Source of the DNA: Prochlorococcaceae cyanobacterium jk18x22bins.40 | GTDB lineage: Bacteria; Cyanobacteriota; Cyanobacteriia; PCC-6307; Cyanobiaceae | Reading direction: 5' to 3' | Assembly: GCA_022826155.1 (NCBI GenBank) | Contig: JAJDVL010000044.1 | Location: forward strand, 1 to 64,000 | Length of the DNA: 64,000 nucleotides | Part shown: positions 1-64,000 of the stretch, piece after piece | How the letters are laid out: every line of letters begins with the position of its first letter | How positions within the stretch are numbered: position 1 is the stretch's first letter | Position numbers and translations under genes: made by a program | Notes under the pieces: generated by a model | Seen by the model: only the letters and a program-made list of their open reading frames with translations | Told to the model about the DNA's origin: nothing | The model's database searches: none

Positions 1-189
1 GGCACTGTTGATCCGGGCACGCTCTCCCACTGCCATTTCTTCCATGGTGGGCGGCATCGGCTCCGGAGCTTTTGCCTGGTCGTCATCATCGCTACCCCCG
101 CCACATCCAACAAGAAGGGCGCCGCAGACAGCGGCCAGGACAGCTCCACGGAAGCAGGAACGGGAAAGCCCCCGCGTTGAATTGGTCAT
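1..189 (-). CDS. N-terminal part of a lipoprotein (runs off left edge)
   Basis: An ATG at 189 opens a minus-strand frame with no stop before the window edge, so only about 63 residues are visible. It has a basic start (residues 6-14), a hydrophobic stretch (16-27) and a lipobox ALLVGC with the lipidated Cys at residue 29, followed by Gly-Gly-Gly-Ser and four Asp. This is a type II signal peptide of an exported lipoprotein. The visible mature part is acidic/proline-rich and matches no family I recognise. The overlapping plus-strand frame is not credible. Confidence 0.6.
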   Translation of the reverse strand, partial: MTNSTRGLSRSCFRGAVLAAVCGALLVGCGGGSDDDDQAKAPEPMPPTMEEMAVGERARINSA

Positions 190-346
190 GATTGATTTGG
201 ACACTTGAGGTGCATGCCAGAGGTGATGCCAACGGCAGTAGTATCAAGTCTTACCTGGTCCCCAGCTCACGTCACCCTCTCTTCACAAATCTTTAACATT
301 CTCCCCCGCTGTGGGAGAAAAGCGATAGCCGCTGTAAAATGTCCTC

Positions 347-1588
347 TCAGGCGGCTTGGGCTTTGAGGCGTAACAACCCCCGCTCGGGATTCACCTCCAG
401 CAGACTGATGGTGAGCGGGTCGTCAGGGCGACTCCGGGGGGGGCAGTTACAGGCCAGCTCCAGGGCCGTGTCCTCGCACCACACCAGGCCCAGCCCCTCC
501 GACTCCCGCAGCCAGCGCACAAAACAACCTGTCCAGGGACCACGCTCCTGCTGCAGCCAGCTTTGCAGCCAATAGACGCGATCCTGTTTGGCCCGCTGGC
601 CTGCTTCCTGGATGCCTGCCAAGGCCTGGTCCAGCCAATGCTGCAGGTCCGGCTCCGCCAGGGCTGCCTCCTGACGGTGGTGGGCCCTCAGTTGGAAGTG
701 GGCCAGGACGTCCGTAAAACGCCGAATGGGCGAGGTCACCTGCACATACACCGGCGCCCCCAGGGCAAAGTGGGGTTGGGGACGGGCGCCGGTGCTGCTC
801 CGCTGCAGACAGGCCTTCAGAGCGCCGTTGCGCACGGCGCCAGAGGGGAGGGCTGCCAACTCCCGGGACGACGGCAAAGGGCTGGCCGCCTGCCCCCGGT
901 AGGGCAACGGCAAACCATGGCGTTGCCCGTAACGCCCGGCAATTTGCCCGGCCAACACCATGCACTCCGCCACCAGTTGGCGGGCCGGTGTGGGCTCCAG
1001 CACGTCAAGGGCAACGGGGCCACCCGCCGTGGGACGGAAGCGGGCTTCGGGCTGCTCCAGGCACAGGGCGCCAGCAGCGCGGCGCCCTTGATTCAGGCGA
1101 CGGGTGATGCGGTGCAACTCCAGGAGGTCGTCTTCTTCCGGTGGAGCCATGGTCAGCAGGTCGTCCGTGTCGTTGTAGGTGACGGCTGCGGAAATCTGCA
1201 CCCAACTGGGGCACCAGCCCTCGCCCAGGGCGCCGCCGGCATCGTCCACCTCCAGCCAGAAACTGAGGGCGCGACAGCGCTGCCCCGGTCGCAGGCTGAA
1301 CACCTCCAGCGCCAAAGACTCGGGAAACATGGGCGTGGCCCCATGGCTGAGGTAGGCGCTGCACCCCCGCCGGCAGGCCTCGGTGACGAGGGGATTGGCC
1401 AGGGAAAGCAATGCCGTGGGATCAGCCACGTGAACCCACAGGCGCCAGCCTCCTGCGGCGCGGGGCTCCAACGCCAGGGCATCGTCCACCTCGATGGCGC
1501 CGGCGTCGTCGATGCTGAAACTGGACAGGCCGGTTAAATCCTGCCGGTCCTCGTCAACAGGGCAGGGCTGGCGGGCCAGGGAACGCAC
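347..1588 (-). CDS. RNase II/R-family 3'-5' exoribonuclease (RNB domain)
   Basis: A 413-residue protein from a GTG start. The N-terminal third carries the RNB signature SIDDAGAIEVDDALAL, whose spaced aspartates bind the catalytic metal, followed by HVADPTALL and the YLSHGATPMFP segment typical of the domain. RNB enzymes degrade RNA processively from the 3' end. The short C-terminal tail leaves little room for a full S1 domain. The start is uncertain: the frame stays open upstream through a basic Pro/Arg-rich stretch as far as the end of rpsR, but without ATG, so a longer N-terminus is possible. It lies downstream of rpsR and rpmG in the same orientation, probably co-transcribed. Confidence 0.8.
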   Translation of the reverse strand: MRSLARQPCPVDEDRQDLTGLSSFSIDDAGAIEVDDALALEPRAAGGWRLWVHVADPTALLSLANPLVTEACRRGCSAYLSHGATPMFPESLALEVFSLRPGQRCRALSFWLEVDDAGGALGEGWCPSWVQISAAVTYNDTDDLLTMAPPEEDDLLELHRITRRLNQGRRAAGALCLEQPEARFRPTAGGPVALDVLEPTPARQLVAECMVLAGQIAGRYGQRHGLPLPYRGQAASPLPSSRELAALPSGAVRNGALKACLQRSSTGARPQPHFALGAPVYVQVTSPIRRFTDVLAHFQLRAHHRQEAALAEPDLQHWLDQALAGIQEAGQRAKQDRVYWLQSWLQQERGPWTGCFVRWLRESEGLGLVWCEDTALELACNCPPRSRPDDPLTISLLEVNPERGLLRLKAQAA

Positions 1589-1697
1589 ACGGGCCAGGGG
1601 CTCCCGCAGGGCTGGCGGGAAGCCCCTGGCCGGTTGCTGCCGTACGGGCTGGCGCCGGGCAGGTTGGGGGCGCTTCAGTTGCCTCAGCCGTCTGTCC

Positions 1698-1916
1698 TCA
1701 GCCGTCCGTGTTGGTAAAGGGAAGCAGCGCCATGATGCGGGCCCGCTTCACCGCAGTGGTGAGATTCCTCTGCTGACGAGCGGTGAGACCCGTCATGCGC
1801 CGTGGCAGGATCTTGCCCTGCTCGGTGAGAAACTTTTTCAGGAGATCCACGTCTTTGTAGTCGATGGGATCACCCGGTTTGACGGGAGAAAGACGTTTGC
1901 GGTAGCGGGGAGCCAT
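1698..1916 (-). CDS. rpsR: 30S ribosomal protein bS18
   Basis: The 72-residue product matches bS18 along its length: the basic start [11 protein letters not shown], the [13 protein letters not shown] core and [20 protein letters not shown], the rRNA-binding segment of the family, then [13 protein letters not shown]. It forms part of the small-subunit platform with bS6. The rpmG-rpsR pair is a usual cyanobacterial arrangement and the two genes are 64 bp apart on the same strand. Length and start are typical. Confidence 0.97.
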
Positions 1917-1980
1917 GGGGCAGAAGAGAGAGAAGAATGTTCCAGGAAAATCAGGAGACGGGAGGCGCTTTTCAGGCGCC

Positions 1981-2175
1981 TCACTTGGTTTCCTTATGGA
2001 CCGTGTGCTTGTTGCAGTGGGTACAGAACTTGCTCACCTCAAGACGCTCCGACGTGTTCCGGCGGTTCTTCTGTGACGTGTAGCGGGAAACGCCGTTGGA
2101 GCGTTTCGTGGGATTGGACCGGCATTCCGTGCATTCCAGGGTGATCACGATGCGGACGCCCTTGTTTTTGGCCAT
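1981..2175 (-). CDS. rpmG: 50S ribosomal protein bL33
   Basis: A 64-residue protein beginning [18 protein letters not shown] with a second Cys pair in [13 protein letters not shown]. The four cysteines make this a zinc-binding (C+) bL33. It is a large-subunit protein near the E site. The gene lies upstream of rpsR and is divergent from pheT, with about 110 bp between them. A TATAGT -10-like box precedes it. Confidence 0.97.
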
Positions 2176-2198
2176 GGGTGAGGACGTTACTCCAGGGG

Positions 2199-2204
2199 AC
2201 TATA
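2199..2204 (-). promoter_or_regulatory. Probable -10 box of rpmG-rpsR
   Basis: On the minus strand TATAGT lies 23 bp before the rpmG ATG, which would give a short leader. I see no good -35 hexamer 17 bp upstream, so this is a weak call resting on the -10 match and its position. Confidence 0.35.
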
Positions 2205-2285
2205 CCCATCCCCGCAGCAGGCTCCGCAGCATCCGGAGGGGACCCGGCTGCGTAGGATCGACGCTGCTGGTCTAAGAACTGGACA

Positions 2286-4694
2286 ATGCGAGTTTCGCTA
2301 CAGTGGCTTCAGGAGTTGGTGGTCTGTCCCTGGCCTGTGGCCCTGTTGGCTGAACGTCTGAGCATTGCCGGCCTTGAGGTGGAGGACGTCCTTGAACTGG
2401 ACAAGCCCCTGGCCGGCGTTGTCGTGGGCAAGGTGCTGGACTGCACGCCCCACCCCGATGCCGACAAACTCAGCCTGTGTCGGGTGGACGTGGGCGGCCC
2501 CCAGCCCCTGCAAATCGTCTGTGGCGCGTCCAACGTGCGGGCCCATATCCATGTGCCTGTGGCCCCTGTTGGTTGCCGTCTTCCCGCCGTTGACCTGACC
2601 ATCCAGCGCACCAGACTGCGGGGCGTGGACAGTGAAGGCATGATCTGCTCCCTGGCTGAGCTGGGCCAGAACGACCACGGCAACGGCATCTGTGTCCTGG
2701 AGGACCAGTCGCCCATGGGCGCGCTTACGCCAGGTGCGGCGGTGGCGCCCCTCCTGGGGTTGGATGACGTGGTGCTGGACGTGGCGGTGACCGCCAATCG
2801 ACCGGACGGCCTGTCCATGCTGGGCATCGCCCGGGAGGTGGCGGCCCTGTGTGGCGCAACCGTCAGTCCCCCTACGGCGCCGCCGCGGACGGCCACCCAC
2901 ATGGACCTCCACCGCTTTGCCCAGGGGTGCCGCCTGTTCTCCCTGAGTGTGGTTGAGAACGTCACCATCGGTCCCTCGCCCCTGTGGCTCCAGCGGCGTC
3001 TGGAACGGGCGGGGCTGCGCAGCATCAACACTGCTGTAGACATCACCAACCTGGTGATGCTGGAAACCGGCCAGCCCATGCATGCCTTTGACGGAGAACG
3101 GGTGAGCGGTGGCGACGACGCCATCCACGTGCGCTTTGCCCAGCCAGGGGAAAACCTGCACACCCTGGACGGCCAGCAACTTTCCTTGAAAGCGGGTCAC
3201 CTGGTGGTGGCTGATGCTGCGGGACCCGTGGCCCTGGCCGGGGTGATGGGGGGCGCCCCCACCCAGATCACCTCCCGGACCCGTCAAATCTTCCTTGAGG
3301 CGGCGGTGTTCGACCCCACCGCGGTACGCCGCTCGGCCCGCTTGGCGGGGCTGCGCAGTGAGTCCTCCTCCCGCTTTGAGCGGGGTGTGGCCCCCCAGGC
3401 AACCCTGGCCGCAGCGGACCGGGCCGTGGCGCTGCTGGAGCAGCTCTGCGGGGGCAACTGTGTTGCGCGACAGGTGGCCTGTCATCCGGGTGTGCTGGCG
3501 GAGCGGCAGGTGCCCCTGCGCCGCCGGGCCATCCATCGCCTCCTCGGCGCCATGGCCGACGGCGCCCCTGTGCAGGACGCCACGGTTGAGGGTTGTCTCC
3601 AGGCCCTGGGTTGTGGCCTTGCCCCTACAAAGGAAGGCTGGTTGGTGGCCATTCCCCACAGCCGCTGCCAGGATCTTTGCCGGGAGGTGGACCTGGTTGA
3701 AGAGGTGGCCCGTCTTGTGGGCTACGACCGTTTTGGGGCGGCGTTGCCCACGGCCCTGGCGCCGGGGGGGCGCAACCGCCAGCAGAACCTCCTCCACCAG
3801 CTTCGCCAGCGGCTCGTTGCCACAGGCTTGCAGGAACTCTGTCACATGAGCCTCGATCAGGGCGGCCCTGGCGCCCTGGCCCTGGCCAATCCCCTGGTAA
3901 GCGACCACAGTTGCTTGAGGACCGTGCTCTACACCGGCCTGCTGCGGGCCGCACAGAACAATGCCCAGCAGGGGAACGGCGGGCTGTGGGGTTTCGAGGT
4001 GGGCAAGGTGTTTTCCACCGCCGGCCCCCAACGGGAGCAGCAGCAACTGGGGGCGGTGCTCTGCGGCCAACGGCAGCATTCCCTCTGGCCCGACGGCGGC
4101 AAGGCAACTCCCCTGGACTTTCATCAAGCCCTGGGGGTGCTGGAGCGGGTTCTGGCGAGCCTGGGGATCCAGTTGCAGCGCCAGCCCATGGCCGCAACCG
4201 AGGCGGTTGAGCCCCTGCTGCACCCTGGCCGCTCGGTGGCTCTGATGCTGTCGGGAGGCGTCTTTGTGGGCTGGTTTGGTCAGGTTCATCCCCGGGTGAC
4301 CAGGTCCTGGGATCTGCCGGAGGACGCGTTCCTGTTGGAAGCGGACCTCATGCCCCTGCTGACAGCCGCTGAGCAGCACCACGGCCCGGCGCCCCGCTTC
4401 CAACCGTTCTCCCTGATGCCTGCCGCGGAGAGGGATCTGGCCGTGGTGGTCAACCAAGCCACTGGCAGCGGCGCCCTGATGAACGCCATTCAGGCGGCAG
4501 GACAACCTCTGCTGGAGGCGGTCCACTACCTGAGCCGCTTTGACGGAGGCGACCTGGCGCCCGGCACCTGTAGCCATGCGTTCCGGTTGGTGTTTCGTGG
4601 GGAGGAGACCCTCACGGACGCCCAGGTGGAATCTGCCCTTGCCACCGTACTGTCTGCCCTGGAGGAGCGCTTCCAGGCGCAGCGGCGGGCCTGA
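2286..4694 (+). CDS. pheT: Phenylalanyl-tRNA synthetase beta subunit
   Basis: An 802-residue protein, normal for bacterial PheT. In order it shows the N-terminal tRNA-binding EMAP-like domain (about 40-150; GVVVGKVLDCTPHPDADKLS), B3/B4 editing domain (ETGQPMHAFD near 260, GVMGGAPTQI near 320), B5 domain (about 405-475), the catalytic-like core (EEVARLVGYDRFG; NPLVSDHSCLRT) and the C-terminal anticodon-binding FDX-ACB domain (FQPFSLMPAAERDLAVVV to the end). With PheS it charges tRNA-Phe. pheS is not in this window, which is usual for cyanobacteria where the genes are unlinked. Confidence 0.97.
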   Translation: MRVSLQWLQELVVCPWPVALLAERLSIAGLEVEDVLELDKPLAGVVVGKVLDCTPHPDADKLSLCRVDVGGPQPLQIVCGASNVRAHIHVPVAPVGCRLPAVDLTIQRTRLRGVDSEGMICSLAELGQNDHGNGICVLEDQSPMGALTPGAAVAPLLGLDDVVLDVAVTANRPDGLSMLGIAREVAALCGATVSPPTAPPRTATHMDLHRFAQGCRLFSLSVVENVTIGPSPLWLQRRLERAGLRSINTAVDITNLVMLETGQPMHAFDGERVSGGDDAIHVRFAQPGENLHTLDGQQLSLKAGHLVVADAAGPVALAGVMGGAPTQITSRTRQIFLEAAVFDPTAVRRSARLAGLRSESSSRFERGVAPQATLAAADRAVALLEQLCGGNCVARQVACHPGVLAERQVPLRRRAIHRLLGAMADGAPVQDATVEGCLQALGCGLAPTKEGWLVAIPHSRCQDLCREVDLVEEVARLVGYDRFGAALPTALAPGGRNRQQNLLHQLRQRLVATGLQELCHMSLDQGGPGALALANPLVSDHSCLRTVLYTGLLRAAQNNAQQGNGGLWGFEVGKVFSTAGPQREQQQLGAVLCGQRQHSLWPDGGKATPLDFHQALGVLERVLASLGIQLQRQPMAATEAVEPLLHPGRSVALMLSGGVFVGWFGQVHPRVTRSWDLPEDAFLLEADLMPLLTAAEQHHGPAPRFQPFSLMPAAERDLAVVVNQATGSGALMNAIQAAGQPLLEAVHYLSRFDGGDLAPGTCSHAFRLVFRGEETLTDAQVESALATVLSALEERFQAQRRA

Positions 4695-4815
4695 GCAAGG
4701 CGCCTCCGGGTCCATCTGCGCCCATTCGCTGTATTACACCTTGCATACACCTTGGCTCGACGCCCCCAACATCAGGCCTGGCGGGGATAGCTTGATGGTC
4801 CTTCCATTGGGTGCC

Positions 4816-5310
4816 ATGAGCCTTGTGCGGGACGTGATCCTGACGGCCGATGATGAGTTGCGCTACCCCACCAGCGGCGAACTCGTCTCCATTGTGGCCT
4901 ACCTCAATCAAGGCGCTGATCGGGCCAGGGTGGCGGACCTGCTCACCGGCAACGAGCGCAAGATCATCGAGAAAGCCTCGCGCCAGTTGTTCAAGCAGCG
5001 TCCCGAGTACGTGCAGCCGGGGGGCAACGCCTTTGGCCAGAAGCAGCGGGCCCAGTGCCTGCGGGACTACAGTTGGTACCTGCGCCTGGTCACCTACGGC
5101 ATCCTGGCCGCCAGCACCGACTACATCGAGCAAGTGGGCCTCGTTGGCGCCCGGGAAATGTACAACGCCCTCCAGGTGCCCATGGCGGGCATGGTGGATG
5201 CCATGGTGACGTTGAAGGAGGCGTCCCTGTCCCTCCTCTCCACCCAGGACGCCAACCTGGCAGCGCCCTACTTTGATTTCATGGTTCAGGGGATGGAAAC
5301 CTTGGCGTGA
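4816..5310 (+). CDS. apcD: Allophycocyanin B alpha-type subunit ApcD
   Basis: The product begins MSLVRDVILTADDELRYPTSGEL and carries the phycobilin attachment Cys in CLRDYSWYLRLVTYG, with the PGGNAFGQ turn before it. These features match ApcD, one of the terminal emitters in the phycobilisome core that pass energy to chlorophyll. I placed the start at the ATG at 4816, which gives the family N-terminus and 164 residues; an in-frame ATG at 4795 and further open frame into the end of pheT are less likely. It is alone here, away from the main apc genes. Confidence 0.9.
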   Translation: MSLVRDVILTADDELRYPTSGELVSIVAYLNQGADRARVADLLTGNERKIIEKASRQLFKQRPEYVQPGGNAFGQKQRAQCLRDYSWYLRLVTYGILAASTDYIEQVGLVGAREMYNALQVPMAGMVDAMVTLKEASLSLLSTQDANLAAPYFDFMVQGMETLA

Positions 5311-5540
5311 ACCAGGGCTTTGCCCTTGCTGGGCGCTGGCGTGGTTGTGGTAACGGCGGCAGTTGGCAGTGCGAAAGCGTGATTGCACATGAACAATTTA
5401 TACTGGCGCAATTATTTTCATGGGCAGTGTTCTCATATATCTTACTGAAGAAGGTGTTCAGTGAGATCCCATGCAAACTGGCACTGGGACAATCTGTCAA
5501 AAGCGTTATCTCCGCTGGGGGAGAGTTGGCTTACAAGCGC

Positions 5541-6080
5541 TTAAGCCAACTCTTCCCCATGGCTGCGGGGACCCACTGCTGAGCTTTGGCTTGGGTTGGC
5601 ATCGCTGACGGCGCTCGTGGCGCCCTGGAGATTCAGGTGGGGCAGTGGGTTGTCACGGAGCAGGGCGGCCACCATGGCCTCCAGTTGCTCCGGCTGACGC
5701 AGGCCAATGGAGCGGCCCCGCACACTGCCGTCAGGTCCGTAGAAGAGAACGGTGGGAATGCCTCGCACCTGGAACTGATCCAGCTCCTGCTCCCAGAGGG
5801 GATTTTCCACGTTGAGCAGCACCAGATCCAATGCGCCGCGATGGGTTTGTTTCAGGTGGGCCATGGTGGGTTCCATCTGGTGGCACGCTTCACACCAATC
5901 CGCGTAAAACTCCACCAGGGTGGGCTTGTCGTTGCCCAGGGCCTCATCCAACGGCAGGGAGGCCTGGGCCAGGGCCTCAAGACCCTGACTGCTCAGGGAG
6001 CGGGTCCAAAACACCACCACGGCCAACACCGCAGCGACGATGGCCAGGACCTTGGCCATGGCGCGATCCTTGTTGTCCAT
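5541..6080 (-). CDS. Membrane-anchored thioredoxin-like protein (TxlA/HCF164 type)
   Basis: An N-terminal transmembrane anchor (KVLAIVAAVLAVVVFW) is followed by a thioredoxin fold with VEFYADWCEACHQM, active site CEAC, then the cis-Pro segment RGIPTVLFYG. Cyanobacterial TxlA/HCF164 proteins have this layout and reduce disulfides on the lumenal or periplasmic side, helping cytochrome assembly. The C-terminal 30 residues are Ser/Pro-rich and look disordered. I took the ATG at 6080; a TTG four codons earlier is also possible. The neighbour at 6146 is divergent. Confidence 0.85.
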   Translation of the reverse strand: MDNKDRAMAKVLAIVAAVLAVVVFWTRSLSSQGLEALAQASLPLDEALGNDKPTLVEFYADWCEACHQMEPTMAHLKQTHRGALDLVLLNVENPLWEQELDQFQVRGIPTVLFYGPDGSVRGRSIGLRQPEQLEAMVAALLRDNPLPHLNLQGATSAVSDANPSQSSAVGPRSHGEELA

Positions 6081-6145
6081 TGCCGGAGGCAAGCCAGTGG
6101 TTCCATGGTGTCAGATGCTAGGGTCATGCCAGCGCCTGGCTCGTC

Positions 6146-6589
6146 ATGAAGCAGCGGTTGACGTTGCGCCTGCCTCGGGAAGCCTTGAACCAGCCCATCA
6201 CCTATCGGCTGGCCATTGATTATGACGTGGCCTCCAAGATCATCCGTGCCCAGATCGGACCCAACCAGGAGGGGGTGATGGTGGTGGAGCTGGCGGGAGA
6301 TATTGACGACCTGGCGGCAGCGACAGCATGGCTGCGGCAGCAGGGGTTGGTGGTCACCACGGCGGTGGGCCAACTCAGCATTGATCCGGATCGCTGTGTG
6401 GATTGCGGCATCTGCACCACGGTCTGCCCCACAGGTGCGCTGCACATGGAACGGCCCCACTGGCGTCTTCAGTTTGAAACCCGCCGTTGCGTGGTGTGCG
6501 AGCAATGTATTCCCAGTTGCCCCCTGGGGGCCATCCGCCTGAATCTGCCAGCACCATCGGGCAGCAAGGCCCGCCGCCCCCAGAGGTGA
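6146..6589 (+). CDS. NIL domain plus two 4Fe-4S ferredoxin motifs
   Basis: Residues 1-75 form a NIL domain, the small alpha/beta domain first seen at the end of methionine ABC transporter ATPases. Residues 80-135 hold two 4Fe-4S motifs, CVDCGICTTVC and CVVCEQCIPSC, each with a trailing CP. This fusion is conserved in cyanobacteria and related proteins elsewhere are tied to sulfur amino-acid metabolism, but its reaction here is not known. It probably transfers electrons in the cytoplasm. The last residues are basic. It converges with the lytic transglycosylase, the stop codons being only 2 bp apart. Confidence 0.88.
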   Translation: MKQRLTLRLPREALNQPITYRLAIDYDVASKIIRAQIGPNQEGVMVVELAGDIDDLAAATAWLRQQGLVVTTAVGQLSIDPDRCVDCGICTTVCPTGALHMERPHWRLQFETRRCVVCEQCIPSCPLGAIRLNLPAPSGSKARRPQR

Positions 6590-6591
6590 CC

Positions 6592-8514
6592 TCACCGCGT
6601 GGCCTCGCCCAGCGCCTGTTGCGTTGATGAAAAGCAGGGTGTGCCGTGGAGACAGCTATAGGCCCACCAGGATCCCAGAACCGTTTTGACGTAAAGGCGG
6701 GTTTCCTCGTAGGGGATGGCCTCGATCCACAGTTCCGGCTGTTCCTCCAGCCCATCCATGCCCCAACTGGCCACTGCCCCAGGCCCGGCGTTGTAGCTGG
6801 CAATGGCAAGAATGGGCTGCTGGCGCCAATTTCGCAACTGCTGAGCCAAGTAACGGGCCCCCAGGTCCGCATTGATCTCGGCATTCAGCAGTTGGGTCTC
6901 CAGATCCTGGTCTGCCCACTCCGCCGGAACCGACGTGTTGGTCATGAGCTGGGCCGCTGTGGCGGGCATGAGCTGGAGCAGGCCCAGGGCGCCGACAACG
7001 GAGCGTTGAGCCGGCCGGAAACGACTTTCCTGGCGGGCAGTGGCCAACAACAGGGCCGGGTCCAGTCCGTAACGGCGGGCTGCTGCCCCCAGAGTCTGGC
7101 CATAGAAGATGGGGTGGCGCACCTGTTCAAGGGTCAGGAGTTGGCCTTCATGGGCGGGACGGTTCCAACTGGCGGCATCCAATTGCTCCAGCCCCATCCA
7201 GGGATCCATGACAGCCAGACGGAGTTGTCCCTCAATCCAGAACGTGTCCAGGTCCTGGGGCGCCTTGGCGCCGCGCCAATGGCGCCAGTGCTCCCAGGCC
7301 AGCACCTCCAGGCCGGTGTTCCACAACCAGGTCACGGCATCGTCCCTTCTGGTGCGCCCCAACGACGCCGCCGGGGAGCGCGGGGGAACCCGCTGCAGGG
7401 GAGACGGCCAGCTCACCTGTCCAAGACGCACCTGGCTGCGCCAGCCGTAATAACTCCACGGGGCCAGCCGGGTGACGCCCTTCCAGAGACGCTGCGCCTC
7501 CTCGTGCTGCCCCAGTTGCTGCTGGACAAAACCATGCCAAAAGTCAAGGCGGACGGCTTGAGCCAGGGTGAGATGGGGAGGATCGGCGGCACGGGCCAGT
7601 GCCTGTTGGGCCTGGGACCAGGACCGCTGCAGCAGCAATTCACGGATGGCAGGCCATGGATCGTCCGTGGCGCTGCCGGACTCGGCAACTCCCGACTGGC
7701 AGGCCTCCGCCGCTACGGGATTGTCCACCTGCAACAGGGCATTGGCCAGGACGGCGGCAGCGGCGGTGGGAAGCTGGCTCCCCTGTTGGAAACAGAGATT
7801 CGCCAGGAGGTATTCGCTCCCCACCTGCCGTGGTCCCCAGCGGGCCAGGTGAAGGGCACCGTCCAACTGGCGAGGACCGGCAGTTTGGGCTGTGGTGAGG
7901 GCCGAGGCCAGGCTGGATGGATGGGCCGGGAACTGCTCCAGCAGTTCTTGATGAAGGGTATCGCCAGGCTCCCCCAGCCAGTAGCGGGCATCGGCACTGG
8001 CCGGGGTTTCCGGGAAGCGACGCAACAGGCTGTGCCAATGGGCCTCTGCGGCGCCCTTCTGTCCACGGCGCTGCTCCGCCATGGCCGACAGGGCCAGCAC
8101 CACGGAGGGTTCTGTGCGCAGGCCACGGCGTTGACCCCAAGCCTGCCTCGCCAGCCAATACAATTGTTCGTCCGGGCTGCCTGATGCGGCCGCCAGCACC
8201 AGCCGGGCCTGCCGTCGTCGTGACGGATCAGGGCTATAGCGGGCTGTGCGGCGCAGCAGTGCCGGGGAACTCCAGCGATTGAGGAGGGGGCGTTGGGCCA
8301 AAACAGTGCGTCCCGCCACCAGCAGGACCCAGCTCAACAGGCTGATACCCCCCAGCAGGGCTACCCCCAGCCGCAGGCCGTGCCCGCGTCTGCGGGTGAG
8401 TAGCGAAGAACCGGGGTATCGACCATTGACGCGGGATGCCAACCGTGCTTGCAAGGCTTTGCGGCCACCTGCTGATGGGGGCGCTGTTTCAGGGTGAGAT
8501 GGACTGGCAGACAC
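6592..8514 (-). CDS. Soluble lytic murein transglycosylase (SLT domain)
   Basis: The protein has a hydrophobic N-terminal anchor (LGVALLGGISLLSWVLLVAG), a long alpha-helical superhelix rich in Leu/Ala/Gln, and a C-terminal SLT domain with LLLATARQESRF (catalytic Glu in QESRF), GALGLLQLMPATA and IASYNAGPGAV. It would cleave peptidoglycan at MurNAc-GlcNAc bonds in the periplasm. A longer reading from 8628 would run 74 bp into the divergent glmM; the GTG at 8514 keeps the anchor and leaves 40 bp for divergent promoters, so I chose it. The start is uncertain. Confidence 0.88.
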   Translation of the reverse strand: MSASPSHPETAPPSAGGRKALQARLASRVNGRYPGSSLLTRRRGHGLRLGVALLGGISLLSWVLLVAGRTVLAQRPLLNRWSSPALLRRTARYSPDPSRRRQARLVLAAASGSPDEQLYWLARQAWGQRRGLRTEPSVVLALSAMAEQRRGQKGAAEAHWHSLLRRFPETPASADARYWLGEPGDTLHQELLEQFPAHPSSLASALTTAQTAGPRQLDGALHLARWGPRQVGSEYLLANLCFQQGSQLPTAAAAVLANALLQVDNPVAAEACQSGVAESGSATDDPWPAIRELLLQRSWSQAQQALARAADPPHLTLAQAVRLDFWHGFVQQQLGQHEEAQRLWKGVTRLAPWSYYGWRSQVRLGQVSWPSPLQRVPPRSPAASLGRTRRDDAVTWLWNTGLEVLAWEHWRHWRGAKAPQDLDTFWIEGQLRLAVMDPWMGLEQLDAASWNRPAHEGQLLTLEQVRHPIFYGQTLGAAARRYGLDPALLLATARQESRFRPAQRSVVGALGLLQLMPATAAQLMTNTSVPAEWADQDLETQLLNAEINADLGARYLAQQLRNWRQQPILAIASYNAGPGAVASWGMDGLEEQPELWIEAIPYEETRLYVKTVLGSWWAYSCLHGTPCFSSTQQALGEATR

Positions 8515-8554
8515 CCGGCCCCGTTGGGTAAAGTCCAACCACGGGAATTGTTTT

Positions 8555-9943
8555 ATGGGCAACCTGCTTCTCGCTGAATCTGGATTGGCCGTGGAGCCTC
8601 CCGCACCGGTCTTTGGGACTGACGGCATCCGTGGGCGGGTGGGGGTCGAGTTGACGCCAAGTTTAGCGCTCCAGTTGGGCTATGGCTGTGGCCATGTGCT
8701 GGGCCAGGACCGGCCTGTGGTGCTGGGTCGGGATTCCCGCAAGAGCAGCCCCATGCTGGTGGCGGCCCTCCAGGCAGGCCTGTTGGCGGCGGGGCGGGAG
8801 GTGTGGGATCTGGGCCTCTGCCCCACCCCGGCCGTGGCTTGGTTGACTCGCCACCAGCGAGCGGCAGGGGGACTCATGATTTCCGCCAGCCACAACCCTC
8901 CGGCAGACAACGGCATCAAGGTGTTTGCCCAGGACGGCTGCAAGCTCCCCCGCCGCCGGCAGCGGGATCTGGAGCAGTGGCTGCAACGTTCAGCGCCCCT
9001 GGGACGCCATGCGGGGGGCAGCAGCCATCCACGCCATGACCTCCTCAAGATCTATGAACATGGACTACTGGGGCAACTGGAGCCTGGACAGGGCCGCCGA
9101 CGCCTACGGGTGGTTCTGGATCTGTGCTGGGGTGCGGCCACAGCCTGCGCGGCCGGTCTGTTTGAGCGGTTTGGCGCGGAGGTGACCATCCTCCACGGCC
9201 AGCCGGACGGCAACCGGATCAACGTGGGTTGCGGCAGCACCGCCCTGGACCTGCTGCAGCAGGCCGTGGTGGAGCAGGGGGCGGATCTGGGGATTGCGTT
9301 TGACGGGGATGCGGACCGCTGCCTGGCGGTGGACCACCGTGGACAGCCCGTCAACGGTGACCATATTTTGTATCTCTGGGGTGGGATGCTGGATGACTGT
9401 GGCCGGCTGCCGGAGCATCGTCTGGTGATCACCCAAATGGCCAACCTGGGCTTTCGGCGGGCCTGGATGGCACGGGGTGGGGCCTTGGAGGAAACCTCGG
9501 TGGGGGACCAGCATGTGTACGCCGCCATGGAACGCACCGGCGCAGCGCTGGGCGGCGAGCAGTCGGGTCACGTGCTTTGGAGCCAACACCATGCCATCGG
9601 CGACGGCTTGATGACGGCCCTGCAGTTGACACAACTGATTGCCAAAAGCAACCGCTCCCTGGCGGAATTGACTGGGGAAGGTTTCTACTGCTATCCTCAG
9701 AAATTGACTAACGTGAGAATAACAGACCAGCAGGCAAGAGAGACATGGAGATGTAATTCCCGCCTGCGGGACGGAATTGCGGCTGCGGAGGTCGCCATGG
9801 GCCAGGACGGCAGAGTTTTGATTCGCGCCAGTGGTACGGAGCCGCTGTTGCGGGTCATGGTGGAAGCCAGGGAGACAGGGATGGTGGAAGACTGGTCCCA
9901 ACGGTTGGCCTCCCTGGCCGCGGCTGCACTTCAACCGTCGTAA
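8555..9943 (+). CDS. glmM: Phosphoglucosamine mutase
   Basis: A 462-residue alpha-D-phosphohexomutase: [11 protein letters not shown] near the N-terminus, the phosphoserine loop [15 protein letters not shown], metal loop AFDGDADRC, sugar-binding GGEQSGH and phosphate-binding [13 protein letters not shown]. It converts glucosamine-6-phosphate to glucosamine-1-phosphate for peptidoglycan and LPS precursors. It is divergent from the lytic transglycosylase, another cell-wall gene. Its last 13 bp overlap the 3' end of glnA on the opposite strand. Confidence 0.95.
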
Positions 9944-11352
9944 TACATGGTGAACTCGTAGGGATGGGGCCGTTGACGCAACTGCTGAACCTCTTCGTAC
10001 TTGTACGCAATCCAGTTCTCAATGAAGTCGTCGGTGAAAACGTCCCCCTGCTTGAGGAAGTCCTTGTCGTTTTCCAAGGCCTCCAGGGCTTCGTTGAGGG
10101 ACGCGGGGACCGTAGGAATCCGCGACAACTCTTCAGCGGACGCCTCGAACAGGTCAATCTCCGTCCCCTCACCGGGGTCGATCTGGTTCTTGATGCCGTC
10201 CAGACCGGCCAGCACCATGGCGCTAAAGGCAAGGTAGGGATTGGCCAAAGCATCACCAGGGCGGAACTCCAGGCGTTTGGCTTTGGGATCAGGACCCGTG
10301 AGCGGAATCCGAACCGCCGCAGAACGGTTGCCCTGGGAATAGACCAGGTTCACCGGCGCTTCAAACCCTGGCACCAGGCGCTTGTAGCTGTTGGTGGTGG
10401 GATTGGTGAAGGCCAGAAATGCAGGGGCGTGCTTGAGGATACCGCCGATGTACCAGCGCGCTGTCTGGGAAAGGTTGGCGTAACCCGCCTCACTAAAGAA
10501 CAGGGGAGCGCCGTCTTTCCAGAGGCTTTGATGCACGTGCATCCCTGTACCGTTGTCGTTAAAGATCGGCTTGGGCATAAACGTCACGGTCTTCCCGTAT
10601 TTCCGCGCCACGTTACGAATGACGTACTTATAAATCATCACGTTGTCGGCGGTGGCCAACAACTCGTCAAACTTGAAGTTGATTTCGTTCTGCCCGGCGG
10701 TGGCCACCTCATGGTGGTGCTTCTCCATAGACAAGCCCAGCCGGCACATGGTCAGCAACATCTCGCTGCGCATGTCCTGGAAGGTGTCGCTGGGGGGCAC
10801 CGGGAAGTAGCCCTCCTTGTAGCGAGGCTTATAGCCCAGATTGCCCCCTTCTTCTTCCCGGCCTGTATTCCACTGGCCTTCAATGGAATCCACCTTGTAG
10901 TAGCATCCACTTTCAGCGGATTGATAGCGCACGTCATCAAAGATGAAAAATTCCGGCTCAGGGCCGAAGAACACTTGATCGGCAATGCCGGTTTCCCGCA
11001 AGTACTTCACCGTCTTTTGAGCCAGGCTGCGGGGACAGCGTTCATAGGGTTGGCCCGACCGGGGCTCCTTGATGGAACAGATGAGGCTGAGGGTGTTGTC
11101 CCGGTAGAAGGGATCAGTCCATGCCGTGTCCGCATCGGGCACCATGGCCATATCGGACTCGTTGATGGACTTCCAGCCGCGGATGGAAGACCCGTCAAAG
11201 GCCAGGCCGTCATGGAAGGCGTCCTCAGTGATCTGAGACGCGTGGACCGTGAGGTGCTGCCACATTCCTGGCAGATCGACAAACTTCAGATCCACCAGCT
11301 CAATGCTTTCCTTGCGGATCAGATCCAGAATGTCCTGAGGAGTTTTGGCCAT
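9931..11352 (-). CDS. glnA: Type I glutamine synthetase
   Basis: The 473-residue product has the GSI landmarks: [13 protein letters not shown], the DGSSIRGW loop, [22 protein letters not shown], the ATP-binding [18 protein letters not shown], and [10 protein letters not shown]. Its length and dodecamer-type features match cyanobacterial GlnA. It condenses ammonium and glutamate to glutamine, the entry step of the GS-GOGAT cycle. It is preceded by an NtcA-type promoter, so it is likely activated when 2-oxoglutarate is high. The 3' ends of glnA and glmM overlap by 13 bp tail to tail. Confidence 0.98.
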
Positions 11353-11393
11353 AGATCAGGCTAGAAAACAATGGGGACTTGCCCCAAATATTC

Positions 11394-11434
11394 ATTCTAG
11401 AAAGCAGCAACATGATTTTTGTAGCAAGGATAAC
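11394..11434 (-). promoter_or_regulatory. NtcA-activated promoter of glnA
   Basis: On the minus strand GTTATCCTTGCTAC (11421-11434) fits the NtcA consensus GTA-N8-TAC except for one base. After 21 bp comes TAGAAT (11394-11399), a TAN3T -10 box. This spacing, with the NtcA site replacing a -35 box, is the classical class II layout. A start near 11387 would leave a leader of about 35 nt before the glnA ATG. The spacing is read directly; NtcA binding is inferred from the consensus. Confidence 0.82.
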
Positions 11435-11539
11435 AGTTTCATTCAAAGGGTCCTGGGGGCCACCGTAACCATTTCTGTCAAATTCCCCTCGGCCCCGGGA
11501 TCCGGAGAGCGTCCAGGCAAATGCCGGTGATACGCTGGC

Positions 11540-12079
11540 ATGGCCCGTCAATTGAGTTTCATGGCAGACGCGCTTGCTGCTCTGATCGGCCGGTATGACC
11601 TCAGCGGCCGCTACCTGGACCGCGATGCCGTGGATCGGATTGGCGACTACTTCAGCGCAGCGGAGCAGCGCCTGGCGGCGGCGGAGCAGATTAGCGGCGC
11701 GGCTGGGGCCATCGTTCGCGAGGCTAGCGCTCGTCTGTTTCTTGCCGAGCCGGACCTGCTCAATCCTGGAGGTAACGCCTACACCACCCGACGGCTCTCC
11801 GCCTGTCTGCGGGACATGGACTACTTCCTTCGCTACGCCAGCTATGCGCTGGTGGCTGGCGATAACCGGATTCTTGATGAGCGGGTCCTCGGCGGCCTGA
11901 ACGAGACCTACAAATCCCTGGGTGTGCCCACAGGTCCCACGGCCCGCAGCATCACGTTGCTGGCAGACGTGGTGGAGGAAATGCTGGTGGATGCCGGGAT
12001 CCCGGCCGGACCCCTGGTCCGGGCTCCGTTTCAGTATCTGGCACGGGGCCTGGCGGAAGCCAACGTGCGCAACCGCTGA
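11540..12079 (+). CDS. apcF: Allophycocyanin beta-18-type subunit ApcF
   Basis: Globin-like phycobiliprotein with RYDLSGRYLDRDAVDRI, the PGGNAYTTRR turn and chromophore Cys in LSACLRDMDYFLRYASYAL, then LDERVLGGLNETYKSLGVP. This pattern is that of ApcF, the beta-type partner of the core linker ApcE in the phycobilisome core. The first ATG gives seven extra residues; the ATG at 11561 (MADALAALIG) fits the family N-terminus better. It is divergent from glnA and stands away from the main apc cluster, like apcD in this window. Confidence 0.85.
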   Translation: MARQLSFMADALAALIGRYDLSGRYLDRDAVDRIGDYFSAAEQRLAAAEQISGAAGAIVREASARLFLAEPDLLNPGGNAYTTRRLSACLRDMDYFLRYASYALVAGDNRILDERVLGGLNETYKSLGVPTGPTARSITLLADVVEEMLVDAGIPAGPLVRAPFQYLARGLAEANVRNR

Positions 12080-12124
12080 GTGCCCCCTTAGCCTGTCCTC
12101 CGCCCCCTCCGGTACCGGCCCTTC

Positions 12125-13297
12125 GTGACCCAGACCCTACCCCCTCCCACCACGTCCGCAGTGGACCAGGCCCATCGCCTGTCCCTGGAGCCTCTGGCCA
12201 TGCCGGAGCGTCTGCTCCTTGGTCCCGGCCCTTCCAATGCCCACCCCGACGTGTTGGCGGCCCTGGCCCGCCCCACCGTGGGCCATCTGGACCACACCTT
12301 TCTCCGCTTGATGGGAGAGGTGCAGGATTTACTGCGCTACGCATGGCAGACGGACAACCGGCTCACCATCCCCGTGAGCGCCACCGGCAGTGCCGCCTGG
12401 GAAACCTGCATTGCCAACACCGTGGAGCGGGGCGACACCTTCCTGGTGGCCATCAACGGCTATTTCGGGCATCGGATGGCGGATATGGCCAGCCGCTACG
12501 GCGCCAACGTGGTCACCATCAAAAAGCCCATGGGACAGGCCTTCAGCCTGGAGGAGATTGAAGCGGCTCTGGTGGAGCATCAGCCCAGACTGTTGGGCCT
12601 CATCCATGCCGAGACCTCTGCCGGCGTCTTGCAGCCCATGGATGGTGTAGGTGAGGCGTGCCGGCGCCATGGCACCCTGCTCCTGCTGGATACGGTCACG
12701 TCCCTGGGGGGAGTTCCCCTGTTTCTGGACCGCTGGGGTGTGGACATGTCCTATAGCTGCAGCCAGAAATGCCTGAGTTGCCCTCCGGGATTGGGGCCGG
12801 TGACCATCGGGCCACGGGCGGAGGAGCGGCTCAAGTCCCGCACCGGCAAGATTCCCAACTGGTATCTGGACGTCACGCTCCTGAGCCGGTACTGGGGCAG
12901 TGATCGGGTCTATCACCATACGGCGCCGGTGAACATGAATTACGGCCTGCGGGAAGCCTTGCGGCTGCTGGCGGAGGAGGGACTGGACGCTGCCTGGCAG
13001 CGCCATCGTCGCAATGCCGAATTGTTGTGGGAGGGTTTGCAATCCCTCGGCCTGAAGCTGGCTGTGGAGGAGCGTCTGCGTCTGCCCACCCTCACCACGG
13101 TTTGCATTCCCGAGGGTGTGGACGGCAAGGCGTTTGCCCGCTCCCTGCTGGATGAAGAAGGTGTGGAGATTGGTTGTGGTCTGGGGGATTTTGCAGGTAA
13201 GGTGTGGCGCATTGGGCTGATGGGTCAGAACAGCGCTGCCGAGAACGTGGAGCGGTTGATCGACCTGCTGCGCCAGCGCCTTCCCGGCGCTGTCTGA
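12125..13297 (+). CDS. Serine/alanine-glyoxylate aminotransferase (class V)
   Basis: A 390-residue class V PLP enzyme from a GTG start. GPGPSNAHPDVLAAL near residue 35 and the PLP-lysine segment SYSCSQKCLSCPPGLG, with DTVTSLGG before it, are typical of alanine- or serine-glyoxylate aminotransferases. It would convert photorespiratory glyoxylate to glycine. Which amino donor it prefers cannot be told from sequence. Its last 206 bp are overlapped on the opposite strand by the unusually long tail of tadA. It starts 45 bp after apcF. Confidence 0.88.
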   Translation: MTQTLPPPTTSAVDQAHRLSLEPLAMPERLLLGPGPSNAHPDVLAALARPTVGHLDHTFLRLMGEVQDLLRYAWQTDNRLTIPVSATGSAAWETCIANTVERGDTFLVAINGYFGHRMADMASRYGANVVTIKKPMGQAFSLEEIEAALVEHQPRLLGLIHAETSAGVLQPMDGVGEACRRHGTLLLLDTVTSLGGVPLFLDRWGVDMSYSCSQKCLSCPPGLGPVTIGPRAEERLKSRTGKIPNWYLDVTLLSRYWGSDRVYHHTAPVNMNYGLREALRLLAEEGLDAAWQRHRRNAELLWEGLQSLGLKLAVEERLRLPTLTTVCIPEGVDGKAFARSLLDEEGVEIGCGLGDFAGKVWRIGLMGQNSAAENVERLIDLLRQRLPGAV

Positions 13298-13769
13298 ACC
13301 AGTCCTGCAGCAGCACCCTGCATTCCTCGGCCAGGACCCCGCCTCGGCACGCCATGCGATGGTGAGCGGCGGGGCTTTTGCTCAGGTCCAGCACACCCCC
13401 CAGCCCTCCCCGCTTCCGGTCTGCCGCGCCAAATATCACACACCCCATGCGCGCTTGAACAAGGGCCGCGGCGCACATGATGCAGGGCTCCAGGGTGACC
13501 AGCAGGGTGCAGTCGTTCAATCGCCAGTCTCCCCGCAGGACAGCAGCCTGTCGCAGGGCCACCAGTTCCCCATGGCCGAGGGGATCCGCTTCCCGCTCAC
13601 GTCGGTTGATCCCCCAGCCAATGCTGCGCCCGCCACCATCCAGAATGACCGCAGCCACGGGAACCTCTCCCGCCCTTCCCACCATGGCTGCCCGGCGCAG
13701 CAAGCGCCCCATCCACAGGATGGCAAGATCCCGATCCCAGCTTGACCCCATCATTCTGTGCTCCATCAT
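13092..13769 (-). CDS. tadA: tRNA adenosine deaminase with C-terminal extension
   Basis: The deaminase zinc site is clear: HGE in DPLGHGELVAL (most relatives have HAE) and PCIMC in LVTLEPCIMCAAAL, with GEVPVAAVI near the start. TadA changes A34 to inosine in tRNA-Arg(ACG). The family normally ends near DWFRQRR, but this frame continues about 65 residues into sequence antisense to the aminotransferase gene; that tail is Pro/His/Arg-rich and unlike any domain I know. Several ATGs lie in a short tandem repeat at 13749-13769, so the start may be 13769, 13754 or 13751. Confidence 0.87.
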   Translation of the reverse strand: MMEHRMMGSSWDRDLAILWMGRLLRRAAMVGRAGEVPVAAVILDGGGRSIGWGINRREREADPLGHGELVALRQAAVLRGDWRLNDCTLLVTLEPCIMCAAALVQARMGCVIFGAADRKRGGLGGVLDLSKSPAAHHRMACRGGVLAEECRVLLQDWFRQRREGAGAAGRSTAPRSRQRCSDPSAQCATPYLQNPPDHNQSPHLLHPAGSGQTPCRPHPRECKPW

Positions 13770-13778
13770 TCTGTGCAG

Positions 13779-15146
13779 GTGACAGACCTGGACGCCTTCC
13801 CCTGCAGTTTGCCCCCTGGCCAGCACAACCACACCATGGTGGCCATGATCCGTCAGGCAGCGACCTGGTTGGAGCGGTGGCATGGGGAGGCTCAGCGGCG
13901 GCCACCCTTGCCCGGTCCCGTTTCCTTGCCCCCCGTGGCGCCGGCACCGTGGGGGCTGGATGCCAACCGCCTCATGGAGGACCTGGACCCGCTGGTGCGG
14001 GGGTCCTACAACCCTTGGCATCCGGGGGCCATGGCCCACTTGGATCCGCCGCCCAATCCAGCCTCGGTGGTGGGGGAGCTGGTCTGTGCCTGGCTCAACA
14101 ACAACATGTTGGCGGAGGAGCTTTCACCACTGCTCAGCCAACTGGAGCGGCGCCTGCTGGGCTGGATTGCCCAGCGTTTGGGGTTGGGGGAAGATGGTGG
14201 GGGCGTCATGGCCAGCGGGGGGACCCTTTGCACCATCACGGCCCTGGTCACGGCCCGCCATCAGCGGGGGTTGGACGGGCAACACGCCTGCCTCTATGCC
14301 AGCGCCGATTGCCACAGTTCCCTGGCCAAAGCCCTGCGGGTGATGGGCTTGCCTGCGGCGGCCCTGCGGCTGGTGCCCACCGATGCCGCGGGGCGTCTGG
14401 ATCCCCACCGGCTGGAGCAGGCCCTGAAACAGGAAACGGAACCCATCCTGGCGGTGGTGGCCACCGCCGGCACCACCATCCGCGGCGCGGTTGACCCCAT
14501 CGGTCCCATTGCCGACATCTGCCACCGCCGTGGCCTTTGGCTCCACGTGGATGGCGCCATTGGCGCCGTCTGCGGTCTTGGCCAGCGCCACCAGGAGCGG
14601 GTCGCCCACATGGGCCGTGCCGACTCCCTCACCATGAATCCCCAAAAATGGCTGGGCATTGTCAAGACTTCGGCCATGGTGCTGCTGCGTCAGCCCCAGG
14701 CCTTGGCCGACACCTTTGCCGCACCCCTGGCCTATATGGAGCCCGTCCATGTGGCCCACGGTGGAGACTGTGGTCTCCAGGGAACCCGTTCGGCGGAGGT
14801 GTTGAAGCTGTGGCTCGGTCTGCGGCAACTGGGGCAGCACGGCATTGACGACCTGCTGGACGGGGCCTTGCACCGTGCTCGGATGCTGCGGCAGGGCCTG
14901 GCTCCCCTGCCTCTGACCATGCCGTCCGGGGATTTGCACATTGTCTGCTTCCGCCCCAGCGCAGCCGGCAGCAGCGAGGCTTGGAGCCGCCACACGCGGC
15001 AACTGCTGCTGGATCAGGGACTGATGCTCTCCCGCCCCCTCTATCGTGGTGAACGCCATCTGAAAGCCGTGCTCGGCAATCCCTTCACCGGGGTGGAGCA
15101 GATTGCCACACTGGTGGACACCATCTCCGCAAGCCTCTCCGGTTAA
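13779..15146 (+). CDS. PLP-dependent group II decarboxylase
   Basis: A fold-type I PLP enzyme with NPWHPGAMAHLDPPPNPAS (substrate/PLP region), GGVMASGGTLCTITAL, ATAGTTIRGAVDPI, LHVDGAIGAVCGL and the PLP-lysine in SLTMNPQKWLGI. These mark group II decarboxylases (glutamate, tyrosine, DOPA or diaminobutyrate type). The true substrate cannot be read from the sequence. I chose the GTG at 13779 (TDLDAF...) because a start at 13758 would overlap the divergent tadA start. Confidence 0.85.
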   Translation: MTDLDAFPCSLPPGQHNHTMVAMIRQAATWLERWHGEAQRRPPLPGPVSLPPVAPAPWGLDANRLMEDLDPLVRGSYNPWHPGAMAHLDPPPNPASVVGELVCAWLNNNMLAEELSPLLSQLERRLLGWIAQRLGLGEDGGGVMASGGTLCTITALVTARHQRGLDGQHACLYASADCHSSLAKALRVMGLPAAALRLVPTDAAGRLDPHRLEQALKQETEPILAVVATAGTTIRGAVDPIGPIADICHRRGLWLHVDGAIGAVCGLGQRHQERVAHMGRADSLTMNPQKWLGIVKTSAMVLLRQPQALADTFAAPLAYMEPVHVAHGGDCGLQGTRSAEVLKLWLGLRQLGQHGIDDLLDGALHRARMLRQGLAPLPLTMPSGDLHIVCFRPSAAGSSEAWSRHTRQLLLDQGLMLSRPLYRGERHLKAVLGNPFTGVEQIATLVDTISASLSG

Positions 15147-15149
15147 GCC

Positions 15150-15356
15150 ATGGATCGTCCCAAGTTGGTGGCCCTGATCACGGGCATCGTCTCCATTGCC
15201 CTGGCGTTGCTCTACCTGGCGTTGGTTCTCATTCTGGATCATCGCTCCGGACTGGCGCCGGCGCCGGTGTCGATGGCTGGTGTGGCCGCTGGCCCGGCGG
15301 CAGACCTTTCAGGCGCCGTTGCAGTGGCTCCACGATCCGCTCCACTGCCATGGTGA
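15150..15356 (+). CDS. Small single-pass membrane protein
   Basis: A 68-residue frame beginning MDRPKLVALITGIVSIALAL with one strong transmembrane segment (about 8-28), then HRSG and a low-complexity Ala/Pro tail. It starts 3 bp after the decarboxylase stop, which suggests coupling. The N-terminal half looks like a conserved picocyanobacterial small protein; the tail overlaps the 3' end of the opposing GTPase by 128 bp and may be a read-on caused by loss of an earlier stop. Function unknown. Confidence 0.5.
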   Translation: MDRPKLVALITGIVSIALALLYLALVLILDHRSGLAPAPVSMAGVAAGPAADLSGAVAVAPRSAPLPW

Positions 15357-16827
15357 GAAAATCATCAAACTGGGTTTGGCGGCGGTTGAGGTCGTAGTGC
15401 TTGCGGATGGCGGCGGCCATGCCCCCGTCCCCCCAGTCCTGATTACGGCTGAAGTACTCCATCAGGCTGGAGCCGGCAACCCGGGTGAGCCATGCCGCAC
15501 TCACCCCCTGCAGTGCCTTGGCCACTACCAGTGCGGGCCACGCAGCGCTGAGGGCGGCGGTCAGCAGCAGGGTGCCCCCCTTCACCAGGCCCAACCCCGT
15601 CATGGTGCGCCCCACCGCCAGGGCCAGTTCCCGCCCCTGATCCTGGCCCAGCTTGACCCCGTGGATCCGCCCCAGCTCCAGCACCATCTGGGCATTGACC
15701 GCAGCCGCACCCAGAAGATCCAGCCCCGGCAGGGGTGTCAGGGCGATGATGCCGCCACCAATCCAGGCATAGCGGTCAATGACGGCGCGACTGGCCCGTT
15801 CCCGCTGGTTGGTGAGCACCGCCTCGGTATCCACGGAGAGGTGGCGGCTCTGCAGAAGGATGTTGTCGGCCATCAGTTCGTCGCCCTCAAGGCGCAGCAC
15901 CTGAGCCAGGCGCCGCAACAGGGCCGCCACCTCGGGGACGGGTGGGGGCGCCGGGGCAGGCCTCAACCGGGGCGGCGCACTGCTGGCGGCAATCACGTCC
16001 TCCGGCGGCAGTTGGGGAGTGCAGCGCTGCCGCAGCACCTGCAACAGCCGCTGTTCCTGGTGTTGCCCCAACAGGTCGCACTTGTTGAGCACCAGCAGGA
16101 GGCGCTTGCCCAGGGACAACAGCAACTGCACCATGCGCAACTCGCTGTCCCGCAGGTCGCCGTCCACAACAAACAACAGCAGGTCCGCCTGCACCGCCTT
16201 GCGCCGCGCCATATCTTCCCGCTGCTGCCCCTGGGCGCCGCTTTCCAGAATGCCCGGCGTATCCACCAGCCGCACGCCACGGCTGAGGGCCGCCATGGGG
16301 AGGCGATAGGTGTGGCTGGCCCGGGTGGAACCCATGGCCGGTTCCACGGAACCCACCATCTCCCCCAGGAGGGCACGGATCAGGGAGGTTTTGCCGCTGG
16401 AGCCCGTACCGAACACCACCACTACAAGATCCCCCCGCTCCAGCTCCGCCGCCACCTGGCGGCGCTCACCCTCCAAGGCCTGGCGCATCACCTGGTCCTG
16501 CACCAACTCCAACTGCCGCCCAATGCTGTCCAGGTGTTCCCCGGCAGCCTCCCGCTTGGAGTCGAAGGCCATGGGCAGGGCCTGGCTGCCGGCCTTGCTG
16601 CTGGCGCGCCTGCCCTGCCGTGGAGACTGCTGCCCCTGCCATGTGGTCCAGCCCAACCAGCCCAGGGCCGCCATGATGACCAAAAGCAAGGGCACCCCCC
16701 AACCACCCGCCAGGGTTTGCAGGCTTTGGGCCAGCCCCGCCAACAGGGTGATCACCATCCACAGGGCCAGAAGAGCCCCCAGCACCACGGCCCCACTCCG
16801 GATGAGCCGGCGGGTCCGCTTCTTCAT
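15229..16827 (-). CDS. Membrane-associated Era-like GTPase with DUF697-type C-terminus
   Basis: Two N-terminal hydrophobic segments (about 12-34 and 42-62), then a G domain with Walker A FGTGSSGKTSLI, G3 DTPG and G4 NKCD, followed by a C-terminal helical region (AWIGGGIIALTPLPGLDLLG; AVGRTMTGLGLVKGG) like the DUF697 domain of YcjF/HSR1 GTPases. It probably acts at the inner or thylakoid membrane; its target is unknown. Its ATG overlaps the lspA stop (ATGA), so bioY-lspA-GTPase form an operon. Confidence 0.88.
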   Translation of the reverse strand: MKKRTRRLIRSGAVVLGALLALWMVITLLAGLAQSLQTLAGGWGVPLLLVIMAALGWLGWTTWQGQQSPRQGRRASSKAGSQALPMAFDSKREAAGEHLDSIGRQLELVQDQVMRQALEGERRQVAAELERGDLVVVVFGTGSSGKTSLIRALLGEMVGSVEPAMGSTRASHTYRLPMAALSRGVRLVDTPGILESGAQGQQREDMARRKAVQADLLLFVVDGDLRDSELRMVQLLLSLGKRLLLVLNKCDLLGQHQEQRLLQVLRQRCTPQLPPEDVIAASSAPPRLRPAPAPPPVPEVAALLRRLAQVLRLEGDELMADNILLQSRHLSVDTEAVLTNQRERASRAVIDRYAWIGGGIIALTPLPGLDLLGAAAVNAQMVLELGRIHGVKLGQDQGRELALAVGRTMTGLGLVKGGTLLLTAALSAAWPALVVAKALQGVSAAWLTRVAGSSLMEYFSRNQDWGDGGMAAAIRKHYDLNRRQTQFDDFLTMAVERIVEPLQRRLKGLPPGQRPHQPSTPAPAPVRSDDPE

Positions 16828-17324
16828 GATCTGCGGCTTTGCAGAAAGGCATCCAGCAGCAACAGCGCCACCGCCACGTTGATGGCCACGTCCGCCAGGT
16901 TGAACACCGGGAAGGTAATGGGCGCCAATTCAATCCAATCCACCACCGCCCCCCGAAACCACCGGTCCAGGCCGTTGCCCAGGGCGCCAGCCAACAGCAA
17001 CCCGTAGACCACGGCAGTCAACAGGCGCCGGGGTGGGCGATTCAGCAGCCACAGCACCAGTCCCAGACTCACCAGCAACGAGATCAACCCCAGCCACGCC
17101 ACACCGCCGTGGAACAAGCTGAAGGCCGCGCCGGTATTTTCCACCCGTCGCCACTGCAAGAGCCCCGGCAGGACCGGCTGCACCCGGCCCAACGGGAGCC
17201 AATGCACCATCAGCGCCTTGCTGAACTGATCCAGCACCGTGCCAACCGCACCCACCAGCAGGCTGACGGCAGCAAGCCGCTGCTTCCGATGCCGACGGTC
17301 AGGGGAGGGTTGCGGGTTGGGCAC
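16824..17324 (-). CDS. lspA: Lipoprotein signal peptidase (signal peptidase II)
   Basis: A 166-residue membrane protein from a GTG placed just after the bioY stop. It has four predicted membrane segments, DQFSKALMVHWLPLG after the first, RVENTGAAFSLF, the catalytic GNGLDRW motif and the second Asp in FPVFNLADVAINVAV. It cleaves diacylglyceryl-prolipoproteins such as the one at the left edge of this window. Longer open frame upstream runs through bioY and is not credible. The stop overlaps the next gene by 4 bp. Confidence 0.93.
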   Translation of the reverse strand: MPNPQPSPDRRHRKQRLAAVSLLVGAVGTVLDQFSKALMVHWLPLGRVQPVLPGLLQWRRVENTGAAFSLFHGGVAWLGLISLLVSLGLVLWLLNRPPRRLLTAVVYGLLLAGALGNGLDRWFRGAVVDWIELAPITFPVFNLADVAINVAVALLLLDAFLQSRRS

Positions 17325-17326
17325 GT

Positions 17327-17893
17327 TCAGTACAGCAGGAAACGGCGGAGCACTGCGGCAACAACGGCCACGGGACAGGCCATGACCGCTTGCAGCAGCA
17401 GGGGAATGAGCCAATGGCCGATGGTCAGCTCCAGCCAGGACAGGGACCAGTGACCCACCACGGTCCCCAGGAGCAGGTAAATTCCCCCGAACAGGGAGAC
17501 CACCACCACCCCGATCATGGTCACAAACCACAGGCTGAAGGGGTCCCGCAAGGAAACCTGTTGTCCAATGCGGCCCACCAGCCAGGCGCCGGGCATCAGG
17601 CCCAGCAAATAGCCAAACCCCGGCTCCAGCACGTAATCCAGACCACCCCCGGCATGGAAAACGGGAAACTGCGTCAGCCCGAAGGCCAGATAGGCCACGG
17701 CGGTCATGAGGCCAACCCGGGCGCCGCAAAGCAGGGCGGTGAGCAGCACCGCCGCCAACTGGTTGCTGGTGGGCAGCTCCACCAGGCTGAGGCCCCAAAA
17801 GGCCGGCACCGCCATGGTGGGCTGGAGGAGTCCGGCCACGATGGTCAGCAGCAGGCCCATCACAACAGCCACCAAGTTAAGCAGACCCGTCAT
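17327..17893 (-). CDS. bioY: Biotin transporter substrate-binding component BioY
   Basis: A 188-residue protein with five to six membrane helices and the BioY-type segments LVELPTSNQLAAVLLTAL, YLAFGLTQFPVFHAGGG and LDYVLEPGFGYLLGL, which surround the biotin site. BioY is the S component of ECF biotin uptake and can work alone or with EcfAT. It leads the operon bioY-lspA-GTPase. The biotin ligase birA occurs 20 kb away, consistent with use of imported or home-made biotin. Confidence 0.85.
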   Translation of the reverse strand: MTGLLNLVAVVMGLLLTIVAGLLQPTMAVPAFWGLSLVELPTSNQLAAVLLTALLCGARVGLMTAVAYLAFGLTQFPVFHAGGGLDYVLEPGFGYLLGLMPGAWLVGRIGQQVSLRDPFSLWFVTMIGVVVVSLFGGIYLLLGTVVGHWSLSWLELTIGHWLIPLLLQAVMACPVAVVAAVLRRFLLY

Positions 17894-17973
17894 GGCGGTG
17901 GGGGACTGGGGTGATCTGGCGGAGAGGTGGGATTGGGTCTACACTAACAAGCGCCCTGGCGCTGGTGAAATCC

Positions 17974-18210
17974 ATGGAGCAGGCCGATGGGCCGTTCCCG
18001 GCTTTTGACACAGGGGCCTTGGTGCGCTTGATCGAGACTCAACCCTACCTGAAAACCGCCGATCCCATGCCCATGCTCCGTCCCCCGGATCTGGTGGAGG
18101 TGGGGGATGAGGGGGTAGTGGTGGAGTTGCGTCCCCGGAACATGCTGGCTGTGCGCTTCCGGCGGGGCACGTTTCTTCTGGCTACGGATCAGGTGGCGTC
18201 CGTTGCCTGA
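17974..18210 (+). CDS. sipA: SipA-like regulatory protein
   Basis: A 78-residue protein with the signature PYLKTADPMPMLRPPDLVEVGDEG and a C-terminal VRFRRGTFLLATDQV, an SH3-like small domain. In cyanobacteria SipA binds the histidine kinase NblS and modulates high-light and nutrient-stress control of phycobilisome degradation. The start ATG has GGTGAAA just upstream; the frame is open further upstream but unlike the family. Its stop lies inside the left direct repeat of the island. Confidence 0.75.
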   Translation: MEQADGPFPAFDTGALVRLIETQPYLKTADPMPMLRPPDLVEVGDEGVVVELRPRNMLAVRFRRGTFLLATDQVASVA

Positions 18211-18250
18211 AACCAGATCCGCTCCAGGGGCGCCGCCAGCGCCTGGGGCC
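18202..18250. repeat. Left direct repeat of the accessory island
   Basis: About 49 bp, nearly identical to 32961-33012 and in the same orientation; an uninterrupted 30-bp stretch (18219-18248) is identical. Read on the minus strand it encodes PQALAAPLERIWFQ, matching PQALAAPLERVWSQ at the end of the M16 protease gene at the other border. It is thus a detached copy of that gene's 3' end, still joined to sipA as in an uninterrupted ancestor. Confidence 0.88.
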
Positions 18251-18744
18251 TAACCCAAGGGCTTCAAGCACGACCCTTGGGGATTGTAGACGTAGTCCGT
18301 GATGGTGCCGTCCTGGATTTTTTCAACGGCCTGGTCAATCACGGGGAGGGGAACCAGAAACCACTCCCGTGGGACCACGGCATTGCCAAAACGATCCTTC
18401 ACTTCAATGGTAAGCTGTGCAGGCTTGAAAACGCGATGGATGAGGGTTTCAAGCTTTTTGCTGTTGATGTTGTAAAGATCGTAAGTGGCGACAATTTCCA
18501 CCGCTGCCATGAGAAACGTGGGATCAAGCTGTGGATTGCCGATACGTTGTTCCACCTTGCCGTTGGTTACGCCGATTTTATGGATAAGATCACGATTTTT
18601 TATCACACTTGGCAATTTGGAGCAACTGCGTAAAATGTAAATTATGCCACTGGCTTCGTCTCCTTCTTCCCTATAATCCGCAAAAAGTGGACCTTGAATT
18701 GCCTTCATGATACGTCTACTGGTATCATCCTTGTTCCGAGGCAT
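18250..18744 (-). CDS. GIY-YIG-like nuclease domain protein
   Basis: A protein of about 164 residues with GIIYILRSCS followed by a gap and HKIGVTNGKVEQRIGNP, then YDLYNINSKKLETLIHRVF and REWFLVPL. This is the layout of GIY-YIG proteins of the T5orf172 kind, in which the second motif reads KIG and a late Glu/Asn completes the site. The ATG at 18744 overlaps the end of the helicase gene in another frame by 20 bp; an ATG at 18708 is an alternative. It is the last gene before the left island border. Confidence 0.65.
   Translation of the reverse strand: MPRNKDDTSRRIMKAIQGPLFADYREEGDEASGIIYILRSCSKLPSVIKNRDLIHKIGVTNGKVEQRIGNPQLDPTFLMAAVEIVATYDLYNINSKKLETLIHRVFKPAQLTIEVKDRFGNAVVPREWFLVPLPVIDQAVEKIQDGTITDYVYNPQGSCLKPLG
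18254..18281. repeat. Inverted repeat at the left island border
   Basis: Perfect 8-bp arms CCCAAGGG (18254-18261) and CCCTTGGG (18274-18281) separated by 12 bp, immediately inside the left direct repeat and within the last codons of the GIY-YIG gene. It could act as a stem-loop at the end of the minus-strand transcript (there is no T-run) or be part of the integration site. Confidence 0.6.
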
Positions 18745-19936
18745 CGGGTTCGGCAATCAGATTGGTGAAGCGGGCGCTGGTCTTGCCTGGCGCATCTCGG
18801 GTGACGCGGCCAATAATCTGCACAATCTCCGTCAAGCTGGAGCGATAGCCCACGGTCAGGGCGTGTTCGCACCAAATCCAGTCGAAACCCTCCTTGGCCA
18901 TGCCCAGGGCAATAATCACGTCCACGTGGTCCCGGTTGGTCTTTTGGGCAGGGGTTTTGAGCGCTGCGGAGACCTTGTCCCGCCGGGCAGGATCATCATC
19001 CACCAGGTCGGCAATGCGCAGCAGCCGTCCCGTGGATGTTCGCACAAGCTGGAAACCCGTGACGGGATCGGCCCCTTGCCATTCCCCCAGTTCCTCGATG
19101 ATGTGTTCCACCTCCCTGATCTTGTCCTTCGTGCTTTCCCGTGAATTCACGGACGGGATGTGGATGATGGTCTTCTCGTTGGGGTCCAGCACCTTCAGGA
19201 TGGTGTCGGCGTAGGCGCCTGTGTAGAAGAAATAACCGATGTCAAGCCTTTTCAGATATTGATAGCCGTTCAGTTGTTCGTAGTAGGTATAGGTGACGGT
19301 CTCGAACCTTGCCTCATCGTGGGGCATGAGCACGGGCTCGGTGTCGCCGCGGAAGTAGGATCCCGTCATGGCGGTAATATGCGCCTGATCCCGTGCCATC
19401 AGCGCAGCCAATTGGGCGCCGAGCCTGTTGTCGGGATTGGCGGAGACATGGTGAAACTCATCCACGGCGATGAGTCGATGATCAAAGGCCTCCACGCCAA
19501 AGGCCTCAATGGCGTTGCGGAACGTGGCGTGGGGGCACACCAGCACCCGATCCCGACTCTTCAGGAACGCGCCCACAGCCTCCACCTTGCTGCCTTCGCT
19601 GCCTGGCGCGTTGCAGAGGTTCCATCGCGGCTGAACCGTCCAGTCGGCCCAGAAGCCGGACCTTGACAGGGGCTCATCGGCAAAGCTGGCGCCGATGGAT
19701 CGTTCAGGCACGGTGATGATGGCTTGCCGCAGCCCCTGGTTGTGCAGCTTGTCCAGGGCGATGAACATGAGCGCCCGGCTCTTGCCCGAGGCGGGTGGGG
19801 ACTTGATGAGCAAGTACTGCTCCCCCCGCTTCCCGTAGGCCCGTTCCTGCATGGGACGCATTCCCAGTTCATTGGCCCTGGTGGAGCTGCCGTTCCGGGC
19901 CGTGGTGAGCGAGACGGAAGGAACGAATCGGCTCAT
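18725..19936 (-). CDS. Superfamily 2 (DEAD/DEAH, ResIII-type) helicase, C-terminally short
   Basis: A 403-residue ATPase with Walker A SPPASGKSRALMFIAL (residues about 45-60), motif II VDEFHHVSANPD, motif III-like ITAMTGSYFRGD and the C-terminal lobe ending in IVQIIGRVTRDAPGK. These are the motifs of type III/DISARM-style SF2 helicases acting on DNA or RNA. The start ATG (19936) follows an in-frame TTG. The frame stops soon after motif VI at NLIAEPDASEQG, where I would expect relatives to continue, so it looks truncated and runs into the GIY-YIG frame. Probable operon with that gene. Confidence 0.78.
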   Translation of the reverse strand: MSRFVPSVSLTTARNGSSTRANELGMRPMQERAYGKRGEQYLLIKSPPASGKSRALMFIALDKLHNQGLRQAIITVPERSIGASFADEPLSRSGFWADWTVQPRWNLCNAPGSEGSKVEAVGAFLKSRDRVLVCPHATFRNAIEAFGVEAFDHRLIAVDEFHHVSANPDNRLGAQLAALMARDQAHITAMTGSYFRGDTEPVLMPHDEARFETVTYTYYEQLNGYQYLKRLDIGYFFYTGAYADTILKVLDPNEKTIIHIPSVNSRESTKDKIREVEHIIEELGEWQGADPVTGFQLVRTSTGRLLRIADLVDDDPARRDKVSAALKTPAQKTNRDHVDVIIALGMAKEGFDWIWCEHALTVGYRSSLTEIVQIIGRVTRDAPGKTSARFTNLIAEPDASEQG

Positions 19937-19939
19937 CCG

Positions 19940-20155
19940 AAACCCTGTCAATGCTGAGGTGATGGCAGCCTACCACCGGGCCGGGCTTCCCATGAAGGGG
20001 CTTGCAATGAAAACCCGGTCAAAAAGTCATGGTGCGTCAGAAGCCCCATCAATACTTGCATGTTGCTGCTTGTTCCGCCGATGCAGGCCCCCAGGAGTGC
20101 TGGGAATGAAAACCCGGTTAAAACTTTTGCGCTCATGCCCAGAACGGCACATAGC
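19940..20155. repeat. Left cluster of ~100-bp repeats beside the Schlafen-like gene
   Basis: Two units begin with TGAAAACCCGG at 20008 and 20107, period 99 bp; a shortened unit precedes them from about 19940. They match the cluster at 21679-21925. The last unit runs into the final codons of the 20133-21605 gene (its stop codon lies in the repeat); the first covers the region just upstream of the helicase start. Short hairpin-forming segments (CCC...GGGG) recur in each unit. Confidence 0.7.
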
Positions 20156-21605
20156 CCGTACGGGGGTGGGTGGGGTCTGCCGGGCGGATCAACCCTGCTT
20201 CCAGTGTCTTCCGAATAATAGAGGACACTTGGGAGGCGTTTTTCGCATCAATCCCGAAACGCTCACGTAGCGTCGCATTCTTCATTTGTTGACCGCTGAC
20301 ATATTTCAGGGCTGCGTGCTGATAGCAAGCCCTTATGCGCTCCTCCAGCGTCATATCTCCAAAGCTGCGAGGTGCAAACAAAATGACACGAACTGCTTCT
20401 CCCTCCTCTCTAAAATCCGGTGGTGGGAGTTGGTGGATCTCTACCTCGTCAACCACGTTGTCGATACCGGTGCCCCCTTCTTCGCAAAGCCCCATACGAC
20501 GCATAAGAGAGGCCAGGGCTTCATTCCGTGAACGGGGCACTGAATCCAGAAATCGCTCCGGGTTCACCAACGGCTTTCCTGGGTTGGTGATCTCCAAGCG
20601 GTCACTGAACATCTCGATGGAAGGCCCTGCACCCGTAATGGTCATGTTCTGGTGGATCAAGGCATTGGCAATCAGCTCCCGCAAGGCAATAGATGGATAC
20701 AGTGGCTGATCTTTGCGAAAAGCTTTCTCAATCAGTTCATTACGGGGAATCAGCGCATCGATATAATCCATCAATCCTTGAAAGCCGTTGGCATAGCCCT
20801 TCTGCTGATCCTGACGATGGGTCACTGTGTCAGCACGGCTCAAGCCGTCATAGACAACAAAGCGCACGGCTTTGCGGGCTATGGAAGACCCGAATTTACT
20901 CAGATTCTTGGCAAACAGAATTGCTCCAAGATTGGTGATATTCCACTGGTTGCCCACATCCTTCTGGATCAGGTTGTCTGAAACCAGTTTCTCGAAAATG
21001 CCTTGCCGATTATCTGGCAAGGGTTGTCTGGTGAGATCAAAATAACTCGCATAGTCCAGCAATGATAAAACGTCATCACCAGACAGGAATTGTGCAGCAA
21101 CTCCACTTTCCCAGATATAGGGTTGTAGCTTTCTCCACAAGGCGCGTTGCCACTCCGGGTGATCCGATAAGCGCGGCGTTGCGCTGCCAATCCGTACATA
21201 TGCCGTGCGCTCAAACTCCACTGGACTGTTGGCTGCTGCCGGAATACTCAACAGGACCAACCGCTGGCCGTGATGCTCCACCGGTTTAAAATCAAAGGTG
21301 ATGCCGGGGGAGAGTTGCCGCACCAGCCAAAACTCAAGTGGCTGGTTGCCAACTTTCTGTATGGAGGGCTCAAAGCTTGTGCCAACAATTGCATGGTCGC
21401 TATCCCTGATTCCCCACAGCCCATAGGCAAAATCCCGATCCGCCAACCGTGCAGCATTGGCAAGGGCAGAGATCAACTTGTCGACCATCTGGGGGCCAGC
21501 CTTGTTCTCCTTGAATTCAACCCATGACGTTTCTGCAGGCAGGGCACACAAATCGTCAATCAGGGCGCGCACCCGCTCGGCGTTCCCCAGAAGATCAGGT
21601 GTCAT
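20133..21605 (-). CDS. Schlafen/AlbA_2-type ATP-binding protein
   Basis: A 490-residue protein with an N-terminal AlbA_2 domain (about 20-150; TSWVEFKENKAG, ISALANAARLADRDFAYGLWGI, AYVRIGSATPRL), a middle helical region and a HATPase_c_4-like C-terminal part (YPSIALRELIANALIHQN, IEMFSDRLEITNPG, EEGGTGIDNV) ending with a winged helix. Such proteins are often annotated as RecG-like or transcriptional regulators; AlbA_2/Schlafen domains bind or cut nucleic acid. Its role here is unproven. It sits between two repeat clusters and upstream of the helicase on the same strand. Confidence 0.82.
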   Translation of the reverse strand: MTPDLLGNAERVRALIDDLCALPAETSWVEFKENKAGPQMVDKLISALANAARLADRDFAYGLWGIRDSDHAIVGTSFEPSIQKVGNQPLEFWLVRQLSPGITFDFKPVEHHGQRLVLLSIPAAANSPVEFERTAYVRIGSATPRLSDHPEWQRALWRKLQPYIWESGVAAQFLSGDDVLSLLDYASYFDLTRQPLPDNRQGIFEKLVSDNLIQKDVGNQWNITNLGAILFAKNLSKFGSSIARKAVRFVVYDGLSRADTVTHRQDQQKGYANGFQGLMDYIDALIPRNELIEKAFRKDQPLYPSIALRELIANALIHQNMTITGAGPSIEMFSDRLEITNPGKPLVNPERFLDSVPRSRNEALASLMRRMGLCEEGGTGIDNVVDEVEIHQLPPPDFREEGEAVRVILFAPRSFGDMTLEERIRACYQHAALKYVSGQQMKNATLRERFGIDAKNASQVSSIIRKTLEAGLIRPADPTHPRTGYVPFWA

Positions 21606-21678
21606 CCACGATCCCCCTGAAGCGTGGGTGATCCGCCTTGCTCGGCAGCCTGGAGCGCCGGGCCGCTGTTGCCACCTG

Positions 21679-21925
21679 TCAAAACCCGATCAAAAAACCA
21701 CACCATGCCAGAAACCGCGGCAGCGCTTGGATTATGGCACCTTACCACCGGGCTTGGCCCCCATGGAGGGGATTGCAATCAAAACCCCATCAAAAAATCA
21801 CACCGTGCCAGAAACCGCGTCAGTACTTGAGTTGTGGGGGCTTACCATCGGGTCAGACCTCCATAAAGGGCCTTCCGATCAAAACCCGATCAAAACTTCC
21901 ACCCCCATGCTCAGAACGGGATCAA
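21679..21925. repeat. Right cluster of 100-bp tandem repeats
   Basis: Units begin with TCAAAACCC at 21679, 21779 and 21879, exactly 100 bp apart; the third is partial. The first 50 bp of units 1 and 2 differ at about seven positions, the second halves less closely match. Unit 3 carries AACTT...CATGCTCAGAACGGGATC, resembling the last codons of the Schlafen-like gene in the left cluster. The region is non-coding; frames crossing it shift at each unit. Confidence 0.78.
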
Positions 21926-22012
21926 CCCCGTGGGAGGGGCACATTTCGGATGTGGATGGCGCGGGCCGAGGGCCGAGGGCAGCCCGCGCTGGTGATCGTA
22001 GATGGTGCAACG

Positions 22013-22055
22013 GGTGTGTACACACCGCTGGCTTGACATCATGGGGGGATGGGGG
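22013..22055 (+). promoter_or_regulatory. Palindrome and possible promoter of the ATPase gene
   Basis: A perfect 14-bp palindrome GGTGTGTACACACC (22013-22026) lies 6 bp before TTGACA (22033-22038), a consensus -35 box. Seventeen bp further is TTAGCC, a poor -10. A dyad GGGGTTAGCCTGACCCC overlaps it. This could be a repressor-controlled promoter for the gene starting at 22128. The palindrome is seen; the control is inferred. Confidence 0.45.
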
Positions 22056-22127
22056 TTAGCCTGACCCCATGAGAGCGCAACACAGCCCTATGGCAACGCA
22101 ACACCAGCCTCAGCAGGAGCAGCAGCC

Positions 22128-23333
22128 ATGATTGAGGCAGTTCACGTTGAAAACTTCAAAGCACTCAAAAGCATTGACCTGACAGGGCTGCCGCAACTGG
22201 CAGTGTTTGTGGGAAAGAACGGGGTTGGCAAAACCAGCTTGTTTCGGATTTTCTCATTTCTGAAAAGCTGTTTGTCAGAAAACGTTCGCCTGGCATTACA
22301 ACACGAAGGCGGCTTTAACGGATTCAAGGACGTGATTACTCGTGGCGTTGACGAGTCGAAGAGTATCGTAATTCAACTGAAATTTTACTTGATCATAGCA
22401 GGTAAAAAGCGTTTGGTAACCTATCATTTGGAAATTGGTTTGGAGGGCAAGAAGCCTGTGGTGCGTCGCGAGATATTACGCTATAAGCGAGCTTCCCGTG
22501 GTGGTGCGCCCTTTCACTTTATTGACTTTTCCAACGGCAAAGGAGTTGCGGTCAGCAATGAAGAAGACTTTAGCAAACCTGATATAGAGCTCACCAGGGA
22601 AGAGCAGGCGGTTGATCCAGACGTGCTGGCCATTAGCAGTCTCGGACAACTCAAACGTTTCAAGGCGGCAAAAGCGTTTCGCGAACTGATAGAAAACTGG
22701 CATATCTCGGATTTTCACATTAACGAAGCACGAGGCAAGAAGGATCAAGACTTGGGCGCTCATCTTTCTCGTTCAGGCGATAATCTCCCTTCGGTTGCCT
22801 TACGGATGAAAGAAGACCACCCCGAGATTTTTGAAACGGTATTGCAGAAAGTACGGGAAAGGGTGCCCGGCATCTCTGATATTGAAGCCAAAACCAGCGA
22901 GGATGGCAGTCTTCTGATTCGTTATGCCGATAGTGCTTTTAAGGATCCTTTTTTTGATTTCAATGTTTCCGATGGTACGATAAAGATGTTTGCCTATCTG
23001 CTATTGCTGCACGACCCCAAACCACACAAGGTTCTCTGTGTAGAAGAGCCTGAAAACCAGTTGTATCCCGAGTTGATGACCATACTGGCGGAAGAGTTTC
23101 AAGAGTATGCCAGCAAAGGTGGGCAGGTCTTTGTTTCTACCCATTCGCCGCAATTTCTGAATGCCATACCATTGGAGAGCTTATTCTTAATTGAGAAAGA
23201 TCAAGGCATTTCCAAAATTATGCCTTTTATCGCAGATCCACTCGTGTGCGGCCAGATTGAGGCGGGAGATAAGGCAGGCTATCTATGGGAACAGGGAATG
23301 TTTGAAGGGTTCAGTCGGAGGGTAGACAGATGA
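22128..23333 (+). CDS. OLD-like AAA ATPase (AAA_21)
   Basis: A 401-residue ABC/SMC-type ATPase. It opens IEAVHVENFKALKSIDL and has Walker A FVGKNGVGKTSLFRIF, signature-like FNVSDGTIKMFAYLLLL, Walker B VLCVEEPENQLYP and the H-loop QVFVSTHSPQFLNAI. These are features of AAA_21/OLD-family ATPases of phage-defence pairs. It is on the plus strand, unlike the other island genes, and its stop overlaps by 4 bp the start of a broken DUF4276-like gene. The sequence is less GC-rich than the backbone, as expected for acquired DNA. Confidence 0.85.
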   Translation: MIEAVHVENFKALKSIDLTGLPQLAVFVGKNGVGKTSLFRIFSFLKSCLSENVRLALQHEGGFNGFKDVITRGVDESKSIVIQLKFYLIIAGKKRLVTYHLEIGLEGKKPVVRREILRYKRASRGGAPFHFIDFSNGKGVAVSNEEDFSKPDIELTREEQAVDPDVLAISSLGQLKRFKAAKAFRELIENWHISDFHINEARGKKDQDLGAHLSRSGDNLPSVALRMKEDHPEIFETVLQKVRERVPGISDIEAKTSEDGSLLIRYADSAFKDPFFDFNVSDGTIKMFAYLLLLHDPKPHKVLCVEEPENQLYPELMTILAEEFQEYASKGGQVFVSTHSPQFLNAIPLESLFLIEKDQGISKIMPFIADPLVCGQIEAGDKAGYLWEQGMFEGFSRRVDR

Positions 23334-23900
23334 TCGTACTTCTTACTGAAGAACAATCCATGACGGAATGCTTAAGAGTTATCATTCTCCAACTGTGGCC
23401 TGATTCCACGGATGGTGTAGACTGGTTCGTCTTGTCATTTCAAGGCAAGAATCACTTGTAAAAAGTCAATTCCCAAAAAAATGAAAGGATGGAAGAATTA
23501 CGGGAATTCCCATTTCATCATTCTTCGAGATAATGATGGTGGTGATTGCATTGCAATAAAACGAGAATTACACAATATATCATATCAACATAGCGAATCT
23601 TTTCACGTGCGAATTGTCTGTCAGGAACTGGAGAGCTGACTACTGGGTGATTTAGAGGCAATCAGACAAGCATATCCTCAAAAGAAAATTCAAAACAAAG
23701 CAAAGTTTCGTAATCCGGACAACTTGGGAAATGCTTCGCAAGAACTCGAACGCTTGATTAATACCAGGGCCAAAGTTCAGCGAGCAGAAAGAATCAGTCA
23801 GCATTTTGATTTGACAAAAAACAAGTCTGAAAGTTTTAATGTTTTCATCAGAACATTGAAGCAGTTAATTCGTCAAGAACAATCCAGACCCAAAGAGTAA
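23330..23900 (+). pseudogene. Broken DUF4276/TOPRIM-like nuclease partner of the ATPase
   Basis: Starts with ATG at 23330 inside the ATPase stop (ATGA). The first frame reads MIVLLTEEQSMTECLRVIIL (TOPRIM-like Glu start) up to FQGKNHL, then TAA at 23459. Shifting frame by one base restores KMKGWKNYGNSHFIILRDND and GDCIAI (the Asp-x-Asp of TOPRIM), through CQELES, where TGA at 23635-23637 stands where a Trp is expected (QELESW-LLGDLEAI). The frame then runs to TAA at 23900. One frameshift near 23455-23465 plus one nonsense codon make it non-functional as read. DUF4276 proteins are usual second genes of such ATPases. Confidence 0.78.
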
Positions 23901-23904
23901 TCAC

Positions 23905-24010
23905 CAACCTTGGCGTGATGACTTCCCAGACCAATGTTGGACGTGACCACCACTTTAAGCTATCGAAACTCGTGGGCTGCAAGAGGTCATCAATCGAGTG
24001 GGGCCAAAGA
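23905..24010. repeat. Duplicated fic-downstream segment, copy 1
   Basis: This stretch after the intact fic gene resembles 25795-25915, which lies after the decayed fic copy; both share GTGGGCTGCAAGAGGT-like and GTGGGGCCAA(A/G)GAC blocks in the same order. In the second copy it contains the start codon of the NTF2-like gene. It shows that fic and its downstream flank were duplicated as a unit. Confidence 0.65.
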
Positions 24011-24032
24011 CTTGGCAGGTGTATGGTCACCA

Positions 24033-25136
24033 CTACCGGGCTTCACTCTCCCCAGTCACCTCCATGAACAGTCGGACCAGATTCACGTTGATGTAGTAGT
24101 TGCTGGTGCCGATACGGTGCTTCTGAACGAATCCATGCTCTGCCAGTTGCTCCAGATACCGGGACGCCGTTTGTCGTGCTTGAAGATTCAGGTCTTTTTG
24201 GACGTATGCAATTCGTGTGTAGGGATGCCGGAAGAGATTGTTGAGCAGATCCTGGCTGTAGAGCTTGGGAAGTTCGGCTCTCATGCGGTGCTTGACCGAT
24301 GCCATCTGGCGGTGGATGCCGTGAACCAGTTGCAGCGTCACTGCGGGGGTCTCAGCAACGGCATTGAGCATGAAGATGATCCAGTCCTGCCAGTGGCCAG
24401 TGGCCCGCACCGCTTGCAGGAGTCGGTAGTACTGCGCTTTATTGCGTGTGATGTGGCGGGACAGGTAGAGGATGGGGATGTCCAGAAGTCCGGAGCGGAC
24501 CAGGTAGAGCACGTTCAGGATGCGCCCGATGCGTCCGTTGCCGTCAGAGAAGGGGTGAATGCTTTCAAAGCGATGGTGGATGAGCGCCATTTTGATCAGC
24601 GGATCAAGGTCACACTGGCTGTCGTCGTTGATAAAGTGCTCAAGCGCGCTCATCTGGTCAACGATCACGCCGGCATCCTGTGGCGGTGTAAAGACCGTCT
24701 CGCCGGTGCTCTCGTTTTTTAGCACCGTGCCGGGGATCTTACGGAATCCGTCGCTTCTCCCTTTGAGCAGGCGATAGAGCTCAATGAGCGTGTTGTTGGT
24801 GATCAGCCCGGTGGAGTGGAGCCGCTCAAAACCCAACTTGACGGCGTCCCGGTAACGCGCCACCTCCTTGGCCGCAGCAGACTGGGGACTATCCGGGAAC
24901 AGATCGGCTTGGAAAAGCTCGTCCTGGGTGGTAACGATGTTTTCAATCTCCGAAGAGACCTTTGCCTCCTGCAGGGCGAGGGTGTCAATCAGGATGCCCT
25001 GGTTGGGAATGCTGCGGGCCTGTCCCTTGAGGGTGCCCAAGGCCGGACTGGCGCGGTTGAGAGCCTTGAGCACGGGCACCGTCTCCAGGTGAGCGGTAGG
25101 CGGGAAGCTGGGGATGGGGTCGCTGGGATGCACCAC
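24033..25136 (-). CDS. fic: Fic family AMP-transferase (class II inhibitory motif, C-terminal winged helix)
   Basis: A 367-residue protein from GTG with a Fic_N domain, inhibitory helix motif SSEIEN at 61-66 (S-x-x-x-E-N), Fic core motif HPFSDGNGRIGR at 194-205 and a C-terminal winged helix (about 285-355; YVQKDLNLQARQTASRYLEQL). Fic enzymes transfer AMP from ATP to target hydroxyls, with the Glu of the inhibitory motif limiting activity. The intact motif suggests an autoinhibited enzyme. The wHTH domain fits binding to the triple operator upstream. Two further decayed fic copies lie at 25.9-26.1 and 32.8-32.9 kb. Confidence 0.92.
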   Translation of the reverse strand: MVHPSDPIPSFPPTAHLETVPVLKALNRASPALGTLKGQARSIPNQGILIDTLALQEAKVSSEIENIVTTQDELFQADLFPDSPQSAAAKEVARYRDAVKLGFERLHSTGLITNNTLIELYRLLKGRSDGFRKIPGTVLKNESTGETVFTPPQDAGVIVDQMSALEHFINDDSQCDLDPLIKMALIHHRFESIHPFSDGNGRIGRILNVLYLVRSGLLDIPILYLSRHITRNKAQYYRLLQAVRATGHWQDWIIFMLNAVAETPAVTLQLVHGIHRQMASVKHRMRAELPKLYSQDLLNNLFRHPYTRIAYVQKDLNLQARQTASRYLEQLAEHGFVQKHRIGTSNYYINVNLVRLFMEVTGESEAR

Positions 25137-25148
25137 AAGAGAGCTGGT

Positions 25149-25198
25149 GTGTTAGAGAAACACGGTTTTTCCTAACATACGGCGGCCTCTATGTTAGG
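25149..25198 (-). promoter_or_regulatory. Triple ATGTTAGG-type operator upstream of fic
   Basis: Three 8-bp elements, GTGTTAGA (25149), CCTAACAT (25171, inverted) and ATGTTAGG (25191), lie 12-62 bp before the fic start, spaced 22 and 20 bp, two helical turns apart. The same three elements with identical spacing occur at 26129-26178 before the decayed fic copy. They probably bind the Fic winged-helix domain or another repressor. Confidence 0.6.
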
Positions 25199-25256
25199 AC
25201 TTGTGCCCCAAGCTGCCATCTGTGGCGATGCAGGCGCTGGCAGGCCAAGATCCAGT

Positions 25257-25805
25257 TCAGGGTGCCGTCTCCAACTCACTGGCTTGCAGTAGAGGCGTTA
25301 CAGAAGTGTTTTGGGTGGCAATGATTTTCCAACTGTTGTCCCTCTGGCGCACAAGGACGTGTTTCATCCGGGTGTGCAGGGGTGGGGTGGGGCCGCTTGT
25401 AGAGGTTGTAATGGCTGTTTTGAGCCAAGGCGGCAAGGCTTTGTAGTTGGTCAGTGTTTGATCAAGATCAGCAATGGCCACGTTGTCCGTGATGAATTTC
25501 AAGCTGCGCAACTCTTGCCGCAACGTAGATCCTTGAAAAACTGTTGCGAAAAGATCAGCATGGCGTTGGCGATTGGCCCAGCGATCCAGATAGAGTGCTC
25601 CAAAAATATTCATAAACTCGGAATCAGGCAGGTAAGCCATCGCCCAGAGGGCTGCATCGCCCGTATTCCAAGCCTCACTCATCTTATCCACCACCAGAGT
25701 ACGAATCACAGCCCGATCCCGCGTCCAATCGGGAACAGAATAGGCCGGTAAGCTGCAAGAGAGAATCGTCACCAGAGCAGCCGCTGTGGCCACCAGCCTT
25801 GGCAT
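25257..25805 (-). CDS. Secreted NTF2-like (SgcJ/DUF4440-type) protein
   Basis: From the ATG at 25805 the product has a signal peptide (MPRLVATAAALVTILSCSLPAYS, cut near AYS-VP) and a mature domain of about 155 residues with RAVIRTLVVDKMSEAWNTGD, SEFMNIFGALYLDRWANRQ and LVRQRDNSWKIIATQNT, the cone-like NTF2 fold of SgcJ/EcaC proteins. Function unknown; probably periplasmic. Its start codon and leader lie in sequence duplicated downstream of both fic copies, so it may have been captured by the duplication. Bases and codons resemble the backbone. Confidence 0.72.
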   Translation of the reverse strand: MPRLVATAAALVTILSCSLPAYSVPDWTRDRAVIRTLVVDKMSEAWNTGDAALWAMAYLPDSEFMNIFGALYLDRWANRQRHADLFATVFQGSTLRQELRSLKFITDNVAIADLDQTLTNYKALPPWLKTAITTSTSGPTPPLHTRMKHVLVRQRDNSWKIIATQNTSVTPLLQASELETAP

Positions 25806-25915
25806 GACGGCTTCCCGGACCAATGCCGGATGTGACCAGATCCGCCCTAAGCTGCCGGAACTCGTGGGTTGCAAGAGGTTCATCAGTCGTGTGGGGCCAA
25901 GGACGTGGCAGGTGT
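25795..25915. repeat. Duplicated fic-downstream segment, copy 2
   Basis: Matches 23905-24010 in order and orientation. It lies between the decayed fic copy and the NTF2-like gene, and supplies the latter's first codons. Confidence 0.6.
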
Positions 25916-25925
25916 AGCTTAGCCG

Positions 25926-26113
25926 CTGCTCTGCCAGTTGCTCCAGATACGGGGACGCCGTTTACCGTGCTTGAAAGTTGATGATCCAGTCCTGCCACTG
26001 GCCAGTGGCCCGCACCGCTTGCAGGAGATGGCTCAATGGGCGCGTTGTTGGTTCAGCCCCGTCTCCAGCTCAGCGGCAGGTGGAAAGCGGGAGATGGGAT
26101 CGCTGGGATGCAC
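25926..26113 (-). pseudogene. Decayed fic copy with internal deletions
   Basis: Three collinear pieces of fic remain. 26055-26113 keeps the GTG start and reads HPSDPISRFPPAAELET (compare HPSDPIPSFPPTAHLET). 25979-26027 corresponds to 24373-24422 around the TGHWQDWIIFML segment. 25926-25975 corresponds to 24138-24183 of the winged helix. Everything between, including the HPFxDGNGR active site, is gone. The upstream operator is intact. Confidence 0.82.
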
Positions 26114-26128
26114 CGCAAGGGGACTGGT

Positions 26129-26178
26129 ATGTTAGGGAAACACGGTTTTTCCTAACGTAAGGCGGCCCCTATGTTAGA
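26129..26178 (-). promoter_or_regulatory. Second copy of the triple operator
   Basis: ATGTTAGG (26129), CCTAACGT (26151) and ATGTTAGA (26171) repeat the arrangement before the intact fic with the same 22- and 20-bp spacing. It sits before the decayed fic copy, so it could now act only as a decoy or control of a chance transcript. Confidence 0.55.
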
Positions 26179-26522
26179 GCTTGTGCCCAAGCTGCCATCC
26201 GTAGCGGTGCAGGCACTGGCCGGCCAAGATCCAAGCCCAACTGGGATCAGGAGGAGAACCGCCAGATTCGCCCCATTGCCGGCCAACCGGGCCATCCTGG
26301 TGCGGTGGTTGCAGCACTTGGCGCCCCCAGTCATCTCATCCCATCCATGGCTGATGGACTTCATGCTGGGCGCCATCCACAGCATGGTTGACGTTGCGGG
26401 CAAGACTGGCCACGGCCGCAGAAGCCCCGGTCACGTCCGGGATATGGGGAGGCTGAGTTGCTAGAGATGCCAAACCAATGGAAACTACATACCAAAGTAG
26501 CAACGGGGCCGTGGGTGGGGTC
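26179..26522. other. No gene seen
   Basis: The first 60 bp continue the duplicated fic-upstream sequence (compare 25200-25256). The rest has short frames on both strands (one of 83 codons, minus) that I cannot relate to a protein. It ends in one arm of the repeat flanking the PIN module. Confidence 0.5.
26449..26481. repeat. Left 33-bp direct repeat flanking the PIN toxin module
   Basis: GAGGCTGAGTTGC...AACCAATGG; matches 27407-27439 at 30 of 33 positions in the same orientation. The toxin-antitoxin pair lies exactly between the two copies. Confidence 0.75.
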
Positions 26523-27002
26523 TCATGTGCAAGGCCTAAAGCCGTCCAGATAGGACTTGATTCTGTCAAGGGTCCAGACAGGGACTCCAGTTCCCCAGAA
26601 GTCCTTGTCATTTGAGAGGATGGCACAGTTTGGTTCCCTGAATCCTAGTAACACAGCGATCAGCTCCCAGTCGTTTGAGGAGTTCTTCTTGTGAGAAGCT
26701 CTCTTCGGCAGCCTGGCCTGGGCAGACAGTCGAAGATGGTTCTGTTCATCGTAGACTACGACTTGAATCAGGTCAATGTATTTCTTGCGTTCTTGTAACC
26801 GCTCTTGCAACATCCTTGCATTCCTGTCTCGACTGATTTCTGGTAAGTGTTTTTCGGCTTCTTGCCAGATTGACATAGTCGAATAAAGATCTATATTCCT
26901 GTCTGACAAAAGTCTCAAAAAATGATTTGGTCCCTGGTTAAAAGTACTGCGAATAAGTATGTTCGCATCAACAAGCAAGGAGGTGGGAAAGAGTTTAATC
27001 AT
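26523..27002 (-). CDS. PIN-domain toxin-like ribonuclease
   Basis: From ATG 27002 the product (159 residues) starts MIKLFPTSLLVDANILIRS, with the first PIN acidic residue in VDANIL, a mid Glu (WQEAEKHLPEI) and the late acidic cluster SNDWELIAVLLG and LSNDKDFWGTG. This is the order of the PIN active site of VapC-like RNases. Its start overlaps the end of the upstream small gene by 8 bp, as in toxin-antitoxin pairs with antitoxin first. Confidence 0.78.
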   Translation of the reverse strand: MIKLFPTSLLVDANILIRSTFNQGPNHFLRLLSDRNIDLYSTMSIWQEAEKHLPEISRDRNARMLQERLQERKKYIDLIQVVVYDEQNHLRLSAQARLPKRASHKKNSSNDWELIAVLLGFREPNCAILSNDKDFWGTGVPVWTLDRIKSYLDGFRPCT

Positions 27003-27237
27003 TGCTTTCCCTTCCCAAGTAGGCCTTAAGTCTGCGTATTGTCTCGTCAAGAGTATCCGAGCCTTCGTCCCAGTTGCCAGGTAGGCCGTATTTGTCCCTC
27101 ATTTCCTGCATGAAGAGATCCGGCCCCCTGCCCAGTGCCCGCCTTGCCTCCCAGTCAATCGGAGGGGTCAGCTCTTTAAGGGTTGCGGCGGGAGGATCGT
27201 CAAGATTGAGGACGATGACAGGTCTTGGGTCAGGCAT
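26995..27237 (-). CDS. Putative antitoxin of the PIN module
   Basis: An 80-residue acidic protein from the ATG at 27237 (MPDPRPVIVLNLDD), overlapping the PIN gene by 8 bp. The C-terminal half is helical with ETIRRLKAYLG at the end. No DNA-binding domain is obvious. The assignment rests on size and position; a longer open frame upstream is not convincing. Confidence 0.6.
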   Translation of the reverse strand: MPDPRPVIVLNLDDPPAATLKELTPPIDWEARRALGRGPDLFMQEMRDKYGLPGNWDEGSDTLDETIRRLKAYLGRESND

Positions 27238-27406
27238 GATGGAGCAGGGTGGAAACTCTTGGAGTCTAGCACATGACAGCATGAAAAGGGAATGACATGC
27301 CAAAGTAACAGTCCTCCAGGGAACTGGGATTTCAGGCTTGACCGAGAACTTGGTAGTGACACCGAGTTGAGACGGTCCTTCTGTCAGGATGCTGACAGTA
27401 CAGGAA

Positions 27407-27439
27407 GAGGCTGAGTTGCCAGGGATGCCCAACCAATGG
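27407..27439. repeat. Right 33-bp direct repeat flanking the PIN toxin module
   Basis: Partner of 26449-26481; three mismatches in 33. The pair could have formed by duplication on insertion of the module or mark its excision by recombination. Confidence 0.75.
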
Positions 27440-27635
27440 GTGCATGTGGCGCAGTGACGCCCTCAGACGTCTTCTGGGACTATATTTCTGCAGGATGTTA
27501 CCTCACCATGAGAAAGTCAGTCCTGGAGAGGGATTACCTAGACCAGCAAATTTTTTCCGATGGGGGGAGAGCGATTTTTCGTAGCGCCCTAATCCGAGAC
27601 TTGTAACTAAAAATTGGATGCCGTTTTGAGCTTTA

Positions 27636-29951
27636 TCACTCTCCTATGTAAACACTATTATTACGAAAAGCGTCTCTGAAGCGATTTAATATTGTATAGC
27701 GTTCACTATTTGGATTACTTACAGCAAGCAATTCCTCAACACGCTGTATCAGTTTTTCGATGTCAAAAAATCTTTCCAGTACATTTATTTGAACAGAATA
27801 CGATCTAGTAGGTACTGAATTACTACCGATAAGGCTTACAGATGTTCCTTCCTGTATAAATATTCTTGCAAACATCTCAACTGCAGTATCTTCATTTAAT
27901 TGTTCCATGCACCAAGATTTTACTTCTTTCTCTTCTCCTTCAGAATCATCTAATAATTCCCAAGAATATAAAATTTCAGGCTTTCTAATTTTAAATAAGC
28001 TGTCATTTCTTGCTGCAGATCGAACTCTCGTAAGAAAGACTTGTTGCAGTTTTTTCATGTCAGGCTTCGTCATAAGCCACATGTCTTCAGATCTTGGAGA
28101 TTGATCTTGTGGCGGATAATAATTAAAATACTCTTGACGTACTAAAATCGCTATCAATCCCAGACTTGCATGACTGATAGCTTGAGAGATAATTTCTGAC
28201 CTTTTATCTAAACTAGTAATATATAAAAGGAGCTTTTCTGATAGAGAACATATTCTATGGCTATTGTCTATCCAGAACATAGAACTATCTGACTGATCTG
28301 ACTCCACATCAATCGAGTCATGTACGGAGAAAAGTCCCGATAAGAAAGCCTTAGCATTCTCAATTGGAATACTCCTGGCATGTGCTCTCAATTCTTCTAA
28401 GAGTATGCTCGCACAAGTTCCATTTCCATTGCTTTTTTTACTTGCTTCTAAGATTGCATTTTTCACATAATTTTCATCTCCACTATTTCTAACAATTGTA
28501 TTCACTTCTTCAATGCTAATTGTCTCTGGAGAAAGTGAAAAACGGAAGTAAGTATCAAAATGTTCAGGAGAACAGACACGCCGTTGGCGCTTCCAGTTAT
28601 CACGATCAGAAGACGAAGACGACGTGCCACCCCCTTCCCATACACTGCCAAGTGGCGGAAATAGAAGAGATAAGGCTCGTTTCCTCTCTTCACGTTTTTC
28701 ATTAAGTAAACTACCGAGAAAAATTTCTTTGTAACGGGACGCCCTCTTGCTCTTATTCTCATTAATAGAACTCGTGTCATAAAAATCTGTGTCACGCCCT
28801 GTCAATTTCTGCTTATTGGACTTCAGAATAGCATGAAGACCTGGCTGCTTCACTCGAAGGGTTTCCAACGCCAGAAAATCCGTTGGCTCCACTTCACCGG
28901 CAACTGCTGGCCAAGACACCTTGAGTGCATTCATAATGCGGATAATGTCACGAGGCGACTGGATTTGAGGTGCCACTACATTATCAAAGAGACTCCTAAA
29001 GTGGCGATACTCTGACGCCGCATATTCTCTCCAGTATTCTGACTCTTGAGATTCTTTCCAGAGTTCTTCTACAGACTTGACAAAGGCATTCTGAAGGCTT
29101 GAACCCGATGGATATGGAATATCAAACCCAGCTTGAACAATCTTTTCCAAGTAGTTAGGCACTTCAGATGAATAGCGATTGGAGACGATTTCTTCAGCAA
29201 CTTCACGATCATAAGCAAGAAGATAAGTGACTTTCGGCAGTCTTCCCACTGATTTAATCAGACGAAAGATCAACAGTGTCTCATCTTTTGAAAGTCGGTC
29301 AATGTCATCAATGATCATCAGGTAGCGTTTATCTTTCTTTTTAAGGTCTTGTGATATTCTATCATAGAGCTTCTCAACGGTCTCTTCTTGTTCGATTAGT
29401 TTTCTCACAAGATTCATACCATTGGATACTGCGTTCCCTGGAACTGATACAACGGAACTCACAGCTTTACCAATCAATGATGCTGAACTGCTCAATATTG
29501 ATGCAAGCTGAGAAATAGCTGCTCTTGCCTTTCCAAGACCTGATTCATTCAATGCGCTGTAAAGCTGGTGAAAAAACTCAATCATCAGTGCTTCCTCACC
29601 TCTGAACCACCAGCACTTGAAATCAAGAATTTCTAGAGACACGTTAGAGACGTTAATTGTGTTACCATTGGATTGCCTAGAGCGTCTCTTTGGAGCAAGA
29701 GATTTAAGCCAACTGGGGGCTCTCTTGGGAAATTCAAAGCTATTCGGTGGTTTTATTTTCTCCTCCAGATAATATTTCACAAGATTGATGACGCTACTTT
29801 TCCCAGATCCCCAAGGCCCATGAATTGCCATCACTGTTCCTTCAGAACCGTCGTTCTTGATAATGGATTGAGCAATCGCTTCCGCAAATGGGCTGAAGCC
29901 GAACCGGTCTTCACCTGGCCGCTTAATGGGCTTGTCGTTGAACGAGTTCAT
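27636..29951 (-). CDS. KAP-family P-loop NTPase
   Basis: A 771-residue protein with Walker A HGPWGSGKSSVINLV (45-58) and Walker B YLMIIDDIDRLSKDE (211-225) typical of KAP NTPases, which are linked to membranes and phage defence. Between them is a moderately hydrophobic Ser/Ala-rich stretch (147-180), where KAP proteins carry membrane segments. The C-terminal 450 residues match nothing I know. The ATG overlaps the methyltransferase stop (ATGA) and is served by GGAGGTGA in that gene's last codons, so the two are translationally coupled. The gene is visibly AT-rich against the backbone, pointing to transfer. Confidence 0.85.
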   Translation of the reverse strand: MNSFNDKPIKRPGEDRFGFSPFAEAIAQSIIKNDGSEGTVMAIHGPWGSGKSSVINLVKYYLEEKIKPPNSFEFPKRAPSWLKSLAPKRRSRQSNGNTINVSNVSLEILDFKCWWFRGEEALMIEFFHQLYSALNESGLGKARAAISQLASILSSSASLIGKAVSSVVSVPGNAVSNGMNLVRKLIEQEETVEKLYDRISQDLKKKDKRYLMIIDDIDRLSKDETLLIFRLIKSVGRLPKVTYLLAYDREVAEEIVSNRYSSEVPNYLEKIVQAGFDIPYPSGSSLQNAFVKSVEELWKESQESEYWREYAASEYRHFRSLFDNVVAPQIQSPRDIIRIMNALKVSWPAVAGEVEPTDFLALETLRVKQPGLHAILKSNKQKLTGRDTDFYDTSSINENKSKRASRYKEIFLGSLLNEKREERKRALSLLFPPLGSVWEGGGTSSSSSDRDNWKRQRRVCSPEHFDTYFRFSLSPETISIEEVNTIVRNSGDENYVKNAILEASKKSNGNGTCASILLEELRAHARSIPIENAKAFLSGLFSVHDSIDVESDQSDSSMFWIDNSHRICSLSEKLLLYITSLDKRSEIISQAISHASLGLIAILVRQEYFNYYPPQDQSPRSEDMWLMTKPDMKKLQQVFLTRVRSAARNDSLFKIRKPEILYSWELLDDSEGEEKEVKSWCMEQLNEDTAVEMFARIFIQEGTSVSLIGSNSVPTRSYSVQINVLERFFDIEKLIQRVEELLAVSNPNSERYTILNRFRDAFRNNSVYIGE

Positions 29952-32752
29952 AGGTTCACCTCCGGTTTGGCTGTGGCTGTGGGCATGGCGCCTATGGCAT
30001 CCCCACCCGCCTCCTTCCCAGTCATCTTAACATACAACCCAAACAACTTCTCCAGCCGCTCTGTATCATTTTTGAAGCGGCGGCCAATGACGATGCGCTC
30101 CAGGCACTCGTCATTGCGATCATGGGCATGGCGAAGATTTTCGGGCATCTTTTGGGGATGATAGAGCTCGGCGATGGTGGCGGGGAAATGGGCTTCACGG
30201 GCCAGGAGGATGTCTTCAGCGCAGCGGGTGAGGTCTTCCCGGTTTTTCTCGGTGAATGGGGGGAGGGGGAAAGTGTTCCAGCCCATGGTGTTGGAATATC
30301 TGAAGTCGGTTTTCAGCTTGCCGCAGACTGTGGCGATCCAGATCAAGTGAAGACGGGAGGCAATTAGCGCCATAGTCCAAAGGGGGGCGTCGTAGAGGGC
30401 GAAATTTGAGTCACCAATGATCGTTTTATTGTCAGCAATGTCAATCGGAAGAGAATCCCTATTTTCACTGCTGACACGTGCAACGACTAGAGAACTCCTT
30501 TCTGTCGTGCTTTGTATCTGTCGAAAACGATGAGGAAAAGCGGCAGCAGGGCGAGTTTCCGCAGCTTTACTAGCCGCTCTCATTTTGGCAACTTCGGAAA
30601 TCCGCCGCGCAACCTCAGGTATTTTCTCTGCTCGTTCGCGTTCATCATCCTCTATCCAAAAGCAGTATCTAAGTTGACCCCGAATCAACTCTTGGGCACC
30701 AAGAAACCTTTTGATGTAGGGAGCTGCTTCTGGATGCTTGTCCAGTAATTTTGCCCGTTCATCAGCAGTCATAAAAAGATGCCCGCCATCAGTGGGCTTG
30801 TTGCCCCATTCCATCAGTCCACGCTCATCTTTGGGGCGTGCCAATGGAGAAACAATAATATCTCCACCAGATATGAGATATGGGTTTACGTTGCTTGCTT
30901 CTTTGGCAACTGTCTTGCTCTCTGGCCCCAATGTGAACAGAAAACGCAATGGCTTTGGATTTTTGGAGATCGCCACAATCACAACCGTCACCCCAGCATT
31001 GTGGCTGGCCAGGTTGGCCCATTTGAAGCTGGTGTGGGCAAAAGCGATTTTATGGCCCGTCTTGAAGATCAGGGGCCAGAGGATGGGAACTTGCTGCCCT
31101 TGACAAATGGAATTGGTGGCCACAAAGGCGGCTGTGGCGCTGGCGTGCTGGCCGTAGTCTGCCGCTTTGATGAACCAGCCCGCCACGTAGTCAAGGGATT
31201 TCCAGTTCTTGGCGCGGCCTTGGAAGAGGTGTTTCAGGTCTGCTTTCTGCTCCGGGCTCTGCCAGGTTGACCCCAAATACGGCGGATTCCCGCAAATGTA
31301 GGTCTCCCCACCCTCGTTTTCAAAATCAATCTCCGGTTGCTCCAGGGGCGTGTCAAACAGGTCGTTGGCATGGTACTTCACGTTCACCCCTGTCCCTGTG
31401 GGTGGGCAGATATCTAGCCAATCCAGCCGCAGGGCGTTGCCGCAGGTAATCCAGTTTTGCGCATTGAGGGGCAGGAAGTCCGCCAGGGCTTCTTTCTGGC
31501 CCCGGTAGAGTTCATCGCATTGATATTCAGCAATGATGAGCGCCAACCGGGCAATTTCGGCGGGGAAGTCCCGCAGTTCGATGCCCCGGAAGTTGGTGAG
31601 GGGGATGTCTGTAGGGCGGCCGGCTTCGCCGCGTTGTTTGTTGATTTCGGCCTCAATGGCGCGCATTGTCTTGTAGGCGATCACCAGAAAATTGCCCGAC
31701 CCGCAGGCGGGATCAAAGACCCTGATTCTGGCCATGCGGTTGCGCAGATTGAAGAGCTTACGGGGATTGCCCTTGGCTTGCTCCAGCTTCTCCCGTAGAT
31801 CGTCCAGAAACAGGGGATTGAGCACTTTCAGGATGTTGGGCACACTGGTGTAGTGCATCCCCAGTCTGCCCCGTTCTTCATCATCGGCCACCGCCTGGAT
31901 CATGGAGCCGAAAATATCGGGGTTGATCCGTTTCCAGTCCAGATGGCCGATGTGCAGCAGATAGGAGCGGGCAATCCGACTGAAACGGGGCACCTCTGCG
32001 CTGCCGGAAAACAGCCCGCCGTTCACGTAGGGGAAGCCGTTGGCCCAGCGGGGGATGCCCGCTGTTGCGCGATCCTCCGTTTTGGTGTTCATGGCGCGGA
32101 AACATTCACTGATCACCGCCTGGGTGTTGGTGTTGTCGCTCATCTGAGCGATGGTGGGGGTGAAGGCGGCAGTCATGAAGATGCCGGTATCTTCGGCAAA
32201 GAAGCAGAAGATCAGCCGCGCCATGAAGCGGTTCATGTCATGGCGCCGTGGGGGAGTGTCCCAGGTGGGGTTATCTTTGCGAAGCTCCAGATAAAGACGA
32301 TTCAGCCGCCCCGTCGCTTTGATATCAAAAGCGTTCTCGCTGATTTGCCGAACGGTGGTAATGCCCGCCAGCGGCAGGAAAATGCCAAAGTAGTCGGGGA
32401 GTTGGGGATAGGGGTGAATGATTAACGCATCACCTGTCAAGTCCTCCGCTTGAAACTCCTCGCCGTCGGTGGCAAGAATCAACTTTGCCTTGGCCTGCTT
32501 TGTGGCGCGGCTGTCCCTCAGCGCAGCCATGGTTGCCGTCGCCTGCCCCGGTGGGCACACTTTCATGTGGATGTTGTTGGCCTGGAGCACACCCCCTTCC
32601 AGGTCGGATCTATTGGACGCACCGGAGCGGAGGCGCTTGATGGTGGTGGGCTTGTTACCAAAGGCTTTCAGAAAGTCATAGGGGAACTCCTCCGCATCAA
32701 ACGGCTGTGCCGCCAGGTCCGCCAGAGCCTCTTCAATCTCGACCGGGTTCAT
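29948..32752 (-). CDS. MmeI-like class I DNA methyltransferase
   Basis: A 934-residue protein from ATG 32752 (GGGAAG upstream). Order: N-terminal region (1-150; FLPLAGITTVRQISENAFDI), helical spacer with GMHYTSVPNILKVLNPLF (299-316), SAM motif I FDPACGSGNFLV (346-357), catalytic motif IV GNPPYLG (488-494), then target recognition and C-terminal regions (LYDAPLWTMALI, DFRYSNTMGWNTFPLP). NPPY marks an N6-adenine (or N4-cytosine) enzyme. MmeI itself has an N-terminal nuclease; I see no clear (D/E)-x-K site in residues 1-130 here, so it may only modify. A 20-codon extension upstream is unlikely. Translationally coupled to the KAP gene. Confidence 0.88.
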   Translation of the reverse strand: MNPVEIEEALADLAAQPFDAEEFPYDFLKAFGNKPTTIKRLRSGASNRSDLEGGVLQANNIHMKVCPPGQATATMAALRDSRATKQAKAKLILATDGEEFQAEDLTGDALIIHPYPQLPDYFGIFLPLAGITTVRQISENAFDIKATGRLNRLYLELRKDNPTWDTPPRRHDMNRFMARLIFCFFAEDTGIFMTAAFTPTIAQMSDNTNTQAVISECFRAMNTKTEDRATAGIPRWANGFPYVNGGLFSGSAEVPRFSRIARSYLLHIGHLDWKRINPDIFGSMIQAVADDEERGRLGMHYTSVPNILKVLNPLFLDDLREKLEQAKGNPRKLFNLRNRMARIRVFDPACGSGNFLVIAYKTMRAIEAEINKQRGEAGRPTDIPLTNFRGIELRDFPAEIARLALIIAEYQCDELYRGQKEALADFLPLNAQNWITCGNALRLDWLDICPPTGTGVNVKYHANDLFDTPLEQPEIDFENEGGETYICGNPPYLGSTWQSPEQKADLKHLFQGRAKNWKSLDYVAGWFIKAADYGQHASATAAFVATNSICQGQQVPILWPLIFKTGHKIAFAHTSFKWANLASHNAGVTVVIVAISKNPKPLRFLFTLGPESKTVAKEASNVNPYLISGGDIIVSPLARPKDERGLMEWGNKPTDGGHLFMTADERAKLLDKHPEAAPYIKRFLGAQELIRGQLRYCFWIEDDERERAEKIPEVARRISEVAKMRAASKAAETRPAAAFPHRFRQIQSTTERSSLVVARVSSENRDSLPIDIADNKTIIGDSNFALYDAPLWTMALIASRLHLIWIATVCGKLKTDFRYSNTMGWNTFPLPPFTEKNREDLTRCAEDILLAREAHFPATIAELYHPQKMPENLRHAHDRNDECLERIVIGRRFKNDTERLEKLFGLYVKMTGKEAGGDAIGAMPTATAKPEVNL

Positions 32753-32795
32753 GGCTTCCCTGCTGGTTGGAGTGGACAGCTTGCCCACCATAGAA

Positions 32796-32925
32796 CTGGG
32801 TGTCAGCCCCATTCCCAGCCGCCTCCAGAAACAGGCGCACCAGATCCACGTTGATGTAATCGTTGCAGCCGCCGGTACGGTGTTTCTGGCGGAAGAGGGT
32901 TACCGCGTTGAGCATGAAAGGGATA
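32796..32925 (-). pseudogene. Third fic remnant, upstream of the methyltransferase
   Basis: On the minus strand the frame contains HRTGGCNDYINVDLVRLFLE, matching HRIGTSNYYINVNLVRLFME at the end of Fic, preceded directly by FMLNAVTLFRQ, matching FMLNAV of Fic about 70 residues earlier; the intervening part is deleted. It abuts the methyltransferase start and the right island border, suggesting a former fic-methyltransferase-KAP operon. Confidence 0.75.
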
Positions 32926-32955
32926 CAAGCCCCGTCCTTCAGGACGGCACAGGGT

Positions 32956-34233
32956 TCATGGTTGCCCCTGAGACCAGACCCGCTCCAGGGGCGCCGCCAG
33001 CGCCTGGGGGCCAACCACCGCCAGACGGGGTTGGCTGAGCCAACGGCGCGCCACCCGTCGACAGTCGGTCCCGTCCCGTTCCGCCAACCGGGTCAACTGC
33101 TGCTCCGCCGTATCCACGGCCATCCCATGCCCCCGCAGCAGGGCCAGCCGTTCCGCCACCTGGCCACTGGTCTGCAGGGCCGCCAACTCCTGCCCCTGCA
33201 GCTTGGTGTGGGCCAAGCGCAGGTCCTCGGGCTGAAGGGGCTGCTCCAGGAGGCGCTGCCACTCCGCCAACAACAGTTCCAGGGCCTTGACCGCCCGTGC
33301 CTTGCTGGTGGAGAGGTGAACAATAAACGGGGTGCTCTGCCGGCGCACAGGGAACAACACCCCCACCTCGTAGGCCAGACCGTGGGTTTCCCGGATCACC
33401 TGGGGCAACCGGGCGCTCATGCCAATGCTGAGGTGGTAGTACAGCAGCCGCAGAACGGCATGGTCCTGGTGGTTGAGCCCACAGGTGGAGGCCCCCAGGA
33501 GCACCACCACCTGCTCCGTGTCCTGGGGATGGAAGGCCATGGTGGCTGAACCACCGGGGAGGGCCGTGGGCAGCGCCACGGGACCGGAGCCATGGCTGGA
33601 GGCCATGGACTCCGCCAGAGCCGTCAGGTGGGCTGTGGTGTTTTGATCCAGATGGCCCGCTGCGGCAATGACCATGGCGCTGCTCCCCCAGCCTTGATGG
33701 GCCTGGTGCAACTGGCCGGGGGTCAGGGCCGCCACCTCTGCCGTCAAGCCCAGGGGAGGGTGGCCATAGCCCCCATGGCCGTAAAGCAGACGGCGCAGGT
33801 CCGCCAGGGCCAGTTGCAGGGGATCCTCCCGCTGCTGCGCCAACGCCTGCAGGGTGAGCTGCTGCTCCCGCCGCACCTCACGGGGCGCCAACCGTGGCGT
33901 CTGGACCATCTCCCGCAACCGCTCCAGCAGAGGCGCCGCATCCGCAGCCATGCACCCCAGACACAACACCACCGCATCTTCCCGGGCGCCCGCCGCAAAA
34001 CAGGCGCCGCGGGACTCCAACGCTTCCGCTAAGGCCACGGCGTCCTGGTGGATGGTGCCCCGCTGAACGGCGCTGGCCAACAGGTGGGCCTGTCCCCGTT
34101 GCCCCAAGGGGTCTGCGGCGCTGCCCCCGGCAATCCACCAGCACAGGGCCGTCACCCCCACGTGGTGCCGGTGCTGCGCCAGTAATTCTACCCGCTGATG
34201 ATGATGGTGCAGATCAAGACGCATGGGGAACAT
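32956..34233 (-). CDS. M16-family peptidase homologue lacking the zinc motif
   Basis: A 425-residue protein with the two-lobed M16 (insulinase/pitrilysin) fold: PLGQRGQAHLLASAVQRGT in the N-terminal lobe and LLYYHLSIGMSARLPQVIRETHGLAYEVG in the C-terminal lobe. The catalytic HxxEH is not present where expected (QRGQAHLLAS), so it is probably the inactive partner of a heterodimeric M16 protease; no active partner is in this window. Its last codons form the right direct repeat of the island and its tail (WSQGQP) has been replaced relative to the left copy (WFQATDAT). Confidence 0.82.
   Translation of the reverse strand: MFPMRLDLHHHHQRVELLAQHRHHVGVTALCWWIAGGSAADPLGQRGQAHLLASAVQRGTIHQDAVALAEALESRGACFAAGAREDAVVLCLGCMAADAAPLLERLREMVQTPRLAPREVRREQQLTLQALAQQREDPLQLALADLRRLLYGHGGYGHPPLGLTAEVAALTPGQLHQAHQGWGSSAMVIAAAGHLDQNTTAHLTALAESMASSHGSGPVALPTALPGGSATMAFHPQDTEQVVVLLGASTCGLNHQDHAVLRLLYYHLSIGMSARLPQVIRETHGLAYEVGVLFPVRRQSTPFIVHLSTSKARAVKALELLLAEWQRLLEQPLQPEDLRLAHTKLQGQELAALQTSGQVAERLALLRGHGMAVDTAEQQLTRLAERDGTDCRRVARRWLSQPRLAVVGPQALAAPLERVWSQGQP
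32961..33012. repeat. Right direct repeat of the accessory island
   Basis: Partner of 18202-18250. Lies in the 3' end of the M16 gene and even includes a degenerate copy of the sipA stop region (GTTGCC..TGA). Differences are two substitutions and small indels outside the 30-bp identical core. Confidence 0.88.
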
Positions 34234-34626
34234 GGCACAGAGCCGACAGTAACCAGGAAGACATGGGATGACTGGGGGAAGGGAGCGGACCCCGTTTCTT
34301 GGGCGTCACCTGTCCAGAACGTGTCCATTTTTCCCTGAGACAGTCCCGCTTGGCTGTCGGGAAGTGGCTGGCAGCTCCACCGCCAGCAGCGCTAAACCCG
34401 CTTTAGTACTGGCTTTTCAGCCCATGCGAGAGAAATCAGGGCCCTGGGTTGTGTCACTGCTGCCTGCGCAGAGCTAACAGGTCCATCTGTGAGGCGTGAG
34501 ACAAATCTGCGTTCAACTCATCCAAGCCACCCCCTCCACCAGGGCCAGGGAAGCGAGTGGATTGACTCAACGACCAACCAGAGCAGTCAACACCAACTGA
34601 ATCAGAGGGCGCCCGTTGGAGGGCAC
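34234..34626. other. Non-coding spacer
   Basis: About 390 bp between the M16 gene and a small membrane protein gene. Frames here are short and composition-driven. A weak dyad CTAAA-N5-TTTAG lies near 34390. I see no tRNA, CRISPR or clear promoter. Confidence 0.5.
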
Positions 34627-34842
34627 TCAACCCGCTGCTGCGGGCTTTTGCTGTTGCTGGAGCGCCAGCGCCGCCACCAGAGCTGCAATCACCAGCAGAT
34701 TCACCAGGGCCACCAGGCTGCCCAGGGCGGAGAACACCCCCAGCCGCACCTTGGCTTTGAGCAGCATGCCCAACAGCAGAAGGATGGTGAGCTTCAGCTT
34801 CAGCAGCAGAGCCTGGTTCAGCAAGCAGAACAGGGGGGCCAT
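34627..34842 (-). CDS. Small hydrophobic membrane protein
   Basis: A 71-residue frame (MAPLFCLLNQALLLKLKLTI...) with two hydrophobic helices (about 8-27 and 38-62) joined by a basic turn, ending QQQQKPAAAG. It follows the autotransporter gene on the same strand by 52 bp. No family is recognised; the start at 34866 is less likely. It may be a real small membrane protein or chance. Confidence 0.4.
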   Translation of the reverse strand: MAPLFCLLNQALLLKLKLTILLLLGMLLKAKVRLGVFSALGSLVALVNLLVIAALVAALALQQQQKPAAAG

Positions 34843-34893
34843 GGCGCCATGTGGATGGAGTCCCATTCTGGCAGGGCAGGCCGGGGGCTGGGC

Positions 34894-37023
34894 CTAGAGG
34901 TTCAGGTTCAGGCCCAGTTCAACCTGGTGGGATCGGTGGGATTGGTCCCCTGTGCGGAAGGTGTAGTCCAGGCGGGCCTCCATGTGTTCGTGGACGTCAG
35001 CCACGGCGCCCACGCCCAGAACGGCGGTGTCGGCAGCGGGCTTCAGGCCGTCCAGGGAGAAGCTGGCGCCGGGCATGGCGTTCACCCCGGCGGAGACGCG
35101 CACGGGATCCGTCTCCAGCTCCCGCTCATAGCCAATCCGGGCATAGGGGCGGAGGGGAAGTCCCCCCAGGTTTTGGGCCGCCTCAATGCCGTAGCCAGCC
35201 CGCACGGTGAAGGAACGGCGGCTGAACGCGGCAAAGTTCATGGCAGTGGAACGGTTGCCCCCTTCCCGGTAGTCGTCCGTATCCTGGTTGATCCAACCCA
35301 GCCCGGCTGACAGGCCGTGGCGGAAGTGGTTCCCACTGTTGGGCAGAGTGTAGTCCAGATCCAGGTTGGCCCCGAAATGGCTGACGGTGGTGGAGCCCTG
35401 CTCCAGGCGTTGCGTCGGGCCAAGCACGATGCTGCGCTCAATGTCGACGGCCGTGCTGCCCAAAGTCAAGCCCCCCTTCAACTGCAAGGGTCCCCGCTGC
35501 CATTGGCCGTCCAGGGACCACAGGGTGGCGGCGCTATCCAGGGTTGACCCCTGCACCGTGTTGTGGTGGTTGCCAAAACTGACCGCCGCCCCCACGCTGA
35601 CGCCCGCATCCCAATCGCGGCTGACCCCCAGGGTCGCCACGTTCAGGTCTGCGGAAGTGCCGCCAAGGGTGGGCAAGGCATCCTGGTCCTCCTGGGCAAG
35701 GGCGCCAGCAGCCCAGAGCTGCAGGTTGGCGCCGTCCAGGGGGATCGTCGTGGAGCCGCGTCGAGCCACGGCATGGCGATGCACCCTGGCCACGCTCAGG
35801 GACCCTTCACCGGCAAGGGACACCTGCACCGGGGCGGACAAGGTGGAGGTGACCACGTTGGCCAGCATCCGGTGGGCGACGCCGCTGGGATGGATATTGT
35901 CGGCAAAGAGATAGGCGTCCTTGGTGTTGGGGTCGTAGCTGAGGGGGTAGCGGTAGCCTGAATTGGCAGGTCCGCAGGCGTCGTCAAAGCCGAGGCCGGG
36001 GATTGGCGTACCTGCACATGCCCCTTGGGTGACGTTCCGGAAGCCGTAGCTGCCGGGTTCGCGGGTGAGTTCCTGGAACAGGCCATGCACGTCAACGGCA
36101 ACCACCCCGTGACCCAACCTTGACAGGCCGTCAGCAAGTGTCTGGTTGAACTGCAATGAACCGTCGGTGTTGATCCGGTCTTTCACGGGAATGTTGACAC
36201 CAGGCAGAGCAGACAACGCCCCATCAATCTGTAACGCACCCGGAGTTTCACCGAGGGGAGGCAAGTTCAAGATCACGATATTCTCTGCCCCTTGCTCTTG
36301 CAAATACTGAATCTGCCCTAGATAGTCTGATGCCGCTGTCTGTGCCTTTTGTTGCAAGCCGGCCAAGTCACCGGAAAACCTGGCAACAGCGGCCGGAACG
36401 TTGTTTCCGGAGGCCAGCGCTGCCCCTACCCTTGTAAGAGCCCCGTCGGATCCGGCCAGATCGAGATCGTTTGCACCACCCCAAAGCACGTAGAGGGTAT
36501 CGGGACTCGCCCCCTCTCCATTGCGTGAAGCGAAATACCGTCCCATTTGCCCACTGACGGACGCGAATTGATCTCCCTCTGAAAGAGGCGTGAGATCCCT
36601 GGTGATGCGAGCGCCGCCAAAGGCATAGTTCGTACCATTGGGATCGTATACACCTGAGTCTCCATAGAACCGCTCAACATGCTGCATCCAGACCCAATCG
36701 GGATTTGTGGAGAAATTGGTGCCGTCGGGGTAGCGAAGGTTTGCCGGCAGTTGCAGATTTTGGAGATGGGTCGCATTGCCCGGATCGCTGATGCTATCGC
36801 CAAACACAACAACAGAGTCAAAACTTTGCGCCTGGACAGGCCCCGCCATGGCCCAGCCCGCCAACAACAGGGAGGCGCCCAACGCCTGGGACGGATTCCG
36901 GGTCAGGATTCGGCCATCCGGAACCGGCGCCCTTGGTGGCGAGCCTTTGGCGTTGGCGCCATGGAGCCCCCGGCTCTCTTGGGATGGATCCGGGTGATGC
37001 CGGCTGGGGTGCTGGTGGGCCAT
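34894..37023 (-). CDS. GDSL-type esterase/lipase autotransporter
   Basis: About 709 residues in three parts. A signal region ends near AGPVQAQS. The passenger is an SGNH hydrolase: VVVFGDSISDPGN (nucleophile Ser), YVLWGGANDLDL and YLFADNIHPSGVAHRM with the catalytic Asp/His. The last 270 residues form a beta-barrel translocator rich in alternating aromatic/Gly strands, ending LGLNLNL. This is the EstA-like type V layout, best known from proteobacteria and unusual in picocyanobacteria. It would display an esterase on the outer membrane. The start ATG (37023) precedes a long polar stretch, so a later start is possible. Confidence 0.85.
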   Translation of the reverse strand: MAHQHPSRHHPDPSQESRGLHGANAKGSPPRAPVPDGRILTRNPSQALGASLLLAGWAMAGPVQAQSFDSVVVFGDSISDPGNATHLQNLQLPANLRYPDGTNFSTNPDWVWMQHVERFYGDSGVYDPNGTNYAFGGARITRDLTPLSEGDQFASVSGQMGRYFASRNGEGASPDTLYVLWGGANDLDLAGSDGALTRVGAALASGNNVPAAVARFSGDLAGLQQKAQTAASDYLGQIQYLQEQGAENIVILNLPPLGETPGALQIDGALSALPGVNIPVKDRINTDGSLQFNQTLADGLSRLGHGVVAVDVHGLFQELTREPGSYGFRNVTQGACAGTPIPGLGFDDACGPANSGYRYPLSYDPNTKDAYLFADNIHPSGVAHRMLANVVTSTLSAPVQVSLAGEGSLSVARVHRHAVARRGSTTIPLDGANLQLWAAGALAQEDQDALPTLGGTSADLNVATLGVSRDWDAGVSVGAAVSFGNHHNTVQGSTLDSAATLWSLDGQWQRGPLQLKGGLTLGSTAVDIERSIVLGPTQRLEQGSTTVSHFGANLDLDYTLPNSGNHFRHGLSAGLGWINQDTDDYREGGNRSTAMNFAAFSRRSFTVRAGYGIEAAQNLGGLPLRPYARIGYERELETDPVRVSAGVNAMPGASFSLDGLKPAADTAVLGVGAVADVHEHMEARLDYTFRTGDQSHRSHQVELGLNLNL

Positions 37024-37141
37024 GGCGGCAGCAAGAGTGCCGGGCAAGGTTACAACAGGTCCGACTGTGGGAAGTTACGGCTCGGGCTGGGCTGGCAGCA
37101 GCAGGTGGTGCCGTACCCTTGGGAGGGTCAGGGACCGACGG

Positions 37142-37804
37142 ATGGCCAAAGGGCTACGATGGCCCCACTTCACCCCCCTGCCGGCGCCGCCCCGCGCCTC
37201 GGCGTTGCTGGAGGTGCCGGTGGCCCGGTTGCGACCCACCCAGATGTGTGTGGGGCTGGCTGAGGTGCGGCACCGCGTCCAGGATTTCAAGGATGAGCCC
37301 TTGAAGGAGCGGCGCACCTATCTCAAGCGCAAGCCCGTTCCCCTGGTGCGCAACGGCGCCGGCCATCTGTGGATGGTGGATCGCCACCACCGTCTTCGCG
37401 CCCTGCTGCAGGTGGATCCGGAAGCCACCGCCTTGGGCTACGTGGTGTTGGAGGTGTCCACAACGGACAACCGCCTCACGCTGCAAGCGCTGCAGCAGCG
37501 GGGCTGGCTCTATCTTTACAACCGCCGTGGCCAAGGCCCTTGGCCGCCGGACCACTTGCCCCAGCATCTGGGCAAATTACAGGACGACCCCTATCGCAGC
37601 CTGGTGTGGCGCCTTAAAAAGGAGGGTCATATCGCCGCAGCCCCGTTGGTGCCCTTTCATGAGTTTCGTTGGGGGGCCTGGTTGCGCCGCTGTTCCCTGC
37701 CGGCGTTTCATTCCCTTTATCTGGAGCCCGCCCTGGCCACGGCCCGCCATCTGGTGTGCTCCCCTGCGGCCTCAGTCCTGGCGGGGTGGCAGGGGCGCCG
37801 CTGA
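37142..37804 (+). CDS. ParB-like nuclease-domain protein
   Basis: A 220-residue protein from ATG 37142. Residues 25-90 read VARLRPTQMCVGLAEVRHR and WMVDRHHRLRALL, the ParB/Srx fold signature (as in ParBc_2 proteins) for phosphate or nucleotide binding. The C-terminal part is novel to me. Its role is unknown; it is not a chromosome-partition ParB. It diverges from the autotransporter and its 3' end overlaps birA by 33 bp on the other strand. Confidence 0.72.
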   Translation: MAKGLRWPHFTPLPAPPRASALLEVPVARLRPTQMCVGLAEVRHRVQDFKDEPLKERRTYLKRKPVPLVRNGAGHLWMVDRHHRLRALLQVDPEATALGYVVLEVSTTDNRLTLQALQQRGWLYLYNRRGQGPWPPDHLPQHLGKLQDDPYRSLVWRLKKEGHIAAAPLVPFHEFRWGAWLRRCSLPAFHSLYLEPALATARHLVCSPAASVLAGWQGRR

Positions 37805-38602
37805 AAGCTGGCCCAGGCTCGGCGCCGGCAGCCGCCATAGGCCTTTATGCACCACCGCCGTGGTCCCGTCCTGCTGCCGCAACCGCAGGCCACCGGCTGG
37901 GGTGAGGCCCATCACGCGAACGGGGGCGCCGGTGGGTCCCGCCAGCGGCTGTGGGGGAAGCCAAAGCCGGGCCTGGCAGGCTTGCACCAGGGCTTCCGGT
38001 TGTTCCAATAACACCATGGCCCGCTCACAGGCCAGCAGCGCCGCGGCCTGGGCCTGGGGCAGCGAGGGGGTGCGGGTCCCCAGGTGTTGCCGTAGGGCCA
38101 CAGCAGCGGCAGGGACGGCATTGGCCACGTTCAATCCCAGGCCCAGGCCCAGATGTCGGGGCACCCCTCCCCGCAGTTGACGGTGGGCCAGCAAGCCGGC
38201 CAGCTTGTGGCGCCCCACCAGGATGTCGTTGGGCCACTTGAAGGCAACGGTTAACCCCAGCCGCTCCAGCCACTCCATCACCGCCACCGCCACCGCCAAC
38301 CCCAGACCCTCTGTCTGCACCTGTGGCGCCGCCCCTGACCTGGGAACGGGCCATGCGGCGCTTAACCACACACCACCCGGCGGCGCACACCAGGAGCGCC
38401 CCCACTGCCCCCGACCATGGCGTTGCCGGCGGGCCACCACAGCAGAGGGGCCGCGGCGCCCACACCGCACCCAGTGCTGTAGCAGGGGCTCCGTGCTTGC
38501 ACAGGTGCTCACCACCCGCAACCGCCACGGCCAGGTTGCCCCTTGGGTCCGCAGGGCAGCCGCCAGGGCGCCGCAACCCGACAGGGGATAACCGCTTGCC
38601 AT
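37772..38602 (-). CDS. birA: Biotin-[acetyl-CoA-carboxylase] ligase
   Basis: The biotin ligase core is seen: VVARRQRHGRGQWGRSW (biotinyl-5'-AMP loop), APPGGVWLSAAW and VAFKWPNDILVGRHKLAGLL (catalytic Lys), with the small C-terminal SH3-like lobe. It activates biotin and attaches it to the biotin carboxyl carrier protein of acetyl-CoA carboxylase. There is no N-terminal DNA-binding domain, so it is not a repressor. Five bp separate it from the aminotransferase gene on the same strand. Confidence 0.9.
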   Translation of the reverse strand: MASGYPLSGCGALAAALRTQGATWPWRLRVVSTCASTEPLLQHWVRCGRRGPSAVVARRQRHGRGQWGRSWCAPPGGVWLSAAWPVPRSGAAPQVQTEGLGLAVAVAVMEWLERLGLTVAFKWPNDILVGRHKLAGLLAHRQLRGGVPRHLGLGLGLNVANAVPAAAVALRQHLGTRTPSLPQAQAAALLACERAMVLLEQPEALVQACQARLWLPPQPLAGPTGAPVRVMGLTPAGGLRLRQQDGTTAVVHKGLWRLPAPSLGQLSAAPLPPRQD

Positions 38603-38607
38603 GGGCT

Positions 38608-39837
38608 TCAGAACGTGTTGAGCCAGGCCTCCACCCGCTGGGCAGCCTCCGTCAGGCGGGATTCTTCGGCCACCAGGGCCATGCGCACGTGGTGCTGTCC
38701 CGCTGCGCCAAAACCGCTACCGGGGGTGAGGGCCACACCCGTGTCCCGCACCAGCTTGAGGCAGAAGGACAGGCTGTCCATGGCGCCCGCGGCGACGGGC
38801 AGGCGATCCCACAGGTAGAGGGCCATGGGGCGGGGGGTCACGGGCCAGCCCGCGGCCGCCAGGGCCTGCACCATATGGTCGCGGCGGCGGCGGTAGAGGC
38901 GGCGGAGACGGGCAGGCCAATCCTCAAGCTGGTCCAGCGCCACCATGGCCCCGGACTGAATGGCCACGGACTGGTTGAAATCAATCCAGGCCTTCACCTG
39001 TTGCAGGGCCTGGACCAGGGGGGCTGCCCCCACGGCAAAGGCAATGCGGAACCCCCCCATGCACCAACTCTTGGAGAAGGAGAAAAATTCAATCCCCCGC
39101 TCCTGCCAGCCCGGTGAACACAACAGGCAGGGGGCTTCCCCGTCCAGGGCCAGATCCACGTAGGGATTGTCGTGGGCCACCAGGATGTCGTGGTGGCGGG
39201 CCATGGCCATGGCCTCGTCCAGCCAGTCCTGGCATCCCACAGTGGCGGTAGGGTTATGGGGGAAGCCGAACACCATCAGCCGTAACGCTTCCCGTTCCCC
39301 ATGGCTGAGGGAGGTAAAGGGGGGACGCCAACCGTCCTCCGGGTCCAGGACCAGCCGGTGAATGCGGGCCGAAGCCAGTTGCAGGCCACCCAGGTGGGAG
39401 GGGTAGCCAGGATCCAGGACGAGCCCATGGTCGCCGGGCTCCAACACAGCCAGGGGGAAGTGGGCCGTGCCTTCCTGGGAACCCACCAGCAGCAGCACCT
39501 GGGTGTCCGGGTTCACGGCCACGGCAAAGCGGCGCCGGATCCAGGCGGCCACGCTGGCCCGCAAGGGGCGGGTGGCGGCATGGAGACAATAGGCGGCACT
39601 GGAGCGCTGCCCCAGCGCCTGGGCCATGGCGGCCGTCACCTGGGGTGGGGGCGGCTGGTCGGTACAACCCAGGGAGAGGTCAATCAGATGGTCGCCATGA
39701 CGGCGACGGGCCTCCGCCTTGGCCCGGTCCATGGCGCTGAACACGTTGCTGCGCCCACCAAAACGGCGCGCCAGAGCAGGCGGCGGTTGGGTTGCTGCGG
39801 GAGACGGGCCGGGAGATCGGGGTTCAGAGATGGTCAT
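38608..39837 (-). CDS. Class I/II PLP aminotransferase
   Basis: A 409-residue enzyme of the aspartate aminotransferase fold: SLGCTDQPPPPQVTAAM at the start, LVGSQEGTAHFPLAVL, DPGYPSHLGGL, FPHNPTATVG, AHDNPYVDLAL and the PLP-lysine in FFSFSKSWCMGGFRIAFAVG. Its resemblance is to LL-diaminopimelate/alanine-type aminotransferases; the substrate cannot be fixed. The ATG at 39837 lies inside the last codons of trxA in another frame (14-bp overlap), so the genes are coupled. Confidence 0.85.
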   Translation of the reverse strand: MTISEPRSPGPSPAATQPPPALARRFGGRSNVFSAMDRAKAEARRRHGDHLIDLSLGCTDQPPPPQVTAAMAQALGQRSSAAYCLHAATRPLRASVAAWIRRRFAVAVNPDTQVLLLVGSQEGTAHFPLAVLEPGDHGLVLDPGYPSHLGGLQLASARIHRLVLDPEDGWRPPFTSLSHGEREALRLMVFGFPHNPTATVGCQDWLDEAMAMARHHDILVAHDNPYVDLALDGEAPCLLCSPGWQERGIEFFSFSKSWCMGGFRIAFAVGAAPLVQALQQVKAWIDFNQSVAIQSGAMVALDQLEDWPARLRRLYRRRRDHMVQALAAAGWPVTPRPMALYLWDRLPVAAGAMDSLSFCLKLVRDTGVALTPGSGFGAAGQHHVRMALVAEESRLTEAAQRVEAWLNTF

Positions 39838-40144
39838 CCAGAAAAGTCTGTAGCTGCTTTTGAGAGAGGGCGCCCTCATGGCGAGCAATCACCTCCCCCC
39901 CACGAAACACAAGCAGGGAGGGAATCCCCTGAACCTTGTATTGATCTCGCGTCGCGGGATTGGGATCCACCTCCATCTTCACCACCAGCAACCTGTCGCC
40001 ATAGGTGTTGACAGCCCAGTCCATCAAGGGCGCCACCAGGCGGCAAGGCCCGCACCACGGGGCCCAGAAGTCCACAAGCACCGGCAGTTTGGCGCGGAGG
40101 ACAGCGGCCTCAAAGTCCGAATCGGTGACATCCTTGACGGCCAC
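39824..40144 (-). CDS. trxA: Thioredoxin
   Basis: From the GTG at 40144 the product is 106 residues: VLVDFWAPWCGPCRLVAPL with active site WCGPC, then IPSLLVFRGGEV (cis-Pro). Length and motifs are those of a classical cytoplasmic thioredoxin. A longer upstream frame has no family similarity. It leads into the aminotransferase gene. Confidence 0.93.
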   Translation of the reverse strand: MAVKDVTDSDFEAAVLRAKLPVLVDFWAPWCGPCRLVAPLMDWAVNTYGDRLLVVKMEVDPNPATRDQYKVQGIPSLLVFRGGEVIARHEGALSQKQLQTFLDDHL

Positions 40145-40256
40145 GGAACACTGGCGAGTTTTAGGATTGTATGTATTGCTGTTGCCGTTGTGGCCATGGG
40201 ATGAAGGGAGATGGGGGTGTACTGGGGGAATCCTGGGTGTGTTTGCACCCTGCACT

Positions 40257-40547
40257 ATGCTCAGCCCAGCCCAACTGGCCCGGGCCCAGGGCCGTGCCTC
40301 CGTCAGCACGGACCTTCATGCCCTCTGCCTTCAGGGCCATCCCCTGGATGAAGCCCTCCTGAACCGCCATGAGCAGCGCTGTCGCCAGGATCATGGCGAA
40401 CGGTTGGACATTGTCCACAGCCTGGGCCGCCAGCCCGATCCCCACTTGCACCACTATCTGGAGGGTCAACTGGAACGCCTGAAACTGGTGCGGCTGGCGC
40501 TGCAGCGGGGACGTGATCCCGGCCTTGTTCCCGGCGTGGGGGAATGA
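40257..40547 (+). CDS. Conserved hypothetical protein
   Basis: A 96-residue helical protein (MLSPAQLARAQGRASVSTDL... LEGQLERLKLVRLALQRG) starting at 40257. Its stop overlaps the ATG of the phospholipase D gene (ATGA), which supports it as real. No domain is recognised. Confidence 0.62.
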   Translation: MLSPAQLARAQGRASVSTDLHALCLQGHPLDEALLNRHEQRCRQDHGERLDIVHSLGRQPDPHLHHYLEGQLERLKLVRLALQRGRDPGLVPGVGE

Positions 40548-41959
40548 TGGCCAGCCCCCTTGCCGTTGCTGCCCCCCTGGCGCTGTTGCTGGCATCCTGC
40601 GCAGCAGCCTCCACGTTTGTGGGTCAGCAACAGACGGCGGGACCCGCCGCCACTACCGACGGCATCAACGTCTACTTCAATCAACGGCGCCAGGCCCGCT
40701 ACCACAGCCCCCTCACGGACACCCTGCGCCAGGGGGACGACCTGGAGCAGGTGGTGGTGGATGCCGTGGCCGGGGCCCGCAGCAGCATCAGCCTGGCGGT
40801 GCAGGAGTTGACCCTGCCTGGCATCGCCCAGGCCCTGGTGGAGCGTCACCGGGCCGGGGTAGATGTGCGGGTGGTGCTGGAGAACAGCTACTCCACCCCA
40901 TGGAGCCGTCAGCATCCCTCCGAGCTGGACGACCATGCCCGGCACCGCTGGCAGCGGCTCCACGATCTGGCGGACAGCGACCAGGACGGCGCCGTCACCC
41001 AGGCCGAGCGGCGAGCGGGGGATGCGGTGGCCCTGTTACTGGAGGGGGGCGTGCCACTGCTGGACGACACGGCGGACGGCAGTGCCGGCAGCGGGCTGAT
41101 GCACCACAAGTTTCTGGTGGTGGACGGCCGGGAGGTGGTCACCGGCTCCGCCAATTTCACCAGTTCCGGTATCCACGGCGATGCTGGCGCCCCCAATTCC
41201 CGGGGCAACGCCAACCACATGGTGAGGATTCGCTCCACCGCCCTGGCCCGTCTGTTTGAAGAGGAATTCGCCCGCCTCTGGGGGGACGGTCCCGGTGGGC
41301 TGGAGGACGGTCGCTTCGGCTTGGGCAAGGCCGGTGGCGGCAGCGTTGGGCTGCGGCAGGGGGACAGCCGGTTGGAGGTGCTCTTTGCCCCCCATCCCCG
41401 GCGGGACGACAACAACGGCCTTGCCTTCATTGAACAGGTGCTGGCCACGGCCCGCAACCAAGTGGACATGGCGCTGTTCGTGTTCAGTGACCAGGGCATT
41501 GCCAACCGCCTGGAGACCCTGGCCCAGCGGGGCGTCAAGGTCCGCCTCATGGTGGATCCGGGCTTTGCCACCCGCAGCTACAGCGAACTGCTGGATCTGG
41601 CGGGGGTGGTGCGCCCCGACCGGCGCTGCCGTATCGAGACGGGCAACAAACCCTGGCCACGGGGTTTGGCGGAGGTGGGCATCCCCATGTTGGCGCGTGG
41701 CGACAAGCTCCACCACAAGTTTGCGGTGGTGGACAACACCACGGTGATCACCGGCAGCTTCAACTGGAGCCCCTCGGCGGCCCATCAAAACGACGAGACC
41801 TTGCTGGTGATCAAGCACCCCAAGCTGGCAGCCGCCTTCAGCCGTGAATTCGGACGCCTCTGGCAAAACGCGGAACTGGGCATCACGTCCCGACTGCAGA
41901 CGCTGCTGGAGCGTGACCGCCTGCGCTGCCCGGAAACCGTGAACCTGGCGCCCCCCTAG
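40544..41959 (+). CDS. Phospholipase D-family lipoprotein with EF-hand-like loop
   Basis: A 471-residue protein. The N-terminus is a lipoprotein signal (LALLLASCAAAS, lipobox Cys at 19). Two HKD motifs, MHHKFLVVDG (186-195) and LHHKFAVVDN, each followed by GSxNF/W, make a full PLD active site. Between them, at 144-155, DSDQDGAVTQAE is a perfect calcium-binding EF-hand loop (Asp at 1, 3 and 5, Gly 6, Glu 12). PLD enzymes cut phosphodiester bonds in lipids or nucleic acids; the substrate is unknown. Expected location is the periplasmic side of a membrane. Confidence 0.88.
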   Translation: MMASPLAVAAPLALLLASCAAASTFVGQQQTAGPAATTDGINVYFNQRRQARYHSPLTDTLRQGDDLEQVVVDAVAGARSSISLAVQELTLPGIAQALVERHRAGVDVRVVLENSYSTPWSRQHPSELDDHARHRWQRLHDLADSDQDGAVTQAERRAGDAVALLLEGGVPLLDDTADGSAGSGLMHHKFLVVDGREVVTGSANFTSSGIHGDAGAPNSRGNANHMVRIRSTALARLFEEEFARLWGDGPGGLEDGRFGLGKAGGGSVGLRQGDSRLEVLFAPHPRRDDNNGLAFIEQVLATARNQVDMALFVFSDQGIANRLETLAQRGVKVRLMVDPGFATRSYSELLDLAGVVRPDRRCRIETGNKPWPRGLAEVGIPMLARGDKLHHKFAVVDNTTVITGSFNWSPSAAHQNDETLLVIKHPKLAAAFSREFGRLWQNAELGITSRLQTLLERDRLRCPETVNLAPP

Positions 41960-42023
41960 TCCTCCCATAGCCAAAAGGTCAGGTGATGCGGGCCGTTAGC
42001 CATGGGACCAGAAACAGGTTCCG

Positions 42024-42902
42024 TCAACCTGAGAGATTGCCGGGATTGGTGCTTGGGTCCATGGCGGCAACGGCAACGCCCGCAATCACCAGGCAGATGC
42101 CGGTCAGCAGCGCTGTAGTCACCGGCTCGGCCAGCACCGTCAGGGCCAGGGTGGCGGCTACCGCCGGTTCCAGAAGTCCCACCACCACCGCCGTCCTGAG
42201 GCTGAGGTGCTTGAGGCCGACGCCAAACAGGACATGGCCCAAGGTCAGTGTCACCAGCCCCAGATACGCCACCGTAGCCATGGAAGCCGCAGACTCCAAG
42301 GCATTCCCCGCCTCCATGAGCGCTGCCGGGAACAGCACCATGGCGCCCCCACCCACCAGGGTGGCCATGGCCGCCAGGGGCGGCCGGTCCATCATCAACT
42401 GCTGAGCCGCCAGTCCCTGGCAGGGAATGCCACAGCCCGCCAGCACCGCCAAGGCCACGCCACTGCCCACCACCTGCACAGCACCGCCGGAGAGCAGGGT
42501 CACCCCCGCCAAGGCCATGGCCACCCCAATCAGCCAATGCCGGTTGGGACGCTGGCCTGCTGTCATCCAGTCCAGCAAACCGGCCACCAGGGGAGCGGTG
42601 CCGATGGCCACCAGTGTGGCCACCGCAACACCGGTACGCTCCACCGCCACAAAGAACGCCAGTGGACCCACGGCTGCGCCAAGCCCCCCCAGTGCCACCC
42701 AACGGACAGGGAATCTGTAGCGCCACGGGGCTTGCTGACGAAGCATGGACACCGCCAGCAACCCGGCGGCGCCCAACAGGGACCGCCATGATGCTGCCGC
42801 CATTGGGCCCAGTTCATCAGGTCCCAGTTGGGCAGCGGTTCCAATGGTTCCCGCCAGTACAGCCGCCACTGCCACCGCTGCACGAGACCGAGACCGCGTC
42901 AC
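42024..42902 (-). CDS. EamA-type (drug/metabolite) exporter
   Basis: From the GTG at 42902 the 292-residue product has ten hydrophobic helices in two EamA repeats (e.g. AAVGPLAFFVAVERTGVAVATL and TLTLGHVLFGVGLKHLSLRTA). Such proteins export amino acids or metabolites. A longer frame from 42980 would read through tRNA-Phe and is rejected. It ends 64 bp from the PLD gene on the other strand. Confidence 0.85.
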   Translation of the reverse strand: MTRSRSRAAVAVAAVLAGTIGTAAQLGPDELGPMAAASWRSLLGAAGLLAVSMLRQQAPWRYRFPVRWVALGGLGAAVGPLAFFVAVERTGVAVATLVAIGTAPLVAGLLDWMTAGQRPNRHWLIGVAMALAGVTLLSGGAVQVVGSGVALAVLAGCGIPCQGLAAQQLMMDRPPLAAMATLVGGGAMVLFPAALMEAGNALESAASMATVAYLGLVTLTLGHVLFGVGLKHLSLRTAVVVGLLEPAVAATLALTVLAEPVTTALLTGICLVIAGVAVAAMDPSTNPGNLSG

Positions 42903-42922
42903 CCTGCCGGACCAATGGGCAA

Positions 42923-42995
42923 TGCCAGGTCCCAGATTTGAACTGGGGACACGGCGATTTTCAGTCGCCTGCTCTACCAACTGAGCTAACCCGGC
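42923..42995 (-). tRNA. tRNA-Phe (GAA)
   Basis: A 73-nt cloverleaf: acceptor 5' GCCGGGT pairs with 3' ACCTGGC, D-arm AGCTCAGTTGGTAGAGC, anticodon arm with GAA in the loop CTGAAAA, T-arm CCCAGTTCAAATCTGGG and discriminator A. CCA is not encoded. It reads Phe codons UUU/UUC. Confidence 0.97.
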
Positions 42996-43040
42996 AGATT
43001 TTGGCCCGATGGGGGTCGGACCAGAACCATAGCGCCAATT

Positions 43041-43730
43041 TTAACCCACCGTGGGGCGGCGGGCGCTTTTAGGTGGTGTGCGGGCCAGACAGAGGAGCCC
43101 CGCCACGGGGATGTGGGCTGCCTCCAGGGGGGCGGCGGCGGCCAGGGCGGTGCTGCCGGTGGTGAGGATGTCGTCCACCAGGAACACCAGGCGCCCCTGC
43201 TGCCCCCCGGCAGACAGCACCCGAAAGGCGTCCTGCAGGTTGCGGCGGCGGCCACTGGCGCCCAAATGGTGCTGACCGGGGCGGGGCTGCTTCTTGAGCC
43301 ACTGAACCTGGGGCCAGCCGGAGCACTGGCCCAGGCTCCGGCTGAAGGCCTCCGGCAGGGGATTACCGCGACGTTTCCAGCCGGGAATCGGCATCAACAC
43401 AGGCGGAGACCCCTCCCAGTTCAGGCCCGTCAGTAGGTGTTCCGCAGCGCAGTGGAGCACGCCGGGCAGGGGATTCTGGCGGCAGGCCAGCAGTTGGCTG
43501 CGCCAGCTTTGCTGATACAAACCCACCGCCCAGAACCGCATTGGTTCATTGCCGTGGAGCACAGCGTCCGGCCAGGCCCACCGTTTAAGGCAGTTTCCGC
43601 AGGGCCGGTGGCGATCCGTAGCGGCGCCCCCGCAACAAGGGCAGGTGGGCAGGGTGATCAGGTCCTGGCCAAGCTGCAATAGCCGTGCCAGGGGCCGATC
43701 GGTGCCTGTTGGCGAGGGATTGCTGACCAT
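43041..43730 (-). CDS. ComF-family phosphoribosyltransferase-like protein
   Basis: A 229-residue protein with an N-terminal zinc ribbon (CPCCGGAATDRHRPCGNC, four Cys) and a PRPP-binding loop VFLVDDILTTGSTAL near the C-terminus. This is the ComF layout; in naturally transformable bacteria ComF helps DNA uptake, elsewhere its role is unclear. Alone in its neighbourhood, so competence cannot be inferred. Confidence 0.88.
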   Translation of the reverse strand: MVSNPSPTGTDRPLARLLQLGQDLITLPTCPCCGGAATDRHRPCGNCLKRWAWPDAVLHGNEPMRFWAVGLYQQSWRSQLLACRQNPLPGVLHCAAEHLLTGLNWEGSPPVLMPIPGWKRRGNPLPEAFSRSLGQCSGWPQVQWLKKQPRPGQHHLGASGRRRNLQDAFRVLSAGGQQGRLVFLVDDILTTGSTALAAAAPLEAAHIPVAGLLCLARTPPKSARRPTVG

Positions 43731-43803
43731 GACAGGAGGACCGAGGGGATGGGGAGCCTTGCCTCAGCGTTCCCACAGCCCCGTCACCACCACCATACGG
43801 GGC

Positions 43804-44070
43804 TCACCCGGGAATGGCCCGCAGCATGGCCACCAGGGTGCGATGGGCATCCTCGCTATCCGTCAAGGGGTGGTCAAAGGCAATCCTCAGGGGCTGCCCG
43901 TCCACCTTCAGGTCCATCCAACTGGTGGTGACCGCCACCAGCCGCGCTACGGCGGCCTGTGGGCAATTGCCGTAGTGGCGTGCGTAGGCGGCAACGGCGC
44001 TGCCGTGGTCGTCGTTCATGTGGCGGCAGATGCGGTCACTGACGGCAGGGGTGAGGGGATCGGCGGCCAT
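43804..44070 (-). CDS. DUF2470-type protein
   Basis: An 88-residue protein (MAADPLTPAVSDRICRHMND) with HMNDDHGSAVAAYARHYG, SWMDLKVDGQPLRIAFDHPL and ending VAMLRAIPG, the small DUF2470 domain found at the C-terminus of heme-binding flavoprotein-like proteins. The longer upstream frame has no such similarity. Function unknown, perhaps heme or tetrapyrrole related. Confidence 0.75.
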   Translation of the reverse strand: MAADPLTPAVSDRICRHMNDDHGSAVAAYARHYGNCPQAAVARLVAVTTSWMDLKVDGQPLRIAFDHPLTDSEDAHRTLVAMLRAIPG

Positions 44071-44105
44071 AACGCTGGATAGGGGGCATCCCATCCTGCA
44101 CCAGT

Positions 44106-44219
44106 TCAGCCCTGCCACCGGGTCCAGAGCAAACTCAGCAGCCTGAACCCACTGAAGCTCACGTAACCCGCCAGGACCAGAAACAGACCGATGGACAGGA
44201 TGGCTTGCAGACGCTTCAT
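44106..44219 (-). CDS. 37-residue membrane peptide
   Basis: MKRLQAILSIGLFLVLAGYV... with one hydrophobic helix (about 6-30) and a Trp/Arg end. It sits between two same-strand genes (35 bp after, 17 bp before the neighbours). Short but protein-like; real expression unproven. Confidence 0.42.
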   Translation of the reverse strand: MKRLQAILSIGLFLVLAGYVSFSGFRLLSLLWTRWQG

Positions 44220-44236
44220 GGGTGGTTGGCCTCCGA

Positions 44237-45502
44237 TCACACAGACAACGTGGGTTCCCCATTCTGACGGCGCGCCAGCCGGGCCGCTCCGCAGGCGGTG
44301 GAGGCATGGGGCCGGTTCAGAACGGGGCAACCCAGGGCCTGTTGGCGCAACTGCCGCCATGTGGAATTCCGGGCGCCGCCCCCCACCGTCAGCACCCGCC
44401 GCACCGCCGGAGCGCCCAAGGCTTGTAGCCGCGCCCAACCCCGGGCCTCAATGGCGGTGATCCCCTCCAACAACCCTTGCAAAAACAGGGCATCACTCAC
44501 GGGCCGTGGCTCCAGGCAGGGCATCAAGCCGGGATCGTCCACCGGGAACCGCTCACCGGGGGCGGGGAGGGGCAGGTAACGGAGGCCTGTGGGATGGCGG
44601 GGGTCAAGCTGGCGGCTCAGGACGGCAATGGCGGCATCGTCAAAAAATTGCCGCAGCACCCCGCCGCCACTATTGGACGCTCCACCCACCAGCCATTGGT
44701 TGCCGATGGGGTGACTGTAGACGCCAGCGCCCTGCAACGGTTCAGGGCACACCTGTTTCAGGGCCATGGTGGTGCCCAGGACGGTGACCCCGTCCCCAGG
44801 TTGGGGGTCCACCGCCAGCACAGCGGCGTTGCCGTCCGTGGTGCCGGCTGCCACCCGGGCTGTGGTGGGAAGACCCAGCTTGTTGGCCACCGATGGGTGG
44901 AGAGGACCCAGCACGGTGCCGGGGCACACCACACGGGGCAGCAACCCGGACCAGGGTTGGCTGCCAATGGCCCCACTCCAGCCACCCCGCACCGGATCCC
45001 AGCCCAACTTGAGGCTGTTGTGCTGGTCTCCCCAGCGCCACTGCCCCAGCAACCACCCCGTCAGCCATTCCCCCTGGTGACGCAGACCATGGGCATGGGG
45101 GTAGCGCCGTTGCAGCTCCAGGGCTCTGGCCATGGTCCCGCTTGCCGATGCGGCGGGATGGCCCGGTTCTGCAAGCTGCCGACACCGGCTTTCCCACTGG
45201 GGCTGCGCCGCGTTGTAGGGCAAAGCGTTTCCCAAGGGACGACCCTCGGAGTCCATGGCCAGCAGGGTGCCGGAGGTGCCGGCCACCGCCAGAGCAGTCA
45301 CTTGGCGCCGCAGGGGCAAGGGGATGGCGCCACAAAGCTGGATCAAGCCCTGCTGCCAGGCTTGGGGCTGCACAAAAGGGCGGGGGTAGGCACAACCGGC
45401 TTGATGGTGCAGATCTCCGGCAGGATCCATGAGGGCCACCCGCACACCGCTGGTCCCCAGATCCACCCCCAGGGCAAGCTGTTGTGGGGTGTCGCCAGCC
45501 AT
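44237..45502 (-). CDS. FGGY-family carbohydrate kinase
   Basis: A 421-residue ATPase with the actin-like fold: phosphate-1 LGVDLGTSGVRVAL at the start, GTSGTLLAMD, GTTDGNAAVLA, adenosine region VLTVGGGARNSTWRQL near the end. FGGY kinases phosphorylate pentoses; cyanobacterial members of this size are thought to act on D-ribulose or xylulose. The exact sugar is not shown. Confidence 0.83.
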   Translation of the reverse strand: MAGDTPQQLALGVDLGTSGVRVALMDPAGDLHHQAGCAYPRPFVQPQAWQQGLIQLCGAIPLPLRRQVTALAVAGTSGTLLAMDSEGRPLGNALPYNAAQPQWESRCRQLAEPGHPAASASGTMARALELQRRYPHAHGLRHQGEWLTGWLLGQWRWGDQHNSLKLGWDPVRGGWSGAIGSQPWSGLLPRVVCPGTVLGPLHPSVANKLGLPTTARVAAGTTDGNAAVLAVDPQPGDGVTVLGTTMALKQVCPEPLQGAGVYSHPIGNQWLVGGASNSGGGVLRQFFDDAAIAVLSRQLDPRHPTGLRYLPLPAPGERFPVDDPGLMPCLEPRPVSDALFLQGLLEGITAIEARGWARLQALGAPAVRRVLTVGGGARNSTWRQLRQQALGCPVLNRPHASTACGAARLARRQNGEPTLSV

Positions 45503-45523
45503 GACGGCTTGGGTCCCCGGAGG

Positions 45524-46762
45524 TCAGACGGACAGGGCCATCTGCCGCAGGGTGTCGGCCATGGCGGTCACGTCTTCCCAAGGCGCCTGAAGGTCCCTGC
45601 GGCCGAAGTGGCCATAGGCGGCGGTGTCCTGGTAAAAGCGACCGCCCCGTTCAGCGCAGATGGTGGCCAGCCCGAAATTCCGAATAATGGCCGCCGGTCG
45701 CAGATCAACCTGCTGCTGAACCAGCTCCATGAGCTGGTCATTGCTCAACTGACCGGTGCCGAAGGTGTCCACCAGAATGGACACGGGGCGGGCACGGCCA
45801 ATGGCGTAGCTGAGTTGCACCTCCGCCCGGCGGGCCAGGTCCGCCGCCACGATGGCCTTGGCCACAAAACGGGCGGCATAGGCCGCTGAGCGGTCCACCT
45901 TGGTGGGATCCTTGCCGGAGAAGGCGCCGCCCCCATGGCGGGCATAGCCCCCGTAGGTATCCACAATGATCTTGCGGCCGGTGAGACCGGCATCCCCTTG
46001 GGGTCCCCCCACCACGAATTGACCAGTGGGATTCACCAGGAACTGGGTGGTGCTCCGCTCCGGCTTGAGGGGGAGATCAGCGGTGGCCGGCGCCACCACG
46101 TGGGTCCAGAGATCCTCGCGGACGTGGTGGCGGATGGCCTCGGCCTGGTGAAGGCCAGCCACCTGGGCGGTGTGTTGGGCGGAGATGAGGATCGTGTCAA
46201 TGGCCACCGGCTGGCCGTCGTCGTAGACGACGCTCACCTGGGTTTTGCCGTCCGGCAAGAGATAGTCCAGGGTGCCGGTTTTGCGAACACGGGCCAGTTG
46301 CAACGCCAGGCGATGGGCCAGGCTGATGGGCAGGGGCATCAACTCCGGCGTTTCATTGCACGCATAGCCGAACATGATGCCCTGGTCACCGGCCCCCACC
46401 AGATCCAGGGGATCCCCGTCGTGGTCAACTGCCTCATCCACCCCCTGGGCAATGTCCGGCGACTGCTGGTCCAGGGCCACCAGCACGGCGCAACTGTGGG
46501 CGTCAAAGCCGCCGGCCCGGGCGCCGGTGTAGCCAATGTCGGCAATGACCCGCCGCACAATGGCGGGGATATCAACGTTGGCTTTGGTTCTGACCTCACC
46601 TGTGACCAGGCAAAGGCCCGTGTTCACCACCGTCTCGCAGGCCACACGACTGTCGGGGTCGGCACTGAGCAGGGCATCAAGCACAGCGTCACTCACCTGG
46701 TCACAGATCTTGTCGGGATGGCCCTCAGTGACCGATTCCGAGGTGAACACATAGCGGGCCAT
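45524..46762 (-). CDS. metK: S-adenosylmethionine synthetase
   Basis: A 412-residue enzyme: [20 protein letters not shown] at the N-terminus, [12 protein letters not shown] and [19 protein letters not shown]. It makes SAM from Met and ATP, feeding the methyltransferases of this window. Length and motifs are typical. It follows the HAD and rpsA genes on the same strand. Confidence 0.98.
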
Positions 46763-46773
46763 GGGAATCCAGT

Positions 46774-47541
46774 TTAAGGGAGGAGACGCACCATGTTCCA
46801 GTCTGCCACCAAGGCATCAAAGCCATGGAGTCGGGGTGGACGCCGCCAGCCGCCGGTGTACCCCACCACCACACCAACGCCTGCGGAGCGGGCCATGGCC
46901 AAATCCTGGCCCGAGTCACCACAGAGGAGGCAGTGCTGCGGCTCAACACCAAGATCACGGCACAGATGAAGAGCAGCCTGGGCCGCTGGCTTGGCGGGCG
47001 CCTGGTCCGAGCCCCGGAAGACTGCGATGGCATCGAGCAAGTCCCAATGCCGCAGAAAGTCCCCGATGCCCTGGCGGCAATCCCCGCTGACGATGCCGCA
47101 GGGCAGGCCCAGATCCCGGGCACGGCGCAGCAGCGTTGGAACACCGGGCAACGGTGGGGTGAGCTGTGCTCTGGAGCGGTGGTCATCCAGGGGCTGGGCA
47201 TGGATGGTCTGGGCCGTGGCCAGGGCCTCGCTCCAGCTCAGGCCCACCTGGGCCAGACAGGTTGCCGTGCTGACGAGGTTATGGCCTGCACTGGCCACGG
47301 CTGTGGCCCCACCAGGATCCAGGCCCGCTGTCCCCTGGTCCGGGGAGAGTCCGTAGGCGCGCTGCAGCAGACCCGCAAGCTGGGGACGCAGGTCCCCAGG
47401 GACCTGCGCCAGCGCCGTGGCCAGGCGCGCCTGGGCCAGGGCCATGAGAAAGGCTTCGCTGTTGGAGAGGGTGCCGTCCTTGTCAAAAAGAACGGCCCGC
47501 AGCGGACCGAAGCGCTGGGGACCAATCTGCAGCCAGACCAT
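46774..47541 (-). CDS. HAD-superfamily hydrolase
   Basis: A 255-residue protein with motif [15 protein letters not shown], motif II Ser/Thr in GIVSGDC, Lys in [12 protein letters not shown] and motif [12 protein letters not shown]. This is a phosphoglycolate phosphatase-like HAD; substrate unknown. It lies between rpsA and metK, 11 bp upstream of metK. Confidence 0.87.
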
Positions 47542-47564
47542 GGGACAACGTGCTCCCGTGCTGT

Positions 47565-48719
47565 CTAACTCTCGTAAGCCGTCTCGACGCCCATTTGCAC
47601 AGGTTCCCCTTCCACCTGCTCTTCCAGCATCTGCTTGTAGAGCGCCGCCATTTCCTCGGCCCGGTCAAACACCTTCTGGGGATCGGTCAGCATGTCGCCC
47701 GGTTCCGGCTCCAGTGCCTTGGTGGAGAGGGAAATGCGGCCCCGCTCCGCATCCAGGTCAATGATCATCACCTTCAACTGGTCGCCCACGTTGAGGACGG
47801 CGTGGGACGTCTCGATGTGCTCATGGCTGATCTCCGAGATGTGCAGCAGGCCGCTGACGCCACCGATATCAATAAAGGCGCCGTAGGGCTTGATGCCACG
47901 CACGTTGCCCACCACCACTTCACCCACTTCCAGGCGATTCATCTTGCGCTCCACCAGGGCGCGACGGTGGCTGAGCACCAGGCGATTGCGTTCCTCGTCC
48001 ACCTCAAGGAACTTGAGGGGAAGCACTTCGTCCACCAGCTCCTCCTTGGGTTTGCGGGTGCTGATGTGGCTGCCGGGGATAAAGCCCCGCAGACCCTCCA
48101 CCCGCACCAGGGCGCCACCGCGGTTGGTGGCAAACACGTCGCTGTAGATGGTGGCGTCTTCCTTTTGCAACTGCCGGACCCGCTCCCAGGCCATCTGGTA
48201 TTCAATCCGGCGGATGGACAACATCAACTGGCCGTCTTCGTTTTCCTCCGAAAGGATGAAGAACTCCCGCACGTCCCCCGGCTGGAGCACGTCCGCCAGG
48301 TCTTCCACCCGGTTGATGGAGGCTTCCTGGAGGGGCATGAACGCTGCGGTTTTGGCGCCAATATCAATCAGGCTTCCCTTGGGTTCCAGGTTAAAGACCG
48401 TGCCACTCACCACGTCACCGGGGTTGAAGTGGTAGTCGTATTGGCTCAGCAGCGCCGTGAACTCCTCCATGGTGAAGCCCACGTCGTCCAGATCTCGGCT
48501 GCCTCCTCTGGACTGGGGTCTCTCTTCAGCGGCTACAACGACGTCATGGTCGCTGCTTTCCTCGCCAAGGGCAGCGCCGTCGATCTCGTCAGGTTCTACT
48601 GTTGCTTCCTCGGCAAGATCCAGGGTGTCGGCTTGAGGATGGTCGGCGGATGGCGCGTCGTTCTGTGTGCGGTCGTCAGGGCTGGACGTGTCGGAACTGG
48701 AAGTGGGTGTGGAAACCAT
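47565..48719 (-). CDS. rpsA: 30S ribosomal protein S1 with acidic N-terminal extension
   Basis: A 384-residue protein with three S1 repeats (about 95-165, 180-250, 265-335; e.g. GDVVSGTVFNLEPKGSLIDI, RGIKPYGAFIDIGGVSGLLH), as in cyanobacterial S1. The first 85 residues are Ser/Asp/Glu-rich and low complexity (DTSSPDDRTQNDAPSADHPQ), longer than I expect. S1 helps mRNA binding to the ribosome. The C-terminal 50 residues are acidic. psbT-psbB lie upstream on the same strand. Confidence 0.95.
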   Translation of the reverse strand: MVSTPTSSSDTSSPDDRTQNDAPSADHPQADTLDLAEEATVEPDEIDGAALGEESSDHDVVVAAEERPQSRGGSRDLDDVGFTMEEFTALLSQYDYHFNPGDVVSGTVFNLEPKGSLIDIGAKTAAFMPLQEASINRVEDLADVLQPGDVREFFILSEENEDGQLMLSIRRIEYQMAWERVRQLQKEDATIYSDVFATNRGGALVRVEGLRGFIPGSHISTRKPKEELVDEVLPLKFLEVDEERNRLVLSHRRALVERKMNRLEVGEVVVGNVRGIKPYGAFIDIGGVSGLLHISEISHEHIETSHAVLNVGDQLKVMIIDLDAERGRISLSTKALEPEPGDMLTDPQKVFDRAEEMAALYKQMLEEQVEGEPVQMGVETAYES

Positions 48720-48860
48720 TGACTGGGCGGCAGCCTGCCGGGAGCAGGAAGAAAATTGTGAAGATCCCTGGCGACTGCCGCACCACCATGGGAAGCTCGT
48801 AATCCTAGCCGTTTATGGCCGCAATGTTGAGGGGTTTGAACGCAAAAGCAACCGTATGAA

Positions 48861-48886
48861 AGGCCCCAACCAAAACGGCGGGGCCT
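48861..48886 (-). terminator. Stem-loop after psbB-psbT
   Basis: Arms AGGCCCC and GGGGCCT (7 bp, 12-nt loop) lie 42 bp after the psbT stop on the minus strand, followed by a short T-run (TTTC). It may end or protect the 3' end of the psbB-psbT transcript ahead of rpsA. Confidence 0.5.
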
Positions 48887-48927
48887 CACAAGGTTGCTGA
48901 TACAGGCTGCTGCCATCAGCAGTTCGC

Positions 48928-49023
48928 TCATTTGCCAATTTTGGGAGGGTCCCGGAAGGCAATGGCAAAAAACAGGGTGGAGAGGGCCAGAAAGAGAATG
49001 AGGATGTAGGAGAGAGATTCCAT
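48928..49023 (-). CDS. psbT: Photosystem II protein PsbT
   Basis: A 31-residue protein starting [15 protein letters not shown], single membrane helix, then [14 protein letters not shown]: the known PsbT sequence pattern. It sits at the PSII dimer interface near CP47. The gene lies 17 bp after psbB, its usual partner. Confidence 0.95.
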
Positions 49024-49040
49024 GTTGGGACTCCTGGGGT

Positions 49041-50603
49041 TCAGCGAACGGGTGTTCCAGCTTGGGACGCAGCCGCCGTTGTGGGAAGGCGGCGTGTGGA
49101 TTCGTCACCAAGCTTGCGGAACAGGCCAAATTCCACCTGATCCCCCAGATCGGGGTCAATGCCGGCAAACACGTCCCTGTAGAGGGTGCGGGCCCCATGC
49201 CAGATGTGGCCGAAGAAGAAGAGCAGGGCAAAGCAGGCATGGCCAAAGGTGAACCAGCCTCGGGTGGAACTGTGGAAGGTGCCGTCGGAGTGATAGCGCT
49301 CCAGATCGAACGTGAAGGGCTCGCCCAACTGGGCGGCCCGCGCCAGTTTCCTCACCTCGGCAGGATCGGTGACGGTTTGCCCGTTGAGCTCACCGCCATA
49401 GAGGCTGGCCGTCACGCCGGTCTGCTCGAAGGAATAGCGTGCCTCGGCCCGGCGGAAGGGAATGTCGGCCCGAACCACGCCGTCGCCATCCTCCAGAACC
49501 ACCGGGAAGTTCTCGAAGAAGTTGGGCAGGCGCCGCACGGACAACTCCCGACCTTCCTCGTCGGTAAAGACCGGGTGCCCCAGCCAACTGGTGGGCAGGC
49601 CGTCCCCGTTGACCATGGGACCTACGCGGAAGAGGCCGCCTTTGGCGGGGCTGTTGCCCACGTAGTCGTAGAAGGCGAGCTTCTCGGGAATGGCGGACCA
49701 GGCTTCTTCCTGGGTTGCCCCACCGGCTTCTGCCGCCTCCACCCTGCGGCTGATCTCCTGCTGGAAGTAGTTCTGGTCCCACTGGTAGCGGCTGGGGCCG
49801 AACAACTCGACGGGGTTGGCGGCGCTGCCGTACCACATGGTGCCGGCCACCACAAAGGCGGCAAAGAACACCGCGGCGATGGCGCTGGACAACACCGTCT
49901 CGATGTTGCCCATGCGCAGAGCCCGGTAGAGCCGTTGCGGGGGGCGGCTGGTGATATGGAAGACACCGGCGATGATGCCAACGATGCCTGCGGCAATGTG
50001 GTGGGCGACGATGCCGCCGGGATTGAAGGGGTTAAATCCGCCAGGACCCCAATCCGGCTGCACAGGCTCCACGTGTCCGGTGAGTCCGTAGGGATCGGAC
50101 ACCCACATGCCCGGACCAAAAACACCGGTCAGGTGGAAGGCGCCAAAGGAAAAGCAGCCCAGTCCGGCCAGGAGCAGGTGGATGCCAAAAATTTTGGGCA
50201 GGTCAAGGGCTGGTTCACCGGTTCTGGGGTCATACCAAATCTCCAGGTCCCAGAAGGTCCAATGCCAGATGGCGGCCAGGAACATCAAGCCGCTAAACAC
50301 GATGTGGGCCGTGGCTACCCCTTCAAAACTCCAGAAGCCCGGGTCCAGGCCCGTAGCGCCGGTGACGTCCCAACCACTCCAGCTTCCCGTGACGCCAAGG
50401 CGGGACATGAAGGGCAAAACAAACATGCCCTGACGCCACATGGGGTTCAGGACTGGATCAGAAGGATCAAAGACCGCCAGTTCATACAGGGCCATCGAGC
50501 CCGCCCAGCCGGCGACGAGAGCGGTGTGCATGATATGGACGGCTAACAGCCGCCCCGGGTCGTTGATAACAACCGTATGCACCCGATACCAGGGCAATCC
50601 CAT
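49041..50603 (-). CDS. psbB: Photosystem II CP47 reaction-centre protein
   Basis: A 520-residue chlorophyll protein beginning [35 protein letters not shown] with six membrane helices, conserved His ligands ([23 protein letters not shown]) and the large lumenal loop between helices five and six. It binds antenna chlorophyll in the PSII core. Operon with psbT; a 7-bp stem-loop lies in its leader. Confidence 0.98.
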
Positions 50604-50639
50604 TGTTTGGTTCCAGGGGTGATCTGCGAGAAAGTTGGA

Positions 50640-50659
50640 GAACCGGATGGCTCCGGTTC
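50640..50659 (-). promoter_or_regulatory. Stem-loop in the psbB leader
   Basis: Perfect arms GAACCGG/CCGGTTC with a 6-nt loop, about 37 bp upstream of the psbB ATG. On the minus strand TTGAAC overlaps its upstream arm. It could be a leader RNA hairpin affecting stability or translation. Seen; role inferred. Confidence 0.45.
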
Positions 50660-50853
50660 AAGGGAGAAGAGCGACCGATGGCCGATCAGGGCACCAATGT
50701 AGGAGCAGGACCGTGGCCGTGGGCTGCCCCCGTCGCGAACTGCAACCTGGCCCGTAACACAGGCCTCAACCTGGCTTACCCCAAGGCTCGCCCCACACTG
50801 AACAGGTACTGCCGTCCAGAATCAATTTGCAGCAAGCTCATCTCCTCCGGACC

Positions 50854-51270
50854 ATGCCCACCATCCACTTCCTTCGAGAGCAATTGGACGTTGATTGCCC
50901 CGCTGGCGTCATCCTGAGGGACGTGGCTCTGGAGGCCGGCGTAGAACTCTACGGTCTCAAGGGCAAGCTGGGCAACTGCGGTGGCTGCGGTCAGTGCAGC
51001 ACCTGCTTTGTGGCCGTAGCCGGTCAGGGGGAGGACACCTGCCTTACCCCACGGACGGCCCCGGAGCAACGCTTTCTCAAGAAACGACCTCCAAGCTGGC
51101 GCCTCGCCTGTCAAGCCGTGATTCGGGATTCCCTCGTGGTGGTGACCCGTCCCCAGGCCGGTTGGTCTGGTGGTGACGAGGCCCTGGCTGCTGCTGCGAG
51201 CGCCATGCCCGTGGACACCACCGTTGAGACGGTTGACGAGAAGACGGTTGACGAGACCGGGGAGCGGTGA
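50854..51270 (+). CDS. 2Fe-2S ferredoxin
   Basis: From ATG 50854 (MPTIHFLREQLDVDCPAG): GNCGGCGQCSTCFVAV supplies three cluster Cys and LACQ the fourth, the plant-type/adrenodoxin-like 2Fe-2S fold. A C-terminal acidic Thr-rich tail (TTVETVDEKTVDETGE) is added. It likely carries electrons in the cytoplasm; partner unknown. Divergent from psbB. Confidence 0.9.
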   Translation: MPTIHFLREQLDVDCPAGVILRDVALEAGVELYGLKGKLGNCGGCGQCSTCFVAVAGQGEDTCLTPRTAPEQRFLKKRPPSWRLACQAVIRDSLVVVTRPQAGWSGGDEALAAAASAMPVDTTVETVDEKTVDETGER

Positions 51271-51369
51271 TTGGGAGCTTGCTTGACAAACTGCGAAGCC
51301 ATGGCCCCCCAGCCCTCTGCCCATGGGCAGGAGTGATAGGCTCGATCTGCTCTGTTTTGCCGTTCCCGG

Positions 51370-51474
51370 ATGGAAACGAATCCCCTGGGTTTCATCACCA
51401 GCCTTTTATTCGTCCTGGTGCCGGCCCTGTTTCTCGTCATTCTTTACATCCAGACCAACAAGGCGCAGACCTGA
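51370..51474 (+). CDS. psbM: Photosystem II protein PsbM
   Basis: A 34-residue protein [20 protein letters not shown]...QTNKAQT, one membrane helix, matching PsbM, which lies at the PSII dimer interface. It is 99 bp after the ferredoxin gene, a known picocyanobacterial neighbourhood. Confidence 0.94.
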
Positions 51475-51497
51475 TCCCGGAACCCCACCGCTCCGGG

Positions 51498-51842
51498 TCA
51501 CCCCAGTCTGGTGGTGCCGTGGGGTCCTATGCGCAGGACGGCCTGGCCGATAATGTCCTGCCGTGCCGTGTTCCCCATGTGGTGACTGTCCGTGGACAGG
51601 GCCGAAAGGCCATGGAGCCTGAACTGTCCTGGCGCGGCTTCTTCTCCCAGCAGTTTGACCATGGTTCCCAACCGCTGATGGCGGACGACAACAATCACTC
51701 CAGGAGAAAGACCGTAATCGGCTGACAGCCGACGAAACAGGACGAAATCCCCGTCCTCCAGAGCTGGAACCATGCTGAGCCCGGACACGCGAACGATTCC
51801 GAAGCCCAGCAGGGCGTCAATACCTTGAACCAAGCGGATCAA
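51498..51842 (-). CDS. sodX: Nickel-superoxide dismutase maturation protease (S26-type)
   Basis: A 114-residue protease-like protein with VSGLSMVPALEDGDFVLF (catalytic Ser in SMVP) and GVIVVVRHQRLGTMVKLL (catalytic Lys), the reduced signal-peptidase fold. SodX removes the N-terminal propeptide of Ni-SOD to free the His-Cys nickel hook. Its start overlaps sodN's stop by 4 bp. Confidence 0.9.
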   Translation of the reverse strand: MIRLVQGIDALLGFGIVRVSGLSMVPALEDGDFVLFRRLSADYGLSPGVIVVVRHQRLGTMVKLLGEEAAPGQFRLHGLSALSTDSHHMGNTARQDIIGQAVLRIGPHGTTRLG

Positions 51843-52339
51843 AGCACCGGATAGACCACCGCAAGGCTGGGTGGATAGGGACAGGTTTTCTTTGTGGTCT
51901 TGATGCCCTTGGTGGCCCAGAACATCTCGGCAAACTGGTTCACCGCGTCCACCAGTGCTTCCCCGTCAGCGCGGTTGACGCCTTGCTTGCAGGCGCCACC
52001 CAGCAGCATGATTTTGTGAACCACGTTGCTGGCATCCGGAAACGCTTCAAATTGGGGCGTCTTGAAATAGTCGCCCCAGATGATCCGCACCTCGTGCTTC
52101 ACTTTCTCCGCTTCCTCTTCCTTGCGCATGACACAGCGGGCAAGATTGTTTCGGGTCTCCAGGGAAGCCATGGCGCCGCCTTCGGACTTCTCTTTCATGA
52201 TGTCCATCAGGCGCACGACCGACAGGGCTGCGATCAAGGCCGTGGAAGGATCATAGATCTTGCACGGGATGTCGCAATGGGCTTCAGCCCGTGGGAATGG
52301 ATGGATGGTGTCCAGAGACTGCAGAAGACTGTGAAGCAT
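51839..52339 (-). CDS. sodN: Nickel-containing superoxide dismutase
   Basis: A 166-residue preprotein from ATG 52339; the mature chain would begin HCDIPCKIYDP after PRAEA, giving the nickel-binding His1, Cys2 and Cys6. A four-helix fold follows (VHKIMLLGGACKQGVNRADGEAL). Ni-SOD replaces Fe-SOD in many marine picocyanobacteria. Lys in place of the usual Gly in the hook (PCK) is a small variation. Upstream phased repeats may control it. Confidence 0.93.
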   Translation of the reverse strand: MLHSLLQSLDTIHPFPRAEAHCDIPCKIYDPSTALIAALSVVRLMDIMKEKSEGGAMASLETRNNLARCVMRKEEEAEKVKHEVRIIWGDYFKTPQFEAFPDASNVVHKIMLLGGACKQGVNRADGEALVDAVNQFAEMFWATKGIKTTKKTCPYPPSLAVVYPVL

Positions 52340-52418
52340 GGGTTCCTTCCTGGCCGGGTTCATTCTGTTGATACAAGATCGTTGCTGGCGAGGCGAACGC
52401 GACGACCTGGGAACAGAT

Positions 52419-52448
52419 GTTATCAGGTGTTATTCAGGTGTTATCAGG
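52419..52448. promoter_or_regulatory. Three phased GTTATCAGG repeats upstream of sodN
   Basis: GTTATCAGG, GTTATTCAGG and GTTATCAGG start at 52419, 52429 and 52440, 10-11 bp apart (one helical turn), 80 bp upstream of sodN and about 100 bp upstream of the divergent methyltransferase. This spacing suits a protein binding one DNA face. No recognised regulator motif. Confidence 0.5.
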
Positions 52449-52544
52449 CTTTAGAGTCGAAATGGCGGTGGGGCTGGGTGAGGGGTTGTCTCTCTGCCGC
52501 CGGGTGGGTCGCCACAATGGAGACATGACCCTCCCACGCTGTCC

Positions 52545-53609
52545 ATGGTCGCCCCGCTGGCAAAACTGACGTACCAGGTGCTGCAAAAAGGCAAGGGGGC
52601 CTTCAGTCTTGCCCACAAGGAAGTCAGCCTCCGCCTGCTGAAGACCATGGCCCCCGATGCAGTGGTCAAGACCCTGCCCCTGGATCCCGGCACCACGCAA
52701 GCTCTCCATCACGCCATGGATGCTCTGCTGGAGCGGGATTGGCAGGACGGGGAAGACGGAATCTATCCCACGGAACTGTTGTTTTCCAGCCCCTGGAAGG
52801 ACTGGGCCGCCCGGTATCCCCTCCTCTGGCTGGATAGCCCTGCCACATGGGACCGACTGCGACGGCGGGATTTTCGGGACCTGCCCAGAACCGTCAACCG
52901 CCAGCATTACCCCACCTACTACCTGCGGAATTTCCATAACCAGACGGACGGATACCTGAGTGACCGTTCCGCAGCCCTCTACGACTTGCAGGTGGAGATT
53001 TTGTTCAACGGGGCTGCGGACCCCATGCGACGGCGCCTGCTGCGACCGTTGAAGCAAGCACTGCCACGCTTGGGAACTGGCGAGGCCCCGTCTCGGCCAC
53101 TGCGCATTCTGGATCTGGCCACCGGCACCGGCCGCACCATGCACCAGTTGCGGGCTGCATTTCCGGAGGCTCAGCTTGTGGGCTGTGATCTATCCGAGGC
53201 CTATCTCCGCCAGGCTGGGCGCTGGCTGGCGGAACAACCGGGGAAGCTACCCCAGTTGATGCAAGCCAACGTGGAAGCCGTTCCCTTTGTGGACAGTTGG
53301 TTTGATGCCGTCACCTGTGTGTTCCTGCTCCATGAACTGCCGCGCCCGGCACGGGCCAACTGCATGAAGGAAGCCTTCCGCCTCCTCAAGCCCGGCGGTG
53401 TTCTGGCGGTTCTGGACTCCGTCCAGCCCAAGGATTCCCCACAATTCAAGGTGCTCTCGGAAAACTTCCGTCGCGTGTACCACGAGCCCTTCTACGGGGA
53501 TTACATGGTTGACGCCATCGAGACCCATCTGGAGAAAGCCGGTTTCGCGTTGCTGTCCATCGAGACCCATTTCCTCTCGCGCCTGTGGCTGGCGCGGAAG
53601 CCCTCTTGA
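52545..53609 (+). CDS. Class I SAM-dependent methyltransferase (UbiE-like)
   Basis: A 354-residue protein; a novel N-terminal half (about 1-175) leads to a Rossmann core with motif I ILDLATGTGRT, VGCDLSEAYL, post-I and VTCVFLLHELP, then LLKPGGVLAVLD. Its target cannot be told. The first part (YYLRNFHNQTDGYLSDRSAALYD) resembles other cyanobacterial members, perhaps acting on quinone or lipid substrates. Divergent from sodN. Confidence 0.82.
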   Translation: MVAPLAKLTYQVLQKGKGAFSLAHKEVSLRLLKTMAPDAVVKTLPLDPGTTQALHHAMDALLERDWQDGEDGIYPTELLFSSPWKDWAARYPLLWLDSPATWDRLRRRDFRDLPRTVNRQHYPTYYLRNFHNQTDGYLSDRSAALYDLQVEILFNGAADPMRRRLLRPLKQALPRLGTGEAPSRPLRILDLATGTGRTMHQLRAAFPEAQLVGCDLSEAYLRQAGRWLAEQPGKLPQLMQANVEAVPFVDSWFDAVTCVFLLHELPRPARANCMKEAFRLLKPGGVLAVLDSVQPKDSPQFKVLSENFRRVYHEPFYGDYMVDAIETHLEKAGFALLSIETHFLSRLWLARKPS

Positions 53610-53644
53610 TGGTTTTTCTTGGGGCTTTTTTGACACCGTTGCCG

Positions 53645-53971
53645 TTACCCGCTGCAGCGGTTGGCCAGGAGGACAACCGCCATGCCCCCGCCAAACCAGC
53701 GCAGCCCCCACCAGAATCGCTCCCCGGCCCACCAACAGGGCTGAAGCTGAAGTGGGGCAAGGCTGTGCAACACCCGCCGCCGCTGCCGGTTGCGCCGCGC
53801 CTGGAGACGGGATCCATACCGTGGGGATGTTCTCAGCCGTTGTTGGCAGGCGGCCAGCGCCAGGATCAGGCCCATCAGGTGCTGCCCCTGGCGCGGGCGT
53901 CCATGGAGCCGGTGCTGGCGACGAGTCGTTCCAAGGCTTGACATGGCCACAGGGGCAACGATTGGCTCCAT
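53645..53971 (-). CDS. Small basic protein with C-terminal hydrophobic helix
   Basis: A 108-residue frame (MEPIVAPVAMSSLGTTRRQH...) that is Arg-rich in the middle (RRNRQRRRVLHSL) and ends in a hydrophobic helix (WWGLRWFGGGMAVVLLA). Composition and position between two genes suggest a real membrane-anchored protein. No family known to me. It lies convergent to the methyltransferase gene. Confidence 0.48.
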   Translation of the reverse strand: MEPIVAPVAMSSLGTTRRQHRLHGRPRQGQHLMGLILALAACQQRLRTSPRYGSRLQARRNRQRRRVLHSLAPLQLQPCWWAGERFWWGLRWFGGGMAVVLLANRCSG

Positions 53972-54028
53972 GCTGGAGCAACGCTTGCACCCGTCTGTTC
54001 CTTGCCTGTCCTTTGCCCGAGACACACC

Positions 54029-54337
54029 ATGGCTGCCGTGCATCCCCCTCTCAATCCCGCCGCCCTTCCCCTGGCCCGCGCCTTGCTGGACGCCCTGCGC
54101 ATCAACGAGCGCCAATGGCATGCCTTGAAAACCAGTCGTCGCCACCGCGCCGCAGAGCAAATGGCGGCAGGGCTGAACCAGTTGCTCCACCACCAGGATC
54201 AAGCCGCCATGGCCTCACTGCAAACAGCTCTGGACTGGCTGCGGGGTGAGTTGCGCGATCCCGGCTGCCCCGATCACCAGAGCAAGCCTCCATCAACCAT
54301 CGGGACAACGGGCCACGATGGCCGGGTGATTCAGTAA
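54029..54337 (+). CDS. Conserved small helical protein
   Basis: A 102-residue frame: MAAVHPPLNPAALPLARALL, then ERQWHALKTSRRHRAAEQMA and QTALDWLRGELRDPGCP, predicted helical. It resembles a short cyanobacterial family of unknown role. Its 3' end overlaps the opposite gun4 gene by 45 bp. Confidence 0.58.
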   Translation: MAAVHPPLNPAALPLARALLDALRINERQWHALKTSRRHRAAEQMAAGLNQLLHHQDQAAMASLQTALDWLRGELRDPGCPDHQSKPPSTIGTTGHDGRVIQ

Positions 54338-55054
54338 GGCATCCATCAGTCGCACCCCACGCAGTTGATTCACCAGGGGCATATGTCCCTCCGGTGCGGC
54401 GTGGCGCCAAGTGAATTGGCTGGGGTAGCGGGTCCAGAGGCCGTCCTGCTTCCATCCCAGGCGGGACCAGAGCTGTTCCCAGCGCCCCCCACAGGCCTTC
54501 AGCAGGCGGCGCTGCACGGAAAAGCCGTAGCGCCCTCGGGAGTAGGCAACCCAGAGACGGTCAATGGTGTCCAGATCCACCACGGCCAGGGCGGGCACCT
54601 CGGAGAAAAATACGTACCCACGCCCCTCGGCAGCCGGTCCGGCCATCTGCCGCAGGCTGGCCATGGTGAGACGGTCCGCCTCCTGGAAAGCCTCTGTGGC
54701 GAGGGCCTGCTGCAGGATTTGATAGTCCTGGCCCATGGCGGAGGGGGCGGCAAACCATCCTTGGGGGTGGCTGCGGAGGAATTCCGTCCGTGTCGGTCCC
54801 TCCTGGGCCATGAGCATCTGGATCAAACTCCCAGCCCCCCAGTCGTCGCCAGCCGGGTCATAGGCCTGCAACGCCGTGGGAATGAACGCCACCAACTGCG
54901 GGGCCTGGTCCAGCACAGTGCTGAGCAGCCGCTGGCGTTGGCGGCCTCGGGCCTGGCGCAACTCGTCCAGCAACTCTGCAGGCACAGTCAACCCGGGAGA
55001 GAAACAATACTGTGTCCCATGGTAGGGGCCGCCGACAGGGACAATGCAGTCCAT
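54293..55054 (-). CDS. gun4: GUN4-domain tetrapyrrole-binding protein
   Basis: A 253-residue protein whose middle reads QDYQILQQALATEAFQEADR and VDLDTIDRLWVAYSRGRYGF, the GUN4 core that binds protoporphyrin and Mg-protoporphyrin and stimulates magnesium chelatase. An N-terminal helical domain precedes it. GUN4 controls flow into chlorophyll. The ATG shares a CCATGG palindrome with the divergent mnmH start. Confidence 0.92.
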   Translation of the reverse strand: MDCIVPVGGPYHGTQYCFSPGLTVPAELLDELRQARGRQRQRLLSTVLDQAPQLVAFIPTALQAYDPAGDDWGAGSLIQMLMAQEGPTRTEFLRSHPQGWFAAPSAMGQDYQILQQALATEAFQEADRLTMASLRQMAGPAAEGRGYVFFSEVPALAVVDLDTIDRLWVAYSRGRYGFSVQRRLLKACGGRWEQLWSRLGWKQDGLWTRYPSQFTWRHAAPEGHMPLVNQLRGVRLMDALLNHPAIVARCPDG

Positions 55055-56087
55055 GGCCTGTTCTCTCCCCTGTGACCGTTTCCTGAAGGCGGATGGTCCC
55101 GTGCTGGATGTGCGGAGCCCGGAAGAGTTTGCCCGTGGTCACATCCCTGGCGCCCACAACCTTCCTCTCTTCAGCGACGAGGAGCGGGCCGCGGTGGGGA
55201 CCCTGTACAAACACCAGGGCAGACGGGCCGCGGTGCGCCGTGGGTTGGAACTGGTGGGACCGCGGCTGGCTATGCTGGCGGAGCAGGCCGCTGCTTTTGC
55301 AGGGGCTGACGCCAACCTGCGGGTGCATTGCTGGCGTGGCGGCCTGCGCAGTAGCAGCACCGCCTGGCTCCTGGAAACCTGCGACCTGCCTTGCACCCTC
55401 CTGGAGGGTGGCTACAAGGGCTTTCGCCGCTGGCTGCGCCAGGGCCTGGCCCAGCCGCGCCCCGTTGTGCTTCTTGGCGGCCACACCGGCAGCGGCAAAA
55501 CGGAGGTGCTCCATGCCCTTCGCGTTGCCGGGGCCCAGGTGTTGGACCTGGAGGGGTTGGCCCACCATCGGGGCAGCAGCTTCGGAGGGTTGGGTCAGCC
55601 GCGCCAACCCACCACCGAGCAGTTTGAAAACCACATCGCCATGGCCTTGCAGGCCGTCTCCCCCCACCGGGTGCTCTGGATTGAGGCGGAGAGTGTCCAA
55701 GTGGGCTGTTGCCGCATTCCGCCCGAGTTGTTCCAGCAGATGCAGCAAGCGCCGCTGGTGGAGCTGCGGCGGCCGGACCATGAGCGGCTGGACCACCTGC
55801 TGGCTACCTACGGTCCCATGCCACGGCAGGAGTTAACGGAGGCCACCCGGCGTATCGGCAAACGCCTGGGACCACAGCGGACCCAACAGGCGGTGGAGGC
55901 CATTACAGCAGGCAATCTCCGCCTGGCCTGCCAGTTAATTCTGAATTACTATGACCGCACCTATGCCCATGGTCTGGCGCGGAGTCTCCGCAGGACCGTT
56001 CCCCTGGTGAGTGCAGGGGAGTCCACCACAACCATTGCCCAACGGCTCCTGGCCATGGAGCCGACGCTTGGGGACCACAGCTTGTAG
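55053..56087 (+). CDS. mnmH: tRNA 2-selenouridine/geranyl-2-thiouridine synthase
   Basis: A two-domain protein of about 345 residues. The N-terminal rhodanese domain has VLDVRSPEEFARGHIPGA and catalytic Cys in RVHCWRGGLRS. The C-terminal domain has P-loop LLGGHTGSGKTEVL. MnmH (SelU) exchanges sulfur for selenium in wobble 2-thiouridine of tRNAs. An ATG three codons earlier (55044) is possible. A selenophosphate synthase is not in the window. Confidence 0.92.
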   Translation: MACSLPCDRFLKADGPVLDVRSPEEFARGHIPGAHNLPLFSDEERAAVGTLYKHQGRRAAVRRGLELVGPRLAMLAEQAAAFAGADANLRVHCWRGGLRSSSTAWLLETCDLPCTLLEGGYKGFRRWLRQGLAQPRPVVLLGGHTGSGKTEVLHALRVAGAQVLDLEGLAHHRGSSFGGLGQPRQPTTEQFENHIAMALQAVSPHRVLWIEAESVQVGCCRIPPELFQQMQQAPLVELRRPDHERLDHLLATYGPMPRQELTEATRRIGKRLGPQRTQQAVEAITAGNLRLACQLILNYYDRTYAHGLARSLRRTVPLVSAGESTTTIAQRLLAMEPTLGDHSL

Positions 56088-56111
56088 GCTGCCGCTTTGG
56101 GAAGGTTCGTC

Positions 56112-56447
56112 ATGGCGGCGATTCAGTTTTTTCGGGGTGTTGACGAGACCGTCATTCCAGATATCCGCATGACCCGCTCCAGGGATGGGGAGACCGGTCA
56201 GGCGATTTTTGTATTTGAGGAACCGGATGCCCTGGGGGAAGAGATGACCAGCGCCATTGCCGGCATGTTTCTTGTGGACGAGGAGGGGGAACTGGTGAGC
56301 CGGGAGGTAAGGGGCCGTTTTATCAACGGCCGTGCCAGCGCCATTGAAGCCACCTACACGTGGAAGACGATGGAGGAGTTTGAGCGGTTCATGCGTTTTG
56401 CCCAGCGTTATGCCAAGCGTGCCAACCTGGACTTTGCCCAGAGCTAA
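56112..56447 (+). CDS. psb28: Photosystem II assembly factor Psb28
   Basis: A 111-residue protein from ATG 56112 ([20 protein letters not shown]), with [12 protein letters not shown] and [20 protein letters not shown], the Psb28 pattern. Psb28 binds assembling PSII on the cytoplasmic side and supports chlorophyll-protein biogenesis. It follows mnmH by 24 bp and precedes the AI-2E-type gene by 4 bp. Confidence 0.95.
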
Positions 56448-56451
56448 GGGG

Positions 56452-57549
56452 ATGCCCATGGGCTTCGGACAATGGCTGGGCCTGCTGGCGCTGCTGGCGG
56501 CCCTGCTGCTGCTGTGGAGCCTGAAGGAGGTGCTGCTGGTGTTGTTCAGTGCCGTTGTCCTGTCCGTGGCTCTGAATCTGCCCGTGCGGGCCATCCAGCG
56601 CCATTGCGGCTGGCAGCGGCACTGGGCATTGCTGGTGGTTTTGCTGAGCCTGAGTGTGGTGGTGCTGGTGGGCAGCGTGGTGCTGGTGCCCCCCTTTGTG
56701 AAGGAGTTCCGGGAGTTGATCGAGAAGCTGCCCCAGGCGTTCAACACCCTGCTGGCGCTCATCGACGCCAACTACCAGGCTTTGATTTCCAATATCTACG
56801 GCAGTGACGCGGACTTGCCCGACAGCCTGGCTGAGCTGTTTCGCACCAGTACGGATGTTGGCGCGACCCTGGAGAGAGGCCTGCAGGGATTGCTGGACCT
56901 GGCGGAAAACCTGGGCGGTGGCTTGTTGAGGGTGGTGCTGGTCCTGGCCTTGGCGGTAATGCTGGCCGCCCAGCCCGCACCCTATCAGGCGTTGGCCGTC
57001 CGCTTGGCGCCCAGCTTCTATCGCCGCCGCCTGAAGCGGGTGCTCAGCCAGTGTGACAGCGCCCTGGGCAACTGGATGGTGGGCCTGTTGATCAGCTCCT
57101 TCTGTGTGGCGGTGATGGCCGGGATTGGTTTGACTGCGCTGGGGGTCAGGCCCGTGGTGGCCAATGCCCTGTTGGCGGGTCTGCTGAACGTGATTCCCAA
57201 CATCGGCCCCACCATCAGCACTATTTTTCCCGTCTCCGTGGCCCTGCTGGATTCCCCATGGCGAGCCGTGGCCGTGGTGGTTCTTTACCTGGGCATTCAG
57301 AACGTGGAGAGTTACCTGATTACCCCGTTCGTGATGCACAAACAGGTGGAGCTTTTGCCCGGCCTGGCTCTGTTGTCCCAGTTTGTGTTCGCGGTCCTTC
57401 TGGGGCCGCTGGGGTTGCTTATGGCCTTGCCGCTGGTGGTGGTGCTGCAGGTGTTGGTCCGTGAGGTGCTGATTCACGACGTGATGGACCACTGGCTGCT
57501 GGGCGGCGCGGCTGGCGTGGCCACAGAACAGGAAGGGCCAGAAGGGTGA
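56452..57549 (+). CDS. AI-2E/PerM-family transporter
   Basis: A 365-residue membrane protein from ATG 56452 (AGGGG upstream) with eight or so helices, the family VPPFVKEFRELIEKLPQ loop and NVIPNIGPTISTIFP. These proteins export AI-2-like signals or act as cation antiporters; the substrate here is unknown. Tightly linked to psb28. Confidence 0.87.
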   Translation: MPMGFGQWLGLLALLAALLLLWSLKEVLLVLFSAVVLSVALNLPVRAIQRHCGWQRHWALLVVLLSLSVVVLVGSVVLVPPFVKEFRELIEKLPQAFNTLLALIDANYQALISNIYGSDADLPDSLAELFRTSTDVGATLERGLQGLLDLAENLGGGLLRVVLVLALAVMLAAQPAPYQALAVRLAPSFYRRRLKRVLSQCDSALGNWMVGLLISSFCVAVMAGIGLTALGVRPVVANALLAGLLNVIPNIGPTISTIFPVSVALLDSPWRAVAVVVLYLGIQNVESYLITPFVMHKQVELLPGLALLSQFVFAVLLGPLGLLMALPLVVVLQVLVREVLIHDVMDHWLLGGAAGVATEQEGPEG

Positions 57550-57703
57550 GCACAGCCAGGGGTTGCGCCTTGAGGCTGTAGCCCATGGCGGTCCAGGTGA
57601 AGTGATCCAACAACAGGCCCAGTTCGTCCCCCAACTGCAGCAGCGCCAGAAGGGTCATCAGCACAAGCACCAGCCGTTGCAGGCCACGCAATAGGGAGTT
57701 CAT
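57419..57703 (-). CDS. Small membrane protein after secF
   Basis: A 94-residue frame (MNSLLRGLQRLVLVLMTLLALLQL...) with two membrane helices and a Pro/Arg/Ala tail. Its ATG overlaps the secF stop (ATGA), so it is coupled to SecF. The tail runs 131 bp antisense into the AI-2E gene. A conserved picocyanobacterial small protein is likely; role unknown. Confidence 0.6.
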   Translation of the reverse strand: MNSLLRGLQRLVLVLMTLLALLQLGDELGLLLDHFTWTAMGYSLKAQPLAVLTLLALPVLWPRQPRRPAASGPSRRESAPHGPTPAAPPPAARP

Positions 57704-58758
57704 GCCATGTCTTTGTCTTTCTTCAGCAGGCCCAGGAGCAGGGGCGCCAGAAACAAGGAGGAATAGGTCCCCACCCCGATCCCGAAGGCCAGGGCCACGG
57801 CAAACCAGCGCAACTCCCCACCGCTGAAGAAGGCCAAGGCCAGGATGGGCAGTTCCGTGGTGACGGAGGTGTTGAGGGAGCGCACCAGGCTGGCGGCGAT
57901 GGAGCGGTCAATGCGGTCAATGACGCCAAGCTGGGGTTGGAGGCGATCCGTTTCCCGGATACGGTCGAACACCACCACGGTGTCGTTGACGGAATAGCCC
58001 GCCAGGGTCAGCAGGGCTACAGCAAAGAGGCTGCCCACCTGCACGTCCCACACCTGCCCCAACCAGGCAAAGAGCCCCGCCACAATGATCACGTCATGCA
58101 GCAGGGCCCCCAGGGCCAAGGCGGCATTGAGGGGGGAAAAGCGGAAGGCGATGTAGATGGCCACTCCCAGAAATGCAACGCCCAAAGCCCGAAGGGCGGA
58201 CTGCAACAACTGGGCGCCGAGGGACGGTCCGATGGTGTCCACCTGGGTGCGCTCCTGTTGAAAGGGGGCGAGGGATTCGGTCGTGGCCAGATGGTCCTCG
58301 ATGGCTTGGGCCTGGACAATGGTCAATGCCGTGGAGCGCAGCAGAATCCCCTCGCCGTCATCCAGAAGCTGGACGTTGAAGCTGGAAGGGGCCGGGGCGG
58401 GCTGCCGGTCTCCCGTCGGCTCCAACTGCACGTCCGCCAGGACAGAGCGCACCACCGGCAACCGGAGGCGCTGGCTGGTGGTGCAGGGTCCGGGATCATG
58501 GCAAGCCAACTCCATCTGGATGCTGGTGCCGCCACGGAAATCCAACCCCGCCCGCAGCGGGGCGCGGATTTGCGGGTCTCTGCCATTCACCAGGAAGCCC
58601 ACCAGGGACATCACCACCATCACAGCCGAGAGCAGCAGCAGCGCCCTGCGGTAACGGCTCGCTTGAAACCCGGTGAAAGTCCCCGGGGGGCCAGCGGCTT
58701 CAGAGGCTGGCGCTGACGGGATCCCGGGGGGTGTGGGGACAATCTCGCTGGAGGTCAT
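57700..58758 (-). CDS. secF: Protein-export membrane protein SecF
   Basis: A 352-residue protein with six membrane helices; GLDFRGGTSIQMEL at the start, ALGALLHDVIIVAGLFAW, LTLAGYSVNDTVVVFDRIRE (SecF signature) and NTSVTTELPILALAFFSGG. With SecD it uses the proton gradient to finish translocation through SecYEG. Overlaps secD by 4 bp. Confidence 0.96.
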   Translation of the reverse strand: MTSSEIVPTPPGIPSAPASEAAGPPGTFTGFQASRYRRALLLLSAVMVVMSLVGFLVNGRDPQIRAPLRAGLDFRGGTSIQMELACHDPGPCTTSQRLRLPVVRSVLADVQLEPTGDRQPAPAPSSFNVQLLDDGEGILLRSTALTIVQAQAIEDHLATTESLAPFQQERTQVDTIGPSLGAQLLQSALRALGVAFLGVAIYIAFRFSPLNAALALGALLHDVIIVAGLFAWLGQVWDVQVGSLFAVALLTLAGYSVNDTVVVFDRIRETDRLQPQLGVIDRIDRSIAASLVRSLNTSVTTELPILALAFFSGGELRWFAVALAFGIGVGTYSSLFLAPLLLGLLKKDKDMA

Positions 58759-60233
58759 TGCACAGGCTGGAAGTACTTGATCCGGCGCAGACCCGGATAC
58801 AGGAAGAGACTGGTTTTCAACAGGGTCCTGCTACACACCAGACTCGTGAACAGGCTGAGACTCACGCCAATGCCCAGGGTGATGGCAAAACCACGCACCA
58901 GGCCACTGCCCAGGTAGCCCAGGGCCAAACAACTGATCAGGGTGGTGACGCTGCCGTCGAGGATGGAACTGAAGGCGCGGCTGAAGCCGGTCTCCACGGC
59001 TTGGTAGAGCTTGCGGCCCGAGCGCAATTCCTCCCGGATGCGCTCGAAGATGAGCACGTTGGCATCAACAGCCATGCCGAAACTCAAGATCAAGCCCGCA
59101 ATACCCGGCAGGGTCAGCACCACCGGCACCAGGGCGTAGACCGCCAGGTTGAAGAGGGCGTAGATGGCCAGGGCGGCAACCGCCACCAGGCCAGGAAGCC
59201 GATAGATCAACACCATCAACCCACCCACCAGCGCCAGACCCACCAGCGCCGCACTCAAGCTGCGGCGCACGTTGTCGGACCCCAACGTGGCGCCCACGCT
59301 GCGCTGTTCCACAATCTCGGTCTCGTAGGGCAGGGAGCCGCCGCGAAGCTGCACCTCCAGTTCACGGGCCCGCTCCAGGGTGAAGGTGCCTGTAATCCGG
59401 GCCCCGCCTCCCGTGATGCCGTTCTCCCGAAACTCCGGCCCCACGGTGGCTTCACTGATGGAGCGACCATCCAGAAGAATGGCCAGCCGCAGGTTGGAAT
59501 CGGCGGCCACTTCCTTGGTGAGATCCGCAAAGGCCTGGCCGCCGGGGCCGGAAAAGGTGAGGCTGAGTTGGTAGTACTCCCCCTGGGATTCAGGGTTGGG
59601 CTCAGCCACCACTTGCACCAGATCGTCACCGGTGAGAGGCCGCAGGTCGAACAACCGGCCAATGTCCTGCTCCAACTGGTCAAAGATTGTTCGAGAGGCT
59701 TCCAACTCCTCCCTCACGGCACGACGTTGCTCGCCGTCGCCCCGGCTTCGCTGCAACTGTTCCAGTTGCTGTTCACCAAGGAGGACCGCAATCTGTGCAT
59801 TCCGGCGCTCCTGCACCAACGTTGCATAGCGATTAACCTCACTGGAGCGCAACACACCGAACTGGAGAACCGCCTTTTTGGTGATCTGGTTGGCCGCCTG
59901 CTGCAAGGTGTCGTCCCCTACGGCCTCCGCCTCTGCACCCTCACCGGGGGCGGGCCGGACCGTAGGCAGTTGCACCACCACCCGATCAGAGCCGACGGTC
60001 TGGATCCGGGTTTGGGCAAGCCCCAGGCCGTCAATGCGCCGCTGGATCACGTTCTTCACCCCGTCCAGGTCTGCGGCGGTGAGGGCCACCTGGGGATCGG
60101 GACTCAACACCCGGGCGCTGAGCTGATGCCCGCCCCGTAGATCCAGTCCCAACTGGAGCGACTGATTGCCCAGCAACACCGCAGCGGCCAGGACCATGGC
60201 CAGGATCACGGGAAGCCATCCTTGACGGACCAT
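58755..60233 (-). CDS. secD: Protein-export membrane protein SecD
   Basis: A 492-residue protein: LGLDLRGGHQLSARVL after the first helix, a large periplasmic domain, then the D4/D5/D6 helices with PGIAGLILSFGMAVDANVLIFERIRE and GSVTTLISCLALGYLGSGLVRGFA. It precedes secF in the usual order and is 1 bp from pdhB on the same strand. Confidence 0.96.
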   Translation of the reverse strand: MVRQGWLPVILAMVLAAAVLLGNQSLQLGLDLRGGHQLSARVLSPDPQVALTAADLDGVKNVIQRRIDGLGLAQTRIQTVGSDRVVVQLPTVRPAPGEGAEAEAVGDDTLQQAANQITKKAVLQFGVLRSSEVNRYATLVQERRNAQIAVLLGEQQLEQLQRSRGDGEQRRAVREELEASRTIFDQLEQDIGRLFDLRPLTGDDLVQVVAEPNPESQGEYYQLSLTFSGPGGQAFADLTKEVAADSNLRLAILLDGRSISEATVGPEFRENGITGGGARITGTFTLERARELEVQLRGGSLPYETEIVEQRSVGATLGSDNVRRSLSAALVGLALVGGLMVLIYRLPGLVAVAALAIYALFNLAVYALVPVVLTLPGIAGLILSFGMAVDANVLIFERIREELRSGRKLYQAVETGFSRAFSSILDGSVTTLISCLALGYLGSGLVRGFAITLGIGVSLSLFTSLVCSRTLLKTSLFLYPGLRRIKYFQPVQ

Positions 60234-60234
60234 T

Positions 60235-61218
60235 TCAGATGTGACCTCGAATCAGGTGTTGACAGGTTTCCACAATCTGGTGAGGCTGGATGATGGTGTG
60301 ATTCTCCAGGGTCCCGTTGTAGGGGGTGGGAATGTCCTGGGAGGAGAGGCGCACAGGCCGGGCATCCAGCTCGTCGAAACAATGCTCGCTGATCAGGGCA
60401 ACCAGCTCGGCGCCAATGCCGCCGGTTTTCATGCACTCCTCCACAACGACCACCCGGTGGGTCTTGCGGATGGACGCGGTGATGGTGTCCAGGTCAAAAG
60501 GTTTGAGGCTGATCAGGTCGATGAGTTCCGGATCGTAGCCCAGTGTGGTGAGCTGCTCCACGGCCCTTACACAGTGGTGGCGCATGCGGGAATAGGTGAG
60601 CAGGGTGACGTCCCTGCCCTCCCGCACCAGTTCCGCCTGGTCCAGGGCACAGGTGTAGGACCCTTTCGGCAACTCTTCGCTCAAGTTGTAGAGCAGCACG
60701 TGCTCAAAAAACAGCACCGGGTTGTCGTCACGGATGGCGGCCTTGAGCAGGCCCTTGGCATTGGTGGGGGTGCTGCACGCCACGATCCTGATGCCGGGCA
60801 CGGCATGGAAATAGGCCTCCAGCCGCTGACTGTGCTCCGCCCCCAGTTGCCGTCCCACGCCCCCTGGTCCCCGCACCACCACGGGAATGGTGTAGTTGCC
60901 GCCGCTGGTGTAGCGCAACATGCCCATGTTGTTGGAAATCTGGTTGAAGGCCAGGAGCAAAAAGCCCATGTTCATGCCCTCCACGATGGGCCGCAGGCCC
61001 GTCATGGCTGCACCCACCGCCATGCCGGTGAAGCTGTTCTCCGCGATGGGGGTATCCAGAAGCCGCAGATCCCCGTACTTCTTGTGCAGATCTTTGGTGA
61101 CCTTATAGGAGCCGCCGTAATGACCCACGTCTTCCCCGATGACCAGCACATGGGGATCCCGCTCCATCTCCTCGTCGATGGCTTCGCGGAGAGCATTGAA
61201 AAGAAGGGTTTCTGCCAC
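60235..61218 (-). CDS. pdhB: Pyruvate dehydrogenase E1 beta subunit
   Basis: From GTG 61218 the product is 327 residues, starting [20 protein letters not shown], with [35 protein letters not shown], the ThDP-site Glu in PIAE and [17 protein letters not shown]1 alpha-beta decarboxylates pyruvate to feed acetyl-CoA. A 13-codon longer frame upstream does not fit the family. Confidence 0.95.
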
Positions 61219-61340
61219 AGACCCGGGGATGCCCGCCCGCAGCAGGCCCTGAAACAAAACCCCTAGACCCTAACCCAGGCGGGGAGCACTGATGCCCCAA
61301 CGGGGCTCAAGCGTGACGCGGACGTTGATTGGGGCGTGGC

Positions 61341-61436
61341 TCACCCGCCCGCGGCAAAGCTGGTGAGCAGCAGCACGGACAGCATCAGTCCGGGACTCAG
61401 GAGCAAGGCCAGCAGGCCCAGGTCGTGGGGAGTCAT
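61341..61436 (-). CDS. 31-residue hydrophobic peptide
   Basis: MTPHDLGLLALLLSPGLMLS... one membrane helix, ending SFAAGG. It lies between pdhB and the DUF3082 gene on the same strand. Size and pattern resemble small photosynthetic or membrane peptides, though it is not one of the named PSI, PSII or cytochrome b6f subunits I know. Confidence 0.42.
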   Translation of the reverse strand: MTPHDLGLLALLLSPGLMLSVLLLTSFAAGG

Positions 61437-61472
61437 GGCAAGTCGATCCTTGCTCCAGCTTAGCGGCCCAGG

Positions 61473-61793
61473 CTAACGGCCGGCACTGGGCAGCAGTGAC
61501 CGCAGCAGCAGCAGAGACAACCCGACGGCAATGAGGCTGAAGCTGAAGACCGCCAGGAAGCTCGTGCCAACGAGGATGGTCTTGAAGCCTACGGCAATGC
61601 TCTGGGTAACGGGCTTGCTGTAGTGGGGCGGATGGAGGGTGAAATGGACCACCAACCTCTCGGCCACCAGCCAGGAGAGCACGGCAAATAGACCACTGCT
61701 CAAGGCGCCTGTCAGATAGCGGAGGGGTCCGTGTCGTGGGCGCGACGAATCGCCAGGAGCGGGAGCTGTGGGGGAGGGGTCGGGTCGGGTCAT
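61473..61793 (-). CDS. DUF3082-type membrane protein
   Basis: A 106-residue protein from ATG 61793 with two membrane helices (about 29-48 and 75-100) and the family core SGLFAVLSWLVAERLVVHF, KPVTQSIAVGFKTILVGTSF. DUF3082 proteins are cyanobacterial/plastid membrane proteins of unknown role. Runs 22 bp after ispE. Confidence 0.72.
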   Translation of the reverse strand: MTRPDPSPTAPAPGDSSRPRHGPLRYLTGALSSGLFAVLSWLVAERLVVHFTLHPPHYSKPVTQSIAVGFKTILVGTSFLAVFSFSLIAVGLSLLLLRSLLPSAGR

Positions 61794-61815
61794 GGCAGGA
61801 CATGGGCGCAGTGTG

Positions 61816-62745
61816 TCAGCAAAAGCGAACTCCATCTTCACGAAGACCACAGACCCAGGCTTGGATGTCGTTGGCCTTGAGGCGGCCGAACAGGCTGCGG
61901 TGGGCCGCCTGGGCCGTGTCCACGGTGGTGAAGAGGGCAAACACGCTGGGACCGGAGCCCGTCATGGACACCCCGCAACAGTCCGGCGCCTGACGCAGCA
62001 ACTCCAGGTTCTGGCGCACGACAGGGAGTTGGGCCGTGACCACGCCTTCCATCTGGTTACACAGCAGATGCCCGGCCGTGGTCATGTCCCCCCGGTGGAG
62101 CGCCGCCACCATCTCACCTCGGCGCAAGGCCTGGCGAGATCCGCAGAACGCCTGCTCCCCCTTGAGATAGGCCCGGGCCAACTCTTCCCGACAGATGCCG
62201 TAGGCCCAGGCCGTGGGCACGGAGACATCCATCCGCTTACTGAGCAATACGGCCCCTCCCGCGGGCTTGGCCACGGGCTCCAGACGCTCACCCCGTCCAA
62301 AACACAACTGGGTGCCGCCGGCAATAAAAAAGGGCACGTCAGAGCCCAACCGGGCCCCGTACGTCTGCAACTCTTCCGTGGACAGTCCCAATCCCCAGAA
62401 CCGATTCAGGCCCATGAGTGCTGCCGCCGCATTGCTGGAGCCACCCCCCAACCCCGCTTTCAGGGGAATGCGCTTGCGCAGACGAATCCGCACATCCAAC
62501 TGCCGCTCAGGGAACGCCTCCTGCAGGAGCCGCGCCGCCTGCATCACCAGGTTGGTGTGATCGTTAGCCAATTCCAACCCTTCGCAGTGGAGTTGCAAGC
62601 CGCTGTGGGGCTCCAACACCAACTCATCACAGAAATCAACGGCCTGCATCACCATGGCCAACTCATGAAACCCGTCGTCCCTCAGACCCAGCAAGGCCAG
62701 GTGCAGGTTCACTTTGGCCGGGGATTCCAGCTTCAGGCAGGTCAT
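61816..62745 (-). CDS. ispE: 4-diphosphocytidyl-2-C-methyl-D-erythritol kinase
   Basis: A 309-residue GHMP kinase: SPAKVNLHLALLGLRDDGFH, ATP loop PLKAGLGGGSSNAAAAL and VSMTGSGPSVFALF. It is the fourth step of the MEP isoprenoid pathway (carotenoids, phytol, quinones). Its ATG overlaps the rsmA stop (ATGA); the longer reading from 63057 crosses rsmA and is rejected. Confidence 0.96.
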   Translation of the reverse strand: MTCLKLESPAKVNLHLALLGLRDDGFHELAMVMQAVDFCDELVLEPHSGLQLHCEGLELANDHTNLVMQAARLLQEAFPERQLDVRIRLRKRIPLKAGLGGGSSNAAAALMGLNRFWGLGLSTEELQTYGARLGSDVPFFIAGGTQLCFGRGERLEPVAKPAGGAVLLSKRMDVSVPTAWAYGICREELARAYLKGEQAFCGSRQALRRGEMVAALHRGDMTTAGHLLCNQMEGVVTAQLPVVRQNLELLRQAPDCCGVSMTGSGPSVFALFTTVDTAQAAHRSLFGRLKANDIQAWVCGLREDGVRFC

Positions 62746-63575
62746 GGCAGGGGAAGGGAAGGCATCAGCGCTTGGCTCAAGGCTACCCACTGATCGAGAT
62801 CGAGATCCTGGGGACGCTGGCCCAGGTCCACGGCTGCCTGCCGGGCTGCCTGCTCCAGGCTGGACACTGGCCAGACGCCACCCAACGTATTGCGGAGCAT
62901 CTTGCGGCGCCCCGTGTAGGCCACCCGCAGCAGCCGCTCCAGAAGGGGGGCCTGCTCCGGCCCGTAACGGCGCTGGTGCGGCAGGTGGGGCGTGAGCACC
63001 ACCACCGCAGAGGTGACCTCCGGCGGTGGTGAAAAACAGGTTGGGGGCACAATGCACAGAGTCCGGGCTGACGCCAGGAGTTGCATGCGAATGCTGAGGC
63101 CCCCGCAGGCGGGATTACCCGGCAGGGCCGTGACGCGATCCGCCACCTCCTTCTGCATCAGCAGAACCAACCGTTGAAACTGGGGCTGGCGTGGTTGCGC
63201 CACACTGCCCATGAGTCCCTGCAACAGGGGACCGGTGATGTTGTAGGGGATGTTGGCCACCACCTTGTTGGGGTTACGGGCCAGGGGCTGGCGCAGCAAC
63301 TCCAGGGCGTCACCCTGGAGCAGGGAGAGGCGCTCATCAGCCCCAAAGCGCTGTTGTAACCCGGCGATGAGCTGGCGATCCAGTTCCACGGCCACGACGG
63401 CGGCTGCCGGGGTGGCCAGCAAGTGGTCGGTCAAGGCTCCCCGACCGGGGCCGATCTCCAGCAGCCGGTCCTCCGGGCCAATCTGGGCAGCCGCCACAAT
63501 CCGTCGCAACACCCGCTGATCCCGCAACCAGTGCTGGCCCAGGCGTTTCCGGGGCCGTGGCGTGGGGAGGCTCAT
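62742..63575 (-). CDS. rsmA: 16S rRNA dimethyladenosine transferase
   Basis: A 277-residue methyltransferase: KRLGQHWLRDQRVL, motif I LLEIGPGRGALTDHLL, VVAVELDRQLI and the catalytic VVANIPYNITGPLL. RsmA (KsgA) dimethylates two adenines near the 3' end of 16S rRNA. rsmA-ispE is a common cyanobacterial pair. Confidence 0.97.
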   Translation of the reverse strand: MSLPTPRPRKRLGQHWLRDQRVLRRIVAAAQIGPEDRLLEIGPGRGALTDHLLATPAAAVVAVELDRQLIAGLQQRFGADERLSLLQGDALELLRQPLARNPNKVVANIPYNITGPLLQGLMGSVAQPRQPQFQRLVLLMQKEVADRVTALPGNPACGGLSIRMQLLASARTLCIVPPTCFSPPPEVTSAVVVLTPHLPHQRRYGPEQAPLLERLLRVAYTGRRKMLRNTLGGVWPVSSLEQAARQAAVDLGQRPQDLDLDQWVALSQALMPSLPLP

Positions 63576-63628
63576 TGTGGTTTACCGTGGCGCGCTTCAC
63601 GGCCATGGAGGTCCTTCTTGCAGCCAGT

Positions 63629-64000
63629 TTAGTTGCCCCATGGGTGGGAAGGCTCAGCCATGGAATCCCCAAACCCGTTCCAGAAGATCTGGTCACGGAC
63701 CACCACCGCCAGGGCCAGGGCCACCCCGCAATGGCTCCACTGGGGCGACCCCTGGAGCCAGAGGCCAAAGGCCCGGCGTAAGCGCTGCTGTTGCCGCCAG
63801 CCGAGACAGTTGCCGGCACCATCCACAAAGGCCAGCCCGGCGGCGTTGCGGCATTTCACCTCCACGATCAACAGCCGCCCGTCCTGGTGCAGCAGCAAGT
63901 CCATCTCCCCATGGCGGCAGCGCCAGCGGTGTTCCAGAACCTCCCAGCCCTGAGCCGTCAGCACTGTCGCGACCCGTTGTTCTGCGGCCAGGCCCCGCTC
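63629..64000 (-). CDS. yraN: YraN/UPF0102-family protein, start beyond right edge
   Basis: The visible part includes ERGLAAEQRVATVLTAQGW, HRWRCRHGEMDLLLHQDGR and LLIVEVKCRNAAG, the UPF0102 fold resembling a Holliday-junction resolvase (E-x-K). The frame is open to the window edge, so the N-terminus is missing; the GTG near 63964 is internal. Function not established. Confidence 0.88.
   Translation of the reverse strand, partial: ERGLAAEQRVATVLTAQGWEVLEHRWRCRHGEMDLLLHQDGRLLIVEVKCRNAAGLAFVDGAGNCLGWRQQQRLRRAFGLWLQGSPQWSHCGVALALAVVVRDQIFWNGFGDSMAEPSHPWGN

Follow-up and report, generated by a model that had tools for sequence, protein, structure and literature searches.

Paired ~19-bp sites behind a Schlafen-AlbA_2/GHKL/winged-helix gene as candidate binding sites for the gene's own product

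A Schlafen-family gene between two repeat clusters

The window, a stretch of 64,000 nucleotides from a Prochlorococcaceae cyanobacterium (contig JAJDVL010000044.1), carries a Schlafen-family gene with a cluster of repeats on either side (Table 1). Cluster A lies behind the gene and is followed by a helicase gene and a GIY-YIG nuclease gene, and cluster B lies in front of the gene's start. The encoded protein has the domain order SLFN_AlbA_2, HATPase_c_4 and then wHTH, which places it among the defence-linked Schlafen-AlbA_2/GHKL/wHTH proteins. Its AlphaFold model (pLDDT 86.7) contains a helix-helix-helix-strand-strand arrangement at residues 420-487, the predicted C-terminal winged helix, and structure comparison returns the uncharacterised protein DIP2311 (3lmm) and Schlafen N-domains as the closest folds. 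In a profile alignment, E25, E30 and D68 match the ExxxxE..D residues of the SLFN14 nuclease; the catalytic residues are thus present, and RNase activity is predicted.

Table 1 Features of the Schlafen locus, in window coordinates. L031 is the homologous locus of Pseudopontixanthobacter; L040 and L041 are on Roseobacteraceae plasmids.
Feature	Position	Strand	Remarks
GIY-YIG (T5orf172/MUG113) nuclease	18250..18756	-	168 aa vs 401 aa in L041
DEAD-like helicase, first gene past the array	18725..19951	-	408 aa vs 690 aa (L031) and 682 aa (L040)
Partial degenerate third unit, putative core TTGACAGGGTTTCGGATG, reaching into the helicase start	about 19935..20007	-	within the 74% match at 19939-20058
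Site 2 behind the gene (A1), CTTTTTGACCGGGTTTTCAT	20007..20026	-	
Site 1 behind the gene (A2), AGTTTTAACCGGGTTTTCAT	20106..20125	-	~10 nt past the stop codon; 18/19 identical to A1, distance 99
Schlafen AlbA_2 + HATPase_c_4 (GHKL-like) + C-terminal winged-helix protein, 490 aa	20133..21605	-	PF04326 3.7e-13, PF13749 3.2e-25
Site B1, TTTTTTGATCGGGTTTTGAC, upstream of the Schlafen gene's start codon	21678..21697	-	
Site B2, TTTTTTGATGGGGTTTTGAT	21778..21797	-	
Site B3, AGTTTTGATCGGGTTTTGAT, least decayed copy	21878..21897	-	0 mismatches to the pattern
Relic of another gene of this family, 3' end (PPTGLIPF* vs PRTGYVPFW)	21898..21962	-	local score reached by 0/1000 shuffles

Five cores of the form YAAAACCCSRTYAAAA lie at 20009, 20108, 21680, 21780 and 21880, compared with 0.24 matches expected in shuffled sequence when up to two mismatches to the pattern are allowed. 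The core-to-core distances are 99 in cluster A and 100 and 100 in cluster B, which bears out the units and periods given in an earlier sequence-only reading of this DNA. That reading treated a unit of ~100 bp as the repeat. Whole units are indeed related (76% alike over 100 bp between B1 and B2, and 74% over ~120 bp between the two clusters), but the conserved element spans only ~19 bp and reads on the minus strand, as does the Schlafen gene. The same reading placed the gene's 3' end (20133-20190) or a look-alike in the end units, and this proved correct: the 64 nt preceding the core of the look-alike align to the gene's 3' end better than all 1000 shuffles. Its description of the repeats as non-coding is reasonable, given a period of 100 and broken reading frames. 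The CCC/GGGG hairpin that it proposed finds no support, as single units folded on either strand with RNA parameters do no better than shuffles (z -0.04 to +1.14). An Rfam search with the repeats gave no match.

The surroundings hold several other genes of possible interest. The helicase and GIY-YIG genes (18250-19951, minus strand) look like the outer parts of what was once a longer gene pair, brought together by a ~1.7-kb deletion relative to L031. On the far side, an AAA_21 ATPase gene (22128-23333, plus strand) closest to PADLOC HEC-01B (5e-165) points away from array B and is a candidate defence gene. Further on lie a gene for a SoFic-like Fic adenylyltransferase (24033-25136, minus strand; PADLOC SoFic 7e-112) and one for a PIN_2-domain protein (26523-27050, minus strand) with an overlapping ORF in front (26995-27432); this ORF and the PIN_2 gene may form a toxin-antitoxin pair.

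Paired sites behind the gene in other genomes

A genome-wide search found no further copies of the unit elsewhere in the organism's own 1.99-Mb genome; the sites themselves recur in other genomes, so the possibility that they occur only here, raised in the sequence-only reading, does not hold. Searches of GTDB genomes, plasmids, phages, viral contigs and E. coli supplied the homolog loci, of which 67 remained once redundant ones were removed; despite this de-duplication, the loci are still related to each other. When the 260 bp past the stop codon were scanned automatically for the best-matching repeated 17-mer, a pair with at least 15 of 17 matches emerged at 35 of the 67 loci, compared with 0.1 in shuffles, none inside genes and one upstream. 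With weaker pairs added by eye, the count rises to 54 of 67, a number that reflects by-eye curation of the automated list. The other 13 loci, several distant viral-contig homologs (L070-L076) among them, have no recognisable pair.

Homologs that share the pair architecture occur in several phyla, on plasmids, in a phage and in an E. coli island. Among proteobacterial homologs with 69-73% identical proteins, the same motif, AGTTTTGATCGNGTTTTGAT on the coding strand, stands ~10-15 nt past the stop codon. A second copy follows 98-100 bp on in Pseudopontixanthobacter (L031), a proteobacterial MAG (L032), Roseobacteraceae plasmids (L040, L041 and L044) and Cereibacter (L043), and a weaker one 110 bp on in phage Musica (L042). 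Site 1 begins at most 20 nt from the stop codon at 48 of the 54 loci with a pair. Because the DNA between the two copies is unrelated between families, the conserved entity is the ~19-bp site and not the 100-bp unit; the 100-bp similarity seen in the window stems from local tandem duplication, and conservation across families covers the ~19-bp site only.

The sites are confined to the vicinity of this gene. Each of five genomes with a TTTTGAT-type gene has exactly two sites, both at the gene, and other genomes show scattered single matches only; in every genome checked, the motif adjoins this one gene alone. When the homolog loci were scanned upstream, only the window had sites close to the start of the gene itself; a match at L064 comes from a truncated gene whose own site falls inside the scanned stretch. 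Gap-pattern searches of viral contigs returned few or no matches, the motif varying too much between clades.

Restriction genes are frequent neighbours. Among 50 downstream ORFs, HSDR_N is found in 14, ResIII in 14 and SWI2_SNF2 in 11 (overlapping sets), and an hsdR model matches 14; Methylase_S is found in 12 of 48 upstream ORFs. The gene often sits between a specificity or methylase gene and hsdR or a helicase gene. At L033 and L034 a small ORF separates it from hsdR, and a second pair, with its sites 88 bp apart, lies directly before hsdR. This ORF, which encodes 81 aa (7314-7559 in L034, also in L033) and located between the two site pairs, is a possible passenger gene. At L041 an MmeI-like type IIG enzyme precedes the gene and a helicase and a GIY-YIG gene follow it, while the neighbours at L048 encode a DUF1156 protein and a PLD-type anti-phage protein.

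Other copies stand alone: in phage Musica, in an E. coli island with a retron, beside integrases, or between unrelated genes. A match to the gene is present in only 4 of 5426 E. coli genomes. At one of these (L124) the pair is preserved at 17/17, with no annotated gene for ~930 bp, and at L130, L131 and L137 the pair is kept although the adjoining genes end convergently. When related E. coli islands are compared, the shared sequence resumes ~135 bp past site 2, with the gene and pair lying together inside the variable cargo stretch. The gene and its pair are inherited as one unit. The L124 island itself (E. coli YZ22PE67, 42934-61454) bears an integrase and also encodes a retron with a St85-type effector and a WYL protein.

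Proteins that join a Schlafen-family RNase to a minimal histidine kinase and a wHTH have been described at BREX and BREX-related loci as RNase effectors, in those passages of PMC12839542 that deal with them; the same passages place the family beside BREX-type loci in more than a thousand taxa and read its members as backup RNase effectors. As far as these passages go, the BREX-linked Schlafen proteins, and likewise genes annotated 'MloB', share the domain order and the lodging in RM/BREX-type defence loci found here, and nothing is said there of paired sites behind the gene. The open-access literature that we searched yielded no description of such sites, and a search on the name 'mloB' returned nothing relevant. 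The paired site is therefore best read as previously undescribed, and the pair offers an easy mark by which such modules could be found and classified.

Site anatomy, spacing and specificity

The site AGTTTTGATCGGGTTTTGAT consists of two half-sites 11 bp apart. A 7-mer repeat at a lag of 11 is present in 57% of sites compared with 4% of shuffled ones, and all other lags are at background. Half-sites differ by clade (GTTTTGAT, GCTTGAT, ATTTGA, AATTGAT and TATGTGA), and a second subfamily has GTGYTTTAACGCAAA, without an obvious inner repeat. The two copies of one locus agree at 14.9 of 17 positions and copies from different loci at 9.8 of 17, the within-locus figure being somewhat inflated since selection of the best pair gives 11-12 by chance. 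Site distance tracks protein distance (r=0.67). This co-variation could not be clearly localised to the winged helix, whose partial correlation of ~0.19 is no better than that of other protein segments. Residue ~457 (window numbering), which follows a conserved Asn of the predicted recognition helix and may be A, S, Q, K or Y, seems tied to half-site type; as a candidate specificity determinant it is a lead only.

Homolog loci have only 2-3 sites each, at spacings of 56-147 bp. The spacings are not uniformly distributed (uniform null, 0/2000) and cluster at 66 (13 loci), 76-78, 86-90, 96-100 and 109-110 bp. Depending on the subset, the period is 10.1-11, and 10.1, not 11, fits best when the 66-bp class is left out; the classes are thus about one helical turn apart, 'about' being all that these values support.

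Many spacers also contain an IHF-like site. A match to the IHF consensus (at least 8/9) occurs in 28 of 54 spacers compared with 6.6 expected (P 2e-12; controls 3/54 and 6/54), for a hypothesis that was formed after seeing the sequences. Most of these matches lie at most 26 bp from site 2. They are unevenly distributed, with 1 in 10 cyanobacterial spacers compared with 27 of 44 others (P 0.004), and none lies between the copies in the window. To our knowledge, cyanobacteria have HU and no IHF.

The sequence-only reading had left the nature of the repeats open between protein-binding arrays, a repeated small RNA and recombination sites for cassette exchange. The first is favoured by the 11-bp half-site repeat, the within-locus identity combined with clade differences, the roughly helical spacing and the IHF-like site. 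The second is disfavoured by the lack of a fold above chance and by inter-copy DNA that is unrelated between families, and the third, as a main function, by a motif that stands beside one gene only and by sites that are normally only 3'. That reading was right to hold the repeats unlike CRISPR: the window spacers are ~75% alike, homologs have 2-3 sites and no spacer arrays, and no cas family is found among the neighbours scanned. An integron attC array was rejected given a fold no better than shuffles, the absence of the motif elsewhere in the genome and its restriction to one gene family, and a type III toxin-antitoxin system given a conserved part of ~19 bp with unrelated spacers, a location downstream of the gene, no fold and no Rfam match. 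A regulator of the RptR type was also rejected, since the protein here is a Schlafen protein of 490 residues and its sites, located behind the gene, contain no TAGCTA.

Proposed function and competing readings

We interpret the repeats as paired protein-binding sites of the adjacent Schlafen-AlbA_2/GHKL/winged-helix gene, at which a bent or looped complex would control local expression, and assign this reading a probability of roughly 55%. A conserved pair that co-varies with the gene in front of it suggests that the protein, or a complex containing it, acts on the DNA of its own locus as well; judged from sequence, the repeats resemble previously overlooked docking sites for the DNA-binding protein that the gene encodes. 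The Schlafen protein would bind both ~19-bp sites, most likely via its C-terminal winged helix. With the second site ~6-10 helical turns off (66-110 bp), the DNA between them would bend or loop, often with the help of an IHF-type bend outside cyanobacteria, and the resulting nucleoprotein complex just behind the gene would set the expression of what lies nearby. At restriction loci this complex would stand between the methylase/specificity genes and hsdR or the helicase gene, acting as a repression loop or a read-through block, and its simplest role there would be to hold back the restriction gene. Binding, looping, regulation and its direction, the transcript controlled and the trigger are what we infer from the arrangement of the sites. 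In this way the pair would connect the family with the question of how cells keep restriction in check until their DNA is fully methylated.

Known systems offer partial precedents. In the gal repressosome, HU sits between the GalR operators OE and OI. The likeness lies in two operators ~10 helical turns apart with a bending protein between them, the counterparts here being predicted sites and an IHF-like consensus in the spacers of homologs; the half-sites here are direct and not inverted, however, any promoter between the sites would be hypothetical, and the protein is unrelated. In the P1 plasmid parS site, boxes flank an IHF site directly behind parB, an arrangement that ours would resemble in having boxes and an IHF site right after the gene whose product binds them. 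It differs in that we found no ParA or ParB, many loci are chromosomal and the protein is again unrelated. The small controller (C) proteins of type II RM systems are encoded before the endonuclease gene and have their own operators; they would be comparable in the possible timing of restriction after modification, and their fold is unrelated.

A stricter form of control, in which the pair flanks a promoter that drives the restriction gene downstream and the Schlafen protein, acting as a C-protein-like controller, delays or induces restriction, is conceivable though on balance doubtful. It would explain why hsdR or helicase genes are so often downstream with Methylase_S upstream, as well as the additional pair immediately before hsdR at L033 and L034. 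It also has a precedent in RptR, a 9-kDa four-helix regulator that represses type I RM islands by binding direct TAGCTA repeats upstream of its own gene (PMC12255303). RptR is a local regulator linked to hsd genes, as the protein here would be, and its direct-repeat binding sites are conserved with it; here, the candidate sites lie behind the gene at a ~100-bp spacing and the protein is far larger. Against such an operator, -10 hexamers are not enriched in the spacers (20 loci, 18.9 expected), and because stand-alone and convergent copies keep intact or perfect pairs, a plain operator for the next gene is insufficient. Beyond the next gene, the complex might act on the gene's own transcription unit, or might restrain the protein itself.

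The last option has a stronger version, which we regard as unlikely, in which the Schlafen RNase sits on the paired sites, either kept inactive or loaded there, until a phage disrupts the complex and so releases or activates it, making the pair part of a sensor and gene regulation unnecessary. Because the Schlafen catalytic residues are kept as EED in 36 of 49 homologs, an RNase restrained by DNA is possible; such a tether would also account for pairs retained in stand-alone loci and for a gene and pair that lie within cargo differing between related E. coli islands, and it would suit a family filed as backup RNase effectors in the pertinent passages of PMC12839542. The third triad residue, however, is N in 9 of 49 homologs, an influence of DNA on activity is a supposition, and two sites in a cell offer room for few molecules. 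Somewhat less probable, in our estimation, is the more specific proposal that the pair serves not as an operator but as the sensor or safety catch of a single-gene defence module, with the RNase, which carries an ATPase and a winged helix, parked on two phased, bent sites behind its own gene and freed or armed by a phage-caused change. If this were true, DNA in cis would restrain an RNA-cleaving effector.

A recombination end of the attC or attP kind, moving the gene between loci, is very unlikely. The gene and pair do travel jointly across phyla and contexts, pairs are duplicated around the gene in the window and around the small ORF at L033 and L034, integrases lie beside some copies, and many recombination complexes contain IHF sites. 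Yet the sites lie only 3' of the gene, no common recombinase accompanies them, genomes contain no dispersed copies, the unit does not fold and the copies of one locus vary in step with the gene beside them. To a functionless intergenic tandem duplication kept by chance we give almost no credence: whole 100-bp units have been duplicated and partly decayed in the window, but the recurrence of the same ~19-bp sites in the same place across phyla, with unrelated intervening DNA, already contradicts it.

We take the Schlafen locus of the window to be a partly decayed example, since its A sites have diverged more than B3 and its helicase and GIY-YIG genes look truncated. A ~1.7-kb stretch of L031 is absent between these two genes, and the helicase is probably shortened. 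A genome of the same genus (G006) has a broken remnant of the Schlafen gene (73-74% in two pieces) with no recognisable array. Cluster A belongs to the Schlafen gene that is still there. Cluster B starts with the relic of a second family gene's 3' end and would thus have been the array behind that gene; probably the whole module was once copied and one of its two Schlafen genes then disappeared, after which the number of sites would have grown by tandem duplication of ~100-bp units. Downstream of the gene at L083 and L115, three site copies with near-identical spacers (56-bp and 66-bp units) point to tandem growth as in the window.

Follow-up and report, generated by a model that had tools for sequence, protein, structure and literature searches.

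A MmeI-like methyltransferase and a PifA-like KAP NTPase as the probable 5' half of a damaged DnmA-YeeB-YeeC-type defence operon with cargo genes

The window, i.e. the whole stretch of 64,000 nucleotides from a sponge-symbiont cyanobacterium analysed here, carries on its minus strand a gene for an MmeI-like DNA methyltransferase, which is directly followed by a gene for a KAP P-loop NTPase and, further downstream, by several smaller genes, a truncated helicase gene and a nuclease fragment (Table 1). An earlier sequence-only reading had described the methyltransferase as a 934-aa protein with the motifs DPACGSGNF and NPPY, and gene and motifs were found accordingly. Its Pfam domains MmeI_N, hel, Mtase, TRD and C, in that order, form the full MmeI array. 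A longer version of this reading frame is open for 954 aa, but the start at 32752 matches the conserved first residues of the family. The same reading had reported that the KAP gene (KAP_NTPase, E=6e-48) overlaps the methyltransferase gene by ATGA and has its ribosome-binding site in the last methyltransferase codons. Both were recovered, and the Shine-Dalgarno sequence is GGAGGTGA at 29956-29963. The nearest named loci are those of a Synechococcus MAG and of 'Candidatus Synechococcus spongiarum' SH4; matching contigs place the two in the genus of the window.

Table 1. Features of the island and its borders in the window
Feature	Position	Strand	Remarks
Left 50-bp direct repeat	18206-18255		bounds island; 92% to right copy
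YeeC-type GIY-YIG nuclease fragment	18250-18756	-	catalytic domain kept; ~235 N-terminal residues lost
YeeB-type SF2 helicase, truncated	18725-19951	-	Walker A to motif VI kept; ~280 C-terminal residues lost
Deletion junction, 1,556 bp relative to strain G007 (L136 3111-4666)	18732-18734		from alignment with G007
SLFN_AlbA_2 / HATPase_c_4 protein	20133-21605	-	71% identical to cargo ATPase of Sulfitobacter dnmA-like loci
AAA_21 ATPase, PADLOC HEC-01B, cargo	22128-23333	+	opposite strand
Partner gene of HEC-01B ATPase	23330-23894	+	broken by frameshift and stop
SoFic-type Fic protein, cargo	24033-25136	-	same family in this slot of several other genomes
PIN_2 domain protein, toxin-like cargo	26523-27050	-	PF10130, E=1.4e-15
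PifA-like KAP P-loop NTPase, first cargo gene	27636-29951	-	771 aa; overlaps methyltransferase gene by ATGA
Methyltransferase/KAP stop/start overlap ATGA	29948-29951	-	4 bases
DnmA/MmeI-like N6-adenine DNA methyltransferase, nuclease motif lost	29948-32752	-	934 aa plus stop
M16 peptidase gene	32956-34233	-	right island border in its 3' end
Right 50-bp direct repeat	32967-33016		3' end of M16 peptidase gene

Within the same genus, true MmeI-like enzymes possess the nuclease site D-X9-EXK (DLFWPGVLLVEQK, IDLFWPGVLLVEQK). In an alignment of 74 family members, including the window protein, the corresponding columns read VLQ.NNIHI.V..G. The D and K of the motif are missing in all 74, and DPACGSGNF as well as NPPY/NPPF are retained in all 74. 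Judged from this alignment, the loss of the nuclease is a family-wide trait. The impression of the sequence-only reading that no nuclease motif is evident was thus right, and the profile search of the N-terminal region which it had proposed detected an MmeI_N domain in which the nuclease D and K are lost. The only close solved structure is that of MmeI itself (PDB 5hr4, 457 bits), a Type IIL/IIG restriction-modification enzyme. The window methyltransferase shares its domain array and is clearly homologous but, lacking D-X9-EXK in its N-terminal domain, is not self-sufficient as a restriction enzyme. A self-contained MmeI-type enzyme is therefore ruled out, and cutting must come from elsewhere.

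Methyltransferase homologues with 39-75% identity occur on plasmids and in genomes, and downstream of them lie genes for a ~685-aa DEAD/DEAH helicase and then for a GIY-YIG nuclease (T5orf172/MUG113) of ~396 aa. Where the downstream sequence exceeds 7.5 kb, which holds for 56 family loci, both genes are present in 53. The rest of this operon lies within the window as well, 8-12 kb downstream, with neither gene at full length. The window helicase is 81% identical to the family helicase over residues 5-407 of 686 and is cut at about residue 408, and the nuclease fragment corresponds to residues 236-392 of the 396 residues of the family nuclease. The helicase has thus lost its C-terminal part and the nuclease its N-terminal part, and the lost stretches include many positions that are conserved elsewhere. 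Strain G007, of the same genus, possesses a full-length helicase gene and the GIY-YIG gene, from which the window differs by one single deletion, seen in an assembled draft genome, where an assembly error is also possible. Because of this deletion restriction was probably lost or crippled in this genome, and the locus appears to be partly decayed.

The genes from the methyltransferase to the GIY-YIG nuclease are located on a segment of 14.7 kb (18256-32966) between the two direct repeats. In six genomes of the same genus this site is empty, and the two flanks are contiguous with an overlap of about 40-50 bp, so that the segment represents one inserted island. No integrase was recognised within it. 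In the congener G008 (L160 8693-9323) the operon is present in another copy, of which little is left: on the 5' side of the same M16 gene, decayed pieces encode the N-terminal part of a GIY-YIG protein and the C-terminal part of a helicase. In the congener G004 (L156 7406-12193) the left flank of the window is missing at the M16 3' end and other sequence is found instead, hence insertions or rearrangements may have recurred at this site.

Across the family, genes other than KAP are found between the methyltransferase and the helicase. All three core genes are present at 67 loci; 46 of these show a gap of more than 250 bp at this joint, and 21 have little or no gap. The gap between helicase and nuclease never exceeds 33 bp, and cargo-sized gaps occur there in none of the 67 loci. 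According to Pfam and PADLOC, the genes in this slot belong mostly to known defence or toxin families, and several slot families are without any Pfam match. The identified genes are Fic/SoFic, RhuM, Abi_2, HEPN-like, DarT with a macro domain, AbiEii with DUF6088, SLFN_AlbA_2 ATPase, Mrr, YhcG, GmrSD-like, NucS-like, PD-(D/E)XK, a CoiA-like nuclease and Shedu. Mapped on the methyltransferase tree, a short-search tree whose deep branches are unsure, the cargo state changes 32 times over 62 labelled loci, and Fic, SLFN and RhuM each occur at separate places. The methyltransferase gene ends in ATGA in 42 of 83 family loci and in GTGA or TTGA in 10 more. The start codon in this overlap mostly belongs to the next gene, irrespective of what that gene encodes. 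The ATGA coupling is a generic trait of the family and is not specific for KAP.

In the window, the HEC-01B ATPase has an 89% identical copy which adjoins the helicase in strain G007. A small SgcJ/EcaC-like protein (TIGR02246; 25257-25883, minus strand) is also encoded in the cargo block and is not an obvious defence gene. Positions 32814-32888 match part of the Fic region (24051-24125, 81%), and positions 25927-26188 match two further parts (24136-24422 and 25076-25208, 85-98%); they appear to be remnants of further Fic copies, one of them just upstream of the methyltransferase gene. Tandem repeats of ~100 bp with a 25-nt core like TCAAAACCCGATCAAAA are located on both sides of the SLFN_AlbA_2 gene (21671-21895 and 20000-20123).

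PifA is a KAP NTPase of the F plasmid that acts in the exclusion of phage T7. It is by far the best defence profile for the window KAP (PADLOC PifA, 359 bits over residues 105-751; the runner-up reaches 54 bits), which combines a KAP P-loop domain with a PifA-type C-terminus and carries Walker A (GPWGSGKS) at 45 and Walker B (LMIIDDID) at 211. It differs from PifA in being coupled to a methyltransferase. A membrane role, as suggested by the sequence-only reading, finds no support in the protein: the best 19-residue hydropathy is 1.6, no clear transmembrane segment is present, and KAP as a membrane effector was dropped. The fixed pairing of both genes did not hold up either. In a census of the family loci the same KAP follows this methyltransferase only in the window genome and in the congener G005, where the KAP gene has an in-frame stop and runs into the contig end. 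A blastp search of the slot ORFs with KAP matched the congener only, and in other slots the large ORFs, from 550 aa upwards, resemble GmrSD or SLFN. As a slot gene, KAP is confined to this genus. Among 386 cyanobacterial genomes, two others encode a KAP at E<1e-40, with 28-29% identity. No methyltransferase was found beside those KAP relatives on plasmids that have a readable annotation.

Several features of the window are known from DnmA of Bacillus subtilis (YeeA), which is homologous to MmeI, lacks the nuclease motif and generates m6A at GACGAG (PMC9973331, PMC7261158). Downstream of dnmA follow a helicase and a T5orf172/GIY-YIG protein, and the cluster is conserved across bacteria (PMC9973331, PMC7261158). 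The window has the MmeI-like methyltransferase without nuclease motif, the SF2 helicase downstream on the same strand and the GIY-YIG gene after the helicase; order and strand are equal. It differs by the multi-gene cargo between methyltransferase and helicase and by the truncation of helicase and nuclease. The likeness is drawn from the published anatomy; in the B. subtilis control genome only the MmeI_N profile matched. With this anatomy, and with helicase and GIY-YIG genes in the same window, the proposal of an undescribed system made of just the two genes falls. No restriction of phage or transformation was seen for dnmA-yeeB-yeeC in B. subtilis (PMC9973331, PMC7261158), so that restriction by the core operon rests on Vibrio crassostreae, where homologues affect phage sensitivity according to a deletion phenotype cited in PMC9973331.

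Membership in other systems was considered as well. No Hma profile is among the PADLOC matches listed for the methyltransferase (best 25 of 36), KAP, the family helicase and the GIY-YIG nuclease, and membership in Hma (HmaA helicase, HmaB methylase, HmaC ATPase) was rejected. DISARM was also rejected, since its DrmMI matches are weak and partial. Hma and the DUF499 BREX-related systems (PMC12839542) resemble the locus in their helicase and methylase operon and in the HEC-01B gene of the cargo block, but the window operon has a GIY-YIG nuclease instead of a DUF499 ATPase. Auxiliary effectors have been reported for BREX (PMC12839542). Defence genes nested in other immune systems were described by Payne et al. 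2024 (doi 10.1101/2024.01.29.577857, as cited in PMC12629846). Examples are PrrC, which lies in loci of Type I R-M systems, and PifA, which is enriched in one P. aeruginosa hotspot. As far as the citation describes them, the embedded defences share with our locus small defence genes inside a host defence operon; here the host operon is of the DnmA-YeeB-YeeC type and has one fixed slot. In the literature searched, to which the preprint of Payne et al. 2024 itself did not belong, there was no published account of cargo between dnmA and yeeB. Both the DnmA-YeeB-YeeC operon and the embedding of defence genes are already known; new are the slot for cargo and the presence of KAP in it.

It is highly probable that the pair forms the 5' half of a DnmA-YeeB-YeeC-type operon on a defence island, with KAP as slot cargo and with a damaged cutting end. 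In an intact operon the MmeI-like protein would, by analogy with DnmA, read an asymmetric site and methylate an adenine of the host DNA. Since its own nuclease is dead, it would direct the SF2 helicase and the GIY-YIG nuclease on unmethylated DNA, a division of labour that would be similar to Type I systems. The gap between methyltransferase and helicase would serve as a slot whose cargo consists of defence genes that act alone or as a backup and in many cases are coupled in translation to the methyltransferase. KAP would then be a PifA-like phage-exclusion NTPase that is expressed together with the methyltransferase and probably responds to its own target rather than to the methylation mark. 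In the window genome the deletion would leave the methyltransferase, KAP and the other cargo. Some observations argue against this explanation: the cargo genes may travel with a mobile locus as passengers and not as functional partners, KAP of the congener is interrupted by the stop codon, and the B. subtilis operon showed no restriction. A closer functional tie to the core operon, in which the dnmA-yeeB junction is a dedicated slot and the embedded gene, here KAP, is co-translated with the methyltransferase and acts as a fail-safe that is freed or activated once a phage has blocked the core operon, seems unlikely to us.

Between the window genome and G005, KAP has a dN/dS of 0.28 and the methyltransferase one of 0.25, hence KAP was maintained as a protein during most of the time that separates the two genomes. 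Such purifying selection on two overlapping, co-translated genes, both intact in the window, agrees with a dedicated two-gene system, with the methyltransferase as the marker of self DNA and KAP as an effector that responds to the entry of unmethylated DNA; in G005, too, methyltransferase and KAP remain and a helicase was not found in the assembly. However, the relatives have a helicase and a nuclease, and the KAP pairing is confined to this genus, for which reasons such a two-gene system was rejected as the main explanation and appears very improbable. The identical overlap with unrelated genes, the broken KAP of G005 and the annotated KAP relatives without an adjoining methyltransferase also speak against it. 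From the interpretation of the sequence-only reading the lost nuclease site and a likely defence context stand, and KAP becomes one of many interchangeable slot genes. More room, although it is still the less likely view, is left for an orphan regulatory methyltransferase in a dead locus, of which only methylation is kept while KAP and the rest decay as passengers. This is the published view for DnmA of B. subtilis and would account for the truncated helicase and nuclease, the broken HEC-01B partner, the Fic remnants and the defective KAP of the congener. Against it, KAP of the window has its full length, intact Walker motifs and the dN/dS given above, and the reading frames of SLFN, Fic and PIN are open. 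We give hardly any credence to the opposite view, a fully active locus in which truncated helicase and GIY-YIG fragment still form a minimal cutting module. The helicase keeps all its motifs as far as motif VI and the GIY-YIG fragment its catalytic residues, and dN/dS of the truncated helicase is 0.15 relative to strain G007, but the missing parts contain conserved positions in both proteins, and the truncation may itself be an assembly error.

If the highly probable arrangement, a DnmA-YeeB-YeeC-type operon with cargo, is general, a widespread operon with a nuclease-dead MmeI-like methyltransferase would take up defence genes at exactly one joint. The slot could then serve as a search handle for new defence genes, and it offers a testable idea for why some DnmA loci resemble defunct restriction systems. 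On several plasmid copies of the operon (L031, L033, L034), VapC or HigA toxin-antitoxin genes are located just upstream of the methyltransferase gene, and some of them overlap its start.
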